A DNA stretch of 42,920 nt from a virus. Every line of letters starts with the position of its first letter. The first letter of the stretch is position 1. Below the pieces are notes generated by a model, which saw only the letters and a program-made list of their open reading frames with translations, was not told the DNA's origin and ran no database searches. Positions 1 through 42,920 of the stretch are shown here, in pieces. A program made the position numbers and the translations under genes. The stretch lies in the IMG/VR virus record IMGVR_UViG_3300046517_000359, positions 1 to 42,920 of that record; one strand, written 5' to 3'.

Positions 1-292
1 CATTCATGGCTTCACCAGTGGCGCCTCCCAGCGCGGCCCCACCAATCGCCCCAGGAACGCCACCGACCACTGCCCCACCGACTGTTCCACCGATACCCCC
101 AATGACGCCGCCAGCAGCCCCACCGACTGCGGGGAGCCATTCCAGTAAGCGAGCGGCAATCGGGTGCGGAACCGGATTTCCGGCTTCGATGTGTTTCTGT
201 GCGTCCGCCACGTCGGTATCGTATTGCGACTGGACCGCCTTGACTTCGGCGTCGTAGTCGCTATTTGACGGTGTAGCCGGCTGCTGTGGCAC
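1..292 (-). CDS. N-terminal part of a glycine-zipper virion/ejection protein that crosses the contig join
   Basis: Reading minus from a GTG at 292, the frame stays open through position 3 and continues at 42795 down to a stop at 41873, giving about 403 aa. A GGAGG lies 9 nt upstream of the GTG, and the start overlaps the end of the 537-aa gene. Residues 1-50 are polar. Residues 57-92 are a long glycine zipper (repeated GG-aliphatic pairs such as AVGGAAGGVIGG) typical of membrane-inserting segments. Its place after three other virion-type genes suggests a DNA-ejection protein like the P22 gp7/gp20/gp16 group. Sequence homology to a named family was not recognised. Confidence 0.8.
   Translation of the reverse strand, partial: MPQQPATPSNSDYDAEVKAVQSQYDTDVADAQKHIEAGNPVPHPIAARLLEWLPAVGGAAGGVIGGIGGTVGGAVVGGVPGAIGGAALGGATGEAMN
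3..128. repeat. Left copy of 126-bp terminal direct repeat
   Basis: Every base of 3-128 matches 42795-42920. Only the first two bases of the window break the match. A repeat of this length at both contig ends is what assemblers leave on circular or circularly permuted molecules, so the genome is best read as a circle of about 42.79 kb. A true short terminal repeat is possible but the repeat lies inside a gene, which favours assembly overlap of a headful-packaged genome. Confidence 0.95.
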
Positions 293-1874
293 GTTGACGC
301 TCCTCCGCTTCGGAGACGCCATGCTTCTTCGCAAGTTGCTGCAGCACGGCTAGGCTAATGGTCTTCTCGGTCGAGGGCGCTGCGCCTTGGTCTTTCGGCG
401 CGTAGATATTGCTGGCACTCGCCCCAGACACACCCGCCAACTTCATCGAATTGGACCGAATATTAAGATTCTGTCGAATCTGTGCGAGATTCGAGAGCAG
501 CGTGGCCTTCGACCAGTCCGACGAGAGATTCTGTGCAGCTAATTTGAGCGATTCATCGGTGGAGGAATTGCCGCCCTTATAGACGGTGCCAAGTTCGCTC
601 GTGACATCGGCAATCTGGGCATTGAGTTTCGTCGCAATCGCCTGCGCCTTGGGTCCGATCGCCCCATTCTTCGCCAGCGCCAACTGCGCCTTATTGAGCA
701 GCGGAAACCCACCCGCGTCCCACTGCTTTGCTAAATCTTCCACGACATCAAGCGAACTGGTTGTGAAGCCGATCGCCTGCTTCAACCGCACCTGCTGCTG
801 ACCGTTCAACGTGGATAGGTATTTCGTGGTCGCGTTCCAGTCTTCCGTGGCCTGGGCGAGCGGATAATGCTGCTTGGCGAGTTCGGCTCGGACTGGCGCG
901 GCGTAGCGATATAGGCCCGTCAAGGTGGGCTGCTGCTCACCCGCCACAATCGAATCGGCAATCGTCTTGGCGTCGTCGCTGGCGGCTTGCGCCGAGGCTG
1001 GCGGCTTATTCAGCCGAGCGCGAGATAGCGCCTCCATCGCCGCATTGTGCCGCTGCGTTTCCTGCTGAGAAATATCAAGTCGATGCTGCGTGGTGGCCTG
1101 ATTCGCTGCGGTCTGCGCTCGCCCTTCCGCCTGCCCGGCCAGGGTCGCCACTTCTTTCGTGCCGAGTGCCGCCTGCTGCGCGTGCTGCAGCATCTCCGGC
1201 GTGGGGCCGAGCGTCAGATACGGCTGCAGCATGTCCTTCGGCACATACAGCGACAGCCGAGCAATGCGCTGCTTAAAGTCTTCCGGGCTGGTCGTTAGCG
1301 CGAGCGTTTCCCCGATGCCCTGCTCGGCGGTGCCTTTGCCCATCACGCGCTCAAAGGCTTGATTCTCTTTGTCGTTGAACTCTTTGACGTTGGTGCCGTG
1401 CGCGACGATGCGCTCCGTCACGGTCGGGTCATACGTCTCGGGCAGCGTTTTGGCGATGTTCGGCGGTAACAACTGCCTCGCGGCGGCATACGAGGCCTTC
1501 GGGTCAGGCGTCTTATCGATGCCCTGAAACAACCGCGTCAGTCCTTCCGCCTGCGCCGATTGCGCTTTCCATTCTTCCTGCTGCTGCTTCGCCGCATCGT
1601 CCTGCTGCTTCGTCAGGAAGACTTGGAACTTCATGGCGGCGCGAGGGCTCGCCGTGCCGAGGTCTCGCAACACGCCTTGATAGTCCGTGCCGGTCTCGGA
1701 TTGATGCGCCCGGAACGCCGTCTGAATCGCCGCGCTGTCTTGCGCTTCTTCGATCACGGCTTGCCGGCGCTGCTTCGCTTCTTCGACGAGCAATTGCGTC
1801 CGCGCCTGCTGCTCAACAGACGGCGGCGGCGGGGGCGGTTGGAGTTGGCCGATGATGCCAGGGTCAATGGGCAT
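261..1874 (-). CDS. Putative internal virion / DNA-ejection protein (537 aa)
   Basis: Proline-rich N-terminus (PPPPPP near residue 13-18), then a long, Gln- and Ala-rich, mostly alpha-helical protein with probable coiled coils (residues 20-60, 75-110 and 240-290). There is no signal peptide or membrane segment. It starts 3 nt after the preceding stop (1878) and its end overlaps the GTG of the glycine-zipper gene. Size, helical character and position after the tail-neck genes fit the ejected internal proteins of podoviruses (P22 gp16/gp20 analogues). This is inferred from position, not from recognised homology. Confidence 0.75.
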   Translation of the reverse strand: MPIDPGIIGQLQPPPPPPSVEQQARTQLLVEEAKQRRQAVIEEAQDSAAIQTAFRAHQSETGTDYQGVLRDLGTASPRAAMKFQVFLTKQQDDAAKQQQEEWKAQSAQAEGLTRLFQGIDKTPDPKASYAAARQLLPPNIAKTLPETYDPTVTERIVAHGTNVKEFNDKENQAFERVMGKGTAEQGIGETLALTTSPEDFKQRIARLSLYVPKDMLQPYLTLGPTPEMLQHAQQAALGTKEVATLAGQAEGRAQTAANQATTQHRLDISQQETQRHNAAMEALSRARLNKPPASAQAASDDAKTIADSIVAGEQQPTLTGLYRYAAPVRAELAKQHYPLAQATEDWNATTKYLSTLNGQQQVRLKQAIGFTTSSLDVVEDLAKQWDAGGFPLLNKAQLALAKNGAIGPKAQAIATKLNAQIADVTSELGTVYKGGNSSTDESLKLAAQNLSSDWSKATLLSNLAQIRQNLNIRSNSMKLAGVSGASASNIYAPKDQGAAPSTEKTISLAVLQQLAKKHGVSEAEERQRATAAGYTVK

Positions 1875-1877
1875 GGC

Positions 1878-2930
1878 CTAGCCTCGCATTCCAGGCGGCG
1901 TGCCCATCCCGGTATCGGTCACGGGCGTGCCGTTGTGCCGTTTGAACCAATCGCCCAGACTCGTAAACGCGGGTGCGAGCGTGCTAATGGCTGGCGTCAG
2001 CGCATTCGCCGCTCCAATCGTGCCGGCCGCCTGCGCATTGCCTATGCCAGTCGTTAAGCCCTGCTGCGTGTTCCCGAACTGACTCCCTAAGCCCGCCAGG
2101 TTGTTCCCGTATGAACTCCCAGCCGCCGTCGTGGCATTGGTCGCGTTCAGCCCGAGGCCGGTCACGCCCATCAGCTTGTTATACGGGTCGGTCTGGTTGT
2201 TGCGGAAGATGTCGTAATTGGTCCCGAACGTCTGAAGCGCCCGGTTGTAAGCGCCGCTGTAGTCCTGCAGCGCCGCGCCGGTCGTGTAGCTCGCCAAATC
2301 CTTCAGCGTGCCGCCCGTGAGCAGATTGCCTTTTGCGGCTCCGCTGCGCTGGATCGCATCGGTGCCCTGCTTCAGCGCGAACTGAAACCCCGGATCATCC
2401 GTGCCAGTCGGCGGCGTGAAGGTGCCGGTAAACGGCTGCAGGAATGAGCCGATCGAGCCGCCTGCACTTGAACCACTTGCGCCTCCACCGACGCCACCGT
2501 TGGCCGTCTTGAATCGGTCGGACCAATAGCCGACATCCAGCGGCCCATTCGCCCCGCCAGGCCCTTGGCCCTTGCCCGCAATCTGCTGCACCCAGTAATC
2601 AGGATTCGCCGCGATGTCGGGCCGTCCAACTTGATTCGCTAGGGTCACGACTTGACTGCGGAGGTCGCCGCCACCAGTTGCGGGCGTTGTGCCGCCGCCT
2701 TGCGGGAACATCTGGGCATTGCCACTGCCGCCGACACCGGGGAAGACTGGCGTCGGATTGCCGCCGTTCGTGGGCGTGCCGGGAAGTGTCGCGTTCGTCG
2801 GCTGGCGCACGATGCCGCCGCCAGTATCGGTCATCCCGCCGCCGAGCCAATCGCTCATCGAACCAGACATCGGTTGGCGAATAATCCCCGAGGGATTCGG
2901 CGGCGCGTTGGCCGTGAACCAATCCGCCAT
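1878..2930 (-). CDS. Gly/Thr-rich putative virion ejection protein (350 aa)
   Basis: N-terminal 110 residues are low complexity, rich in G, P, T and N, with an IIRQP / IVRQP pair at residues 16 and 40. The middle has 'PDYWVQQIAGKGQG', and residues 165-330 are Gly/Ala/Asn-rich with repeated TGLGL/NATN-like motifs. The start ATG overlaps the previous stop as TAATG. Similar Gly-rich proteins occur with the injection proteins of many podoviruses. Function is inferred from position. Confidence 0.7.
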   Translation of the reverse strand: MADWFTANAPPNPSGIIRQPMSGSMSDWLGGGMTDTGGGIVRQPTNATLPGTPTNGGNPTPVFPGVGGSGNAQMFPQGGGTTPATGGGDLRSQVVTLANQVGRPDIAANPDYWVQQIAGKGQGPGGANGPLDVGYWSDRFKTANGGVGGGASGSSAGGSIGSFLQPFTGTFTPPTGTDDPGFQFALKQGTDAIQRSGAAKGNLLTGGTLKDLASYTTGAALQDYSGAYNRALQTFGTNYDIFRNNQTDPYNKLMGVTGLGLNATNATTAAGSSYGNNLAGLGSQFGNTQQGLTTGIGNAQAAGTIGAANALTPAISTLAPAFTSLGDWFKRHNGTPVTDTGMGTPPGMRG

Positions 2931-3511
2931 TACACTACCTCCGCGCCGAGTTGCTTGTAGTGGCCGACCGACCCGGCTGGCACCTCTGACATGCTGCCAT
3001 CCGGCGCCCGCATCTTCACCGTGTCGCCGTAACTTGAGGCCCGCTGCTGTGTCGGGTTGATCTGCGGTTGGCCTGGGAATGGTTGACTCCCCGGGCCGCC
3101 GATGCCAGGAAACGTCACGCCCGGCTTATTCACCTGTGGCGTCGTAATCTGCGCGTAGTTCACGCCCGGTGCGGCCCCGGTCTCGCTGGCCTGAATAGGG
3201 CCACTCGGCGGTGGGGCTACAGCAATGCCTAATCCCTGCCCGAGCAGTCCCGCCGCGCCGGCGCCGAGGCTCGTGTAGGGCGCATAGGCCTTCTGCTGCC
3301 CCTGATAGATGTTGTTCAGCGCGTTACTCGTGCCCTGATAGAGCGTGTTGGCTTGGCCTTGCGCCTTCGCCGCCGCCGCCGTCTCTTGGTTGACGGCCTT
3401 ATCGGTCGCAAACCGGCCGAGTCCGGCCGCGGTGAGTCCGAGCGTAGCGCCTCCGGTAAACGGAGCGCCCGCCAAGCCGCCCACGGTCTCTGCGAGTGCG
3501 ATCCAATCCAT
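2930..3511 (-). CDS. Putative small ejection/neck protein, P22 gp7-like by position (193 aa)
   Basis: N-terminal residues 5-30 form a hydrophobic Gly/Ala segment (LAETVGGLAGAPFTGGATLG), followed by a helical Ala/Gln region (AAAAKAQGQANTLYQG) and a Gly/Pro-rich second half ending in 'GHYKQLGAEVV'. The amphipathic Gly-rich start is common in proteins that enter the host envelope during DNA ejection. It is the first of four consecutive genes with this character (ending with the gene across the join). Confidence 0.65.
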   Translation of the reverse strand: MDWIALAETVGGLAGAPFTGGATLGLTAAGLGRFATDKAVNQETAAAAKAQGQANTLYQGTSNALNNIYQGQQKAYAPYTSLGAGAAGLLGQGLGIAVAPPPSGPIQASETGAAPGVNYAQITTPQVNKPGVTFPGIGGPGSQPFPGQPQINPTQQRASSYGDTVKMRAPDGSMSEVPAGSVGHYKQLGAEVV

Positions 3512-3531
3512 AACGCGCCCCTATTCTACGC

Positions 3532-3654
3532 TTACCGTCGCCCTTGCACGGTCAAATAGGCCGCGATGACCGCGGCCCGAATCACGAAATAGCCCACCAG
3601 CCAAAACACGGTCAGGGCCAACGCCCATCCGCCCCAGTATTGCCACTTGGTCAC
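3532..3654 (-). CDS. Small single-pass membrane protein (40 aa)
   Basis: GTG start overlaps the previous stop as GTGA. The 40-aa product has a Trp-rich membrane helix (WALALTVFWLVGYFVI, about residues 10-25) and a basic end (VQGRR). It fills the otherwise empty 140-bp gap. Its function is unknown; small membrane proteins at this spot could assist ejection or lysis. Confidence 0.6.
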   Translation of the reverse strand: MTKWQYWGGWALALTVFWLVGYFVIRAAVIAAYLTVQGRR

Positions 3655-4568
3655 AACGCCTCAATCGCGTAGTAGACCGTCGCCCGCAGCGTATTCGCCG
3701 CATTTCCGCCGCCGAGCGCGGTCGGACTGCCGTTGTTGTCCATTGCGAGGACCATCCCGAGGCCATCGTGGTCAGTCGTCGAAGCGGTCACAACGGGCGC
3801 GTTATACCCCACGTCGCCACTCGCACTCATCGTGATCGGCTCGTTGTAGGGACACGCAAGAAACGCCACGCGGGTATTTGCCCCGCCGAGAAAATCCGTC
3901 AACCGCGTGAGCGGCGTCGTTAAGCTGTTGTCGTTGGCAATGATGTCACTGAGCCACACGCCCGAGGTCTCGGTCTGCAGTTGCAGCGTGGCATACGTGG
4001 CACTCGTGCCGGTCCAGGCCCCGCCGACCGCCTTCTTCGTCCAACTGAGGCCGAGCGGCTTCAGCGCATACCCAGAGGGCGGGACTGGGCCAATCGCATA
4101 CGTCGTGCTCGGCAAGGCGATCACTTCGGCATTCGTGAGCAGGCGTGTCGCGGTATAGACAATCGTCGCCGCGGGCGCCGTCAGCAGTGCCCCGGTCGTG
4201 TCCCAGACCCGCCAGCCGTCGCCATCGGTGTAGGTCAGCGTGTAACCGATGCCTAACGTCGCCTTGTAGACCAGCCGCTTCGTGCCGTTGTTGTTGTATT
4301 TGATGAGCACCGTGGCCGCGGCGGTATCGACGTTCTGCACGCTTAGAAACTTGACTTGCCGCTGATGCGTGGACGCTGGTGCGGCGAGCACCACCACGGC
4401 CGTCGTGCTGTTGCTCGTGCCGTCCGTCTCGCCCGAGGTGAACCCGGTCGGCGCGGTCGTCGGCGTCAGCACATCCACATACGAGCAGACCCAATCCAGT
4501 TGGGTGCTCGTAATCGCCCCAGCGAGGCTCAGTTCGAGGCTCTTGAGCGTTGAATCAAGAACGATCAT
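3651..4568 (-). CDS. Structural (tail-associated) beta-rich protein, 305 aa
   Basis: Starts with ATGA overlap on the 424-aa gene. Composition is Thr/Val/Ala-rich with short alternating strands, a central 'YNNNGTKRLVYKATLGIGYT' strand pair and no cysteine cluster, as in phage decoration or tail-surface proteins. The segment resembling 'TTVLIKYNNNGTKRLVYK' looks like a small jelly-roll or Ig-like domain used by several phages to cap surface proteins. No specific homologue is recognised. Confidence 0.65.
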   Translation of the reverse strand: MIVLDSTLKSLELSLAGAITSTQLDWVCSYVDVLTPTTAPTGFTSGETDGTSNSTTAVVVLAAPASTHQRQVKFLSVQNVDTAAATVLIKYNNNGTKRLVYKATLGIGYTLTYTDGDGWRVWDTTGALLTAPAATIVYTATRLLTNAEVIALPSTTYAIGPVPPSGYALKPLGLSWTKKAVGGAWTGTSATYATLQLQTETSGVWLSDIIANDNSLTTPLTRLTDFLGGANTRVAFLACPYNEPITMSASGDVGYNAPVVTASTTDHDGLGMVLAMDNNGSPTALGGGNAANTLRATVYYAIEAL

Positions 4569-5839
4569 GCGCGGTAACTCACGGCGGCAAACGTGGCCGC
4601 TAATCCGCCCGACGCGGCGGCCGACAGGTCAATCGTCTTGGTCGCCGGGTTCGTCGCAATCCCCACGCTCAGATCGGACGACGTGAGCGCCAGCGTATCG
4701 CCCGACGCCGTGGCCGCGACTGGCACCCCGTCGCCGCTCACGATGCCAAACGATGCGGGCGGCGGCACCGAGGGCGGCAGAGACGCAATCGCGTCCGTAT
4801 TCGCCCCGACGCCCGTCCGCACGGTCTGAAAGAACATCGCCCAGGACCGCGTCGCCCGGTTGCCGGTCTCCGGGTTGATCATCGGGTCTTGCAACGGGGG
4901 ATACAGGCCCGTCGAGCCGGCCGACCCTTGCAGTGGCCCCACCTCAAACGTCGTCGGCGTGAGCGTCGGCCCGGCACTCGAGACTAAGGCGCTGCCACTC
5001 ACCACCCAGTTCAATGTGGCCCCGGTCGCTAGGGTGAGATCGGTCATCTGCAGATCGGCTGGCGCTTCCCCTTGCGTGAGGCTCCAGGCCAGCCGAATGA
5101 CTCCGGCCGAGACTTCCACGACATCAGGGTTAAACGCCAATCCGCCCGGCGCCACAATCTCCCAACCCACCGCCTTCGCCGCATACCGCAGCGTGAGGCG
5201 TTCCGACCGCTCCATCACGAGTTGCTGCCCGCTGGCCGTGACCACCGGTGTCACCCAGTTCACCGGTTCATTGATGCGCGGCGCAAACGAAAACGCCCCG
5301 CCGATGACGTTCGCCATCTGCCAGCCGCTACTGTCGCTGTAGACAAGCAGATGGCCCCGGATGCGCACCAGGGGAATACTGAGCGTCACCGCCGGCAGGC
5401 TCACGAGCGAGGCCCCGGCGCTCGAGTAGACCGTCAGCCCGGTGGCCGTGGCCCGGCTGGTGATGATCGCTATCTCGCCGTGATCGGTCGAGACATCCCC
5501 CAGGCCGGCACTCGCAAAGGGTCCGGTGAGACCGCTGGCATTGGTCCGCACGCCGCTGCCCGACAGCCAGGCCGCCCAGATGCTCTGCCCGGAGGCCAGC
5601 TCGTTTTCTCCGCTGCTGTCCACCGTCGCCGTTGCCAACGTGCCGGTGTTGTAGCTCTGCAGAATCCACGGGCCGCTACCGGTGCCGCCTGACTGATACA
5701 GAATCTTCGTGCTGGTGAGCCACGACGGGCCGAGATAGCCGCCTGTGACCTTCCCCACGAGCGCGGCCGGGGTCGCGCCGTCAATCGAGACAGCCGGGCC
5801 GGTGCCCATCGCGGCGCGGCCTGCGGTAGACAGGCGCAT
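4565..5839 (-). CDS. Tail protein with putative beta-propeller (424 aa)
   Basis: Begins at a TAATG overlap. Residues 1-250 contain repeated short units ending in W/L-aliphatic strands (PSWLTSTKILYQS, GPWILQSYNTGTLA, SIWAAWLSGSG, HLLVYSDSSGWQMA) typical of WD-like or YVTN-like propeller blades. The C-terminal 130 residues, after the 'YPPLQDPMINPETG' linker, look like a separate Ala/Thr-rich attachment domain. The N-terminal pattern resembles the 581-aa protein at 38241-39986 (MR..., then 'G..GP.WL', then 'WAA.L'), so the two may be distant paralogues. Likely a tail or receptor-contact protein. Confidence 0.65.
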   Translation of the reverse strand: MRLSTAGRAAMGTGPAVSIDGATPAALVGKVTGGYLGPSWLTSTKILYQSGGTGSGPWILQSYNTGTLATATVDSSGENELASGQSIWAAWLSGSGVRTNASGLTGPFASAGLGDVSTDHGEIAIITSRATATGLTVYSSAGASLVSLPAVTLSIPLVRIRGHLLVYSDSSGWQMANVIGGAFSFAPRINEPVNWVTPVVTASGQQLVMERSERLTLRYAAKAVGWEIVAPGGLAFNPDVVEVSAGVIRLAWSLTQGEAPADLQMTDLTLATGATLNWVVSGSALVSSAGPTLTPTTFEVGPLQGSAGSTGLYPPLQDPMINPETGNRATRSWAMFFQTVRTGVGANTDAIASLPPSVPPPASFGIVSGDGVPVAATASGDTLALTSSDLSVGIATNPATKTIDLSAAASGGLAATFAAVSYRA

Positions 5840-7503
5840 TAGCTGCTGCCTTCCACGGGGTCAGGCGTCAAGAGCGCATCAATCAAGACGATCTTCGCTG
5901 AATCGCTATTGATGACTTGAAACACGCGGTCGCGTGACTGTCCGAGTCGCCGCCACCAGAAGCGATATTTGTATTGGCCGATGTTTGACCCTGCCAGTTC
6001 GTGCAGGTTGCTCCACTTATGCCCGCCGTCATCGCTCCACTGTAAGAAAAACGTCAGCGGGGCATTGGTATCGCGTGGCGCCCCAGATTCGACCAGCAGT
6101 TGAAAGCCCGAATACGTCAGCCGATGACCGTTCGCGCCGTCCCACAGATGCGGGGCACGCCTGAGCCGTCGAATCGGGTCGTCTGGGCCTTGCTCGGCGG
6201 GTGGAATGGGCGACGGCGTAGGCGCGACCGGCGACACCGAGGCCGTAAGCACGAAAAACGTGCAAGTGGGCGGCGGACCAAAGAGCGGCACGTCATCAAC
6301 GGTCGCGTATGTCGGATCGTAACTGACGCGACTCGGCCCGCCAGCAAAGAGCGTGTAATTCGCCTCGTTGACGGTGGACCCGTCCGAGATTTTGATGCGC
6401 CGGAAGGTCGCCGTGACGGGCGCCCCAAGCGCATCTTCCAGCCACACCCAGAACGTCGTCGGATCGTCATAGGCGAGCGCAATGTGATGCACTTCCAAGC
6501 CCGTGAACGTGTAGGTCTGGAGCGTCGTGCCCGAGGTGTCGTAGTTCTTCACGATGCATTCGGTATTGCCCTGGCGATAGCTCGCCAGAATCGACCCGTC
6601 GCCCAGCACGAGAATTTCGAGCAGCGAATGGCTCGCAATCGCCGCCACAAGATCGCTTAACGCGATGCTGTTGACCAGATCCCACCGATGGATCGCCGTG
6701 TTGCCGTAGTAAAAGATATTGTCGTCACGCGAGGGGGCGCCGGCCACGGCTGACGCCGAGTTTGACGGTAGTGTCCACTGGTCACTGGTCAGCGCTCCAC
6801 TCGGCGTCAGGGTGCGCAAGTCAATCGGCGTCACCGTAAACGACGGGTTATACGGCAGATAAAACTTCGTCTCTGTATTCGAGGACATCCATTTCGGCGT
6901 AAACGGATAATACGGCTGTCCCAGAAACGTCTGCGTGAGCGCGTTGTTGTAAATCGCCACCTGCTCGGCGTCAGTGTCCACAATCAGCGTGCCCGTGTTC
7001 AGCGTCACGCCCATGACGCCCCGCGGGAAGTCGGGCACCTGAAAATAGACGGTATTGTCGGTCGAACCCGAGAGCACGGAGGCCGGAAACGTGCTGTTTT
7101 CTTCGGTTGTCAGCAGTGAATTGGCCGGGGCCGTATCCAGGCTGCCGCTGACCGCCTTAAAGATGAGTGACGTGCCGAGCGGCGTGCCGCCGCCGCCCTG
7201 TGTCACCTTCCATAGATAGACCGTGCCCGCCGTGACCGGCACATACGCGGCTCGCTGCAGGCTGTTATTGACGTGATAGAGCACCGGGGACGAGGCAGGC
7301 CCGGTGTAGATCGTCAACCGTGGCAGATACACACTGCCGATGTCGGCATACGGCACCACGCCCACCACGCGATCCGTGGCCGTGGCCGTGTAGGTGTACC
7401 ACAACTCAAGACTACTCGTCTCGGCGGACACATCCTGCGTCACGCTGAACGGCAGCGACGGGATCACCATCGCGGTGAGCGCGGTCGTGTTGGTAATCGG
7501 CAT
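5839..7503 (-). CDS. Tail/stabilisation protein with C-terminal WSDDGG domain (554 aa)
   Basis: TAATG overlap with the gp10-like gene. Residues 1-390 are beta-rich, with an internal 7-blade-like section (for example 'IYNNALTQTFLGQPYYPF' and 'LLEILVLGDGSILASYRQG'). Residues 440-545 carry 'RRLRRAPHLWDG', 'LQWSDDGGHKWSNLHELAG' and 'YRFWWRRLGQSRDRVFQV', a combination familiar from podovirus packaged-DNA stabilisation / tail proteins. With the next gene upstream it probably forms part of the tail tube or hub that closes the portal. Assignment to the family is from recalled motifs. Confidence 0.75.
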   Translation of the reverse strand: MPITNTTALTAMVIPSLPFSVTQDVSAETSSLELWYTYTATATDRVVGVVPYADIGSVYLPRLTIYTGPASSPVLYHVNNSLQRAAYVPVTAGTVYLWKVTQGGGGTPLGTSLIFKAVSGSLDTAPANSLLTTEENSTFPASVLSGSTDNTVYFQVPDFPRGVMGVTLNTGTLIVDTDAEQVAIYNNALTQTFLGQPYYPFTPKWMSSNTETKFYLPYNPSFTVTPIDLRTLTPSGALTSDQWTLPSNSASAVAGAPSRDDNIFYYGNTAIHRWDLVNSIALSDLVAAIASHSLLEILVLGDGSILASYRQGNTECIVKNYDTSGTTLQTYTFTGLEVHHIALAYDDPTTFWVWLEDALGAPVTATFRRIKISDGSTVNEANYTLFAGGPSRVSYDPTYATVDDVPLFGPPPTCTFFVLTASVSPVAPTPSPIPPAEQGPDDPIRRLRRAPHLWDGANGHRLTYSGFQLLVESGAPRDTNAPLTFFLQWSDDGGHKWSNLHELAGSNIGQYKYRFWWRRLGQSRDRVFQVINSDSAKIVLIDALLTPDPVEGSS

Positions 7504-8627
7504 TACACCGGCCGCCGATCCGCGTAGTAATCAAACGACAAATCGTAAATCGTGCCGCTGACCGGATCGCCAATCAGATGCTTCCCGAAGGCAAACGCAT
7601 GGCACTGCGCGAACGGCGGCAGCCAGCGGAAATTATCGCTATCCCAGAGTGCCCATTCCACCCACTGCTCGGTGCTCACGTCGTAGACGAGTGAGGTGTC
7701 ATTCGTGGGGAGATACAGCACGTAGAAGGCGTGACCGTCCATCTGGCACGTCCAGCCACGGGCGGCCGTATCGGCCGGCAACCGCTGCAGCAAGGTGTTG
7801 ATGGCGGGCGGTGAGATGATCTTCGCGCTGTAGCCATCGGCTCGCACCACGACGGCCCCGCCCTGTTCGGTCTGACTCACCCAAAAGAGCGTGTTGTCAA
7901 TCCGTTGCACCGTCCACGGCCACAGCACGCCAAACTCAATCATGGCGCCCAAGACCGGCTGCAGCGGAAACGAGGCCCCGGAGTCATACCAGGGATTCAC
8001 GCGGGTCATCGAAAACGGCCAGAGTTCGTTATGGCTGATGTTGATCGCCAGCACGCGGCCCGGCCACTGTGAGACCTCGGCCACGTCTAAGGCGTCCCAC
8101 GTCGATCCGTCCTCGAGGTTGCTCGTGTTGAACTGATTGGACTGGTCTTTCAGCACGATAAACTTGGCGTTGAGATACCCGCCCATCAGGGCCGGCAGCG
8201 GGAACCCCGGATCGGTAATCTCGGTGAGCGTTTGCGCCACGAGGTCATACACGTAACCGAGGCCGCCTGCCGTAATGAACAACTGGTGCCCGCCGCTGCC
8301 ATCCGGCCCGCCATTGCTGCTAATCGTCGCGGGATTCCCGTTCACCGCGACCGTGCCGCGGACAATCGCCGTTTGCGTGCTGAACAGCTCCACAAACAAA
8401 TCGCCCGAGACGGCCCACGCTTGCGTGTCCTGCGTGTAGATCGCCCGCACGGGTCCACTGCCGAGTGTGACCCACGGCCGACGCCCTGGCCGCCCATACA
8501 GCGACGAAGGCACCTTCGGTGCGCCTACTTGCGGGGCTTCCCAGACGTAATTCACCGTCCGCTCATCATCGACGTTGCGCGAGCGGGTGATATTCGACGG
8601 GCCACAGAACCCCGGCAAGCGGCTCAT
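7503..8627 (-). CDS. Packaged-DNA stabilisation protein, P22 gp10-like (374 aa)
   Basis: Start chosen at the ATG overlapping the previous stop (ATGA, 8627), giving 'MSRLPGFCGPSN'. The N-terminus has the hallmark 'RNVDDERTVNYVWE' and 'GRPGRRPWVTLG', then repeated short strands of a propeller-like fold (WAVSGDLFVELF, HQLFITAGGLGYVYDL, WPGRVLAINISHNELW). P22 gp10 is about 470 aa; this one is shorter. In P22 it binds gp4 at the portal exit and stops DNA leakage. Confidence 0.75.
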   Translation of the reverse strand: MSRLPGFCGPSNITRSRNVDDERTVNYVWEAPQVGAPKVPSSLYGRPGRRPWVTLGSGPVRAIYTQDTQAWAVSGDLFVELFSTQTAIVRGTVAVNGNPATISSNGGPDGSGGHQLFITAGGLGYVYDLVAQTLTEITDPGFPLPALMGGYLNAKFIVLKDQSNQFNTSNLEDGSTWDALDVAEVSQWPGRVLAINISHNELWPFSMTRVNPWYDSGASFPLQPVLGAMIEFGVLWPWTVQRIDNTLFWVSQTEQGGAVVVRADGYSAKIISPPAINTLLQRLPADTAARGWTCQMDGHAFYVLYLPTNDTSLVYDVSTEQWVEWALWDSDNFRWLPPFAQCHAFAFGKHLIGDPVSGTIYDLSFDYYADRRPV

Positions 8628-10024
8628 AGGCCCACCATCCGAGACGTGGCCGAGCGTGATCCCACCGACCCCGGATCGGTCGTCGGCCGGCGCTGAATAA
8701 TCTCGCCAATGATGCCGTGCAAGAGGGGCAAGAATTGAATCATCGGGAACCGGGCGATGCTGAGTGTATTCCTTCGCGTCGTGTCTGGATAGAGCGCACT
8801 CCACAGCAAGGTCGCGGCGAAGTCTTGCAAGTCCTCCGGCCGGAACGTCGTCGGCAGTTCGGCTGTGGACAGTGCCAATCGGCTGGTGCGGTCGGGATAG
8901 AACGCATTCCAGAGCAGGGTAATGATGTTGGAACTATCCACGCCCATGCCGACATGGCCGAATTGGGCCGCCTGCAGCGCACGGCGCCGCGTGGTATCCG
9001 GATAGAAGGCGTTCCAGAGCAGGGTGCGAGTGAAGTTTTCCTGTGCCTCGGTCGGCCGGAAGATGGATGGCAGTTCGGCCACACTGAGCCGCGCTTGCCG
9101 TGTCGTATCGGGATACTTCGCACTCCAGAGCAGTGTCGGGCGATAGCTTTCGAGGGCTTCCGGTCGAAACACGCTCGGTCGCAGCGCATCGCGCCACACC
9201 GCTCGGCGCGTCGTGTCGGGATACGTCCAATAAATCTGCGTCGAGAACGGTTCGATCACCGGTTCTGGACGCGACGTGAACGGCAACAGGGCCGTCTTTA
9301 AGGCATTTCGCCGTGTGGTGTCGGGATACTCCACGCTCCACTGCGCCATCGCGGCGAGGTCTTCTGGCCGGAAGGTCCAGGGAATATCCGCATTGAGCAG
9401 CCGCCGCCGAATAAACTGATACGGGCTGTCCGGTGTCTCGCTGCTCCATTCGAGCGTCGGCGGGAACGTCGTCGGCGCGGGCGGCTCGACATCGGTTGTG
9501 AGCAGCGAGATGCTGCGCTTGGCCCGAGTCGGCGTGCTCGCGGGCCACTCAATCAACCAATCCGTCGAGACAGCCGCTTGTGGGGCCGACAGATCGCTCC
9601 ACCAGAAGGGGAAGCCCGGCTGGCGCGTGCGCAACAGATACTTGTTCGGCAGTTCGCGCGTGCCAATGACCGAAATAGGTCGGCTGAAGGGAAAACTCTC
9701 CAGCGTGCTACCGGTCGTGAACCACGGCGCGTTAAGATACCCGCCGCCTCGTCCACGGTAGTCGCGCCGATTAATGAACTGCTGCGGATTGGCCGGGACA
9801 TAGGCGTGGCCGATGTCTTTCGTGGCCCCAATAACGACCCAATTTTCAACCGCAAAAACATTCGCCCCGGTTGTCTGGTCGGCCGTGAGCATTTGGCCGT
9901 TCGTTGGCCTGCCACGACTCCCCTGACGCACCTGATCGGGGTGCCAGCCCCGCCAGCCAAACTGGTCGATACTCGGCGTCGGCAGGCGAACCGGCTGTGT
10001 ATAGCCGGGGTATTGGATCTGCAC
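8624..10024 (-). CDS. Structural protein with about seven W-x-x-x-YPDTTRR repeats (466 aa)
   Basis: GTG start 1 nt after the HNH gene. Residues 1-190 are unique and aromatic-rich. From about residue 190 a unit of 35-38 residues recurs about seven times: W(S/N)xxYPDTTRRxxL, A(E/L)LPxxFRPE, then an aliphatic 'TLL' before the next Trp. One copy (after residue 350) replaces the FRPE part with 'FGHVGMGVDSSN'. The last 35 residues are basic. No known family is recognised. It lies between two virion genes and is probably a tail or capsid-surface component. Confidence 0.65.
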   Translation of the reverse strand: MQIQYPGYTQPVRLPTPSIDQFGWRGWHPDQVRQGSRGRPTNGQMLTADQTTGANVFAVENWVVIGATKDIGHAYVPANPQQFINRRDYRGRGGGYLNAPWFTTGSTLESFPFSRPISVIGTRELPNKYLLRTRQPGFPFWWSDLSAPQAAVSTDWLIEWPASTPTRAKRSISLLTTDVEPPAPTTFPPTLEWSSETPDSPYQFIRRRLLNADIPWTFRPEDLAAMAQWSVEYPDTTRRNALKTALLPFTSRPEPVIEPFSTQIYWTYPDTTRRAVWRDALRPSVFRPEALESYRPTLLWSAKYPDTTRQARLSVAELPSIFRPTEAQENFTRTLLWNAFYPDTTRRRALQAAQFGHVGMGVDSSNIITLLWNAFYPDRTSRLALSTAELPTTFRPEDLQDFAATLLWSALYPDTTRRNTLSIARFPMIQFLPLLHGIIGEIIQRRPTTDPGSVGSRSATSRMVGL

Positions 10025-10025
10025 G

Positions 10026-10457
10026 TTACGCGATCCTCGCGCCCTTTAACCGATTGCAATAGGCATGGGCTAGTTGGATATTATCGCGCGTATGCGAACC
10101 GCCTCGTGACAGCGGAATAATATGGTCGAACTCTGTCCCGAAGAGATCGAGAGGTTTGGCGCAAATTCCGCAAAGTCCTTCGGACTCCCGCAGAATGGCC
10201 AAATAATCTATTCGCTCATGTTTAGCAGCACGTTGAATGGCCCGTCGCTTAGCGTTCTTCGCCCGCGCCTTAATTGTGACGCGATCGCGATGTTTCGCAC
10301 GGTATCGTTTGCCGTATTCAGCGTCTTTGAGAGGATGCCTCTTCATCCATTCAAAATGGTTCTTTCGTTGTGGCGTCTTGCGCTTCCACGTCTTGAAATA
10401 TTCCTTGTAGTAGGCTCGGCAATAGGCGAGCCTTTTCTCTTTGTCCCTGTACGGCAT
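10026..10457 (-). CDS. HNH homing-type endonuclease (143 aa)
   Basis: The N-terminal 80 residues are strongly basic and Tyr-rich (YCRAYYKEYFKTWKRK, repeated KRYRAKHRDR), followed by a compact HNH nuclease: 'LCGICAKPL' (CxxC zinc knuckle), 'EFDHIIPLSRGG' (catalytic DH), 'NIQLAHAYCNRLKG' (N and H/C). The gene sits between two structural genes with unrelated composition and higher A+T, as expected for a free-standing mobile endonuclease. No intron boundaries were seen. Confidence 0.85.
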   Translation of the reverse strand: MPYRDKEKRLAYCRAYYKEYFKTWKRKTPQRKNHFEWMKRHPLKDAEYGKRYRAKHRDRVTIKARAKNAKRRAIQRAAKHERIDYLAILRESEGLCGICAKPLDLFGTEFDHIIPLSRGGSHTRDNIQLAHAYCNRLKGARIA

Positions 10458-10466
10458 TGGACTACT

Positions 10467-10763
10467 TTACTCGGCCGTGGACAGGTCGAGGCCCGGTGAG
10501 GCGCTGATGGGCCCGGTCCACTTCGCCACTTGCGTGTTAAACGTCAACTGCCCGTTCACGTTATGAATCTCGACCGTCGAGATGACGTAGGTCTGCTTGC
10601 AGACCCGACACAGGCCTGCCCGAATCAGCGACGGGATCACAATCGGCCGAGTGGACCCGCAGTCACAGAGGATGACCATCGCGCAGAGGGTCTCGCAAAT
10701 CGTCACCTCTTTCGGCTGGAGGCCGATGACGGGCACGCGCTTCATATCCTGAGCGAGCGACAT
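10467..10763 (-). CDS. Small protein with a zinc-ribbon-like core (98 aa)
   Basis: TAATG overlap with the 230-aa gene. Contains a C-x-C pair near residue 33 (ILCDCGSTRP) and 'LCRVCKQTY' near residue 51, so four to five cysteines may bind zinc; the rest is short beta strands. It is followed after a 9-nt gap by the HNH gene. Unknown role, perhaps a minor head or tail part. Confidence 0.6.
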   Translation of the reverse strand: MSLAQDMKRVPVIGLQPKEVTICETLCAMVILCDCGSTRPIVIPSLIRAGLCRVCKQTYVISTVEIHNVNGQLTFNTQVAKWTGPISASPGLDLSTAE

Positions 10764-11455
10764 TAGAGGCTTTCTCCGGGCTTCGGGCCCGAGTCAATGA
10801 GCGTGACTTTACTATAATGCGCGGGCCGTTCCTGTTGACCCCACGGGAAGGTCGCCGCATCAAAACTGGCAGTCGGCGCAAACGCCGCGATCAACACATC
10901 GGCTAACGACGGATCGACCGTGCAGGTCCACGTCGGATTGATCGCGCCGGCTGCGCTTTGGACGACGGTCGCGACGTTCGTCGCTCCGGACGCGCCCACT
11001 TCATCCACGACAAACCCGAGATCCACGCTGACCGACGATGGATCTTGAATAGGGCAGATCAAGGCGGTCAGCACGAGCGACCCGTTGACGAGCGTGGTAA
11101 TCGACCCCGGTTGATAGGGTGCGCCACTATTGACGGTGCCGTTATCGTTCGGTGTTTGGCTCGTTGCGGCTCCGCTCCACGCCTCAAGGGTGATAAATCC
11201 AATCGACCCGGCTGTCGTGCTCACCTGGTAAGTGGTGCTCGTGACCGGATTCACGCAATACCAAAACCGAGAGGACGTGAAAAAGCCGGAATATTGCGTT
11301 AATGGAAGAAATGTATTCACGCCATCGCTGGGGGCGTTCGATGTCGTCGCGCTAGACAATTCCACTACGATCAGATTAGCGCCAGTAATATCCCGACTGG
11401 GAGTCGTGGCAGGATTGCCATTGGCTACCGCGTGCGCGATCTGGGTAAAGGCCAC
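10763..11455 (-). CDS. Structural protein of Thr/Ser-rich beta type (230 aa)
   Basis: Rich in T, S, A, V and G with alternating strands (for example 'FITLEAWSGAATSQTPNDNG' and 'LVNGSLVLTALI'), a pattern of jelly-roll or Ig-like virion decoration proteins. Overlaps the next gene as TAATG. The 'SGAATSQTPN...PGSIT....GSLVL.A' stretch is commonly found in phage surface proteins annotated as concanavalin-like; that similarity is from memory and not tested. Confidence 0.65.
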   Translation of the reverse strand: MAFTQIAHAVANGNPATTPSRDITGANLIVVELSSATTSNAPSDGVNTFLPLTQYSGFFTSSRFWYCVNPVTSTTYQVSTTAGSIGFITLEAWSGAATSQTPNDNGTVNSGAPYQPGSITTLVNGSLVLTALICPIQDPSSVSVDLGFVVDEVGASGATNVATVVQSAAGAINPTWTCTVDPSLADVLIAAFAPTASFDAATFPWGQQERPAHYSKVTLIDSGPKPGESL

Positions 11456-11458
11456 AGC

Positions 11459-11770
11459 CTATCGAAACTTCGCGAGTGCTTGTTCGATGGCGGTCTTGAC
11501 GAAGGTCACGTCGGTGTCCGTCGTCAGTTTCGCCATGAGTGAATTCAACTCGTCCCACGCGGCTTTTGATTGAATATCAGACGTGAATCCAAAGCGAGTC
11601 GTCACTTCCGAAAACTGACTCGGGTCGCTCCCATCTCCCGTGATCATGGTTTGAATCGTTGCGAGCATAACGACGAGGCCACGATAGCCGTTTTCAAAGG
11701 AACTCAGCATCCCACGCAAGATCGGACCATGCGTCGAACTCAAGCCGAGTTGAATATGCGTCATCGCCAT
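11459..11770 (-). CDS. Helical small protein beside the glycan genes (103 aa)
   Basis: Starts as TGATG overlap with the FkbM gene. Predominantly helical with segments 'RGMLSSFENGYRGLVVMLAT' and 'WDELNSLMAKLTTDTDVTFVK'. No motif recognised. Its coupling to the methyltransferase upstream and structural gene downstream gives no specific function; it may be a head or tail minor protein. Confidence 0.55.
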   Translation of the reverse strand: MAMTHIQLGLSSTHGPILRGMLSSFENGYRGLVVMLATIQTMITGDGSDPSQFSEVTTRFGFTSDIQSKAAWDELNSLMAKLTTDTDVTFVKTAIEQALAKFR

Positions 11771-12468
11771 CAGATCGCCTCCTTCGGGGTAAATACAATA
11801 TCGCGTTGCGTCTCTGGGTCGCCTTGCCCGTCCATCTGCGGCAAGTCTTGCGCGAGGTAGCCCCGATCCGTCATGAACTGGATCACGTCGGCCGTCGTGT
11901 CGCCAAACAGGCGCAGGTTATCGCCCACTTCACAGACGACCTTCGGACGGCAGCGGGCGAGCAGTTCGTTGGCCCCTTGCAATCCGCGTAACACGAGCCC
12001 TTCGAGGTCGAGTTTCAGCAGATCGCAGCGAGGAAAGTCGAAACTATCGAGCGGCACCGCCACGACTTCGATAGCCTCGGGATCGTCAGCATTGCCCACC
12101 ACGGTGGCCCCCGCATTGATGCGGTTGGGCACCATCCATAGTCGTGTCGCGTGGCTGTAGAGCGCCAACTGATACCGATGCACCTGTGGCAAATGACGGG
12201 TGTTATGGGACAGGCACTTCATGTGCCACGGCACCGGCTCGAAACTGCGGACCTGTCCAGACGGTCCTACCGCCGCCGCATACGCGACGGTGTGCGACCC
12301 GAGCATCGCCCCGCCGTCAATCGCCACCCCGCCCACCGGGAGCAGCCGTGCGAGGTCCGCGATGCGGGGATCGTAGGCATTAAGCGACTGGTCGCGTTCC
12401 ACCCAGGCCGACAGCACGCGATCCTGATCCTCATCGAGCACGGCGAGGCCATTCGGCAGCACTTTCAC
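11770..12468 (-). CDS. FkbM-family SAM-dependent methyltransferase (232 aa)
   Basis: GTG start overlapping the glycosyltransferase stop (GTGA). SAM-binding motif I 'AIDGGAMLGSHTVAYAAAVG' near residues 49-68, acidic motif 'VRSFEPVP' at about 74, and the FkbM hallmark 'DLLKLDLEG' near residue 138 with 'RCRPKVVCEV' after it. FkbM enzymes commonly O-methylate sugars in glycan or antibiotic pathways. Directly follows the GT4-type glycosyltransferase, so capping of a sugar is the simplest reading. Confidence 0.85.
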   Translation of the reverse strand: MKVLPNGLAVLDEDQDRVLSAWVERDQSLNAYDPRIADLARLLPVGGVAIDGGAMLGSHTVAYAAAVGPSGQVRSFEPVPWHMKCLSHNTRHLPQVHRYQLALYSHATRLWMVPNRINAGATVVGNADDPEAIEVVAVPLDSFDFPRCDLLKLDLEGLVLRGLQGANELLARCRPKVVCEVGDNLRLFGDTTADVIQFMTDRGYLAQDLPQMDGQGDPETQRDIVFTPKEAI

Positions 12469-13568
12469 GCCACCACCTCGACCTCACGCAACCGCTGGTC
12501 CCAGAGATCGCCAATCGCCTGATAGGTGCAGCGGGGCAGGACATGCGCCCGCCCGACTGCCGCTCGTGCCGTGATGTCGGCATCGGCTGACGACGACGCG
12601 AGCCGCACAATCTCAGCCACATAACTGGCCTGATAGGCGGCACTCGCGCTGTCACCGTCAAACAGGACACCGGCATTTGTCGGCACGGTCTCGGAGAGCG
12701 CCCCCAAATTGGTCACGAGGGGAATCACGCCGCAGGCCATCGCTTCAGAGCAGACGTGCCCGTTGGTCTCTTGGAAATACGCGCCGGGATAGAGCAGCAG
12801 ACTCGCCCGTGCCATCTGCCGGAAGTAGCTCGGTTTGTCGTCGCACCGCACGGGCTCAATGCCGCCCGTTTCCTGATTCGCCTGCTGAATCACGCGATCC
12901 GCCAGAATCATCATGCGCGACAAGTCGGCGGTGTAGCCGGTGACGAGCAGTGTCGCATCGGGAATCTGTGCCCGAATCGCGGGCCACATCTTCACGAGCG
13001 GCACCAGGCCCCGATCGGGCTGACTGGCGTAAATAAACGTGTGCGGTTCTCGCGGCACATCGTGTGGAATCCACGCCGGATCGAGCGCCACAGGCGTGAT
13101 CCACGAGGGCGTCTCGGCCAACGCTGGCACGACCGACTGCCATTGCTCCCGCTGCCAATCGCTCACGTAGACGAACGTGTCCACGTTGTTCAGCCCGGCG
13201 TAAATCTTGGACGACTCGAGCACGTCCCCGGCCCAGAGCACCCGATGCACCGGCAGTCCGTCGAGTTCCGGCAAGGTAAACACGGTCGGCTGGCGCACCG
13301 CCACGATGACATCGGGCGAGGGCTCATACAGGAGGGCTTGTCGCAGGTGCCGTTCGACCGACCGCCAGCGCAGATCGCCGTAAACGCCTGGGGCGTCGAG
13401 ATGCGTGACCCAGAGGGTGATGTCGTGGCCCCGCGCCTGCAGTTCGCGACAGAGCCCGACCGTCATGGCTTCCGTGCCGCCTACCGACCCGCCCAAACCG
13501 GACTGATTGACGGACGCGAGACGGGTCGGCGTCCAGCGAATCGAGTCCATGACGACCCAGAGCCTCAT
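12465..13568 (-). CDS. GT4-like (GT-B fold) glycosyltransferase (367 aa)
   Basis: Start is the ATG in ATGA overlap at 13568. N-terminal domain has the Gly-rich 'GLGGSVGGTEAM' (residues 24-35) and 'LQARGHDITLWV'. The C-terminal nucleotide-sugar domain has 'TFIYASQPDRGL' and the GT4 signature 'ETNGHVCSEAMACGVIPLV' at about 265-283 with the usual E-x7-E spacing (E-A-M-A-C-G). No signal peptide, so it is a cytosolic transferase. Expected to add a sugar from an NDP donor, possibly to virion proteins or a surface glycan. Confidence 0.85.
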   Translation of the reverse strand: MRLWVVMDSIRWTPTRLASVNQSGLGGSVGGTEAMTVGLCRELQARGHDITLWVTHLDAPGVYGDLRWRSVERHLRQALLYEPSPDVIVAVRQPTVFTLPELDGLPVHRVLWAGDVLESSKIYAGLNNVDTFVYVSDWQREQWQSVVPALAETPSWITPVALDPAWIPHDVPREPHTFIYASQPDRGLVPLVKMWPAIRAQIPDATLLVTGYTADLSRMMILADRVIQQANQETGGIEPVRCDDKPSYFRQMARASLLLYPGAYFQETNGHVCSEAMACGVIPLVTNLGALSETVPTNAGVLFDGDSASAAYQASYVAEIVRLASSSADADITARAAVGRAHVLPRCTYQAIGDLWDQRLREVEVVA

Positions 13569-13810
13569 GCGTGTTTCGCCATGTGCGTGACGCCATCCGC
13601 CATCCGCTCTTGGAATCCACACTGCGAACATTCCCAGACGGCGTGCAGGAGAAAGATGTCTCGTCTGAGGATGTCACGCGCCGCCACTTTCGCATCCTCC
13701 TCACATAGATAGCCAATGACTTCGACTGTCACCATGCCCCATGTGCCCGCTGGAGGAGGGGCACCCCCATCGAACGCCATAAACTTCCAGTGGAAGTGCC
13801 GTTCGTTCAT
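13565..13810 (-). CDS. Small zinc-ribbon-like protein (81 aa)
   Basis: ATGA overlaps at both ends. N-terminal part 'HFHWKFMAFDGGAPPPAG' then 'VEVIGYLCEEDAKVAARDIL', a single CSQC pair in 'WECSQCGFQERM' near residue 61 and a His-rich end. Possibly metal-binding and small enough to be a host-directed or accessory factor. No family recognised. Confidence 0.55.
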   Translation of the reverse strand: MNERHFHWKFMAFDGGAPPPAGTWGMVTVEVIGYLCEEDAKVAARDILRRDIFLLHAVWECSQCGFQERMADGVTHMAKHA

Positions 13811-13863
13811 CGGCGTCGGCTCCGTTCATACTGCTCCATCCGCTGTTCAAACGGCGTGCAGCC
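13807..13863 (-). repeat. 57-bp imperfect duplication, copy B
   Basis: Copy of 14009-14065 with six mismatches in 57 bp, all leaving the encoded 17 residues unchanged. Contains the stop codon and the last 17 sense codons of the duplicated reading frame. Confidence 0.85.
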
Positions 13864-13869
13864 GATCAT
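13807..13869 (-). CDS. 20-aa minigene copying the tail of the 85-aa zinc protein
   Basis: The ORF 'MIG' plus 17 residues (CTPFEQRMEQYERSRRR) matches the last 17 residues of the 85-aa gene at 14009-14266. It starts at an ATGA overlap on the 48-aa membrane gene and ends with a stop overlapping the next ATG. The 57-bp match (see repeats) differs at six bases, all synonymous, so the peptide is conserved although the zinc domain is missing. The start also keeps 'MIG', as in the full-length gene. This looks like a duplicated gene with an internal deletion still under selection. Confidence 0.55.
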   Translation of the reverse strand: MIGCTPFEQRMEQYERSRRR

Positions 13870-14012
13870 GAAGCGAATACCCAATGAAACCAGTCGCGAA
13901 ACCCACTGGTAACGACCCAAGCAAACGCTGCGGCCACTAACCACAGAATAATAATGCCCATCCATCCTAAATGGGCGCCAGGTTCGTCGAAATCTGGCGG
14001 AATGTAAGTCAT
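13866..14012 (-). CDS. Small membrane protein (48 aa)
   Basis: ATGA overlap with the 85-aa gene, and its own TGA overlaps the minigene ATG. One hydrophobic helix (WMGIIILWLVAAAFAWVV, about residues 17-34) and an aromatic end (RDWFHWVFAS). Unknown role; it lies between the two copies of the duplicated tail sequence. Confidence 0.6.
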   Translation of the reverse strand: MTYIPPDFDEPGAHLGWMGIIILWLVAAAFAWVVTSGFRDWFHWVFAS

Positions 14013-14065
14013 CGGCGGCGACTCCGCTCATACTGTTCCATCCGTTGCTCAAACGGCGTGCAGCC
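14009..14065 (-). repeat. 57-bp imperfect duplication, copy A
   Basis: Matches 13807-13863 at 51 of 57 positions; all differences are synonymous in the shared frame. Codes for the C-terminus of the 85-aa zinc protein. Confidence 0.85.
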
Positions 14066-14266
14066 GCCCTGCTGCGTGCAGCGCGGACAAATGAACTTCA
14101 TACAATTCATACACCAGCCGGTCTGTTCGTCCACGGATCGCGTGGCGTCGAGGAACACGACGCTGTTGCAGTGATGGCACGTCACCGTGCTCTTTTCAAG
14201 GTCAGGCCCCTGCCCATTGAACCAGTGGGCATACCCGCCATCCCGCCGCGCCCGGCCGCCGATCAT
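14009..14266 (-). CDS. Zinc-ribbon protein (85 aa)
   Basis: Two pairs of cysteines, 'TCHHCNSV' near residue 29 and 'WCMNCMKFICPRC' near residues 51-63, with a basic tail 'EQYERSRRR'. Likely a small zinc-binding protein. ATGA overlaps on both sides. Its C-terminal 17 residues are duplicated in the minigene at 13807-13869. Confidence 0.65.
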   Translation of the reverse strand: MIGGRARRDGGYAHWFNGQGPDLEKSTVTCHHCNSVVFLDATRSVDEQTGWCMNCMKFICPRCTQQGGCTPFEQRMEQYERSRRR

Positions 14267-14451
14267 GCCTGCTGCTCCTGCTCTAGCCGTTTGAGGAGAA
14301 GTTCGACCGTATTCCGATAACGCGCCTGTAAATGGTAACGATTCGAGCGTGTCATCTCTCTGGCCGCATCTGGATTCGTCTTGAGACGATCTTTCAGCGC
14401 CGCATACGTCTGTTCGATAAACGCTTCGGAATAGATGTAGTCGTCGCTCAT
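14263..14451 (-). CDS. Helical small protein (62 aa)
   Basis: ATGA overlap with the glycosyltransferase gene. All-helical, charged sequence (YAALKDRLKTNPDAAREMTR, then LLLKRLEQEQQA). No family recognised. It sits between the glycosyltransferase and zinc-ribbon genes. Confidence 0.6.
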   Translation of the reverse strand: MSDDYIYSEAFIEQTYAALKDRLKTNPDAAREMTRSNRYHLQARYRNTVELLLKRLEQEQQA

Positions 14452-15176
14452 GCCAGCACCGCCGCGGGCACCTTCGCCGTCAGCGTCTCGGTCTCGGCCG
14501 CGTCAATCACCAGACTCACCCGACCGCGCTTTACGACCGTTGCCCATTCGCCCTCAACGACCGCCGGCCACACCGCCCACGTCGTCAAATGGCCGAGGTG
14601 ACTGTCCAAGTCCACCATCACGGGAATCCCGGCCCGCTGTGCGTAGACACAAAACGCGAAATCCTCGCCAATGGCGTCACTTTGGCCCAAGCGATACCAG
14701 GGCGGCGGCAATCGCTCGTAGACATCCCGGCGCACAAACATGCCCGAGGCACCCGCCGCATACACCGGCACGATGCCCGAGGTTGGTAAGGTATTCAGTG
14801 AGAGTAGCGGCAGGTCCACCACGTCCCCATCGCCTTCAGGCGGCCCATACAGGGCGGGCGGAAAGGGCGCGGTGCGCTGCAAATAGAGCGAAGCGACAAT
14901 CGGATGGCGAATCTTGGCGTTGAGCGCCGGTTCATGCCGATAGAGCCACCGCCGCAGATACTCAGGCGAGACGGCATGATCGTCATCGATCATCATCAGC
15001 CACTCGGCATCGGTCGAGAGGAAGTATTCGACCATCGCCTGCCGCGTTTGGCCCAGCGTGCCGCTGTATTTGATGTGGACCTCGACGCCGTCAGGCGCTT
15101 CGAGGGTTTGCAGATCGCCCCAAAACTCCGTGAACCGCGCAATTTCCTGCGCGACGACGCCGACGATGCCCTTCAT
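14448..15176 (-). CDS. GT-A glycosyltransferase (GT2-like), 242 aa
   Basis: Start ATG overlaps the previous stop as ATGA. Residues 40-60 'GQTRQAMVEYFLST' then the metal-binding 'WLMMIDDDHAV' (DDD near 63-65), 'GASGMFVRRDVYERLP' acceptor-loop region, 'GEDFAFCVYAQRAGIPVMVD' and 'GHLTTWAVWP'. The last two elements match 'EDIFFYEQATAAGVPVWGD' and 'GHYSPTVLWP' in the 236-aa gene at 18293, so the two are paralogues. Cytosolic. Predicted to transfer a sugar from an NDP-donor; acceptor unknown. Confidence 0.85.
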   Translation of the reverse strand: MKGIVGVVAQEIARFTEFWGDLQTLEAPDGVEVHIKYSGTLGQTRQAMVEYFLSTDAEWLMMIDDDHAVSPEYLRRWLYRHEPALNAKIRHPIVASLYLQRTAPFPPALYGPPEGDGDVVDLPLLSLNTLPTSGIVPVYAAGASGMFVRRDVYERLPPPWYRLGQSDAIGEDFAFCVYAQRAGIPVMVDLDSHLGHLTTWAVWPAVVEGEWATVVKRGRVSLVIDAAETETLTAKVPAAVLA

Positions 15177-15505
15177 CGCAACTCATGCGGGAAATCATCA
15201 AACACGCCAAACATCTCCAGCGCATCCTGCTTGTAACACTCGTAGCAGACGATCTTTGGCACGGCCTCGAGTCCCGCCCGGCCTTCAATCGTCGCCGCCC
15301 GAAACTTCCGAGCCGAATCCGGAGAGACATACCCCGCTGGTGCCGTGGCATAGGACGGCACGGGTTCCCAGCACCGCTCACAACACCCGACGTTCAGCGG
15401 ATACGGCGTGCCCTCTGACGTGTAGCGCGTGACGGGACGCGAGCACGTCCCATCAGGGGCGGTCACGACATCGGTGGGTCGAAGCGTCTTTTCGCCAAGC
15501 GGCAT
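15173..15505 (-). CDS. Small zinc-ribbon protein (110 aa)
   Basis: 'VGCCERCWEPVP' near residue 39 and 'IVCYECYKQDAL' near residue 85 provide CxxC pairs separated by about 45 residues, suggesting a treble-clef or zinc-ribbon. ATGA overlap with the GT2-like gene. Unknown function. Confidence 0.6.
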   Translation of the reverse strand: MPLGEKTLRPTDVVTAPDGTCSRPVTRYTSEGTPYPLNVGCCERCWEPVPSYATAPAGYVSPDSARKFRAATIEGRAGLEAVPKIVCYECYKQDALEMFGVFDDFPHELR

Positions 15506-15506
15506 C

Positions 15507-15965
15507 TTACTCTTGCCACTGGGCGCTGAAGGCGTAGTTGGCCGTCGCGCTCGCCACGACCGACATCACGGCAATGCCGTTGTTCGTGGTCGCCGGCACC
15601 ACGAGTTCGGAGTCGGGCACCGCGACCCAGCGGAAGGTGGCGCGTTGGTTCATGCCCACCTGCAAGAGCGTCGTCACGGCCGTAATCGTCGGCTGCGTCG
15701 AGCTCCATGCCGAAATCCACGTCATCAGGGACGCGGGATCGGCCGCATCGAGCGGCGGCGGCACGACGGTCGTGGTGCCCAGCCCGGAGGTCGTCATGCG
15801 CTGCAGGGCGATCTTGGTCGCCGCGTCGGCCGGAGTCGCATCCGAGCCAATCACGAAGTCATAGATACGGGCGCGAGTCGTCGCGCCGTTGGCGTTCACC
15901 GCGGCGAGCGGGGCGGTGGCCGAAGCGGTGTTCGTCGCGTTGGAAAAGCCGTTATAGCGTCGCAT
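15507..15965 (-). CDS. Minor structural protein (152 aa)
   Basis: Good ribosome site (AAGGAG about 9 nt upstream). Sequence rich in A, T, V and N with 'NQRATFRWVAVPDSELVVPA' and 'FVIGSDATPADAATKIALQR', beta-rich and without motif. The segment 'RWVAVPDSELVVPATTNNGI' resembles surface proteins seen near capsid genes of several phages. Probably a virion or head-associated protein. Confidence 0.6.
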   Translation of the reverse strand: MRRYNGFSNATNTASATAPLAAVNANGATTRARIYDFVIGSDATPADAATKIALQRMTTSGLGTTTVVPPPLDAADPASLMTWISAWSSTQPTITAVTTLLQVGMNQRATFRWVAVPDSELVVPATTNNGIAVMSVVASATANYAFSAQWQE

Positions 15966-16013
15966 GTCTGCACTCCTTCAAGGCCGCCCACGCGGCGGCG
16001 CTAGGATACCACG

Positions 16014-16358
16014 TCATTTAATCTGCACGTTGTTAGATCGGCCGGGCACCACGACGGTTTTCAGAAGGGTCGTCGTGGGGCCGTCCCCCCAGATCGTAAA
16101 GGGCGTTTCGGTCACGGTCAGGGGGCCGAGCGCGGTAATGGTCACCGTGACATCACAGACGGTCGGGTCGGGTGCGCAGGGGCCAAACGTCACCGGCGCC
16201 GCTTGATTCACCTGCACTCGATACCCCGTCACGTCATTCGTCACCGCATCCGGCTGGCTCCACGTCAAATGTTTCGTCGTGGGCAAGGTCTGCGCATACA
16301 ACAGGCTGACCGTCGCACACGCGCCGGCAAACAACAGCACGAGAGGAAGTTTCCGCAT
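16014..16358 (-). CDS. Exported or surface Fn3-like protein (114 aa)
   Basis: Start chosen at ATG 16358 where a signal peptide begins (MRKLPLVLLFAGACATVSLL, cleavage about after residue 24, near AQT). The mature part has the Fn3-like order 'LTWSQPD....GYRVQVNQAAPVTF....VCDVTVTITALGP' and two Cys likely forming a disulfide (residues around 68-76). Unusual for a structural operon to encode a secreted protein; it may modify the host surface or act as a superinfection-exclusion factor. Confidence 0.65.
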   Translation of the reverse strand: MRKLPLVLLFAGACATVSLLYAQTLPTTKHLTWSQPDAVTNDVTGYRVQVNQAAPVTFGPCAPDPTVCDVTVTITALGPLTVTETPFTIWGDGPTTTLLKTVVVPGRSNNVQIK

Positions 16359-16363
16359 ACGCC

Positions 16364-16498
16364 TCACTGAAGCTGGAGATTCACAGATTGACAGGGCAAC
16401 ACCGGGTTCTGGCCTGGCAACGGGGCGACGGGTTGCACGGCTCGCAGCAGTGCGGTCGAGAGGGCGAATCCCACAACGGCACCGGCTATGCCTCTCAT
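16364..16498 (-). CDS. Small membrane or secreted protein (44 aa)
   Basis: ATGA overlap on the gp4-like gene. Residues 1-20 form a hydrophobic helix (MRGIAGAVVGFALSTALL), then 'PGQNPVLPCQSVNLQLQ'. Could be a membrane peptide or signal-bearing prolin-rich peptide. It precedes the secreted Fn3-like protein by 5 nt, so the two may act together. Family not recognised. Confidence 0.5.
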   Translation of the reverse strand: MRGIAGAVVGFALSTALLRAVQPVAPLPGQNPVLPCQSVNLQLQ

Positions 16499-17568
16499 TG
16501 CGGGCCGTAGGCCAGGATGTTAAACGGGCGCCGGGCATTGTGGACCAGCGCCGGATCGAGCGATACATCCATCATCTTGGTGTTCGCAATCTTGATCCAG
16601 CGCAGGGCGTTCAGCGCCAAACTGTTGAGTTCCGGCGTCCACGCCATCCCATACGGCTGTGCCAGTCGTTTGGCGAGGTTGTAGTGCAACGCTTCCCGAT
16701 AGCCCGGCGCTAAGGTGTATTGCATCGTCAGATTGGTGAACCCCGGCACCGAGGCGTAACTGTAGAGCACAATAGGATTCGCGTCGGTCGTCGGCACCGG
16801 ATAGAGGTAAATCGTTGCCAGCGGTTGCGTGCTGTTGAAATAGCACAACTGCGGGTAATTGCTCTGGAACGTCTTCTGATTGATCGACTCGTAGGATTGG
16901 TCCGTAATCAACGCGAGGTCGATTTCAGTCGGAATCGTCGTGGTATTGATCTGCAGACGCGCCCGATTCAGCCACACCGGCCGCACGGTGTCAAAATCGC
17001 CGCCCGGTCCCATCGTGTAGGGATTGGCCGGCGTGCCTTGGCCCGACACGAGGTTGAACACTTCGCGCTGTTCGTTCAGCAGCCAGCCGGGCTGCAGATT
17101 GAACCCGTCACACAGACCGTTGAGGCGCCGCAGCGCGTCTTGCATCTCGGCGGCCGAGCGCGTTTCCCCGACTTGCCCGATCCCGAGGTCATCAAACGCC
17201 TCGAGAATGATGTCTGAGGCACGAATGGTTCCAAATGTCGCCGTCGTCGGCGGCGAACTTGGCAAGACGAGACTCGGGTTGTAGTCAACGACCGAAAACT
17301 CAGAGTCTCGAGGATCGGCACCCGTCGCCGTGGCATGGAGCCACAATTCGCCTAACGTATTCACGTCCAGCACGGAGGGAATCAGGGCATACACACCTGG
17401 ATCGCTCGTTTCGATAATGGTCCCAGTGGGCGCCGCTGGTGATCCGAGATTTTTAGAGATCGTGACGGTCGGGGTCAGTCCCGTGGCACCAGTGATATGG
17501 TCCCCGGACTGTACCAACAAGAACTTGAGCGGGACGCTGGTATTGCCGCGCTGAACTGCAATCCCCAT
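16495..17568 (-). CDS. Head-to-tail adaptor: P22 gp4-like with N-terminal Ig-like extension (357 aa)
   Basis: Residues 115-330 match gp4-type head completion proteins: 'ASDIILEAFDDLGIG', 'MQDALRRLNGLCDGFNLQ', 'LNEQREVFNLVSGQG' and 'YREALHYNLAKRLAQPYG'. Residues 1-95 are a separate beta domain ('VPLKFLLVQSGDHITGATGL', 'LGELWLHATATGADP') of the kind seen as surface Ig-like domains of phage proteins. P22 gp4 is about 166 aa and has no such extension. It should sit on the portal; the extension may stick out of the neck. Confidence 0.8.
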   Translation of the reverse strand: MGIAVQRGNTSVPLKFLLVQSGDHITGATGLTPTVTISKNLGSPAAPTGTIIETSDPGVYALIPSVLDVNTLGELWLHATATGADPRDSEFSVVDYNPSLVLPSSPPTTATFGTIRASDIILEAFDDLGIGQVGETRSAAEMQDALRRLNGLCDGFNLQPGWLLNEQREVFNLVSGQGTPANPYTMGPGGDFDTVRPVWLNRARLQINTTTIPTEIDLALITDQSYESINQKTFQSNYPQLCYFNSTQPLATIYLYPVPTTDANPIVLYSYASVPGFTNLTMQYTLAPGYREALHYNLAKRLAQPYGMAWTPELNSLALNALRWIKIANTKMMDVSLDPALVHNARRPFNILAYGPQ

Positions 17569-17570
17569 CG

Positions 17571-17942
17571 TTAGCCCCCAACCATCGTGCCCTTACGCGG
17601 GCGACCGCGCTTCTTCGGACCTTCAGGAATCTCCGGCAGATGTCGAATCGTGGTCGATTCGATGGCTTGCACTTCCGCCTGCGCCGCCTCGCTCAGGTGG
17701 CGGTCCTCATAGGCCCGCTCAAGTGAAGCATCGCCCAAGGCGATCTGTTCCTGCTCAAACTGCGCCATCGCCTCTTGCGGACTGTCGCACCAGCCGAGTG
17801 ACTTAGCGAGGTCGTAATCGGCTTCGGTGACGACTTTGCTCGTCTCTGGCAGCCAGTCCGCATCCACGCACACGACTTTGCCGTTGTCAAGCCGTTTGGC
17901 CCGATAGACCGTCGTGCGGCCCGGAATAGGGCGCGTGATCAT
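17571..17942 (-). CDS. Small protein with AT-hook-like tail (123 aa)
   Basis: ATGA overlap with the 95-aa gene. Acidic helical centre (DYDLAKSLGWCDSPQEAMAQ, EQEQIALGDASLERAYED) and a basic tail 'KKRGRPRKG' near residues 110-118, an AT-hook-like G-R-P motif. Unknown; a head-associated protein that touches DNA is possible. Confidence 0.6.
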   Translation of the reverse strand: MITRPIPGRTTVYRAKRLDNGKVVCVDADWLPETSKVVTEADYDLAKSLGWCDSPQEAMAQFEQEQIALGDASLERAYEDRHLSEAAQAEVQAIESTTIRHLPEIPEGPKKRGRPRKGTMVGG

Positions 17943-18226
17943 ATCTGCCAGAGGCCGATAAACAGGCTGCCCGTGGAGGAGTTTCCAATGCGCTTGCAGC
18001 GCACCGGCAACAGCGTGCCGGCAAGCACCGTAAACGTCACAGTCGATTCGTCCTCAAATACGCAAATCACCGTCCCGGCGCCGCCAATGTGGAGCGCATC
18101 GGGATAGCGCCCGCCCGAGGCAATCCCGCCTGGCGGAAACGTGGGATTGTTCGCCGCGGTCGTGTTCGTGTCGCTCTTGGTAAGCCCTTGTGCGTAGTTA
18201 TAACTGGTATAGACCTGTTGCGCCAT
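17939..18226 (-). CDS. Small beta-rich virion protein (95 aa)
   Basis: Thr/Gly/Asn-rich sequence with a 'GAGTVICVFEDESTVTFTVLAG' strand run and ending in 'SLFIGLWQI'. Size and composition resemble head-decoration proteins of podoviruses. It is placed between the glycosyltransferase and gp4-like genes. A small overlapping ORF (18198-18296) shares its start region. Confidence 0.6.
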   Translation of the reverse strand: MAQQVYTSYNYAQGLTKSDTNTTAANNPTFPPGGIASGGRYPDALHIGGAGTVICVFEDESTVTFTVLAGTLLPVRCKRIGNSSTGSLFIGLWQI

Positions 18227-18296
18227 GCGTGCTCACCTCTACACGAAAGACATACGGGGCCGTCGTCGTCGGCGCGAGTGACCAGGACCAGATCAT
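18198..18296 (-). CDS. Possible 32-aa overlapping ORF
   Basis: From the ATG that overlaps the glycosyltransferase stop (ATGA, 18296), a 32-aa frame runs through the 66-bp gap and 29 nt into the next gene. It contains aromatic 'MIWSWSLAP' and 'YVFRVEVSTHG'. The overlap architecture matches the rest of the operon, but the product is short. Could be real or chance. Confidence 0.35.
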   Translation of the reverse strand: MIWSWSLAPTTTAPYVFRVEVSTHGATGLYQL

Positions 18297-19003
18297 CGGC
18301 TCATCACCAATTCTCGCATCGGCCAGGGTTGCTCGAGGAACCCCTCAAACCCATGCGCGACCACCGTGCTCCACGTCCCATCGGCGCGTTGATTCGGCCA
18401 GAGCACCGTGGGCGAGTAATGCCCAAAGCGCACGCTCGGATCGCCCCAGACCGGCACGCCGGCCGCCGTTGCCTGCTCGTAGAAAAAAATATCTTCCCAG
18501 AACATCTCGGGATCGTGCTGGCCCATTTGCCACCACGGTGCCGGCACTTTCTCAAAGACCTCGCGCCGCGTCAGCACGCCGCCGCCCGTGCCACTCTGCA
18601 GCGCCATGAGCCCGTTCGGCCCCGTCTCAATCCCGTTCACCGCTTCCCAGAGCACTTTGCGCCCCGGCACGCGCTCGACCTTGGTATTCGACCAAATCGG
18701 ACGAAACGTGCCGTCTCGCGTGCAGCGCATCAGCGTCATGCCGATGACAATCGCCTCGGGCCGTCTGAGCAATTTCGTCAGCACGTCCTTGGCAAACAGC
18801 AGATCGTCGTCGAGCCAGAAGATCCACTCACAGCCCGCGTGCAGAGCTTCTTCGGCAATCTGATTACGGGCCTGCGCGACCGAATTGTTGTAGCGCACAA
18901 TCTGGATCGTGTCGGCCGGCCGTTCGAGCCGACCGACACAATCCCAGAACGTAGACCACCGCCCCTGTTCGCGGCAGGGAATCCCAATGGCACCCTTAGG
19001 CAA
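18293..19003 (-). CDS. GT-A glycosyltransferase (GT2-like), 236 aa
   Basis: Probable TTG start at 19003, overlapping the decoration-gene stop. Contains 'RYNNSVAQARNQIAEEALHA', then 'WIFWLDDDLLFAKDV' (DDD near residue 66), 'GGVLTRREVFEKVP', 'WEDIFFYEQATAAGVPVWGD' and 'GHYSPTVLWP'. Related to the gene at 14448. Cytosolic transferase. Its place between two capsid-region genes is unusual and hints at virion glycosylation. Acceptor unknown. Confidence 0.85.
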   Translation of the reverse strand: MPKGAIGIPCREQGRWSTFWDCVGRLERPADTIQIVRYNNSVAQARNQIAEEALHAGCEWIFWLDDDLLFAKDVLTKLLRRPEAIVIGMTLMRCTRDGTFRPIWSNTKVERVPGRKVLWEAVNGIETGPNGLMALQSGTGGGVLTRREVFEKVPAPWWQMGQHDPEMFWEDIFFYEQATAAGVPVWGDPSVRFGHYSPTVLWPNQRADGTWSTVVAHGFEGFLEQPWPMRELVMSR

Positions 19004-19610
19004 AGGTCACGTTAATCGTCGAAACCGGGTCCCACTGGCCCTTGCAGGCCATGATCACCATGTTGTCGCCAATGGCGCCGCCAAACGTCGCGGTGCCGGC
19101 CGTGTTCTTGTAGCCGGTCGCCGTGACCGCCCCTGACACGCCCACACTGACCGTATAGGCGTGCGCGGCCGACGCCATGATCGTCAACGTGCGCCCGTCG
19201 ATGTCCGTGCCTGGAGCGACCAGGAACATCGCATCGGCGCCCGTGCCGTTCAGGAAGATATTGCCATCCCGATCCGGAATCGCAATCTGCGCCGGGCCGC
19301 CATAGTAGGTCACGGCCGGCGTGGTCAGCGGAATCGTCACGCCACTGCCTTGCGGCGAGCCCGCAAAGTCGATCCCGGCGCTGACTTCGACCGCCGAGAG
19401 TGCCTTGTGCGCCACGACCGCCGATCCGTTGGCGCCGCGCAGGCCCAACGTGATCGTCACGCCATCGGACGCGATAGCCGCGATAGAGCTCCACTCCTGC
19501 TCCATCTTGACCAGCATGCCCACCGCGGCACTCGTGCCGCTCGTGAGTTTGATCGTCCGGTCGGCCGCCGTGCAGGCGTTCGCCAGAGTTGTCGAGAGTG
19601 TGATCGCCAT
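18996..19610 (-). CDS. Putative head decoration or accessory protein (204 aa)
   Basis: TAATG overlap with the coat gene. Start chosen at 'MAITLSTTLANA'. Repeated beta strands rich in A, G, T and V (for example 'GVTITLGLRGANGSAVV' and 'FLVAPGTDIDGRTLTIMA') match jelly-roll type decoration proteins. It is directly downstream of coat, the usual place for decoration proteins. Confidence 0.65.
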   Translation of the reverse strand: MAITLSTTLANACTAADRTIKLTSGTSAAVGMLVKMEQEWSSIAAIASDGVTITLGLRGANGSAVVAHKALSAVEVSAGIDFAGSPQGSGVTIPLTTPAVTYYGGPAQIAIPDRDGNIFLNGTGADAMFLVAPGTDIDGRTLTIMASAAHAYTVSVGVSGAVTATGYKNTAGTATFGGAIGDNMVIMACKGQWDPVSTINVTFA

Positions 19611-20896
19611 TAGCTCGCCCCTCCCTGCACACGGCAGGCCCAATCCGGCCGATACGCCAACCAGCCGTAGAACACGTCCAACCGGCTGATACCGACATAC
19701 GTCTGTGCGTTGAACTGCCGCACGTAGGTCGCCGCCCAGCCCGTCTCCGGGTCACTCACCGGGGACGCTTCGGCCCCAGGGAACATATCCGGGCCGCCCG
19801 GATCGACCATGCCCATGACGAAGGCGTCCTTGTTGTAGACGAGCGCCTGACGGGTCGCGGTCGCTGTCCAGGTGCCCGATCCGGTGCTGATCGTCGAGCC
19901 CAGCGGAATGATCGCCGCGTTGTCGGCCGGCAGAAAGTCCACATTCGCCAAGGCGTTCGGAATCGGCCCGGTGCCGACTTCGATAATCGGCGGCGAGAAG
20001 GTCAACGTCGCATTGACGCCGCTCGAGGTCGTCGCCTGGGTGATCGTGAACTGCATCAACTGCCCCGTCGAGGTGTAGTTCTGGGGGTTGATCTCGTAGA
20101 CGTTGGCAATCGTGAAGATGTCGCCAATCTGATACGTCGTCGCGCTTGACGCTTCGCCGTCGGTCACGATCGTGGTCATGCCGTTGAGAAACGTCTGCTG
20201 GTTTACGATGGGCGTGAACGTCGTGGACGATCCCGTGGTCCGCTGCCAGGTGTTCTGGTCCATATACCACGAGTCGATGCCCAAGCCATTTTCTCCGCTC
20301 GAGAACTGCCCTTTACGGTAGTTCTTCGAGATGGACGCCTGCGGATTGAACACGGTCGTGTTCGACCCGACGAGCGTGGCGCTCATGTTCGGGCTCAGGA
20401 TGGCGATCAAGTCGTCATCGGGGACGCCGATGTTGCGCAGCTTCGTCACTGCGTCCAGATACGTCTGGAAGCTCGTCGGCGTCGATCCCGGCGTGCCGAC
20501 CGAATGCGCCACGAGCGGCGTCACGCGGGTCAGTCCGTCGAAGTCAATCGTGTTGGCGAGTTGAATCGCGGCCGGTCGAATGTAGCGGTCGCGCTTTTCT
20601 TCGACCGAGAACTGCTCATCAAACACCGAGATGGCGATTCCGATGTTCGCCTGGTCGGTGATGTTGAACCGCACCGTGATGTCCTGAATCCCCTGCTGTT
20701 GGAACGCGGCGCCTTTGGTCGTGGCATACCGCTGCGGGAGACGCAGGGAGAACCCGGAGCCGACTTTCGCGCCCCCGGCCTTGAAATCCGCCGAATACTT
20801 GCGGGTGACATTCGCCCCAAAGCGCAGCGAGTTCTGCGCAATGCGACTCGTTTCCTTCACGACCCAGGTGGGCGTGACAAAATTATTGGTTGCCAT
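19610..20896 (-). CDS. Major capsid (coat) protein, P22 gp5-like (428 aa)
   Basis: N-terminal arm 'NFVTPTWVVKETSRIAQNSL' is typical of this coat family, followed by 'GFSLRLPQRY' and 'QDITVRFN'. About 430 aa is the usual size (P22 gp5 is 430). Follows scaffold and portal in the same order as P22. It would build the icosahedral head. Confidence 0.9.
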   Translation of the reverse strand: MATNNFVTPTWVVKETSRIAQNSLRFGANVTRKYSADFKAGGAKVGSGFSLRLPQRYATTKGAAFQQQGIQDITVRFNITDQANIGIAISVFDEQFSVEEKRDRYIRPAAIQLANTIDFDGLTRVTPLVAHSVGTPGSTPTSFQTYLDAVTKLRNIGVPDDDLIAILSPNMSATLVGSNTTVFNPQASISKNYRKGQFSSGENGLGIDSWYMDQNTWQRTTGSSTTFTPIVNQQTFLNGMTTIVTDGEASSATTYQIGDIFTIANVYEINPQNYTSTGQLMQFTITQATTSSGVNATLTFSPPIIEVGTGPIPNALANVDFLPADNAAIIPLGSTISTGSGTWTATATRQALVYNKDAFVMGMVDPGGPDMFPGAEASPVSDPETGWAATYVRQFNAQTYVGISRLDVFYGWLAYRPDWACRVQGGAS

Positions 20897-20906
20897 GCGG
20901 GCCTAC

Positions 20907-21920
20907 TCAGGCCCCGCGCATCGCCTCCCGCGCTTTTCGTTCTTGCGCGTTCATCTCACGGATATACCGGGAGCCGAACGGCAACTCGTCAGGCGGGCGG
21001 GACTCGGGGGCCACAGGCGAACCACTGACCGGCTTAATCAGGGGTTTCGCACGACTGGTGGACACCGCACGAGCCTCTGAGCCGGACGGGGCAGAGGTCA
21101 TACGACTTAAGAGTTTGCCGATTTCTTTCACCTGCGCGACGGGCGTCTCCAGCGCAATGCGCTGCGCCTCGTCGGGATGCTGGGCTAAGAAGTAGGCCAC
21201 GGCAGGGCCTTGCTCGTCTTCCGCAAGCGCTTGACCGACGAGCCGGTCAAACTTGATATGCTCAATCGCCGCGAGCTTCTCTTGATAGTCCGGATGCTCG
21301 GCGGTAAAAGACTGCACCCGTGCAGTCACTTCGGTTTGCGCCTCGTGTCGAGCCGCTTCTTGTTCAAGATACTGCGCTCGTCGTTCCCGGTTGCGCTCTG
21401 ACCAGTCCACAAGGGCATCGGCCTTCGCGTCATAGGGATCTGGCACGCCCGCGTTAATCATCATCTCCAACGTCGGACGGGGATCGCGGGGATCATCCCA
21501 CGGCTGGCCCTGCGGAGATGACGCAGGCTCAGACGCCGGCTGGACAGCGGCGGCCGGCGTGCGCAACCGCTGCAGTTCCTCTTGCGCGGCGGCACGGGCG
21601 GCGCGTTCTTGCGCGAGTTCGGCCGTCAGCCGGGCATTTCGTGCCCATTCGCCAGTATTACTGACTTTCTTGTTTTTCGGCTTGAACGTGCCGTCCGGGT
21701 TGCGGTTGGCCTCCGCTTCCGTCTTGTAGTCCGGTTCCGGTGGTGGAGTCGATGCCTGTTCGTTCTCGGACGCCGATACCGGCGTCGTTGACGGCTCCCC
21801 AGCCACAGGCACCGACTCCGCGACCGGACTCGGCGAGTCCCCGGCCTGTTCGCGGGCATTCTCCGTGCGCACGTAGTCCGCGAAACTCGGTTCAGGCGGG
21901 GCGATAACGACGTCACTCAT
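20907..21920 (-). CDS. Scaffolding protein (337 aa)
   Basis: Acidic, Pro/Ser-rich N-terminus, a long charged central helix (LTAELAQERAARAAAQEELQ) and a basic C-terminus (YIREMNAQERKAREAMRG). This composition and the position between portal and coat are typical of P22-type scaffolding proteins, whose basic C-terminus binds coat and which leave the head before DNA packaging. Confidence 0.75.
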   Translation of the reverse strand: MSDVVIAPPEPSFADYVRTENAREQAGDSPSPVAESVPVAGEPSTTPVSASENEQASTPPPEPDYKTEAEANRNPDGTFKPKNKKVSNTGEWARNARLTAELAQERAARAAAQEELQRLRTPAAAVQPASEPASSPQGQPWDDPRDPRPTLEMMINAGVPDPYDAKADALVDWSERNRERRAQYLEQEAARHEAQTEVTARVQSFTAEHPDYQEKLAAIEHIKFDRLVGQALAEDEQGPAVAYFLAQHPDEAQRIALETPVAQVKEIGKLLSRMTSAPSGSEARAVSTSRAKPLIKPVSGSPVAPESRPPDELPFGSRYIREMNAQERKAREAMRGA

Positions 21921-21963
21921 GAACGGCCTGTATTTTGCGCCACTAATTCACCGGATGCAAGTC

Positions 21964-24231
21964 TTAGGCGCCAGCCGCCGCGGGTTCGGGTTGCGCCGCC
22001 TGCTGTTCCAACGCTTGCTGATGTCCTTGATCGGCCGCTTCCAACCCCTGTTGATGCGCCTGCGCCGCCTGCTCCAGCGCATGGGCATGCTCCTGTGCCG
22101 TCAACCCGGCTTCGTGCGCCTGCGTATGCGCCTGCAACGAGTGCTCATGCACATGCGCCTGGGCCTGGAGGCGCTGTTCCTTTTCCACGCCAATCATCGT
22201 TTCGAGAATCGCAATCCGTTGCGCGAGTTCGGTGCTCTGGGCCTTCACTTCCGCCACGACCAGTTGGGTCTGCGCCCCAATCTGCGCCACTTGCACTCGC
22301 GCCTGATTGTCCATCTGCGCCTTCTCCAGCGTGGCCTGCGTTTCCAACTGCTTGGTCGCGACCATCATCTTGAGTTGCTGATTCTCCTGCTGCATCTGCT
22401 GCATCGCGGCTTGGACTTGCGGGGGCAGGCCGCCATCGTCCACGCCGGGCGGCTTCACACGAGCGGCAATCTCCTCTGACTCTGGAAAGTCCATCGCTTC
22501 GACCCACTTGTCCGCATACCGTGGGACAAGTTCTGGCGCCGCTTGCGCGAGATTTGACATGCCTTCGAGGCCAGCCTGCTTGCGCGTAGCAAACGACTTG
22601 CCAATCTCCACGACGACGGCATATTGAGCGCCGTTGGTGAGATCAATATGTTCCACTGGGGCCGGCATCGCCTGACCATTTGGTCCGGGCACCATTGGCG
22701 GCTGTTGGCCTGGCGCCATCGGCTGTAACTGGTTCTGGACCCGCGCAAATGGCTGATTGAGCATCACACTCGACCGCGCATCTTTATCGCCTTCGAGAAT
22801 CTGCACGACCCGCCCCGGCCGGTCATAGACATGCGGGATCAAGTCCAGAATTACCAGGTCGCCGTGTTGAATCGCCCGTTGCAGATGGTCCGGGAAGTTG
22901 CTGGTGCCCTGCTCAGACGCCTGTTGCAGCGCCGCAATGGCCTTCCCGCTCTTGTCGTTCGCGTTCACATGCCCGAGCGCCGCATCCGGCACGCCCGTCG
23001 TCGAGCGCACGAAATTTGTGTAGAGGCTGATCTGCTCCGTGCTCACCGGATACGTCGGGACTTGTCGCTGTGGCGGCGGCAGATGGTCAGCCCCGGTCGC
23101 GTCCGTGACGGCGTTGTATTCGAGGAACGGCTGCAGCCGGGTGTTGTTCGCCTTCCACTGCGCTTCAAACCCCTCGAACTGTCCGGCCGCCCCAATCCAC
23201 GGTGCTCGCTGCACCGTGCCCATGCTCTCCGCATCAAACGACGCCGTGTAATTGATCATCCGGCACGGATCGAGATTCGGCCGCACCACGCCTTCCCACA
23301 GCCGCTTGCCGGCCACGTTCTTCTCGACGCCCACCACTGGGATAATCGGAATGTATTTGCCGTCCCACTCCTGCGGGGCATCCAGCCACTCGACCCCGTT
23401 CATCTTCGCCCACTTGACGGTCCGCTTCGTGACCTCACGGGTCTGTGCGGGGTCTTTGGGGTTTTTCTCCGTCTTTGTGTCGTAGACCGTGAACCAATAC
23501 TCGGCAATCCGATAACACCGGGCGCCGTTGTCGCCCGTCATCACCCACTGGTCTTGGTAGTCCCCGAGGCCCTGCAGATCCGTCTCGCTGTAGCCGGCGA
23601 GCGCTGAGTCTTTGTATTCCCGCTTATACCGCTCCTCGGGAATGTCCTCGGTAATCAGACACCACTCCGCTGCCTTCGGATCGTTCACGGCCTGCGCCCA
23701 TGGGTCCATATAGACCGAGAACCCGTTCAGGATCATCTCAATCCGAATGTCCTGGTCCCACGCCGCGGGGTCGTTGCTCAGATCGTTCGGATCGTCGTGC
23801 GTCCACACCTTGTTGATGCGGTAATACCCACGGCCGCAAATGACCGCCTGCTGAAACGCCCAGATATACGCCGTCTGCGCGTGCGACTCATACTCAATCG
23901 CTCGCATCAACCCCTGAATAACATCGGCCGTCTCTTGCTTGGCGTCGGCCTTGGGCGCAATCTTGGCCGCAAACCGCGCATTCCGCGCCTGGTTCACAAT
24001 CTGGGCGATGGGTTGGTCTAAGGTGCGAATCGTGAGAATCGGCCGTGGGGGCAGGTAATCGACGCTATTGACATCCCCACGCCCCTTGCGCATGGCCGCG
24101 ATGTCCTCCGGCCACTGGTCGCCGGCATCGAAGCGTAAATCCTCGATTTCCCGCGCTCGCTGCGGACGATACGTCTCAGACGCGAGCTTGAACTGCTCCA
24201 GGGCCCGCTGGTGGTCGGTGAGGTCAGGCAC
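21964..24231 (-). CDS. Portal protein, P22 gp1-like (755 aa)
   Basis: GTG start. N-terminal 'RFDAGDQWPEDIAAMRKG', 'ADVIQGLMRAIEYESHAQTA' and 'EMILNGFSVYMDPWA' are typical of the P22 portal core. The C-terminal 150 residues form a long helical barrel with Gln/His/Ala repeats (AHTQAHEAGLTAQEHAHALE), like the P22 portal barrel. 755 aa is slightly longer than P22 gp1 (725). Confidence 0.9.
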   Translation of the reverse strand: MPDLTDHQRALEQFKLASETYRPQRAREIEDLRFDAGDQWPEDIAAMRKGRGDVNSVDYLPPRPILTIRTLDQPIAQIVNQARNARFAAKIAPKADAKQETADVIQGLMRAIEYESHAQTAYIWAFQQAVICGRGYYRINKVWTHDDPNDLSNDPAAWDQDIRIEMILNGFSVYMDPWAQAVNDPKAAEWCLITEDIPEERYKREYKDSALAGYSETDLQGLGDYQDQWVMTGDNGARCYRIAEYWFTVYDTKTEKNPKDPAQTREVTKRTVKWAKMNGVEWLDAPQEWDGKYIPIIPVVGVEKNVAGKRLWEGVVRPNLDPCRMINYTASFDAESMGTVQRAPWIGAAGQFEGFEAQWKANNTRLQPFLEYNAVTDATGADHLPPPQRQVPTYPVSTEQISLYTNFVRSTTGVPDAALGHVNANDKSGKAIAALQQASEQGTSNFPDHLQRAIQHGDLVILDLIPHVYDRPGRVVQILEGDKDARSSVMLNQPFARVQNQLQPMAPGQQPPMVPGPNGQAMPAPVEHIDLTNGAQYAVVVEIGKSFATRKQAGLEGMSNLAQAAPELVPRYADKWVEAMDFPESEEIAARVKPPGVDDGGLPPQVQAAMQQMQQENQQLKMMVATKQLETQATLEKAQMDNQARVQVAQIGAQTQLVVAEVKAQSTELAQRIAILETMIGVEKEQRLQAQAHVHEHSLQAHTQAHEAGLTAQEHAHALEQAAQAHQQGLEAADQGHQQALEQQAAQPEPAAAGA

Positions 24232-24234
24232 GCG

Positions 24235-24402
24235 CTATTTGGTCCGCTTGACGTGCTTGGGCAATTTCTTGGTCGGCGTGACCGCAAACTCGTGCATCTG
24301 GCTGAGGCTCATCGTCTGGCGGAGCTTCTGCGCCATCGGGAATGTCGCCCCGTGCTCGGCCGCCCGCATCAGATGCACTTGCGCCTTACTGGTGCCGGGC
24401 AT
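24235..24402 (-). CDS. Small basic protein (55 aa)
   Basis: Start at 24402 in the 17-nt overlap with the alpha-CTD-like gene. Contains 'HLMRAAEHGATFPMAQKLRQ', 'LSQMHEFAVTPTKKLPKHVK'. Small proteins with 'MHEFA.T..KGLP' occur near terminase or portal in several phages; function unknown. Confidence 0.6.
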   Translation of the reverse strand: MPGTSKAQVHLMRAAEHGATFPMAQKLRQTMSLSQMHEFAVTPTKKLPKHVKRTK

Positions 24403-24700
24403 CGGCGTCTCGATACTGGCGGCGTTCCTGCTCACGATATGGGATAATCTTGCGCACCTCTGCGAGCGTGCGCGGTCCCAGATTCTTCACCTTCCGAAGC
24501 AGTTCATGGTCCGGACAACAGGCAACATCGCCTACCGTGCGCAAGCCTTCCCATTGAAAGGCCGTTTCCGCACGCTTCGGCAAACCAACATCAAAGAGTG
24601 AGGCATCGAGATTCGTTGCCGCGTTAATTTGCTGGTCGCGGGCTAACTGCGGCAATGCGGCCTGATACAGCGACTCGTGTAACGCATCCATTGGGGTCAT
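24386..24700 (-). CDS. RNA polymerase alpha C-terminal-domain-like protein (104 aa)
   Basis: Residues 30-90 align with bacterial alpha CTD: 'LFDVGLPKRAETAF' to the R265 region, 'LRTVGDVACCPDHELLRKVK' to the 'IGDLV...E.ELL' helix, and 'NLGPRTLAEVRKII' to 'NLGKKSLTEIKDVL'. The Arg equivalent to R265 is present; N268, K297 and S299 equivalents are T, P and T. RBS AGGAAAGG precedes it. This could contact the host polymerase or UP-element DNA, or be a helix-hairpin-helix DNA binder. Sits between terminase and portal. Confidence 0.75.
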   Translation of the reverse strand: MTPMDALHESLYQAALPQLARDQQINAATNLDASLFDVGLPKRAETAFQWEGLRTVGDVACCPDHELLRKVKNLGPRTLAEVRKIIPYREQERRQYRDADARHQ

Positions 24701-24726
24701 AATCTACGCCCTTTCCTGTTGAAACG

Positions 24727-26136
24727 CTAGGCCAACCATGCATGCTCACCTACCGGTAAATACGGCGCGGGCGCGGCCTTCTCCTTCTTCGGCCGCACCT
24801 CATGCCCGAAGTTCAACTCCAGATACTCCGCGCAGTTCTGCCCGTGCTCAAACCAGCCGTCCTTCTTCGGGCGCCGCACCTGCTTGTTCCCCACGCTGAC
24901 CATGTGCTCGTCCCAGACGTAGCCCGCCTCGAAGCCATCGGCCAGGAATTTCTCGGGCACGGTCGCCTTCTCCGAGATGATGAGCCAATGCTCGGCATCG
25001 CTATTGATGACAAACGCTTCGGTGCGGTCAGCCGCTCGCTTGCGCATCTGGGCCGCCATGCGTTCGACCATCGCCAGGCGCACGGACGGGCTGTTACTGT
25101 CCCCGACATACACCGGCCGCATCCCCTTGGCTCTGAGCGTCTGCACCGCCCCTGACGTGCCGTGCGAGGTATCCGCCGCGCCGGCCGGGTCGCAGCACTC
25201 CTTAATCGCCACCGGGTTCGGGAACCACTGCGCTCGCAGGCCTAAGACAATCTCTAGGAAGTCATCGAGATAGAGCGACTGCCCGAGGATGCCCCCGAGA
25301 TACCGCACCTGGCCGAGCGGCGAGACTTGCCGGAACACGACGCACGGGTGATGCTTGCCGAAGTCCAGGGCCATCTCGAGCGGTAACTGCCGGTCGTAGT
25401 CCACCACGGTCTCATGCAGTTGCCGCACAAATGCGCCCTTGTAGACCGGCTCCCCGGTCACGTTCATGCCGCGCAACCCAAGAATCACGCTCCGATGCTT
25501 GGCATGGTCGGGCGGATACGCGGCTAAGGCGGCATCGAGGAGTTCGGGCGGCAGATTGTGCGCGTTGTCGTGAATGCTGATGGCGTAATACTTCCGCGCC
25601 AGGATGCGGTTATCGGACGGGAACTGCTGGGCCAGCCAATGCGTCACGTTCGGCGGATTGGGGCTGAAGATAAGCTGATGCGGGTAGCCAGGTTGCCGGA
25701 GTCGTAGGCGAAGCTCAAGGCTGAAATCTTCCGGCAGTTCCTCGGTCTGGTCGTTGTAGATGCCCGCGACACCCATGCCGCGCATCTTGCTGTAACGGGA
25801 CAGGGCGTCCGGGGACTTCAGGCCATAAGCAAAGCACTTCGAGCCGTTCGGGAAGTCATAGGCGAGTTCTTTGGCGTTCCACTGGGGGATCGTGCCGGCC
25901 TGGGTGCAAATGGCCTCAAACGCCGGCCGCACCTTGGTTTGCGTCTCGCCGTCCCCGTAGCGGCCGATCCACCAGTGAATGCCCGGATGGGCCAGCAGGC
26001 TGTTGAATACCTTCCATAGACAGGCCGTGGTTTTGCCAGAACTCAGCGCCCCTTCGAGGTCAATCTCGGCAGACATGTCCTGCATGAAGGCCGCAATCGG
26101 TCCTTTCCAGCGCATGTCCACAATGCGTGGGGTCAC
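24727..26136 (-). CDS. terL: Terminase large subunit (469 aa)
   Basis: Walker A 'GALSSGKT' at residues 29-36, Walker B 'GVAGIYNDQTEE' around 122-133, C-motif-like 'LIFSPNPPNVTHWL' near 155-168, nuclease acids in 'MALDFGKHHP' (D258) and 'IKECCDPAGAADTSHG' (D316). These are the ATPase and RNaseH-like nuclease of packaging motors. ATGA overlap with the 60-aa gene. P22 gp2 is 499 aa. It packages DNA with the portal and TerS. Confidence 0.92.
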   Translation of the reverse strand: MTPRIVDMRWKGPIAAFMQDMSAEIDLEGALSSGKTTACLWKVFNSLLAHPGIHWWIGRYGDGETQTKVRPAFEAICTQAGTIPQWNAKELAYDFPNGSKCFAYGLKSPDALSRYSKMRGMGVAGIYNDQTEELPEDFSLELRLRLRQPGYPHQLIFSPNPPNVTHWLAQQFPSDNRILARKYYAISIHDNAHNLPPELLDAALAAYPPDHAKHRSVILGLRGMNVTGEPVYKGAFVRQLHETVVDYDRQLPLEMALDFGKHHPCVVFRQVSPLGQVRYLGGILGQSLYLDDFLEIVLGLRAQWFPNPVAIKECCDPAGAADTSHGTSGAVQTLRAKGMRPVYVGDSNSPSVRLAMVERMAAQMRKRAADRTEAFVINSDAEHWLIISEKATVPEKFLADGFEAGYVWDEHMVSVGNKQVRRPKKDGWFEHGQNCAEYLELNFGHEVRPKKEKAAPAPYLPVGEHAWLA

Positions 26137-26315
26137 TTAGATGTCACCGTAGCGGTGATCACAAACCGCTGCCGGACGCCAGGCGCGACATGCGGTAACG
26201 CCAGGAGCTTCTGATGCCGCCGTCGTCGCCACGCATTCTTCGCCCGCCAGGAGCGCATCACATGAGGCGCGTAATGGCCTTCAATCGTGAAGACGTCGCC
26301 CGGCTTGAAAGTCAT
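26133..26315 (-). CDS. Small basic protein (60 aa)
   Basis: ATGA overlap on both sides. Begins 'MTFKPGDVFTIEGHYAPHVM' and has a 'WRRRRHQKLL' basic segment. Very small, with SH3-like strands at the start; unknown. Sits between terminase subunits. Confidence 0.55.
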   Translation of the reverse strand: MTFKPGDVFTIEGHYAPHVMRSWRAKNAWRRRRHQKLLALPHVAPGVRQRFVITATVTSK

Positions 26316-26566
26316 TTGCCCTCGTAGTGGTGATTGACCACGGTCGGCACGGTCGGCTCGGCGCCGCCGTCCTTCACTTGCAGGGGCAGCACACGGCCCA
26401 CGAGCGCCATGTAGGCCGTCGGGTTATTCGTGGCCTGCTGCTCGAGATAGGCCACGCCGCCGACGTTTGCGAGGGCCTGCAGGATCATATCCTTGAGGGC
26501 TTGGGGCACCTTGTTGGGCACGCCCTTAGGTCGTCCCTTCCCACGATTGCCGGCGGCTTTTTCCAT
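26312..26566 (-). CDS. Putative terminase small subunit (84 aa)
   Basis: N-terminus 'RGKGRPKGVPNKVPQALKDM' is a basic DNA-binding start common in small terminase or DUF5681-type proteins, followed by helices 'ILQALANVGGVAYLEQQATN' and 'AYMALVGRVLPLQVKDGG'. The usual neighbour of TerL. P22 gp3 is larger (162 aa), so confidence in the function is moderate. A weak stem (GGCCGTA...TACGGGCC) precedes it at 26571-26591 on the minus strand; no promoter was found. Confidence 0.65.
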   Translation of the reverse strand: MEKAAGNRGKGRPKGVPNKVPQALKDMILQALANVGGVAYLEQQATNNPTAYMALVGRVLPLQVKDGGAEPTVPTVVNHHYEGK

Positions 26567-26595
26567 AAAGGCCCGTAGTTTACGGCCAGCCTATT

Positions 26596-27069
26596 CTAGC
26601 CCTTCTCTGGGGACGGCGGGGCATCGAGCAGGGCGAGCAACGCATGAATCGCATTGAGAGAGACGGCCTTATCTTCATCTGGCGCAGGCACGAGGCGCAG
26701 TCCTAATTCAATCTGTTCTAGCTCGTCGCGTGTCGCCCCTCCAACCAGCCCTTCAAGCGCTTGCCGTAATCGGTCGCGCTGGCCCCGAATCGCCGCGAGG
26801 GTCCTCTCGGCACGCTCGGCACGTTCCTGTGCCCGTAAGGCGCGTGTCTCCGCCTCGGCGTGAATCCCGAACACGGTCTGACGCTCGGCCTCCGCCAGTC
26901 GGGCCTGGGCGGCGGCCAACTCCTCGTCTCGTGCCTGCAAGTGTCCAACAATGAACGCGCCATCCTGCATGCCGCCAAGCCCGAGATAGTCGTCAATGCG
27001 TTTTAAGTTGGCCTGGGCGGCGGCGAGGTCGGCCTTGAGAAAGTCACTAGCCGATTGAAAAACTCTCAC
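26596..27069 (-). CDS. Coiled-coil early protein (157 aa)
   Basis: GTG start at 27069 overlapping the end of the MTRLT gene, with AGAAGG upstream. Long heptad-like segments (LAAAQANLKRIDDY, LAAAQARLAEAERQTVF, ALRAQERAERAERTLAAI) indicate an extended coiled coil. The C-terminal 'LLALLDAPPSPEKG' resembles the end of the 213-aa protein at 27770-28411. Confidence 0.6.
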   Translation of the reverse strand: MRVFQSASDFLKADLAAAQANLKRIDDYLGLGGMQDGAFIVGHLQARDEELAAAQARLAEAERQTVFGIHAEAETRALRAQERAERAERTLAAIRGQRDRLRQALEGLVGGATRDELEQIELGLRLVPAPDEDKAVSLNAIHALLALLDAPPSPEKG

Positions 27070-27208
27070 GGTCAGCCTTCTGCTCCGCTCGCACGGCGTC
27101 GAGTTCGGCCAGTAACGCGACGACATGGTGACTCGCGAGACTGCCATCATGCCATTTATAGGGATAGGTGCGAATCTGCGCTTCGTGTTCCACGGTGAGC
27201 CGGGTCAT
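27047..27208 (-). CDS. MTRLT-family small early protein (53 aa)
   Basis: ATGA overlap with the 43-aa zinc protein. Sequence 'MTRLTVEHEAQIRTYPYKWH' then 'VVALLAELDAVRAEQKADRE'. Shares its first six residues and upstream DNA with 28725 (29-bp repeat). Unknown function; probably helical. Confidence 0.55.
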   Translation of the reverse strand: MTRLTVEHEAQIRTYPYKWHDGSLASHHVVALLAELDAVRAEQKADRESFSIG

Positions 27209-27223
27209 GGGCGGGGCCTCCGC
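27195..27223 (-). repeat. 29-bp gene-start repeat, copy 1
   Basis: Matches 28712-28740 with a single mismatch. Holds GGAGG, the ATG and 'MTRL' codons of the small gene here, and the stop of its neighbour. Confidence 0.85.
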
Positions 27224-27336
27224 TTATCTTCACAGTCCCAACAGACACAATTTCCATCGTCTGCATCTGATCGCGCATACCGCACAATCATGTAGCGACA
27301 CACGCGACATCGAAAGATGCGCTCACGCCATTTCAT
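27205..27336 (-). CDS. Small zinc protein (43 aa)
   Basis: ATGA overlaps at both ends. 'IFRCRVCRYMIVRY' and 'GNCVCWDCEDKRR' give two CxxC pairs and thus a compact zinc ribbon. Basic C-terminus. Too short to assign; presumably early host-modulating. Confidence 0.55.
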   Translation of the reverse strand: MKWRERIFRCRVCRYMIVRYARSDADDGNCVCWDCEDKRRPRP

Positions 27337-27533
27337 CGCGTCTCCTCGGCGTCAGGCGGGACAGACTTCGCGAGCACGGCCTCGTCAAACACATCGCTCA
27401 GAATGGAGTTCACCGCTTCGTTCATCGGCTTACAAATGCAATCACACGTATCATCGGCGGGGCATTCGGCCGTGTGTGCCGCACCAAACCATCGAACATA
27501 ATCCCGCAACCCGTCAATCTGCGCTTCAGTCAC
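27333..27533 (-). CDS. Small early protein with Cys cluster (66 aa)
   Basis: GTG start in GTGA overlap at 27533. Sequence 'VTEAQIDGLRDYVRWFGAAH' then 'CPADDTCDCICKPM' (four Cys) and ends 'SVPPDAEETR', a C-terminal motif shared with neighbours. Unknown. Confidence 0.55.
   Translation of the reverse strand: MTEAQIDGLRDYVRWFGAAHTAECPADDTCDCICKPMNEAVNSILSDVFDEAVLAKSVPPDAEETR
27342..27360 (-). repeat. 19-bp gene-end repeat, copy 1
   Basis: Identical to 29263-29281. Encodes the shared C-terminal PPDAEE residues just before the stop. Confidence 0.8.
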
Positions 27534-27700
27534 GGCGTCTCCTTCCGCTTCCACGTCAGCGACTCAGCTTCCGCCTTCGCTCGCCAACCCTCGGTCCCAA
27601 GCCCGTCGTTCGGATCGATCTCCTCATCCAACAAATGCTCCAGTAGTTGCAGATGGTCAAGCAGCGTCCATACATCTTCAAGCGACTGATGGCCGACCAT
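27530..27700 (-). CDS. Small acidic helical early protein (56 aa)
   Basis: ATG at 27700, preceded by GGGAAGG. Product 'MVGHQSLEDVWTLLDHLQLL' then 'EEIDPNDGLGTEGWRAKAEA' and 'WKRKETP'. Helical, acidic. The stop TGA overlaps the next GTG (GTGA). Unknown; the 69 bp upstream hold no gene. Confidence 0.5.
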   Translation of the reverse strand: MVGHQSLEDVWTLLDHLQLLEHLLDEEIDPNDGLGTEGWRAKAEAESLTWKRKETP

Positions 27701-27769
27701 CGCCTTCCCGCGAATCTGATTTAAGGTGCTGTCGTCGGCGTATGCTGGTAAGCCCTTACCCTTTGGAGA

Positions 27770-28411
27770 TCATCGCGTCTCCTTCACGTCAGGCGGGGCG
27801 TCGAGCAGGGCGAGCAGCGTGACCCTAGCTATCTCGCTCGGACTTTTACAAATCGCATCTTCGCCTAAATCACATTCGCACTCGCGCCAATGAAAGTCAC
27901 GCAGCACGTCGCAATACGCCCGAATCGCCGTGAGTCGCGGATCTTCAGTGACCACTGGCGAGGCGTTGAGCACTAGGCGAATCTCATGCGCCAGATGCGA
28001 GACGTTATCCTTGACCAGGCCAAACACGGCCGCGTCGAGGCGCGATTCATGTTCCCATTGCGCGACAATCTCTGGATACGTCGGCACCCGTTCAAGCAGC
28101 AATGCCACTTTGGCCGCCATCGCGTGTTCGCTGGAGGAGCACGGCGCATCGTCGCGTTTGTCGAGGGCCGACTGAAGCTGCCGATGGGCGTAGACGAGAT
28201 AATCTCGCTCGCCACGTCCGTCCACACGACAAGCGGTTTCGACGTCGCCCTTCGTGTTAATCAAGAGCGTCGGCGCGTCAGTCGCGTCCCGCTCCGCTCG
28301 CACGGAGTCGAGCCGTCCCACGAGAAACGGCAAGTCCGATTGCGGGTCGTAGTTCACGAGGAAGCGCCGAATCTCGGCTTCTCGGGCGTCGTCAGGTGTG
28401 AGCCGACTCAT
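27770..28411 (-). CDS. MSRLTPDD-family early protein (213 aa)
   Basis: Starts 'MSRLTPDDAREAEIRRFLVN', ATGA overlap. Helical regions 'VGRLDSVRAERDATDA', 'LQSALDKRDDA', 'VALLLERVPTYPEIVAQW' and 'HEIRLVLNASPVVTED', with Cys pair 'WRECECDLGEDAIC'. C-terminal 'LLALLDAPPDVKETR' shared with neighbours. Unknown function. Confidence 0.55.
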   Translation of the reverse strand: MSRLTPDDAREAEIRRFLVNYDPQSDLPFLVGRLDSVRAERDATDAPTLLINTKGDVETACRVDGRGERDYLVYAHRQLQSALDKRDDAPCSSSEHAMAAKVALLLERVPTYPEIVAQWEHESRLDAAVFGLVKDNVSHLAHEIRLVLNASPVVTEDPRLTAIRAYCDVLRDFHWRECECDLGEDAICKSPSEIARVTLLALLDAPPDVKETR

Positions 28412-28725
28412 ACCGCATCCTCCTTCGGCAAGCCATCCAGAATACGGACGATCTCTGTGCGTAGCCGCTTGGCTTCTGAGGTCATCAACGGTCGGAGCAC
28501 CTCCGCTCGAATCGCATCGGCCATCTTCACCCGACGCATGAGCGCCTCGAACATCGGCACGGATGAGTCGTATTCCAGTTCTTCTCGCGCCAAGCAGCGG
28601 CGACAGGTGCGCCATTTGTGGTCATCGTTGTTCGGCTCGTCATGGGGTTCGACGAGCGCCTCTAGGAGTTTCGTCACCTTGGCGATGAGTTCTGCGTCAC
28701 TCGCGTCAGGCGTGAGTCGGGTCAT
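28408..28725 (-). CDS. MTRLTPD-family early protein with CxxC (105 aa)
   Basis: ATGA overlap. 'MTRLTPDASDAELIAKVTKL' then 'WRTCRRCLAREELEYDSS' and 'MRRVKMADAIRAEVL'. Zinc-binding by a single CxxC is possible. Starts inside the 29-bp repeat. Confidence 0.55.
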   Translation of the reverse strand: MTRLTPDASDAELIAKVTKLLEALVEPHDEPNNDDHKWRTCRRCLAREELEYDSSVPMFEALMRRVKMADAIRAEVLRPLMTSEAKRLRTEIVRILDGLPKEDAV

Positions 28726-28740
28726 GGGCGGGGCCTCCGC
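28712..28740 (-). repeat. 29-bp gene-start repeat, copy 2
   Basis: Matches 27195-27223 except one base. Includes the GGAGG, the overlapping stop of the 38-aa membrane gene and the first MTRL codons. Confidence 0.85.
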
Positions 28741-28838
28741 AGCAGGAAACGCCAGACACGCCCATCTGTAATTACGGGCCAGACATAAACGAGTAGCCAC
28801 GCCGCCCAGAACAACCCAAACCATCGCCACATGTTCAT
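28722..28838 (-). CDS. Small membrane protein (38 aa)
   Basis: ATGA overlap upstream and its TGA overlaps the next ATG. 'MWRWFGLFWAAWLLVYVWPV' is a Trp-rich helix, with 'RFLLRRPRP' basic tail. Probably inner-membrane; role unknown. Confidence 0.5.
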   Translation of the reverse strand: MNMWRWFGLFWAAWLLVYVWPVITDGRVWRFLLRRPRP

Positions 28839-29257
28839 CGTTCGTCCTTTGGCGCAGATGGCCATTCTCGAAGCAGAAGATTCCGGCAGTCCTCTTCAAT
28901 GTTTCCAAGGTGCTCACGCAGATCCACGATGGTGGCGAACTTCAAAAACGCCGCCGCACGTTGCACCCGCGTGACGGTGATGACATCGATCTGTCGAAGA
29001 CGACGACGGTCACGAAGGCACTCCAAAAGATGTCTCGTATAGAACGCCAGATCGCTCTGTGTCACGACAGGATCGGCCTCGGCACACACACACCGCGACA
29101 GGTCTAACTCATCCGTGCCTTGAATGGTGCCCATGCAGTGCGGCATCACCGCGCCGCCCATGTAGGGGCAAATGTGACACGCATTCGGACAGACATGACG
29201 AAGCCGTTGCCGAGTGTGTGGCGAAATCCGCAATTCCAGTCCATGGGCCCGAGTCAT
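28835..29257 (-). CDS. Cysteine-rich early protein (140 aa)
   Basis: ATGA overlap. 'RHVCPNACHICPYMGGAVMP' and 'SRCVCAEAD' give several Cys pairs, then helices 'FYTRHLLECLRDRRRLRQID' and 'FLKFATIVDLREHLGNIEED'. Likely metal-binding. Unknown. Confidence 0.5.
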   Translation of the reverse strand: MTRAHGLELRISPHTRQRLRHVCPNACHICPYMGGAVMPHCMGTIQGTDELDLSRCVCAEADPVVTQSDLAFYTRHLLECLRDRRRLRQIDVITVTRVQRAAAFLKFATIVDLREHLGNIEEDCRNLLLREWPSAPKDER

Positions 29258-29601
29258 CGCGGCTCCTCGGCGTCAGGCGGGGCGGGCAGGGGCATCCAGT
29301 GCGTGGGAGAGAACGTGTATTCACCATCAGTCCAACTCGCACTGCATGGACTCAGTAGATCGCTCCATCGCGCGACAACAGGCCGATAACCAGGAACTAT
29401 ACTGATGCGGCAAATCAACACCGCTGTCTCGTCCTTCGGCGCGGTCGCAATCGGTTGCCAGCTGTGGACTTTCAATCTCACCCGTTCCGGCAGGCCTGAC
29501 CAGTCATGCAACCGGGTATCCGCAATGGGACCGTCGATGATCGTGGCGATCGCCTCGAGCAGGCGCATGGCGTCGTCGCACGCTACGTCGTTTTCAGCCA
29601 T
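29254..29601 (-). CDS. DUF551-like early protein (115 aa)
   Basis: Start at 29601, overlapping the nuclease stop by 19 nt. Motif 'WQPIATAPKDETAVLICRIS' plus 'RPVVARWSDLL', 'YTFSPTHWMPLPAPP' are the DUF551 signature. The function of DUF551 is unknown; it is common in phages. End 'PPDAEEPR' belongs to the recurring C-terminal group. Confidence 0.65.
   Translation of the reverse strand: MAENDVACDDAMRLLEAIATIIDGPIADTRLHDWSGLPERVRLKVHSWQPIATAPKDETAVLICRISIVPGYRPVVARWSDLLSPCSASWTDGEYTFSPTHWMPLPAPPDAEEPR
29263..29281 (-). repeat. 19-bp gene-end repeat, copy 2
   Basis: Same 19 bases as 27342-27360, at the end of the DUF551-like gene. Confidence 0.8.
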
Positions 29602-29891
29602 TCGAGCACCTCGCTGACATCCCCGCACGTCCGACACAGCCATACGGGAAACTGCGTCTTGAACTCCGCTTGCCCCTCATTCACGTCCTGGCCTTTGCGC
29701 TTCACTTCCACGAGGCAGATGCGGCCGGTCCAGGCGCGGAGTGCTCGATTCGTGGGCGGCGGGTGTTTCGGCCAACTCACGAGCAGATCGGCCACTTTCC
29801 ACTGGCTCAACTGTTTGACGGCGCAGCCGTGAGCCTCGAACAAGGCGATGATGGACGCCTCATTGCCGTCGCGCTTGGCAGCCCATCTCAC
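29583..29891 (-). CDS. Restriction-fold endonuclease of VRR-NUC/resolvase type (102 aa)
   Basis: GTG start (GTGA overlap). 'RDGNEASIIALFEAHG' gives an N-terminal Glu, 'KVADLLVSW' the Asp, and 'ICLVEVKRKG' the E-x-K, the active-site order of the PD-(D/E)xK nuclease fold. VRR-NUC phage enzymes and small resolvases have this size. May process recombination intermediates with Bet and Exo. Confidence 0.7.
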   Translation of the reverse strand: MRWAAKRDGNEASIIALFEAHGCAVKQLSQWKVADLLVSWPKHPPPTNRALRAWTGRICLVEVKRKGQDVNEGQAEFKTQFPVWLCRTCGDVSEVLEWLKTT

Positions 29892-30217
29892 CGATGCACC
29901 CGCGTTAATTTGATCCGCCCGTTCGCTTGATACTTGGCCCGTTGAGCGCCGAGCGGTTGCCCACAGACCGCGCATTTCCCTGGGTCATAGGCGCCTGGGT
30001 GAAACAGATGCCGCTTCGGCCGTCCCCCTTTGCGCCCATTCTTCCGGGCAGCGGCGGCTTTCTTTTTTGAGGTCTTGCCTTGACCAGCCATCCCACCGAG
30101 ACGCCCAAGCGTTACGGCGGCACGATTCGGCAACCACGACCATCCACACCACAGGCATTTCACAACGCCATTGCCTTGCGGCTCAACAGCAGAACGACGG
30201 CATTGATGGCATCTCAC
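29888..30217 (-). CDS. AT-hook / zinc-knuckle protein A (109 aa)
   Basis: GTG start (GTGA overlap). N-terminal 'RCHQCRRSAV' and 'VVKCLWCGWSW' CxxC pairs, the basic 'LGRLGGMAGQG', then 'AARKNGRKGGRPKRH' (AT-hook-like GRP) and 'GKCAVCGQPLGAQ' near the end. Paralogue of 30652-30879. Likely DNA-binding. Confidence 0.65.
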   Translation of the reverse strand: MRCHQCRRSAVEPQGNGVVKCLWCGWSWLPNRAAVTLGRLGGMAGQGKTSKKKAAAARKNGRKGGRPKRHLFHPGAYDPGKCAVCGQPLGAQRAKYQANGRIKLTRVHR

Positions 30218-30420
30218 GTCCGACGATCCGACTCAAAAACCAAAGAATCTAAATGCGCCATGAACGTGTGAAACCACCAACTGCAACGGCCTTTTTGTTT
30301 TGGACTGCGCCCACAAAACCGACAACGCGTTTTGAGCATAGTGATGAAATAATGACCGCGACTCGCTTTCATGCGTCTATCGGCTTCGACCTTCATCGCG
30401 GCCCATGCGAACGAGTCCAT
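30214..30420 (-). CDS. Small zinc-ribbon protein (68 aa)
   Basis: Motif 'CRFCGRSPKQKGRCSWWF' with three Cys. N-terminus 'AAMKVEADRRMKASRGHYFI' is helical and basic. No SD is evident and its start follows a short 3-nt gap. Unknown. Confidence 0.55.
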   Translation of the reverse strand: MDSFAWAAMKVEADRRMKASRGHYFITMLKTRCRFCGRSPKQKGRCSWWFHTFMAHLDSLVFESDRRT

Positions 30421-30423
30421 TCA

Positions 30424-30576
30424 CTAAAATCCGAGACGGTCAAGCGCATCGTCACAAGAAGGACAGATCGAACCACGCAGATACGAGTGCCGCACCTTAC
30501 GACCACCATCACAATGTTCACAGAAATCAAACCTACTGGACAGTAAGTAACGGCGGATTTCTCGGACCCACTTCAT
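30424..30576 (-). CDS. Small zinc-finger protein (50 aa)
   Basis: ATGA overlap with the 32-aa gene. 'FDFCEHCDGGRKVRHSY' and 'GSICPSCDDALDRLGF' form a two-CxxC zinc finger. Fits the many small zinc proteins of this region. Confidence 0.6.
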   Translation of the reverse strand: MKWVREIRRYLLSSRFDFCEHCDGGRKVRHSYLRGSICPSCDDALDRLGF

Positions 30577-30671
30577 AATATTATTATCCCATACCGGTAG
30601 GCGATGATGTCCTTCTCCTGCGTGTCACGACGGGCCGCCCAGCGCATCACCTTATCCCTGGCATCTGACAT
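30573..30671 (-). CDS. Small charged protein (24-32 aa)
   Basis: ATG at 30671 gives 32 aa ('MSDARDKVMRWAARRDTQ' then 'KDIIAYRYGIIIL'); an in-frame ATG at 30647 gives 24 aa and has AGGG upstream. The TGA overlaps the next ATG, the same coupling as its neighbours, which supports coding. Confidence 0.5.
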   Translation of the reverse strand: MSDARDKVMRWAARRDTQEKDIIAYRYGIIIL

Positions 30672-30879
30672 GCCGAATCGGATCAGAACCATGCACGCGA
30701 TCCCCTCGGCGAATCCGCTGCAAACACAACGGGCACCACGGGCCTTTGTGCGATTGCATAATCTGCGTCTTCGGCCGTCCCCCCTTGCGCCCATTCTTCC
30801 GGGCGGCGGAGGCTTTCTTCGGGGACGTTGCCAAACCCCCAAGACGGCCCAAGGCGACGGCGGCAGGATGCTTACTCAT
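30652..30879 (-). CDS. AT-hook / zinc-knuckle protein B (75 aa)
   Basis: ATGA overlap. 'AAVALGRLGGLATSPKKA' then 'RKNGRKGGRPKTQ' and 'WCPLCLQRIRRGDRVHG'. Clear paralogue of 29888-30217 but without the N-terminal zinc pair. DNA-binding likely. Confidence 0.65.
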   Translation of the reverse strand: MSKHPAAVALGRLGGLATSPKKASAARKNGRKGGRPKTQIMQSHKGPWCPLCLQRIRRGDRVHGSDPIRHVRCQG

Positions 30880-31121
30880 GCCGTCGCCTGACGGCGCCCC
30901 TTGATCGCTTCCGCATGGTCGGCCACGGCATGCACGCTCTGCCACTGGTCCAGAATGTTGTAGGCCGTCGCCTCGTGCATGGCAAACACGAGCACGCTTC
31001 GACGCCGCACGTCGTCGGCGGGGAACGGGCCGAACTGGGTCAGCGGATGCCCGAAGTTATTCGTCTGAATGAGTTTGACATTTCGACTACCACCCGTCAC
31101 CCGATAATGCGTTAGATGCAT
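30876..31121 (-). CDS. Early protein downstream of strong promoter (81 aa)
   Basis: Starts 'MHLTHYRVTGGSRNVKLIQT', with the ribosome site GAGGTGAGG and the promoter at 31140-31168 just upstream. Helical second half 'AMHEATAYNILDQWQSVHAV'. Unknown, but transcriptionally prominent. Confidence 0.6.
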   Translation of the reverse strand: MHLTHYRVTGGSRNVKLIQTNNFGHPLTQFGPFPADDVRRRSVLVFAMHEATAYNILDQWQSVHAVADHAEAIKGRRQATA

Positions 31122-31139
31122 GTCCTCACCTCACCCATG

Positions 31140-31168
31140 AGTATACACGAAGCGCTTAGCTTTGTCAA
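31140..31168 (-). promoter_or_regulatory. Strong sigma70 promoter for 31121 and downstream genes
   Basis: Minus strand TTGACA (31163-31168), 17-bp spacer, TATACT (31140-31145). Matches 6/6 and 5/6 consensus, start about 12-15 nt before the ATG at 31121. The spacer contains the palindrome AAGCGCTT (31150-31157), a possible operator. Confidence 0.85.
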
Positions 31169-31170
31169 AC

Positions 31171-31449
31171 TCAGTCGATGAGACGTTGTGCTTCAGATTG
31201 CGCCTGCTGCCCCTTGTAAACGCTCTTGACCACGGTCGGAGCCGTCACGCGCACCCGAAGCTCGAGGTCGGCTCGCACGGCCTGCAAGTCGGCCAGATAC
31301 GCCCCCGCAATCACCTTCAGGGTCACGGCATCGGGACACCACAGAATCGGCCCTTGCAGCGAGCACTGGCCGAACCAGGTGTATTGGTGATACCGGCTCA
31401 GGATGCCGGCGCGGACGAGGAAGCGCTGGACGGTCGCGTCAACGCTCAT
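31171..31449 (-). CDS. Early protein (92 aa)
   Basis: ATGA overlap. 'VQRFLVRAGILSRYHQYTWF', 'QGPILWCPDAVTLKVIAGAY' and 'LADLQAVRADLELRVRV'. The centre faintly recalls the DnaA N-terminal domain or other small replication initiators, but this is weak and not proven. Ends right at the internal promoter. Confidence 0.5.
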   Translation of the reverse strand: MSVDATVQRFLVRAGILSRYHQYTWFGQCSLQGPILWCPDAVTLKVIAGAYLADLQAVRADLELRVRVTAPTVVKSVYKGQQAQSEAQRLID

Positions 31450-31703
31450 GAGCGATCACGCTCGAGCGCCGCGTTATGCGCTTCGTCTAACGTCAACGTT
31501 TTGACTGGACGCCTCCCGTGGTGCCCGAGGGCCTCAAACTTCGCTTTGGCCTCGAGACTGATCGATTTCCCGACTCGTCGTTGTTTCCAGCCTTTCACGG
31601 GCGGCCACGGTATCCCAATCAGCGCCAGTTGCTTCGCCGTCCATCCCCCACGAATCGTGCAGTTCTGTTCAATCCAGTAGGCCGTGATTACAAAGTCATC
31701 CAT
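31446..31703 (-). CDS. Small phage protein with GIPWPPVKGWK motif (85 aa)
   Basis: 'GGWTAKQLALIGIPWPPVKG' with a basic 'WKQRRVGKSISLEAKAKFEA'. The 'GGWT..qL...G.PWPP..GWk' pattern recurs in phage hypothetical proteins. Ribosome site AGGA. It is the first gene after the non-coding gap. Confidence 0.6.
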   Translation of the reverse strand: MDDFVITAYWIEQNCTIRGGWTAKQLALIGIPWPPVKGWKQRRVGKSISLEAKAKFEALGHHGRRPVKTLTLDEAHNAALERDRS

Positions 31704-31780
31704 GACGTTTTCCTGCCTCTCACCGCCCTTGCATCAACAGCGAACTGGCGCCCGCGCATAGACCCCCCTCCCCCTAGTCC

Positions 31781-31815
31781 AGATCTAGATCTCTTGTCGT
31801 AAAAAAAAAGAGATC
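31781..31815. repeat. Palindrome and A9-tract hairpin
   Basis: AGATCTAGATCT is self-complementary (31781-31792). GATCTCTT (31788-31795) pairs with AAGAGATC (31808-31815) around a loop that includes most of a run of nine A. This is the most A+T-rich spot in the gap. Could be a DNA-unwinding or protein-binding site. Confidence 0.7.
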
Positions 31816-31975
31816 CGATGAACTACAGTTCCGTCAGTCGTTACAGGTGCGTTACCCGACACGCAGCGAGAACGAGACGCCATGCGCGGTATGCCAGACG
31901 CCGCCGACAGCTTCGGGCGGATCGACTACTTACCTGGTCGGAATTGGAAACTTGCGGCTCAAGTCAAAGGCGGGT

Positions 31976-32004
31976 AAAATCGCAGGCAAGCGTTCTTGCC
32001 CGCG
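31976..32004 (-). terminator. Possible intrinsic terminator of the first early operon
   Basis: Minus strand stem CGCGGGCAAG / CTTGCCTGCG with loop AACG, followed by ATTTT. One G-T pair in a 10-bp stem. The T-run is short, so strength is uncertain. It lies about 70 bp after the 32074 stop, and two more stems precede it. Confidence 0.4.
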
Positions 32005-32081
32005 ACCCGCGTTACCGGGTCGCTCGAGCCCCAGGCCAACCACCTGCGGGCTCGAATCATTTCAGGCGTTACTCTACGCCT
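31981..32081. repeat. Four tandem stem-loops
   Basis: 31981-32004 (10-bp stem), 32002-32022 (CGACCCG/CGGGTCG), 32024-32055 (TCGAGCCC/GGGCTCGA extended by CAGG/CCTG), and 32064-32081 (AGGCGT/ACGCCT, overlapping the end of the 32074 gene). The density is unlike the rest of the genome. Confidence 0.7.
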
Positions 32082-32289
32082 CGCGCCCGGCAGAGTCAAC
32101 CGCCTGCTGCCGTTTCCGCCGTTGCACCGCGGCGTGACGAAGGCGGCACCCGAGACACCGGCTGTAGCGCGTTACCGGCAGCCCGCATTCGCCACAGCCG
32201 CCTGCGGCCCGATATCGCTGCCAGATCCAGACCCGATTCGGCCGTCTGGCGTGATAGGCCCGCAAGGCGTCAGGGGAGGCGTAGGGCAT
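32074..32289 (-). CDS. Small zinc-binding basic protein (71 aa)
   Basis: TGATG overlap. 'YHARRPNRVWIWQRYRAAGG' followed by 'CGECGLPVTRYSRCLGCRLR', a four-Cys zinc ribbon like that seen in small phage DNA-binding proteins. Last gene before the gap. Confidence 0.65.
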   Translation of the reverse strand: MPYASPDALRAYHARRPNRVWIWQRYRAAGGCGECGLPVTRYSRCLGCRLRHAAVQRRKRQQAVDSAGREA

Positions 32290-32492
32290 CACTCAGGCTT
32301 CTCTTTCGCAATGACCGTGTTCCACAGCGTTGGGGTCATTCTTAACTGCTCGGCCTTGGCTGTGGCGTAGAACTGCTCCGGCCGACACAACCACCATGAG
32401 GTCTGAGGCTGAGGCACCTTGGGCGGAATACTCACCGCCCGGTCAGGATGCGGATACGGGTGGTTACGGGTCTGTGAGCCTTTAGGCGGCAT
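32289..32492 (-). CDS. Early protein of unknown function (67 aa)
   Basis: ATG at 32492 overlapping the 126-aa gene. Product has 'YPHPDRAVSIPPKVPQPQTS' Pro-rich start, 'WWLCRPEQFYATAKAEQL'. Ends 'NTVIAKEKPE'. An ATG at 32534 in frame would give 81 aa. Confidence 0.55.
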   Translation of the reverse strand: MPPKGSQTRNHPYPHPDRAVSIPPKVPQPQTSWWLCRPEQFYATAKAEQLRMTPTLWNTVIAKEKPE

Positions 32493-32862
32493 CTGGGGCC
32501 ATCCCTTCACGTCGGGGTCCATCGCACCAGCCACACGGCGCGTCGTCGCCCAGCGAGGCGCAGTAACAGGAATTCTGGCTCTTGTGCCGATGTTCAGGCC
32601 CTAAACTCGCCATCACGGTCGTTTTTACCGTAGGTTGGAATTCTGGCACCCAGCGATACTCCGAGATCGTGTAGGGTTCGCCCAGCATCGTCTGTTCCTT
32701 CCGCTGGCGGTTCTCGATGGTCAAATTGTAGGGCGGGTGTCGGAGATCTGACACCCGGCTCCGCCACGCATACGCCCCGGCAATCTGGCCGAGCTCGCGG
32801 CCGTCAATCCACTGCCCTGGACGGGCCGCGAAGTGGGCGGCGAGGCGGGCGCAGAGCGTCAT
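32482..32862 (-). CDS. Winged-helix-like DNA-binding early protein (126 aa)
   Basis: Start by ATGA overlap (32862). 'LCARLAAHFAARPGQWIDGR' then 'ELGQIAGAYAWRSRVSDLRH' is the helix pattern of a winged helix, with the wing 'NLTIENRQRK'. The second half has 'CYCASLGDDAPCGWCDG', a Cys cluster. May be a regulator. Confidence 0.65.
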   Translation of the reverse strand: MTLCARLAAHFAARPGQWIDGRELGQIAGAYAWRSRVSDLRHPPYNLTIENRQRKEQTMLGEPYTISEYRWVPEFQPTVKTTVMASLGPEHRHKSQNSCYCASLGDDAPCGWCDGPRREGMAPDAA

Positions 32863-32993
32863 CTGCGCCATCCGGTGAATCGACCGCACTCATCGCAAAA
32901 CAAATACGCTTTGAACCACTTATGACGTGTTTCTTTATGACACCGACTGCACCACTGAAACACAAACGGCAGCCAATATCGTCTTTTGCTCAC
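32859..32993 (-). CDS. Zinc-ribbon peptide (44 aa)
   Basis: GTG start (GTGA overlap). 'FQWCSRCHKETRHKWFKAYL' and 'FCDECGRFTGWRR' form a classical two-CxxC zinc ribbon. DNA- or RNA-binding likely. Confidence 0.65.
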   Translation of the reverse strand: MSKRRYWLPFVFQWCSRCHKETRHKWFKAYLFCDECGRFTGWRR

Positions 32994-33298
32994 ACTCGCC
33001 CCTTCGGCTGCTGGCCGGGTTCTTGACTGTCCCACGGCCACCGACAGCCACAATCCAAGCGTCCAGAATGACCAATCATGTGCCGGTGTCCTGGGATCGC
33101 CGGCAGCAGTTCTACCGGCTGATGTTTTAGATGTTCAAATAGTTCCGCCGCTTTCGGCTGCTGGCCGGGCTTGAGCGCCTTAAACATCTGCGGCACCGGC
33201 CCGCGGGGATCTTCGTAAGACTGCGACCGCGCAATCAGGCCGATCACGACGAGCGGCACGAGGACGGAGGCTAAGACGAGGCCAATGAGGATAATCAT
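32990..33298 (-). CDS. Membrane-anchored early protein (102 aa)
   Basis: ATGA overlap. N-terminal helix 'MIILIGLVLASVLVPLVVIG' (residues 1-20) acts as an anchor; the rest is soluble with 'CGCRWPWDSQEPGQQPKG'. Repeated 'PGQQPK' occurs twice. Unknown. Confidence 0.6.
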   Translation of the reverse strand: MIILIGLVLASVLVPLVVIGLIARSQSYEDPRGPVPQMFKALKPGQQPKAAELFEHLKHQPVELLPAIPGHRHMIGHSGRLDCGCRWPWDSQEPGQQPKGRV

Positions 33299-33741
33299 TT
33301 CCACTCCGGGTCATACACGTCGTCGAGTGTGACGTCTTCCGGCCGTCGAATCTTACACCCAGGAATCGACGTTTCCGCATAGGTGATGATCTGGTCAATC
33401 AACGCCGTCATCTCGGCCTGCGTCATCTGGTCCTTCGCCGTCGAGCGCCGCCGCGGTTCGCCAAACTCGCCATCAGGCAAGCGCAGGAACTTCCACGCGA
33501 GTCCTTGCCACACCTGCTCGTAATCGTCCGGGTCGCTGTAGCCGCATGCCTCCGCGACATCGGGAATCACCACGCCGCGCAGGTACCGCATCGACTGCGA
33601 GCCTTGGCGTTTCGTGACGTGCTTTGTCTCGAAGAGAAACTCTTGGCCCTTAAACTTCGCGGCAAGATGAGCGCAAAGCGCCTTGAAGTCGTCCATCTGC
33701 CAATGGCCGGCGTCATCGCAAAAGCCCTTGAAGACCGCCAT
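33295..33741 (-). CDS. NinB/Orf-like recombination accessory protein (148 aa)
   Basis: TGATG overlap with Exo. 'RYLRGVVIPDVAEACGYSDP' and the C-terminal 'RRRSTAKDQMTQAEMTALID' then 'YAETSIPGCKIRRPEDVTL' resemble NinB-type proteins that help phage recombination. Size and gene order (after Bet and Exo) agree. Confidence 0.6.
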   Translation of the reverse strand: MAVFKGFCDDAGHWQMDDFKALCAHLAAKFKGQEFLFETKHVTKRQGSQSMRYLRGVVIPDVAEACGYSDPDDYEQVWQGLAWKFLRLPDGEFGEPRRRSTAKDQMTQAEMTALIDQIITYAETSIPGCKIRRPEDVTLDDVYDPEWK

Positions 33742-34397
33742 CACACGGCCGCCTTGAGCGTGCCGGCCAGATCCGCCATCGTGGCGAGCGCCTGATACTC
33801 AGTGTCCACTTCGGCCAGGAACTTCCGCGCCTCCGCGTCATACTTCTGCCGGTCTTCGCCGCTGCGAGTGACCCGCACGAGGAAACAACGCAGGCCAACA
33901 GGCAAGCGCGGATCGTAGGAAAAAAAGTCAATAAACGCCCGTTGCGTGAGCCACAGTTCATGTGTGTTTTGCGCAGCGTGCTCAGACGGTTCGCCACCTT
34001 GACGTAGGTAGGAAACATGGGTTGCCGTCATCGGGCACTTGATCGACAAGATGCCGTCGTCCCCGACAAACCCATCCGGCGACGTGCCAGCGAGTAATTC
34101 GCCATGTTCGCAAAAGCCGACCGCCTGCACCAGTTGGCCTGTTTCCGCTTCGTAGGCCGCGACGGCTTCCGCCTCGTGCGCCGTGCCCCATTCCATCGCG
34201 GCGTTCACGTAGCCGCTTTCCTGCGGCGTGCCTGTCAGGCGTTCTGTGATGAGTTGATAACGAAGATCGCGCCGTTTCGCGGCTTCTCCAGACTTCACAG
34301 CGGCGAGCATGTCCTTCGCCCGCGAGCCGGTGAGTTTCCCGGCCCGCAGACGCCGCCATTCGTCGCTCCGCTGGACGACATCGTAGTGGACTTTCAC
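33741..34397 (-). CDS. YqaJ/lambda-Exo-like 5'-3' exonuclease (218 aa), atypical active site
   Basis: GTG start at 34397 overlapping the Bet stop (GTGA). Motifs '[20 protein letters not shown]', '[16 protein letters not shown]' (E75) and '[19 protein letters not shown]'. D108 and K120 fit lambda D119 and K131, but the residue at the E129 position is Ser118. The codon is clearly tcg. Partner of Bet for recombination; may be less active or use another Glu. Confidence 0.75.
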
Positions 34398-35164
34398 TTG
34401 CCCACCTGCTCGGCCTTCGCCTTGATCGCGTTCCAGGTGTCGCCGTAGTGCTTCGTCATGTAGGTGCGAAGTTCGGCCGATGACGCCTTCCAAACTTCTT
34501 GGAGTTTCTTCGTCCCGAACTCGTCGGCGGTGAACTCGAGCCGTGACAGCCACTCATCGAACCCGGCCGGCTCGTCCGGTCTCTCTGGCGGCAGCGGTTC
34601 TTCGAGCGTGACTCGTGTCTCGTCGGCCTGGTTCATCTCGTCAGCCGTGTAGAGGCCGCTCAATTCCTGCGGAAACGCTCGCCGCAGCGCCAATGCCTCG
34701 GCACACTTGGCGATCATGACTTCGGGCATCTTCTTCCACAGGTTTTCGCCGGCATACGACGCAAACCGCGCCATCGACCACAGCGGCTCGGCAAAGTCCT
34801 TCCGCAGCACGGCCACTTTCGCGGCGGCCGGTGGCTTGGAGGACACCCACACGTCCTGCCACACGCCATCGTCGGCGCACCAGAACGGCCCCAACTGGCC
34901 GGCATACTGCCCGGTGCGCTCGGCAATCAGCCGGAAGCCGTCAATGCTCGTCTGGATGGTCATGCGCCCGCCACGCTTGATCGCGTAAATCTGGCGGGTC
35001 AGCGGGTCCAGGCCGGTGCGCTTGCACTGATGGAGGAAGAGCGCCAGTTCGGCGTCGTCCAAGTCCCGGCCGATGGTGCGCTTAATGAGCGCGACGTGCT
35101 CCGTCGTAAGGCTCGCGGCCGGTGTCGAAACGGCCAAGGATTGCGCTTGCGGTATACTGCTCAT
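34394..35164 (-). CDS. bet: Bet/RecT-family single-strand annealing protein (256 aa)
   Basis: '[20 protein letters not shown]', '[20 protein letters not shown]', '[16 protein letters not shown]' and '[20 protein letters not shown]' are the Bet/RecT signature. Ends with helical tail. It works with Exo to anneal DNA and form concatemers for packaging. RBS GAGAGGAA. Confidence 0.92.
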
Positions 35165-35210
35165 GGTTCTGGTTCCTCTCTGGGGGTCGCGTGTCCAGCG
35201 CGGCCACTTT

Positions 35211-35438
35211 TTACTTAAATCCGTTAATAAAAGTCACAAACTGCTGCCGACTCATCGGCATTTGCATCTGCATCACGCACAACATCCGCATCGAAGCACT
35301 GGCGAGTTCCGCGTGTTTGTTCAAATCGCTCATCATTGAAGTCAAGCCGTTGCGCTGCTTATCGTCACCAGTGTAATAGTCGTATTCTTTAATCGCTCTG
35401 TCCTTGCACCACTGCAAATGCTCCTCGCGTGTCATCAT
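35211..35438 (-). CDS. Conserved phage early protein (75 aa)
   Basis: '[20 protein letters not shown]' and '[20 protein letters not shown]' followed by 'FVTFINGFK'. Proteins starting 'MTREEHL.WCK.RA' are common in lambdoid phages, function unknown. RBS GGGGAGA. Confidence 0.65.
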
Positions 35439-35439
35439 C

Positions 35440-35721
35440 TCATCTCCCCAAAAATAGACCCGCCACCGCGAGCCAAATCAACGCGCCCATCAGATACCCG
35501 CCGAGACTCTCCGCCCGGTCGTGCCACCGCACGCCCCACTGCCGCACGGCGCAGCTAATGCACAGTGTCGTGGGTGGGTCCAGATAATCCGCCTCGATAA
35601 TTGTGCCAGCGCATCGCGGGCAGACCGATTCGTTGCACTCGCGGCAGATGGGCCAGTAGTCGTAGACCTTGGACTTGTCGCCGCAGCGATGGCAGACCGT
35701 GACACCGTGGGGGATGGTCAT
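35440..35721 (-). CDS. Zinc-ribbon and membrane protein (93 aa)
   Basis: ATGA overlap. 'VCHRCGDKSKVYDYWPICRE' then 'CNESVCPRCAGTI' and 'TLCISCAVRQW' form three or four zinc pairs; C-terminal helix 'LMGALIWLAVAGLFLG'. Tethers a zinc domain to the membrane. Unknown role. Confidence 0.6.
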   Translation of the reverse strand: MTIPHGVTVCHRCGDKSKVYDYWPICRECNESVCPRCAGTIIEADYLDPPTTLCISCAVRQWGVRWHDRAESLGGYLMGALIWLAVAGLFLGR

Positions 35722-36005
35722 TGAGGGCACCTCATAAACGACTGGTCGATGTAGAACCACGACGGCGGCTTATACCACTGCCACATCATGTCGTCGAACG
35801 ACACATCGTTAAGCCGCTCGTATCGCCACTGCCACGCCCAGCCTTTTCTCTCTTCCGTGCCAGCGCACACGGACACCATGCGCAGCACCTCGCCGCGATA
35901 CGCGGACACCCACGGAATGCGGATGATGAGCATTCCCACCATCCACGTTTGCACGCACAGCAGCGCCATGGCGAGTCGCATCAGCCACGTATCAATGCGA
36001 CTCAT
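35718..36005 (-). CDS. Small membrane protein (95 aa)
   Basis: ATGA overlap with the HTH gene. N-terminal helix 'LMRLAMALLCVQTWMVGMLI' (residues 8-27) then a Trp- and Tyr-rich soluble part. Could be an exclusion or immunity factor; function unknown. Confidence 0.55.
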   Translation of the reverse strand: MSRIDTWLMRLAMALLCVQTWMVGMLIIRIPWVSAYRGEVLRMVSVCAGTEERKGWAWQWRYERLNDVSFDDMMWQWYKPPSWFYIDQSFMRCPQ

Positions 36006-36187
36006 TTCTGCACCACCACGCGCTGAAAGCCGAGCTTGCCGAGCAGCCGTTCGCTCATCGGCCGCTCACCGCGCAATACGGCACTAATGTAGGCTTGGCT
36101 CACGCCGAGCCGCTTGCCAGCCTTGGCCTGGTTCCCGGCATCGGTAATTACTCGCTTGAGGGCTGTCAATTCCGCGCTGTCTCTCAT
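36002..36187 (-). CDS. HTH (Cro/CI-type) repressor (61 aa)
   Basis: 'GKRLGVSQAYISAVLRGERP' is the HTH, followed by 'MSERLLGKLGFQRVVVQK'. Only a DNA-binding domain, so Cro-like. It starts right next to its own promoter with no leader and probably binds the GCAAA operators in 36199-36244, controlling itself and the plus-strand genes. Confidence 0.8.
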   Translation of the reverse strand: MRDSAELTALKRVITDAGNQAKAGKRLGVSQAYISAVLRGERPMSERLLGKLGFQRVVVQK

Positions 36188-36195
36188 GGCTCTAG

Positions 36196-36225
36196 TTTAT
36201 AGCAAACGCCGTTTGCCCTTGTCAA
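36196..36225 (-). promoter_or_regulatory. Leftward promoter for the repressor operon
   Basis: TTGACA (36220-36225), 18-bp spacer, TATAAA (36196-36201). The predicted start is 0-4 nt before the ATG at 36187, so mRNA is leaderless or nearly so. The spacer is filled by the palindrome GCAAACGCCGTTTGC. Confidence 0.8.
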
Positions 36226-36244
36226 TAGGCAAATGCTTTGCTAT
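36199..36244. promoter_or_regulatory. Symmetric double operator
   Basis: Operator 1 GCAAACGCCGTTTGC (36202-36216) and operator 2 GCAAATGCTTTGC (36229-36241) flank the shared -35. Outer ATAGCAAA (36199-36206) pairs with TTTGCTAT (36237-36244). Half-site GCAAA occurs four times. Each operator lies in one promoter's spacer. Confidence 0.8.
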
Positions 36245-36247
36245 GCT
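36219..36247 (+). promoter_or_regulatory. Rightward promoter for the plus-strand genes
   Basis: TTGTCA (36219-36224), 17-bp spacer, TATGCT (36242-36247), then 6 nt to ATG at 36254, giving a leaderless transcript. Its -35 overlaps that of the leftward promoter. Confidence 0.7.
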
Positions 36248-36253
36248 TCCGGC

Positions 36254-36547
36254 ATGGAAATCGTAAACATCGAACCGATTGAACCGCTCCTCTGCCACCA
36301 CTGTTCACTACGCCCAGCGGTCTACTACCTCGAGCCGGACTGCGGCCACGATCCGTGTTGCGCGAGTTGTTTCGATCTGTTCTTCGGCATCTGCGGCAAA
36401 TGCCACAAGCCGACGCTGCTGCGTGAACTCGTTAGCGTGACCGTGGCGCGGCAAACGCGCATGGACCCGGCCGAATATGAAGACTGGTGCGAGAATTGTG
36501 CGGCCGAGCCGGACCCGCAAGGCAGCCGCGACGATGAGGGGGACTAA
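36254..36547 (+). CDS. Zinc-rich early protein (97 aa)
   Basis: Start at the ATG 7 nt after the -10; the upstream ATG at 36233 is within the promoter and cannot be used. 'LLCHHCSLRPAVYYLEPDCG' and 'CCASCFDLFFGICGKCHKP' give a RING-like zinc cluster. Acidic C-terminus. Likely the rightward immediate-early product. Confidence 0.7.
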   Translation: MEIVNIEPIEPLLCHHCSLRPAVYYLEPDCGHDPCCASCFDLFFGICGKCHKPTLLRELVSVTVARQTRMDPAEYEDWCENCAAEPDPQGSRDDEGD

Positions 36548-36756
36548 TGGCAGACCAAGAATATGACGGCTCTCAGGCTGGTCATCGCGAGCATCTTCTC
36601 ACTCGTCCGGTCGAACCATTACAAGACGCCTATGAGGCTGGACGAATGTCGGTGCGGCTAGAATTGACCCAGGCGATTAACCGTTTCAACGATGACGATT
36701 CACTCGGTATCGGCCAACTAATTGAGGTCATCTCCCCGTGGTTGCTGAACGACTAA
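36547..36756 (+). CDS. Small early protein (69 aa)
   Basis: TAATG overlap. 'PLQDAYEAGRMSVRLELTQA' then 'INRFNDDDSLGIGQLIEVIS' forms helices. Unknown. Confidence 0.6.
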   Translation: MADQEYDGSQAGHREHLLTRPVEPLQDAYEAGRMSVRLELTQAINRFNDDDSLGIGQLIEVISPWLLND

Positions 36757-36965
36757 CCTGCTGGTTCGGCGTCGAGTGGCTGAATCACTTCGGGGCGCCG
36801 ATCGGCAACGGGTCAGGTTGTATCTTCTGCGCGGCCGGCTTCTTGTATCCTGAGACCCTCAATGAAACTGCCCGATCTGCTCCTGCACCTGACCGCCCTG
36901 GCCGAGCGCGTATCGCACGACGACCGCTTCGTGGTCTTCGAGGCGATGCGCCGTCTACGCCATGA
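36738..36965 (+). CDS. Possible Cys-containing early protein (75 aa)
   Basis: GTG start in a 19-nt overlap. First 45 residues look coding ('WFGVEWLNHFGAPIGNGSGC', then 'IFCAAGFLYPETLNE'), whereas the end is Arg/Pro-rich and overlaps the next ORF in another frame. May be real or partial. Confidence 0.4.
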   Translation: MVAERLTCWFGVEWLNHFGAPIGNGSGCIFCAAGFLYPETLNETARSAPAPDRPGRARIARRPLRGLRGDAPSTP

Positions 36966-37089
36966 GGAAGGCTACGTGCAGCGCGTCACCGTCGCGGAAA
37001 GGCCACCGGCCCCGGCGCCCACAGACCGAGCGCCTGGAGCAGCCACAGCACGAGAAACAGCACCACGACGACCCGAATCACTGTCTTGA
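36862..37089 (+). CDS. Helical early protein (75 aa)
   Basis: 'MKLPDLLLHLTALAERVSHD' then 'RFVVFEAMRRLRHEEGYVQR'. The Pro-rich tail (after residue 45) is antisense to the 65-aa membrane protein. Function unknown. Confidence 0.6.
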   Translation: MKLPDLLLHLTALAERVSHDDRFVVFEAMRRLRHEEGYVQRVTVAERPPAPAPTDRAPGAATARETAPRRPESLS

Positions 37090-37183
37090 TCGGGGGACTC
37101 ATGGGCACGTAAGTTTCAAGCAGATACAAGCAGAGGCCGATGACGACGAGCACGACGATGATCGAGACGAGCGATCCGAGCAT
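36986..37183 (-). CDS. Two-helix small membrane protein, possible holin (65 aa)
   Basis: TGATG overlap with the TIM-barrel gene and GGAGG upstream. Two TM helices (SLVSIIVVLVVIGLCLYLL and VIRVVVVLFLVLWLLQALG) with a short loop (ETYVPMSPPIK). Looks like Thivi_2564-type proteins or a class II holin. Last gene of the late operon, a position often taken by lysis genes. Confidence 0.65.
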   Translation of the reverse strand: MLGSLVSIIVVLVVIGLCLYLLETYVPMSPPIKTVIRVVVVLFLVLWLLQALGLWAPGPVAFPRR

Positions 37184-38241
37184 CACAGGACACCTCCGTC
37201 CGGTTTCCGAGCGCCGTTCAAATACCCACCATCCATGACCCGGCCGTGGCTGGCCGCGGTCAGCAGGCATCGGCCTTTCAGGTCGCCATACCGCTCCGGT
37301 CTCGCGTGCGGGTCATTAAACTCCGCTTGCGCGTCATATTCACACGCCACGAGCTTCTGCGGCAGACCCGCAATCGACCAGAGCACGTCATTCGCTTCCC
37401 CGAGAATCCCGCCCGCGTGCGGCCGCTCGTCGAGCAGGGGCGATTCGGTATCGTATTGCTGATAGATGTAGTCGATCTTGTCGGCCGTCCACCGCTGAAA
37501 GTCGAACCGCGAATAGACGTGGTATTTCTCGCTCGGCCAGACGGCGCACGCATCGAGCGACCACTGCACCGAGGTCTTGACGCCCTGCTGATGGATGTAG
37601 GGGCACACCCAGTCGATATAGTCGAAGATGTCCGGCCACAAGAGCAGTTGATTGATCTGCCATGCGATGCAGCCAATCGCCATGCCGGCGCCCACGAGGT
37701 CATCAATCCACGGCTTCAGTTCGTTCGGGTCCGGCGTAGCGTTAATCGCCAGATTCACGATGACGGTCAGGCCGCGATCTCGGCATCGGCGCACGAGGTC
37801 GAGTGCCACGGACTTGTCACATCCCGGCACGCCATCGACGAGTCCGAGCCAATCGGCACGGTGAAAGTCAATGTGCGTATAACCACAGGCTTGATAGGCA
37901 TCGAGGATGCGCTCTTGCCAGTCTCGTGGGTATTCATAGAGGAACCACGTAAAGATGAGTGACGTGTCTTGTTCGGTGCAGCCGGGGACATACGGCGCAC
38001 CCGGCACCCGCAGCCCGCAGAAGTTGCCGCGATGGAAGTCAATCGTCGGCGTGCTGGGCGGCGTGAACGGCAGTGCCGTGGCAAAGGCATCATGCGTCCA
38101 ACAACTGGCGTCAGGCGGCGGCGGTTGCGTCTCAGTTGGTGACGGAAACGGCGGCAACGGCTCCCGCGGCGGCGGGGGCCACGCGCTCGGCGGCCCACTG
38201 CCGGCCTGCGCTAATGCGAAGTATTCCGCGAGGGTGATCAT
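37183..38241 (-). CDS. TIM-barrel glycoside-hydrolase-like protein (352 aa)
   Basis: ATGA overlap. Pro-rich N-terminus (residues 15-55), then 'ILDAYQACGYTHIDFHRADW', 'RGLTVIVNLAINA', 'YIDWVCPYIHQQG', 'YHVYSRFDFQRW' arrangement of alternating strands and helices with D/E at strand ends, as in TIM-barrel hydrolases. Could be a tail-associated depolymerase or endolysin. Followed by the two-helix membrane protein. Confidence 0.65.
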   Translation of the reverse strand: MITLAEYFALAQAGSGPPSAWPPPPREPLPPFPSPTETQPPPPDASCWTHDAFATALPFTPPSTPTIDFHRGNFCGLRVPGAPYVPGCTEQDTSLIFTWFLYEYPRDWQERILDAYQACGYTHIDFHRADWLGLVDGVPGCDKSVALDLVRRCRDRGLTVIVNLAINATPDPNELKPWIDDLVGAGMAIGCIAWQINQLLLWPDIFDYIDWVCPYIHQQGVKTSVQWSLDACAVWPSEKYHVYSRFDFQRWTADKIDYIYQQYDTESPLLDERPHAGGILGEANDVLWSIAGLPQKLVACEYDAQAEFNDPHARPERYGDLKGRCLLTAASHGRVMDGGYLNGARKPDGGVL

Positions 38242-39986
38242 TACTTCGCAAACGGAATCAGGAACCGCTGCCCACCGTCACCCGTGTAGACCAGGAACCC
38301 GCCCGACGGCGTGCCGGTTTCCCACGAGCCGATCGCGTTCTTGTCACGGCATTGAAAGTCGCCGCTCGGCGTGACGGTCAAGACGACCTGTCCTGACGCC
38401 GGGCCGCCTTGAAGCACGGTGTTCTTCGGCGGCAGGCCCAAGTAGTCCTGATCAATCGGGTTGTTCAGGATGACGCCATACCCGCCCCCTGATGCCTTCA
38501 GCATGGGGCCGCCCACGACGCGTGTCGCTGTCATACGTGATGTCCTTCTCTCAATGAGGCTGTAGAGTAACCGAGAATCCGCCCCATCGGGCGGGGGAAT
38601 CGGGGGAATCGGCACCAGCACCGGCACGCCAGGCGTGGCGGCCTGATACTGGTTGAGCCGGGTCTGTAAGGGGGGATGGGCCGTGATGCCGTTGAGCCGG
38701 TCATAGGCGAACGGGGCCACGACTTTGACCCGCGCCAATGTGTTGAGCAGTGCCGACACGCGAGCATTCGCCTCAAGCACCTCGGGCACCGTCCAGAGTT
38801 CATTCGGCGGTGCTCCTCCCTGGCAGTAGAACATCGGAATGATGCCGCAATCGCCCGGCCAGCTTGCCTCCAGAGTCAACAGGTTGGCCCACCAGCGTTG
38901 CACGGACTGATCAAGCGTCTCGGTCTTCAGCCGATACGCCTCAATCCAGACTTGATCCCAGGCCCGTAAGCCAGGCGGCACGACGGGCGCGGTCGGATGG
39001 TCCCAAATGAAGCAGACCCGCTTGTGTTCGGCTTCGGCCTGTCGGATCACCGTGGGCAGTTCGTCGGCCGTCTCGCAGAGGATGCCGATGTCGTCTACGT
39101 TCACCGGGCAGCCGCTCCGATGGTCTGGGTCGCTGAATGGGGCCACGTAGACCGGCCAGGCGAAGGCGGAAATCGGCGGCACGGGCACGGGCGGCACGAG
39201 CGGAATGCGCGTGTCTGGATGGACCGTCGTGAGCGTGATCGTGTCAGGCAATTCGCCAGCGCTCGGCGTCGTGGCGACTTGAAACAAGCCATCGGACCCG
39301 AACCACGCATCCGGTCCGTAGCTCGCCGGCCCCTGCCAGCCGGTCGCCGTGTCCTCATACTGCAGATACGTGGCGTCGTTGTGATAGAGCCACCAGCGCC
39401 AGCCGTCCGTGTCCTGCCAGGTCATCGACTCGAAGGGCACGTCCACGGTCGGCACGATGCGTGATGGCCCGTTACGCGGTTGCCAGACGAGGCTGCGCGG
39501 CTCCTGCAGATAGCAGAACCCGCCCTCGGCCATGCGGATGTTTTCGAGGTTGATATGCGGCGGCATGGGCCATTGGGCCAGCGAGCCATCGGGCCAGCGA
39601 ACAATCAGCGTCGTGTAATCCCGGTCGCAAAATATGAGTGAGCCGTCCTGCCAGCCGTCGAGAATCAGCAGGTTGATGAGGCTGGACAGCGGCTCGCCGT
39701 CCACCTCGCCATAGGTCACAGGCGGCGTGGACGCCAGTGTCGCTGCCCAGTTGCCGCCCCCGGCGCCGATACGGGTTGCCCCGCGCTCGTCCAGCAGCGC
39801 CGGCTGCCAGTTGGTATTCCGGTCGAACTGATAGAGCGCCCAGCGGTCCCGCACGAGCGCATTGGCTAAGAGGGTATTGTCGTTCAGCCACTTCGGGCCG
39901 CCGCCAAAGCCAATCGCCACACGGTTGATGGACAGCACGCCGCCAGCCACGCCCGCGCAGAGGTCGCCGCGGCGGTTATATCTCAT
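38241..39986 (-). CDS. Tail fibre with N-terminal propeller and C-terminal TIM-like domain (581 aa)
   Basis: ATGA overlap with the 56-aa ORF. Residues 1-250 form a blade-like region ('GPKWLNDNTLLANALV', 'WAATLASTPPVTYG', 'LVWQPRNGPSRIVP'). Residues 290-440 contain 'CFIWDHPTAPVVPPGLRAWD' and 'WIEAYRLKTETL' similar to a hydrolase barrel. The last 110 residues end in 'GGFLVYTGDGGQRFLIPFAK'. Related to the 424-aa tail protein. Receptor recognition expected. Confidence 0.65.
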   Translation of the reverse strand: MRYNRRGDLCAGVAGGVLSINRVAIGFGGGPKWLNDNTLLANALVRDRWALYQFDRNTNWQPALLDERGATRIGAGGGNWAATLASTPPVTYGEVDGEPLSSLINLLILDGWQDGSLIFCDRDYTTLIVRWPDGSLAQWPMPPHINLENIRMAEGGFCYLQEPRSLVWQPRNGPSRIVPTVDVPFESMTWQDTDGWRWWLYHNDATYLQYEDTATGWQGPASYGPDAWFGSDGLFQVATTPSAGELPDTITLTTVHPDTRIPLVPPVPVPPISAFAWPVYVAPFSDPDHRSGCPVNVDDIGILCETADELPTVIRQAEAEHKRVCFIWDHPTAPVVPPGLRAWDQVWIEAYRLKTETLDQSVQRWWANLLTLEASWPGDCGIIPMFYCQGGAPPNELWTVPEVLEANARVSALLNTLARVKVVAPFAYDRLNGITAHPPLQTRLNQYQAATPGVPVLVPIPPIPPPDGADSRLLYSLIERRTSRMTATRVVGGPMLKASGGGYGVILNNPIDQDYLGLPPKNTVLQGGPASGQVVLTVTPSGDFQCRDKNAIGSWETGTPSGGFLVYTGDGGQRFLIPFAK

Positions 39987-40153
39987 TTTAGCCGTGCGTT
40001 GAAATATTTCGTAAAAGCTAGTTGATTGCGTAACAGGCGCAACTGTTCAGACACGATCCAAGTAGGTGTGATAAACGGCGAATCGCTAGGTTTTCTCGGC
40101 TGTCGTCGCCTATATCGCTGTTGACGACGTTTGAGCGTGCGGGCTGAGGCCAT
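39983..40153 (-). CDS. 56-aa ORF resembling the coat N-terminal arm
   Basis: The TGA overlaps the next ATG (ATGA), supporting expression. Residues 1-25 are very basic (RTLKRRQQRYRRRQPRKP). Residues 28-53 'FITPTWIVSEQLRLLRNQLA' match the coat 'FVTPTWVVKETSRIAQNSLR' (about 11 identities in 26). Codons include tta, cta, aca and are more A+T-rich than neighbours. It may be a relic or a functional coat-like peptide. Confidence 0.55.
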   Translation of the reverse strand: MASARTLKRRQQRYRRRQPRKPSDSPFITPTWIVSEQLRLLRNQLAFTKYFNARLK

Positions 40154-40203
40154 GGACAAAAATCGGGCGGCTGGCCAGTCATGCGGAACGCGCCGACCGG
40201 CTC

Positions 40204-40224
40204 CACGGGAGCGACCCGTGTTTT
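40204..40224 (+). terminator. Possible rightward terminator
   Basis: Plus strand CACGGG-AGCGA-CCCGTG followed by TTTT. Six-bp GC stem. No plus gene lies within 3 kb upstream; it would stop antisense transcripts from the rightward promoter. Confidence 0.4.
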
Positions 40225-40258
40225 ATCAGCCTGCCCGTGGACAGGAGTATATCCTATC

Positions 40259-40573
40259 TCACCGCTTCGACGCCTCGTAACACTCACTCCGCTGCGCCGT
40301 GTCCTTCGCCTCGTGTAGACAGCGGATCTTGTCGAGTTGCACGAGGATGTCGAGCGAACTCTGCTCCTGCTCAATCCGCAGTTGCATCGCCCCGGACTGC
40401 GCGATGTGCGTCTGGAGCAGTGCAGCGGTCTGGTTCGCACTCACCGAAATGCCATTCGCCATCGCATAGACCAGATACACCGCAATCCCGGCCGGCACGC
40501 CAAACTGGATCACGAGTTTCAACAGCGGATTCACGACCGCAATTTCCCCGTCAGGCACCTCGTTATTGGGCAT
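40259..40573 (-). CDS. Small membrane protein, 104 aa
   Basis: Start at 40573 (overlap of 11 nt). Residues 17-36 'KLVIQFGVPAGIAVYLVYAM' form a membrane helix; the remainder is a coiled helical domain 'AALLQTHIAQSGAMQLRIEQ'. Possible holin-like or tail-chaperone. Not homologous to a known family by eye. Confidence 0.6.
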   Translation of the reverse strand: MPNNEVPDGEIAVVNPLLKLVIQFGVPAGIAVYLVYAMANGISVSANQTAALLQTHIAQSGAMQLRIEQEQSSLDILVQLDKIRCLHEAKDTAQRSECYEASKR

Positions 40574-41204
40574 GGCTGGACACAATGAGGTAACTGTCGT
40601 CATCCACGCTCGGCCCGAAGGTCACGGTCGGCAGAATCGTGGGCGTCGTGACCGCGTTAATCGTGTAATCGGTGAGCGTCAGTTCAATCGTATCGCTGCC
40701 GTTCGGCACCATCTTGACGCCGGTCGATCCGACATTCTTCACGGTCAGGGCTTGCGTGCGGTCGGCCACAGCCTGCAGGTTGATCGTGGTCGGGTCGGGC
40801 CCGCCGCTACCGTCCACGGTAATGAAATAGTCCGTCGCAAGCACCGTGTAGCCGTCCGTCACGTTACGGGCGCCGCTCAGGTTTAACTGACCGATGGTCG
40901 CCAGAATCGTTTTCCCGATGTCCTCCACGCCTTCGACGGTGTAGAGCAGCACCATGTTGGCGTCGTAGACTTCGACATCGTAGCCGCCCGCTTCGAGGAA
41001 GATCGTCGCCCGGCCGGTGCTGTCGAGCTCGACCGGGTTGCTGTTCACGCTGCCCGGATCAAGATCCGCTTGCGCGAAGGTGTCCTTGTCGGTGTTCAGG
41101 CCCGCTTCGTAGAAATGGACAAAGCCTCCCGCGTTGGGTTCGTCCGTGTCGGGAATGCGGAATCCGCGGTCGATCCATGGCAGCAAGCTCCCAATAATAC
41201 TCAT
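40563..41204 (-). CDS. Tail fibre/spike head-binding-type protein (213 aa)
   Basis: N-terminal 'MSIIGSLL' (copied at 41876, see homing element). 'GGFVHFYEAGLNTDKDTFAQ', 'NPVELDSTGRATIFLEAGGY' and 'DVEVYDANMVLLYTVEGVED' are the standard motif of podovirus tail fibre N-termini. The last 100 residues are short beta repeats. Virion tail protein. Confidence 0.75.
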   Translation of the reverse strand: MSIIGSLLPWIDRGFRIPDTDEPNAGGFVHFYEAGLNTDKDTFAQADLDPGSVNSNPVELDSTGRATIFLEAGGYDVEVYDANMVLLYTVEGVEDIGKTILATIGQLNLSGARNVTDGYTVLATDYFITVDGSGGPDPTTINLQAVADRTQALTVKNVGSTGVKMVPNGSDTIELTLTDYTINAVTTPTILPTVTFGPSVDDDSYLIVSSHAQ

Positions 41205-41231
41205 ACCTTTGCATCCAGTGTAATATGGGTC

Positions 41232-41855
41232 ATGGCTCGACCGTTACCGAATCTCTCTGGTCAACGTTTCGGACGCTGGACCGCGATACGGTTTGCCTAT
41301 CGAAAGACAGGCGCGATCTATTGGATTTGTCGCTGCGAATGCGGCACAGAGCGTCCAGTAGATGTTACGACGATGAGACGCGGCAATAGTACAAGTTGCG
41401 GTTGCACAAAATCTCAAGATGTCTCGAAGCGATTTTTGAAACACGGCGCATCCAGAAGCAAAGAGTATCGGTGCTGGGATAACGCCAAAACTAGATGTTT
41501 CAATACGAAGTCGAAAGACTTTAAGAATTATGGCGCCAGGGGCATTACGATGTGCCCTCGTTGGCGTGATGATTTCCGTTTGTTTCTGAAAGATATGGGA
41601 CCATGTCCGCCCCACTACACGATTGAACGGATCAACAATGAAGGGCATTACGAGCCCGGAAACTGCTGCTGGGCCACGATGGCAGATCAGCGCGTGAACT
41701 CTCGAGCGAATCGCTTCCTTGAGTTTAAAGGCCGACGCATGACCATCGCGCATTGGGCGGACAGTCTGGGCATTGGCCGAGATATGGTCTATTGGCGACT
41801 GAACAACGGATGGACCATTGAGCAAGCCTTGACCTTTCCATCGCAGCGCCGATAG
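41232..41855 (+). CDS. HNH homing endonuclease inserted between structural genes (207 aa)
   Basis: ATG at 41232. 'LSGQRFGRWTAIRFAYRKTG', 'WICRCECGTERPVDV' and 'SCGCTKSQD' form the zinc/AP2-like N-terminus; 'HYTIERINNEGHYEPGNCCW' and 'NSRANRFLEFKGR' are the HNH core; then 'MTIAHWADSLGIGRDMVYWR' a DNA-binding helix. Opposite in strand to the operon and A+T-richer. Its TAG stop is the complement of the Leu8 codon of the original gene start. Confidence 0.85.
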   Translation: MARPLPNLSGQRFGRWTAIRFAYRKTGAIYWICRCECGTERPVDVTTMRRGNSTSCGCTKSQDVSKRFLKHGASRSKEYRCWDNAKTRCFNTKSKDFKNYGARGITMCPRWRDDFRLFLKDMGPCPPHYTIERINNEGHYEPGNCCWATMADQRVNSRANRFLEFKGRRMTIAHWADSLGIGRDMVYWRLNNGWTIEQALTFPSQRR

Positions 41856-41876
41856 CAGGCTGCCGATGATGCTCAT
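41853..41876 (-). pseudogene. Remnant N-terminus of interrupted tail gene
   Basis: ATGA overlap with the glycine-zipper gene stop leads to 'MSIIGSLL', the same eight residues as the intact gene at 41204. Six of 24 bases differ and all are synonymous. The reading frame then enters the antisense of the endonuclease. Confidence 0.7.
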
Positions 41877-42920
41877 TGCGGGGGCTCCGGTTCCTGCATG
41901 CTCGCCACGCCAGCGACGGCCGCACGAATTAGATTTGGTGAGACTTGTGACGCAGTGCCCGCGCTGTTATACAGCCCTCGCGCAATCATCGACTTGACGG
42001 CCGGATTCCGGTCAATCAGCGCGGCAAGAAATGTCATCGGCGCGTGTGTCGCGACCCAAGCAAACCCCACCGGATCTTTATTGCCAGTCTGGGCCACGCG
42101 CGTGCCCACGGCATCAAGCGCCTGAATCAAATCGCCTTCACGCTTATTTAACGGCGCAATTTTCGGCACGGCGGCTGCGATTTCTTCCTTGAGTCCTCGC
42201 GCGAGCGCCTTCTGCGCTTCAATCGCCGCACTGGAGACTTGGCCGTATTTGCCCCCAATCTCCCGATAGGTGCCCACCTTCATCGCTTGCGCTTCTGGAA
42301 TCGTCAGATTGCCTTGGAACACCGGATGGTCGAGAAACTCCTGCGTCGTCTCGCCAATCGCCTTGAGGTCAGCCGTAGGATTGGTCTGTTTAGCGAATCG
42401 ACTGGCCGTTTCCAACGTGCGAGCGGCGACGGTCGGCTTGGCAATCGTCCCCTTCGCACCAGCGACGGCCGCCTTAATGTCCGCGTTGGTGGACCCGATG
42501 AGATCCTTCAGTTTCGAGAGGCCTCCAGGCGTGACGTTAATGCCTTCATCGAGCAGTGTTTGGACCACTTTCGGCGTATCTCCGCCCGTGCGGATCATTT
42601 CTTTTGCCGTCTTGACCACGCCAGGCTTCAAGGCGGTTTGCATCAACATGGACCCTGCCGCCTTCATCACTGGCGCCGCCGCCGCCCCGACCGCTTCAGA
42701 CCCGCCTTGCACCGCCGCCTGCGTGGCAATCTGGCCTGCGGCTTGCGCAGATGTCGCCGGAGCGGCATTGCCGAGTGCCCGATTCGCTAACTGCTTCATG
42801 GCTTCACCAGTGGCGCCTCCCAGCGCGGCCCCACCAATCGCCCCAGGAACGCCACCGACCACTGCCCCACCGACTGTTCCACCGATACCCCCAATGACGC
42901 CGCCAGCAGCCCCACCGACT
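41873..42920 (-). CDS. C-terminal part of glycine-zipper ejection protein (continues at 1-292)
   Basis: Continuation of the 403-aa gene that starts at 292. Beyond the glycine zipper the sequence has long Ala-rich helices ('GQIATQAAVQGGSEAVGAAA', 'MIRTGGDTPKVVQTLLDEGI') and ends 'AGVASMQEPEPPQ'. Ala/Gly and Gln content as in ejection proteins. Confidence 0.8.
   Translation of the reverse strand, partial: VGGAAGGVIGGIGGTVGGAVVGGVPGAIGGAALGGATGEAMKQLANRALGNAAPATSAQAAGQIATQAAVQGGSEAVGAAAAPVMKAAGSMLMQTALKPGVVKTAKEMIRTGGDTPKVVQTLLDEGINVTPGGLSKLKDLIGSTNADIKAAVAGAKGTIAKPTVAARTLETASRFAKQTNPTADLKAIGETTQEFLDHPVFQGNLTIPEAQAMKVGTYREIGGKYGQVSSAAIEAQKALARGLKEEIAAAVPKIAPLNKREGDLIQALDAVGTRVAQTGNKDPVGFAWVATHAPMTFLAALIDRNPAVKSMIARGLYNSAGTASQVSPNLIRAAVAGVASMQEPEPPQ
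42795..42920. repeat. Right copy of 126-bp terminal direct repeat
   Basis: Identical to 3-128, marking the ends of the contig. Confidence 0.95.

Follow-up and report, generated by a model that had tools for sequence, protein, structure and literature searches.

What do glycosyltransferase genes do when they lie among the head genes of a phage? Phage particles are commonly taken to be bare protein, and virion glycosylation, so far shown mainly in mycobacterial phages, is usually thought to be rare. The window, i.e. the whole stretch of 42,920 bases analysed here, is one virus record, the contig of an uncultured P22-like podovirus. A preliminary description had noted two paralogous GT-A glycosyltransferases, a GT-B glycosyltransferase and an FkbM methyltransferase among its coat, gp4 and structural genes, and read the four as one set with a late, virion-linked role. 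Profile matches recovered the four enzyme genes where it had placed them, all on the − strand and with no internal stops, and identified coat, portal, spike base and gp4-like genes around them. The order on the − strand is terminase, P22-type portal (E 5e-112), scaffold, P22-type coat, g18996, GT-A#1 and spike base, continued by g17571, the gp4-like gene, several small genes, GT-A#2, small genes, GT-B, FkbM, further genes and the gp10-like gene. The head module is P22-like, with P22-type portal and coat and both gp4-like and gp10-like connectors. The features are:

19610-20896, − strand: coat protein, P22 type (PF11651, E 2e-23; phrog_283, E 9e-46)
18996-19610, − strand: g18996, small all-beta structural protein, candidate acceptor (19-member alignment; AF2 pLDDT 83)
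18293-19003, − strand: GT-A#1 glycosyltransferase (PF00535, E 3e-6; phrog_1574, E 1e-9; AF2 pLDDT 89.7)
17939-18226, − strand: spike-base protein, RcGTA Rcc01079 family (NF048002, 32.7 bits, cut-off 28)
17571-17942, − strand: g17571, conserved small structural-operon gene (profile matches in slot relatives)
16495-17568, − strand: gp4-like head-tail connector (phrog_12985, E 1e-29; phrog_637 Ad3, E 6e-5)
14448-15176, − strand: GT-A#2, paralogue of GT-A#1 (PF13641, E 2e-5; DXD present)
14009-14266, − strand: Cys-rich zinc-ribbon-like small protein (phmmer E 2e-6 to an ORF of L017 near GT-A)
12465-13568, − strand: GT-B glycosyltransferase (PF00534, E 3e-10)
11770-12468, − strand: FkbM-family methyltransferase (PF05050, E 1e-14; TIGR01444, E 3e-14)
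7503-8804, − strand: gp10-like head closure protein, end of the insert interval (phrog_578, E 4e-57)

The FkbM domain scored over the curated cut-offs (PF05050, 55.1 bits for 22.7; TIGR01444, 53.8 for 37.7), and GT-B gave weak matches to a mannosyltransferase and a GlcN-lipid synthase. GT-A#1 and GT-A#2 share 28% identity over 227 residues (E 1e-27) and are, by sequence, true paralogues, as had been proposed. The ATGA/GTGA overlaps attributed to the four genes held for three of them: measured junctions showed ATGA where GT-B begins and at either end of GT-A#2, and GTGA at the FkbM start, with a 1-nt TGATG junction after FkbM. GT-A#1 departs from this scheme: it starts at a TTG within an overlap of 8 nt, and a gap of 66 nt follows it; its TTG start and 8-nt overlap are kept in the related loci L004, L007, L021 and L027. 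No transmembrane segment was predicted in any of the four enzymes. Rfam gave no match, promoter- or terminator-like sites within 10000-21000 were no commoner than in shuffles, and megablast of the region against phages returned no match. Elsewhere in the window, positions 33741-35164 encode a recombination pair, RecT (PF03837) and YqaJ exonuclease (PF09588). At 13807-14266 (− strand), two adjacent small ORFs (81 and 85 aa), the second being the Cys-rich zinc-ribbon-like one, both end in CTPFEQRMEQYERSRRR, a short direct repeat.

GT-A#2 lies 3.1 kb from GT-A#1, with gp4 and other genes between. In L004 and L007 the gp10-like gene directly follows gp4; in the window, about 7.7 kb containing GT-A#2, GT-B and FkbM stand between the two. 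No close relative of FkbM, GT-B or GT-A#2 was found in IMG/VR. In INPHARED, FkbM had no relative, GT-A#2 had distant matches only, and GT-B was found in one distant genome (three records), there also just after the capsid gene. From the gp4-gp10 adjacency in L004 and L007 and this lack of any but distant relatives, we infer that GT-A#2, GT-B and FkbM form a separate late insert, private to the window virus in the searches made. The idea of a single four-gene set is thus not supported.

We scanned IMG/VR with a GT-A#1-only alignment and labelled the neighbours of the 18 resulting viral loci by profiles. The order coat-g18996-GT-A was found in 16 of the 18 (among them L030, whose contig begins inside g18996), with 580-1479 bp from coat stop to GT start where both are present; g18996 is always the upstream neighbour of GT-A#1 where this slot occurs. 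L031 and L033, the remaining two, are other phages whose GT-As also stand among structural genes. Among relatives in coat sequence, L004, L005 and L007 have GT-A#1 in this slot, L009 carries a diverged GT-A copy just upstream of the portal, and no GT-A#1 was found in the stretches examined of L002, L003, L006 and L008. Absence from close relatives, which the preliminary description held to speak against a virion role, was therefore seen in part, L002 and L003 being without any GT-A in the stretch examined. Since L002 and L007 have 97% identical coats and only L007 has the GT-A, GT-A#1 is accessory and dispensable. It is also judged to be old and fixed in place. Further ORFs were seen in two of these regions: between coat and g18996 of L022 (8606-9430), one has by eye the look of a GIY-YIG homing endonuclease (MLVYKITNRITGQNYIGST), and in the portal-scaffold interval of L024 (3994-7052) two tandem ORFs have the common start MGQGPATIRAPWVQR.

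A structure search of the transferases, earlier suggested as a check, was run for GT-A#1. The AF2 model was confident (pLDDT 89.7, pTM 0.89), and Foldseek against the PDB placed STIV A197, a viral GT-A, first (E 8e-9), followed by human collagen galactosyltransferase and mimivirus R699. Lower ranks held the fucosyltransferase WrtF, SpsA and TarP, and ppGalNAcT-2 stood at rank 28, between entries of TarP; sequence profiles agreed weakly with the fold matches. In an alignment of 20 sequences, DXD (D65, D67), D171 and H195 were invariant in GT-A#1 and its relatives, and the catalytic residues were kept down to about 30% identity. By its model, GT-A#1 is a GT2-like glycosyltransferase of GT-A fold, with sugar transfer as predicted activity.

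The wider family was then considered. No function is assigned in PHROGs to phrog_1574, which we read as GT-A; this PHROG is matched by GT-A#1 with E 1e-9 and by the T7-like capsid-adjacent branch with E 4e-24. In four distinct INPHARED genomes, whose capsid genes are not of P22 type, a GT-A lies 0-1 genes after the capsid gene, and in a Methanobacteriales virus of the same collection a GT-A match lies among head-tail genes. The last scan, performed with the INPHARED capsid-adjacent branch, gave at least 583 relatives, of which 80 were kept and 72 had enough upstream sequence. In 68 of these 72 informative loci, all from this second branch, the capsid gene ended 212-935 bp before the GT; the 80 kept loci are mutually related, so that the 68 are not independent events. 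Two cyanomyoviruses carry a GT-A relative near baseplate/tail genes, not near a capsid gene. The 84,980 bacterial and archaeal genomes scanned, with short peptide patterns that make absence approximate, contained one weak GT-A match and no coat relative. The GT-A#1 family hence appears virus-restricted, almost absent from bacterial and archaeal genomes, and, as no coat relative occurs in bacterial genomes, there is no sign of lysogeny. Tentatively, and at somewhat below an even chance, phrog_1574-type GT-As may be an old, widespread viral family that phages of P22-like, T7-like and other types keep next to the capsid gene, with virion glycosylation common among environmental phages outside the mycobacteriophages. 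After the capsid gene of L052 (MW202524, 3117-7277), we also observed a 761-aa GT2+TPR+GT4 protein, a 'gtA' ORF without Pfam match and a further GT-B, which we take as another capsid-adjacent glycan cassette.

We then examined possible acceptors. The AF2 model of g18996 is all-beta, with weak matches to tailspike N-domains and to the Pa223 capsid spike. Across 13 genomes, GT-A divergence correlated with that of g18996 at r 0.68 and with that of the coat at r 0.44 (partial correlations 0.60 and 0.14, respectively); across 9 genomes the values were 0.94 for g18996, 0.84 for the spike base and 0.54 for the coat. This co-divergence is consistent with g18996 or the spike base as acceptor, and physical linkage of neighbours gives the same pattern. 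The RcGTA spike base is located at capsid vertices (PMC7296036). Second proteins matching the g18996 profile were present in genomes without the slot GT-A (L002, 13418-14326; L003, 3105-3896; L006, 3517-4206), that of L002 having the shared part at its N-terminus and a fibre-like extension. Homologues of g18996 with an additional hydrophobic C-terminal tail were seen in L028 (8883-9551) and L029 (2143-2751). A link of g15507 to L031 by way of a decoration protein proved weak and was not used.

Methyltransferase genes occur nearby in relatives: a Methyltransf_24 gene neighbours GT-A or spike base in L004, L005, L007, L020, L021, L025 and L031 (in the latter next to GT-A), with a partial match in L024. 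The window has no Methyltransf_24 gene and carries FkbM instead. GtrB-type enzymes carry transmembrane segments, which the four window enzymes lack, and no GtrA-like match was found among the window proteins scanned; the membrane-bound GtrA/GtrB partners of GtrABC O-antigen conversion were thus not recognised. The arrangement rather resembles the Corndog-type cluster (Corndog gp35-38; Firecracker gp33-36), which likewise has several GTs and an O-methyltransferase in overlapping genes of a virion operon near portal and capsid; in Firecracker, a TylF O-methyltransferase lies beside the GTs between portal and protease. The two differ in that the window belongs to a P22-like podovirus with a GT-A after the coat and has FkbM, whereas the Corndog-type cluster precedes the protease and has TylF. 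The products of Corndog gp35-38 were seen in infected cells, and a role in attaching methyl and glycan groups to the capsid was proposed for them (PMC4351075). Corndog and Che8 have glycosylated virions, and Corndog gp38 and Che8 gp110 are reportedly essential to glycosylation of the capsid (PMC12363180); the virion glycosylation result of the original study is also cited in PMC11256854. Che8 gp108 fuses GT2 with Methyltransf_24/TylF, a pair found as neighbouring genes in the window relatives, although the Che8 genes are at the right genome end, outside the head operon, and their homology to GT-A#1 is weak. With hhalign, no convincing match of GT-A#1 was obtained to Firecracker gp34 and gp35 or Che8 gp108-110. 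Che8 gp110 is of GT25 type and clusters with Corndog gp38; Firecracker gp36, the gp38 counterpart, is also of GT25 type. The window system would thus be similar in working to the cluster of Corndog and the relatives compared, Firecracker and Catdawg, and not detectably homologous to it by the tests made, Firecracker gp36 being judged by its GT25 type. STIV A197 shares with GT-A#1 a viral GT-A fold, as its best fold match, in a virus whose coat is glycosylated, and differs in sequence (14% identity) and in its virus, which is archaeal and has a coat of unrelated type; STIV requires A197, a putative glycosyltransferase of the coat (PMC10551542).

The best reading, which we consider reasonably probable, is that a head-surface protein is glycosylated late and in the cytosol, and that its glycan is capped by O-methylation. 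GT-A#1 would be a late, cytosolic, phage-encoded enzyme made alongside the head proteins, and would, before assembly or in the course of it, transfer a sugar from a nucleotide-sugar donor to a head-surface protein of its own operon (g18996, coat or spike base), with any shielding benefit that such a glycan may bring. GT-A#2 and GT-B probably lengthen or vary the glycan, which FkbM probably caps with an O-methyl group, a step that in relatives would fall to an enzyme of Methyltransf_24/TylF type. Virion glycosylation is favoured by the slot, its recurrence beside other capsid families, virus restriction, fold, solubility, O-methyltransferase partners, co-divergence and the Corndog/Che8 precedents (PMC12363180, PMC4351075). 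The late virion-linked role proposed at the outset is thus supported for GT-A#1, by its slot behind the coat, its recurrence beside unrelated coats, virus restriction, the A197 fold and the same precedents. Presence or absence at near-identical coats, the TarP fold match, the linkage alternative, the cyanomyovirus tail location and the relatedness of the loci weigh against virion glycosylation. If capsid-adjacent GT-As do glycosylate virions, glycan-coated phages would be widespread in nature, with bearing on adsorption, persistence, antibody recognition and cryo-EM interpretation; a PHROG family now of 'unknown function' would acquire a role, and the synteny of capsid gene, small gene and GT-A would serve as a rule for finding more. 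The arrangement is present in a named phage with recorded host, Microcystis phage Mel-JY34, where the GT-A comes directly after the capsid gene, which makes the idea directly testable.

Alternatively, the target of the enzymes might be a glycan of the host surface (O-antigen or capsule), and its modification late in infection would stop virions from re-adsorbing to debris or block superinfection. Phage GTs are often read as host-glycan modifiers (PMC7029224), the teichoic-acid GT TarP is among the fold matches of GT-A#1, and the weak GT-B matches point the same way. We nevertheless rank this as unlikely and below virion glycosylation: the four enzymes, unlike the GtrB type, have no transmembrane segments, members of the GT-A family are hardly found in bacterial genomes, the slot goes with capsid genes from several unrelated families, and bacterial genomes hold no coat relative or sign of lysogeny. 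Slightly less probable still is that the GT genes are mobile cargo in permissive late-operon spots, devoid of virion function. The presence and absence of GT-A between near-identical coats, the private second block and homing-type endonucleases in the same region of the window and L022 would fit such cargo, but not the constancy of slot and coupled start among diverged relatives nor the catalytic residues kept to about 30% identity. Glucosylation of modified phage DNA, suggested by a weak similarity to phrog_842 (HMC glucosyl-glucosyltransferase, E 0.003), was rejected as very improbable, given that this match covers only about 33 residues around DXD and that the proteins scanned, a subset of ORFs, included no recognised base-modification gene.

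Finally, long proteins are encoded in or near the structural region of the window (8624-10024), L017 (14430-15809), L031 (2654-4495) and L033 (15359-19375), all GT-A-bearing phages. Repeated motifs were visible in the translations of those of the window (LLW..YPDTTRR), L017 and L031.
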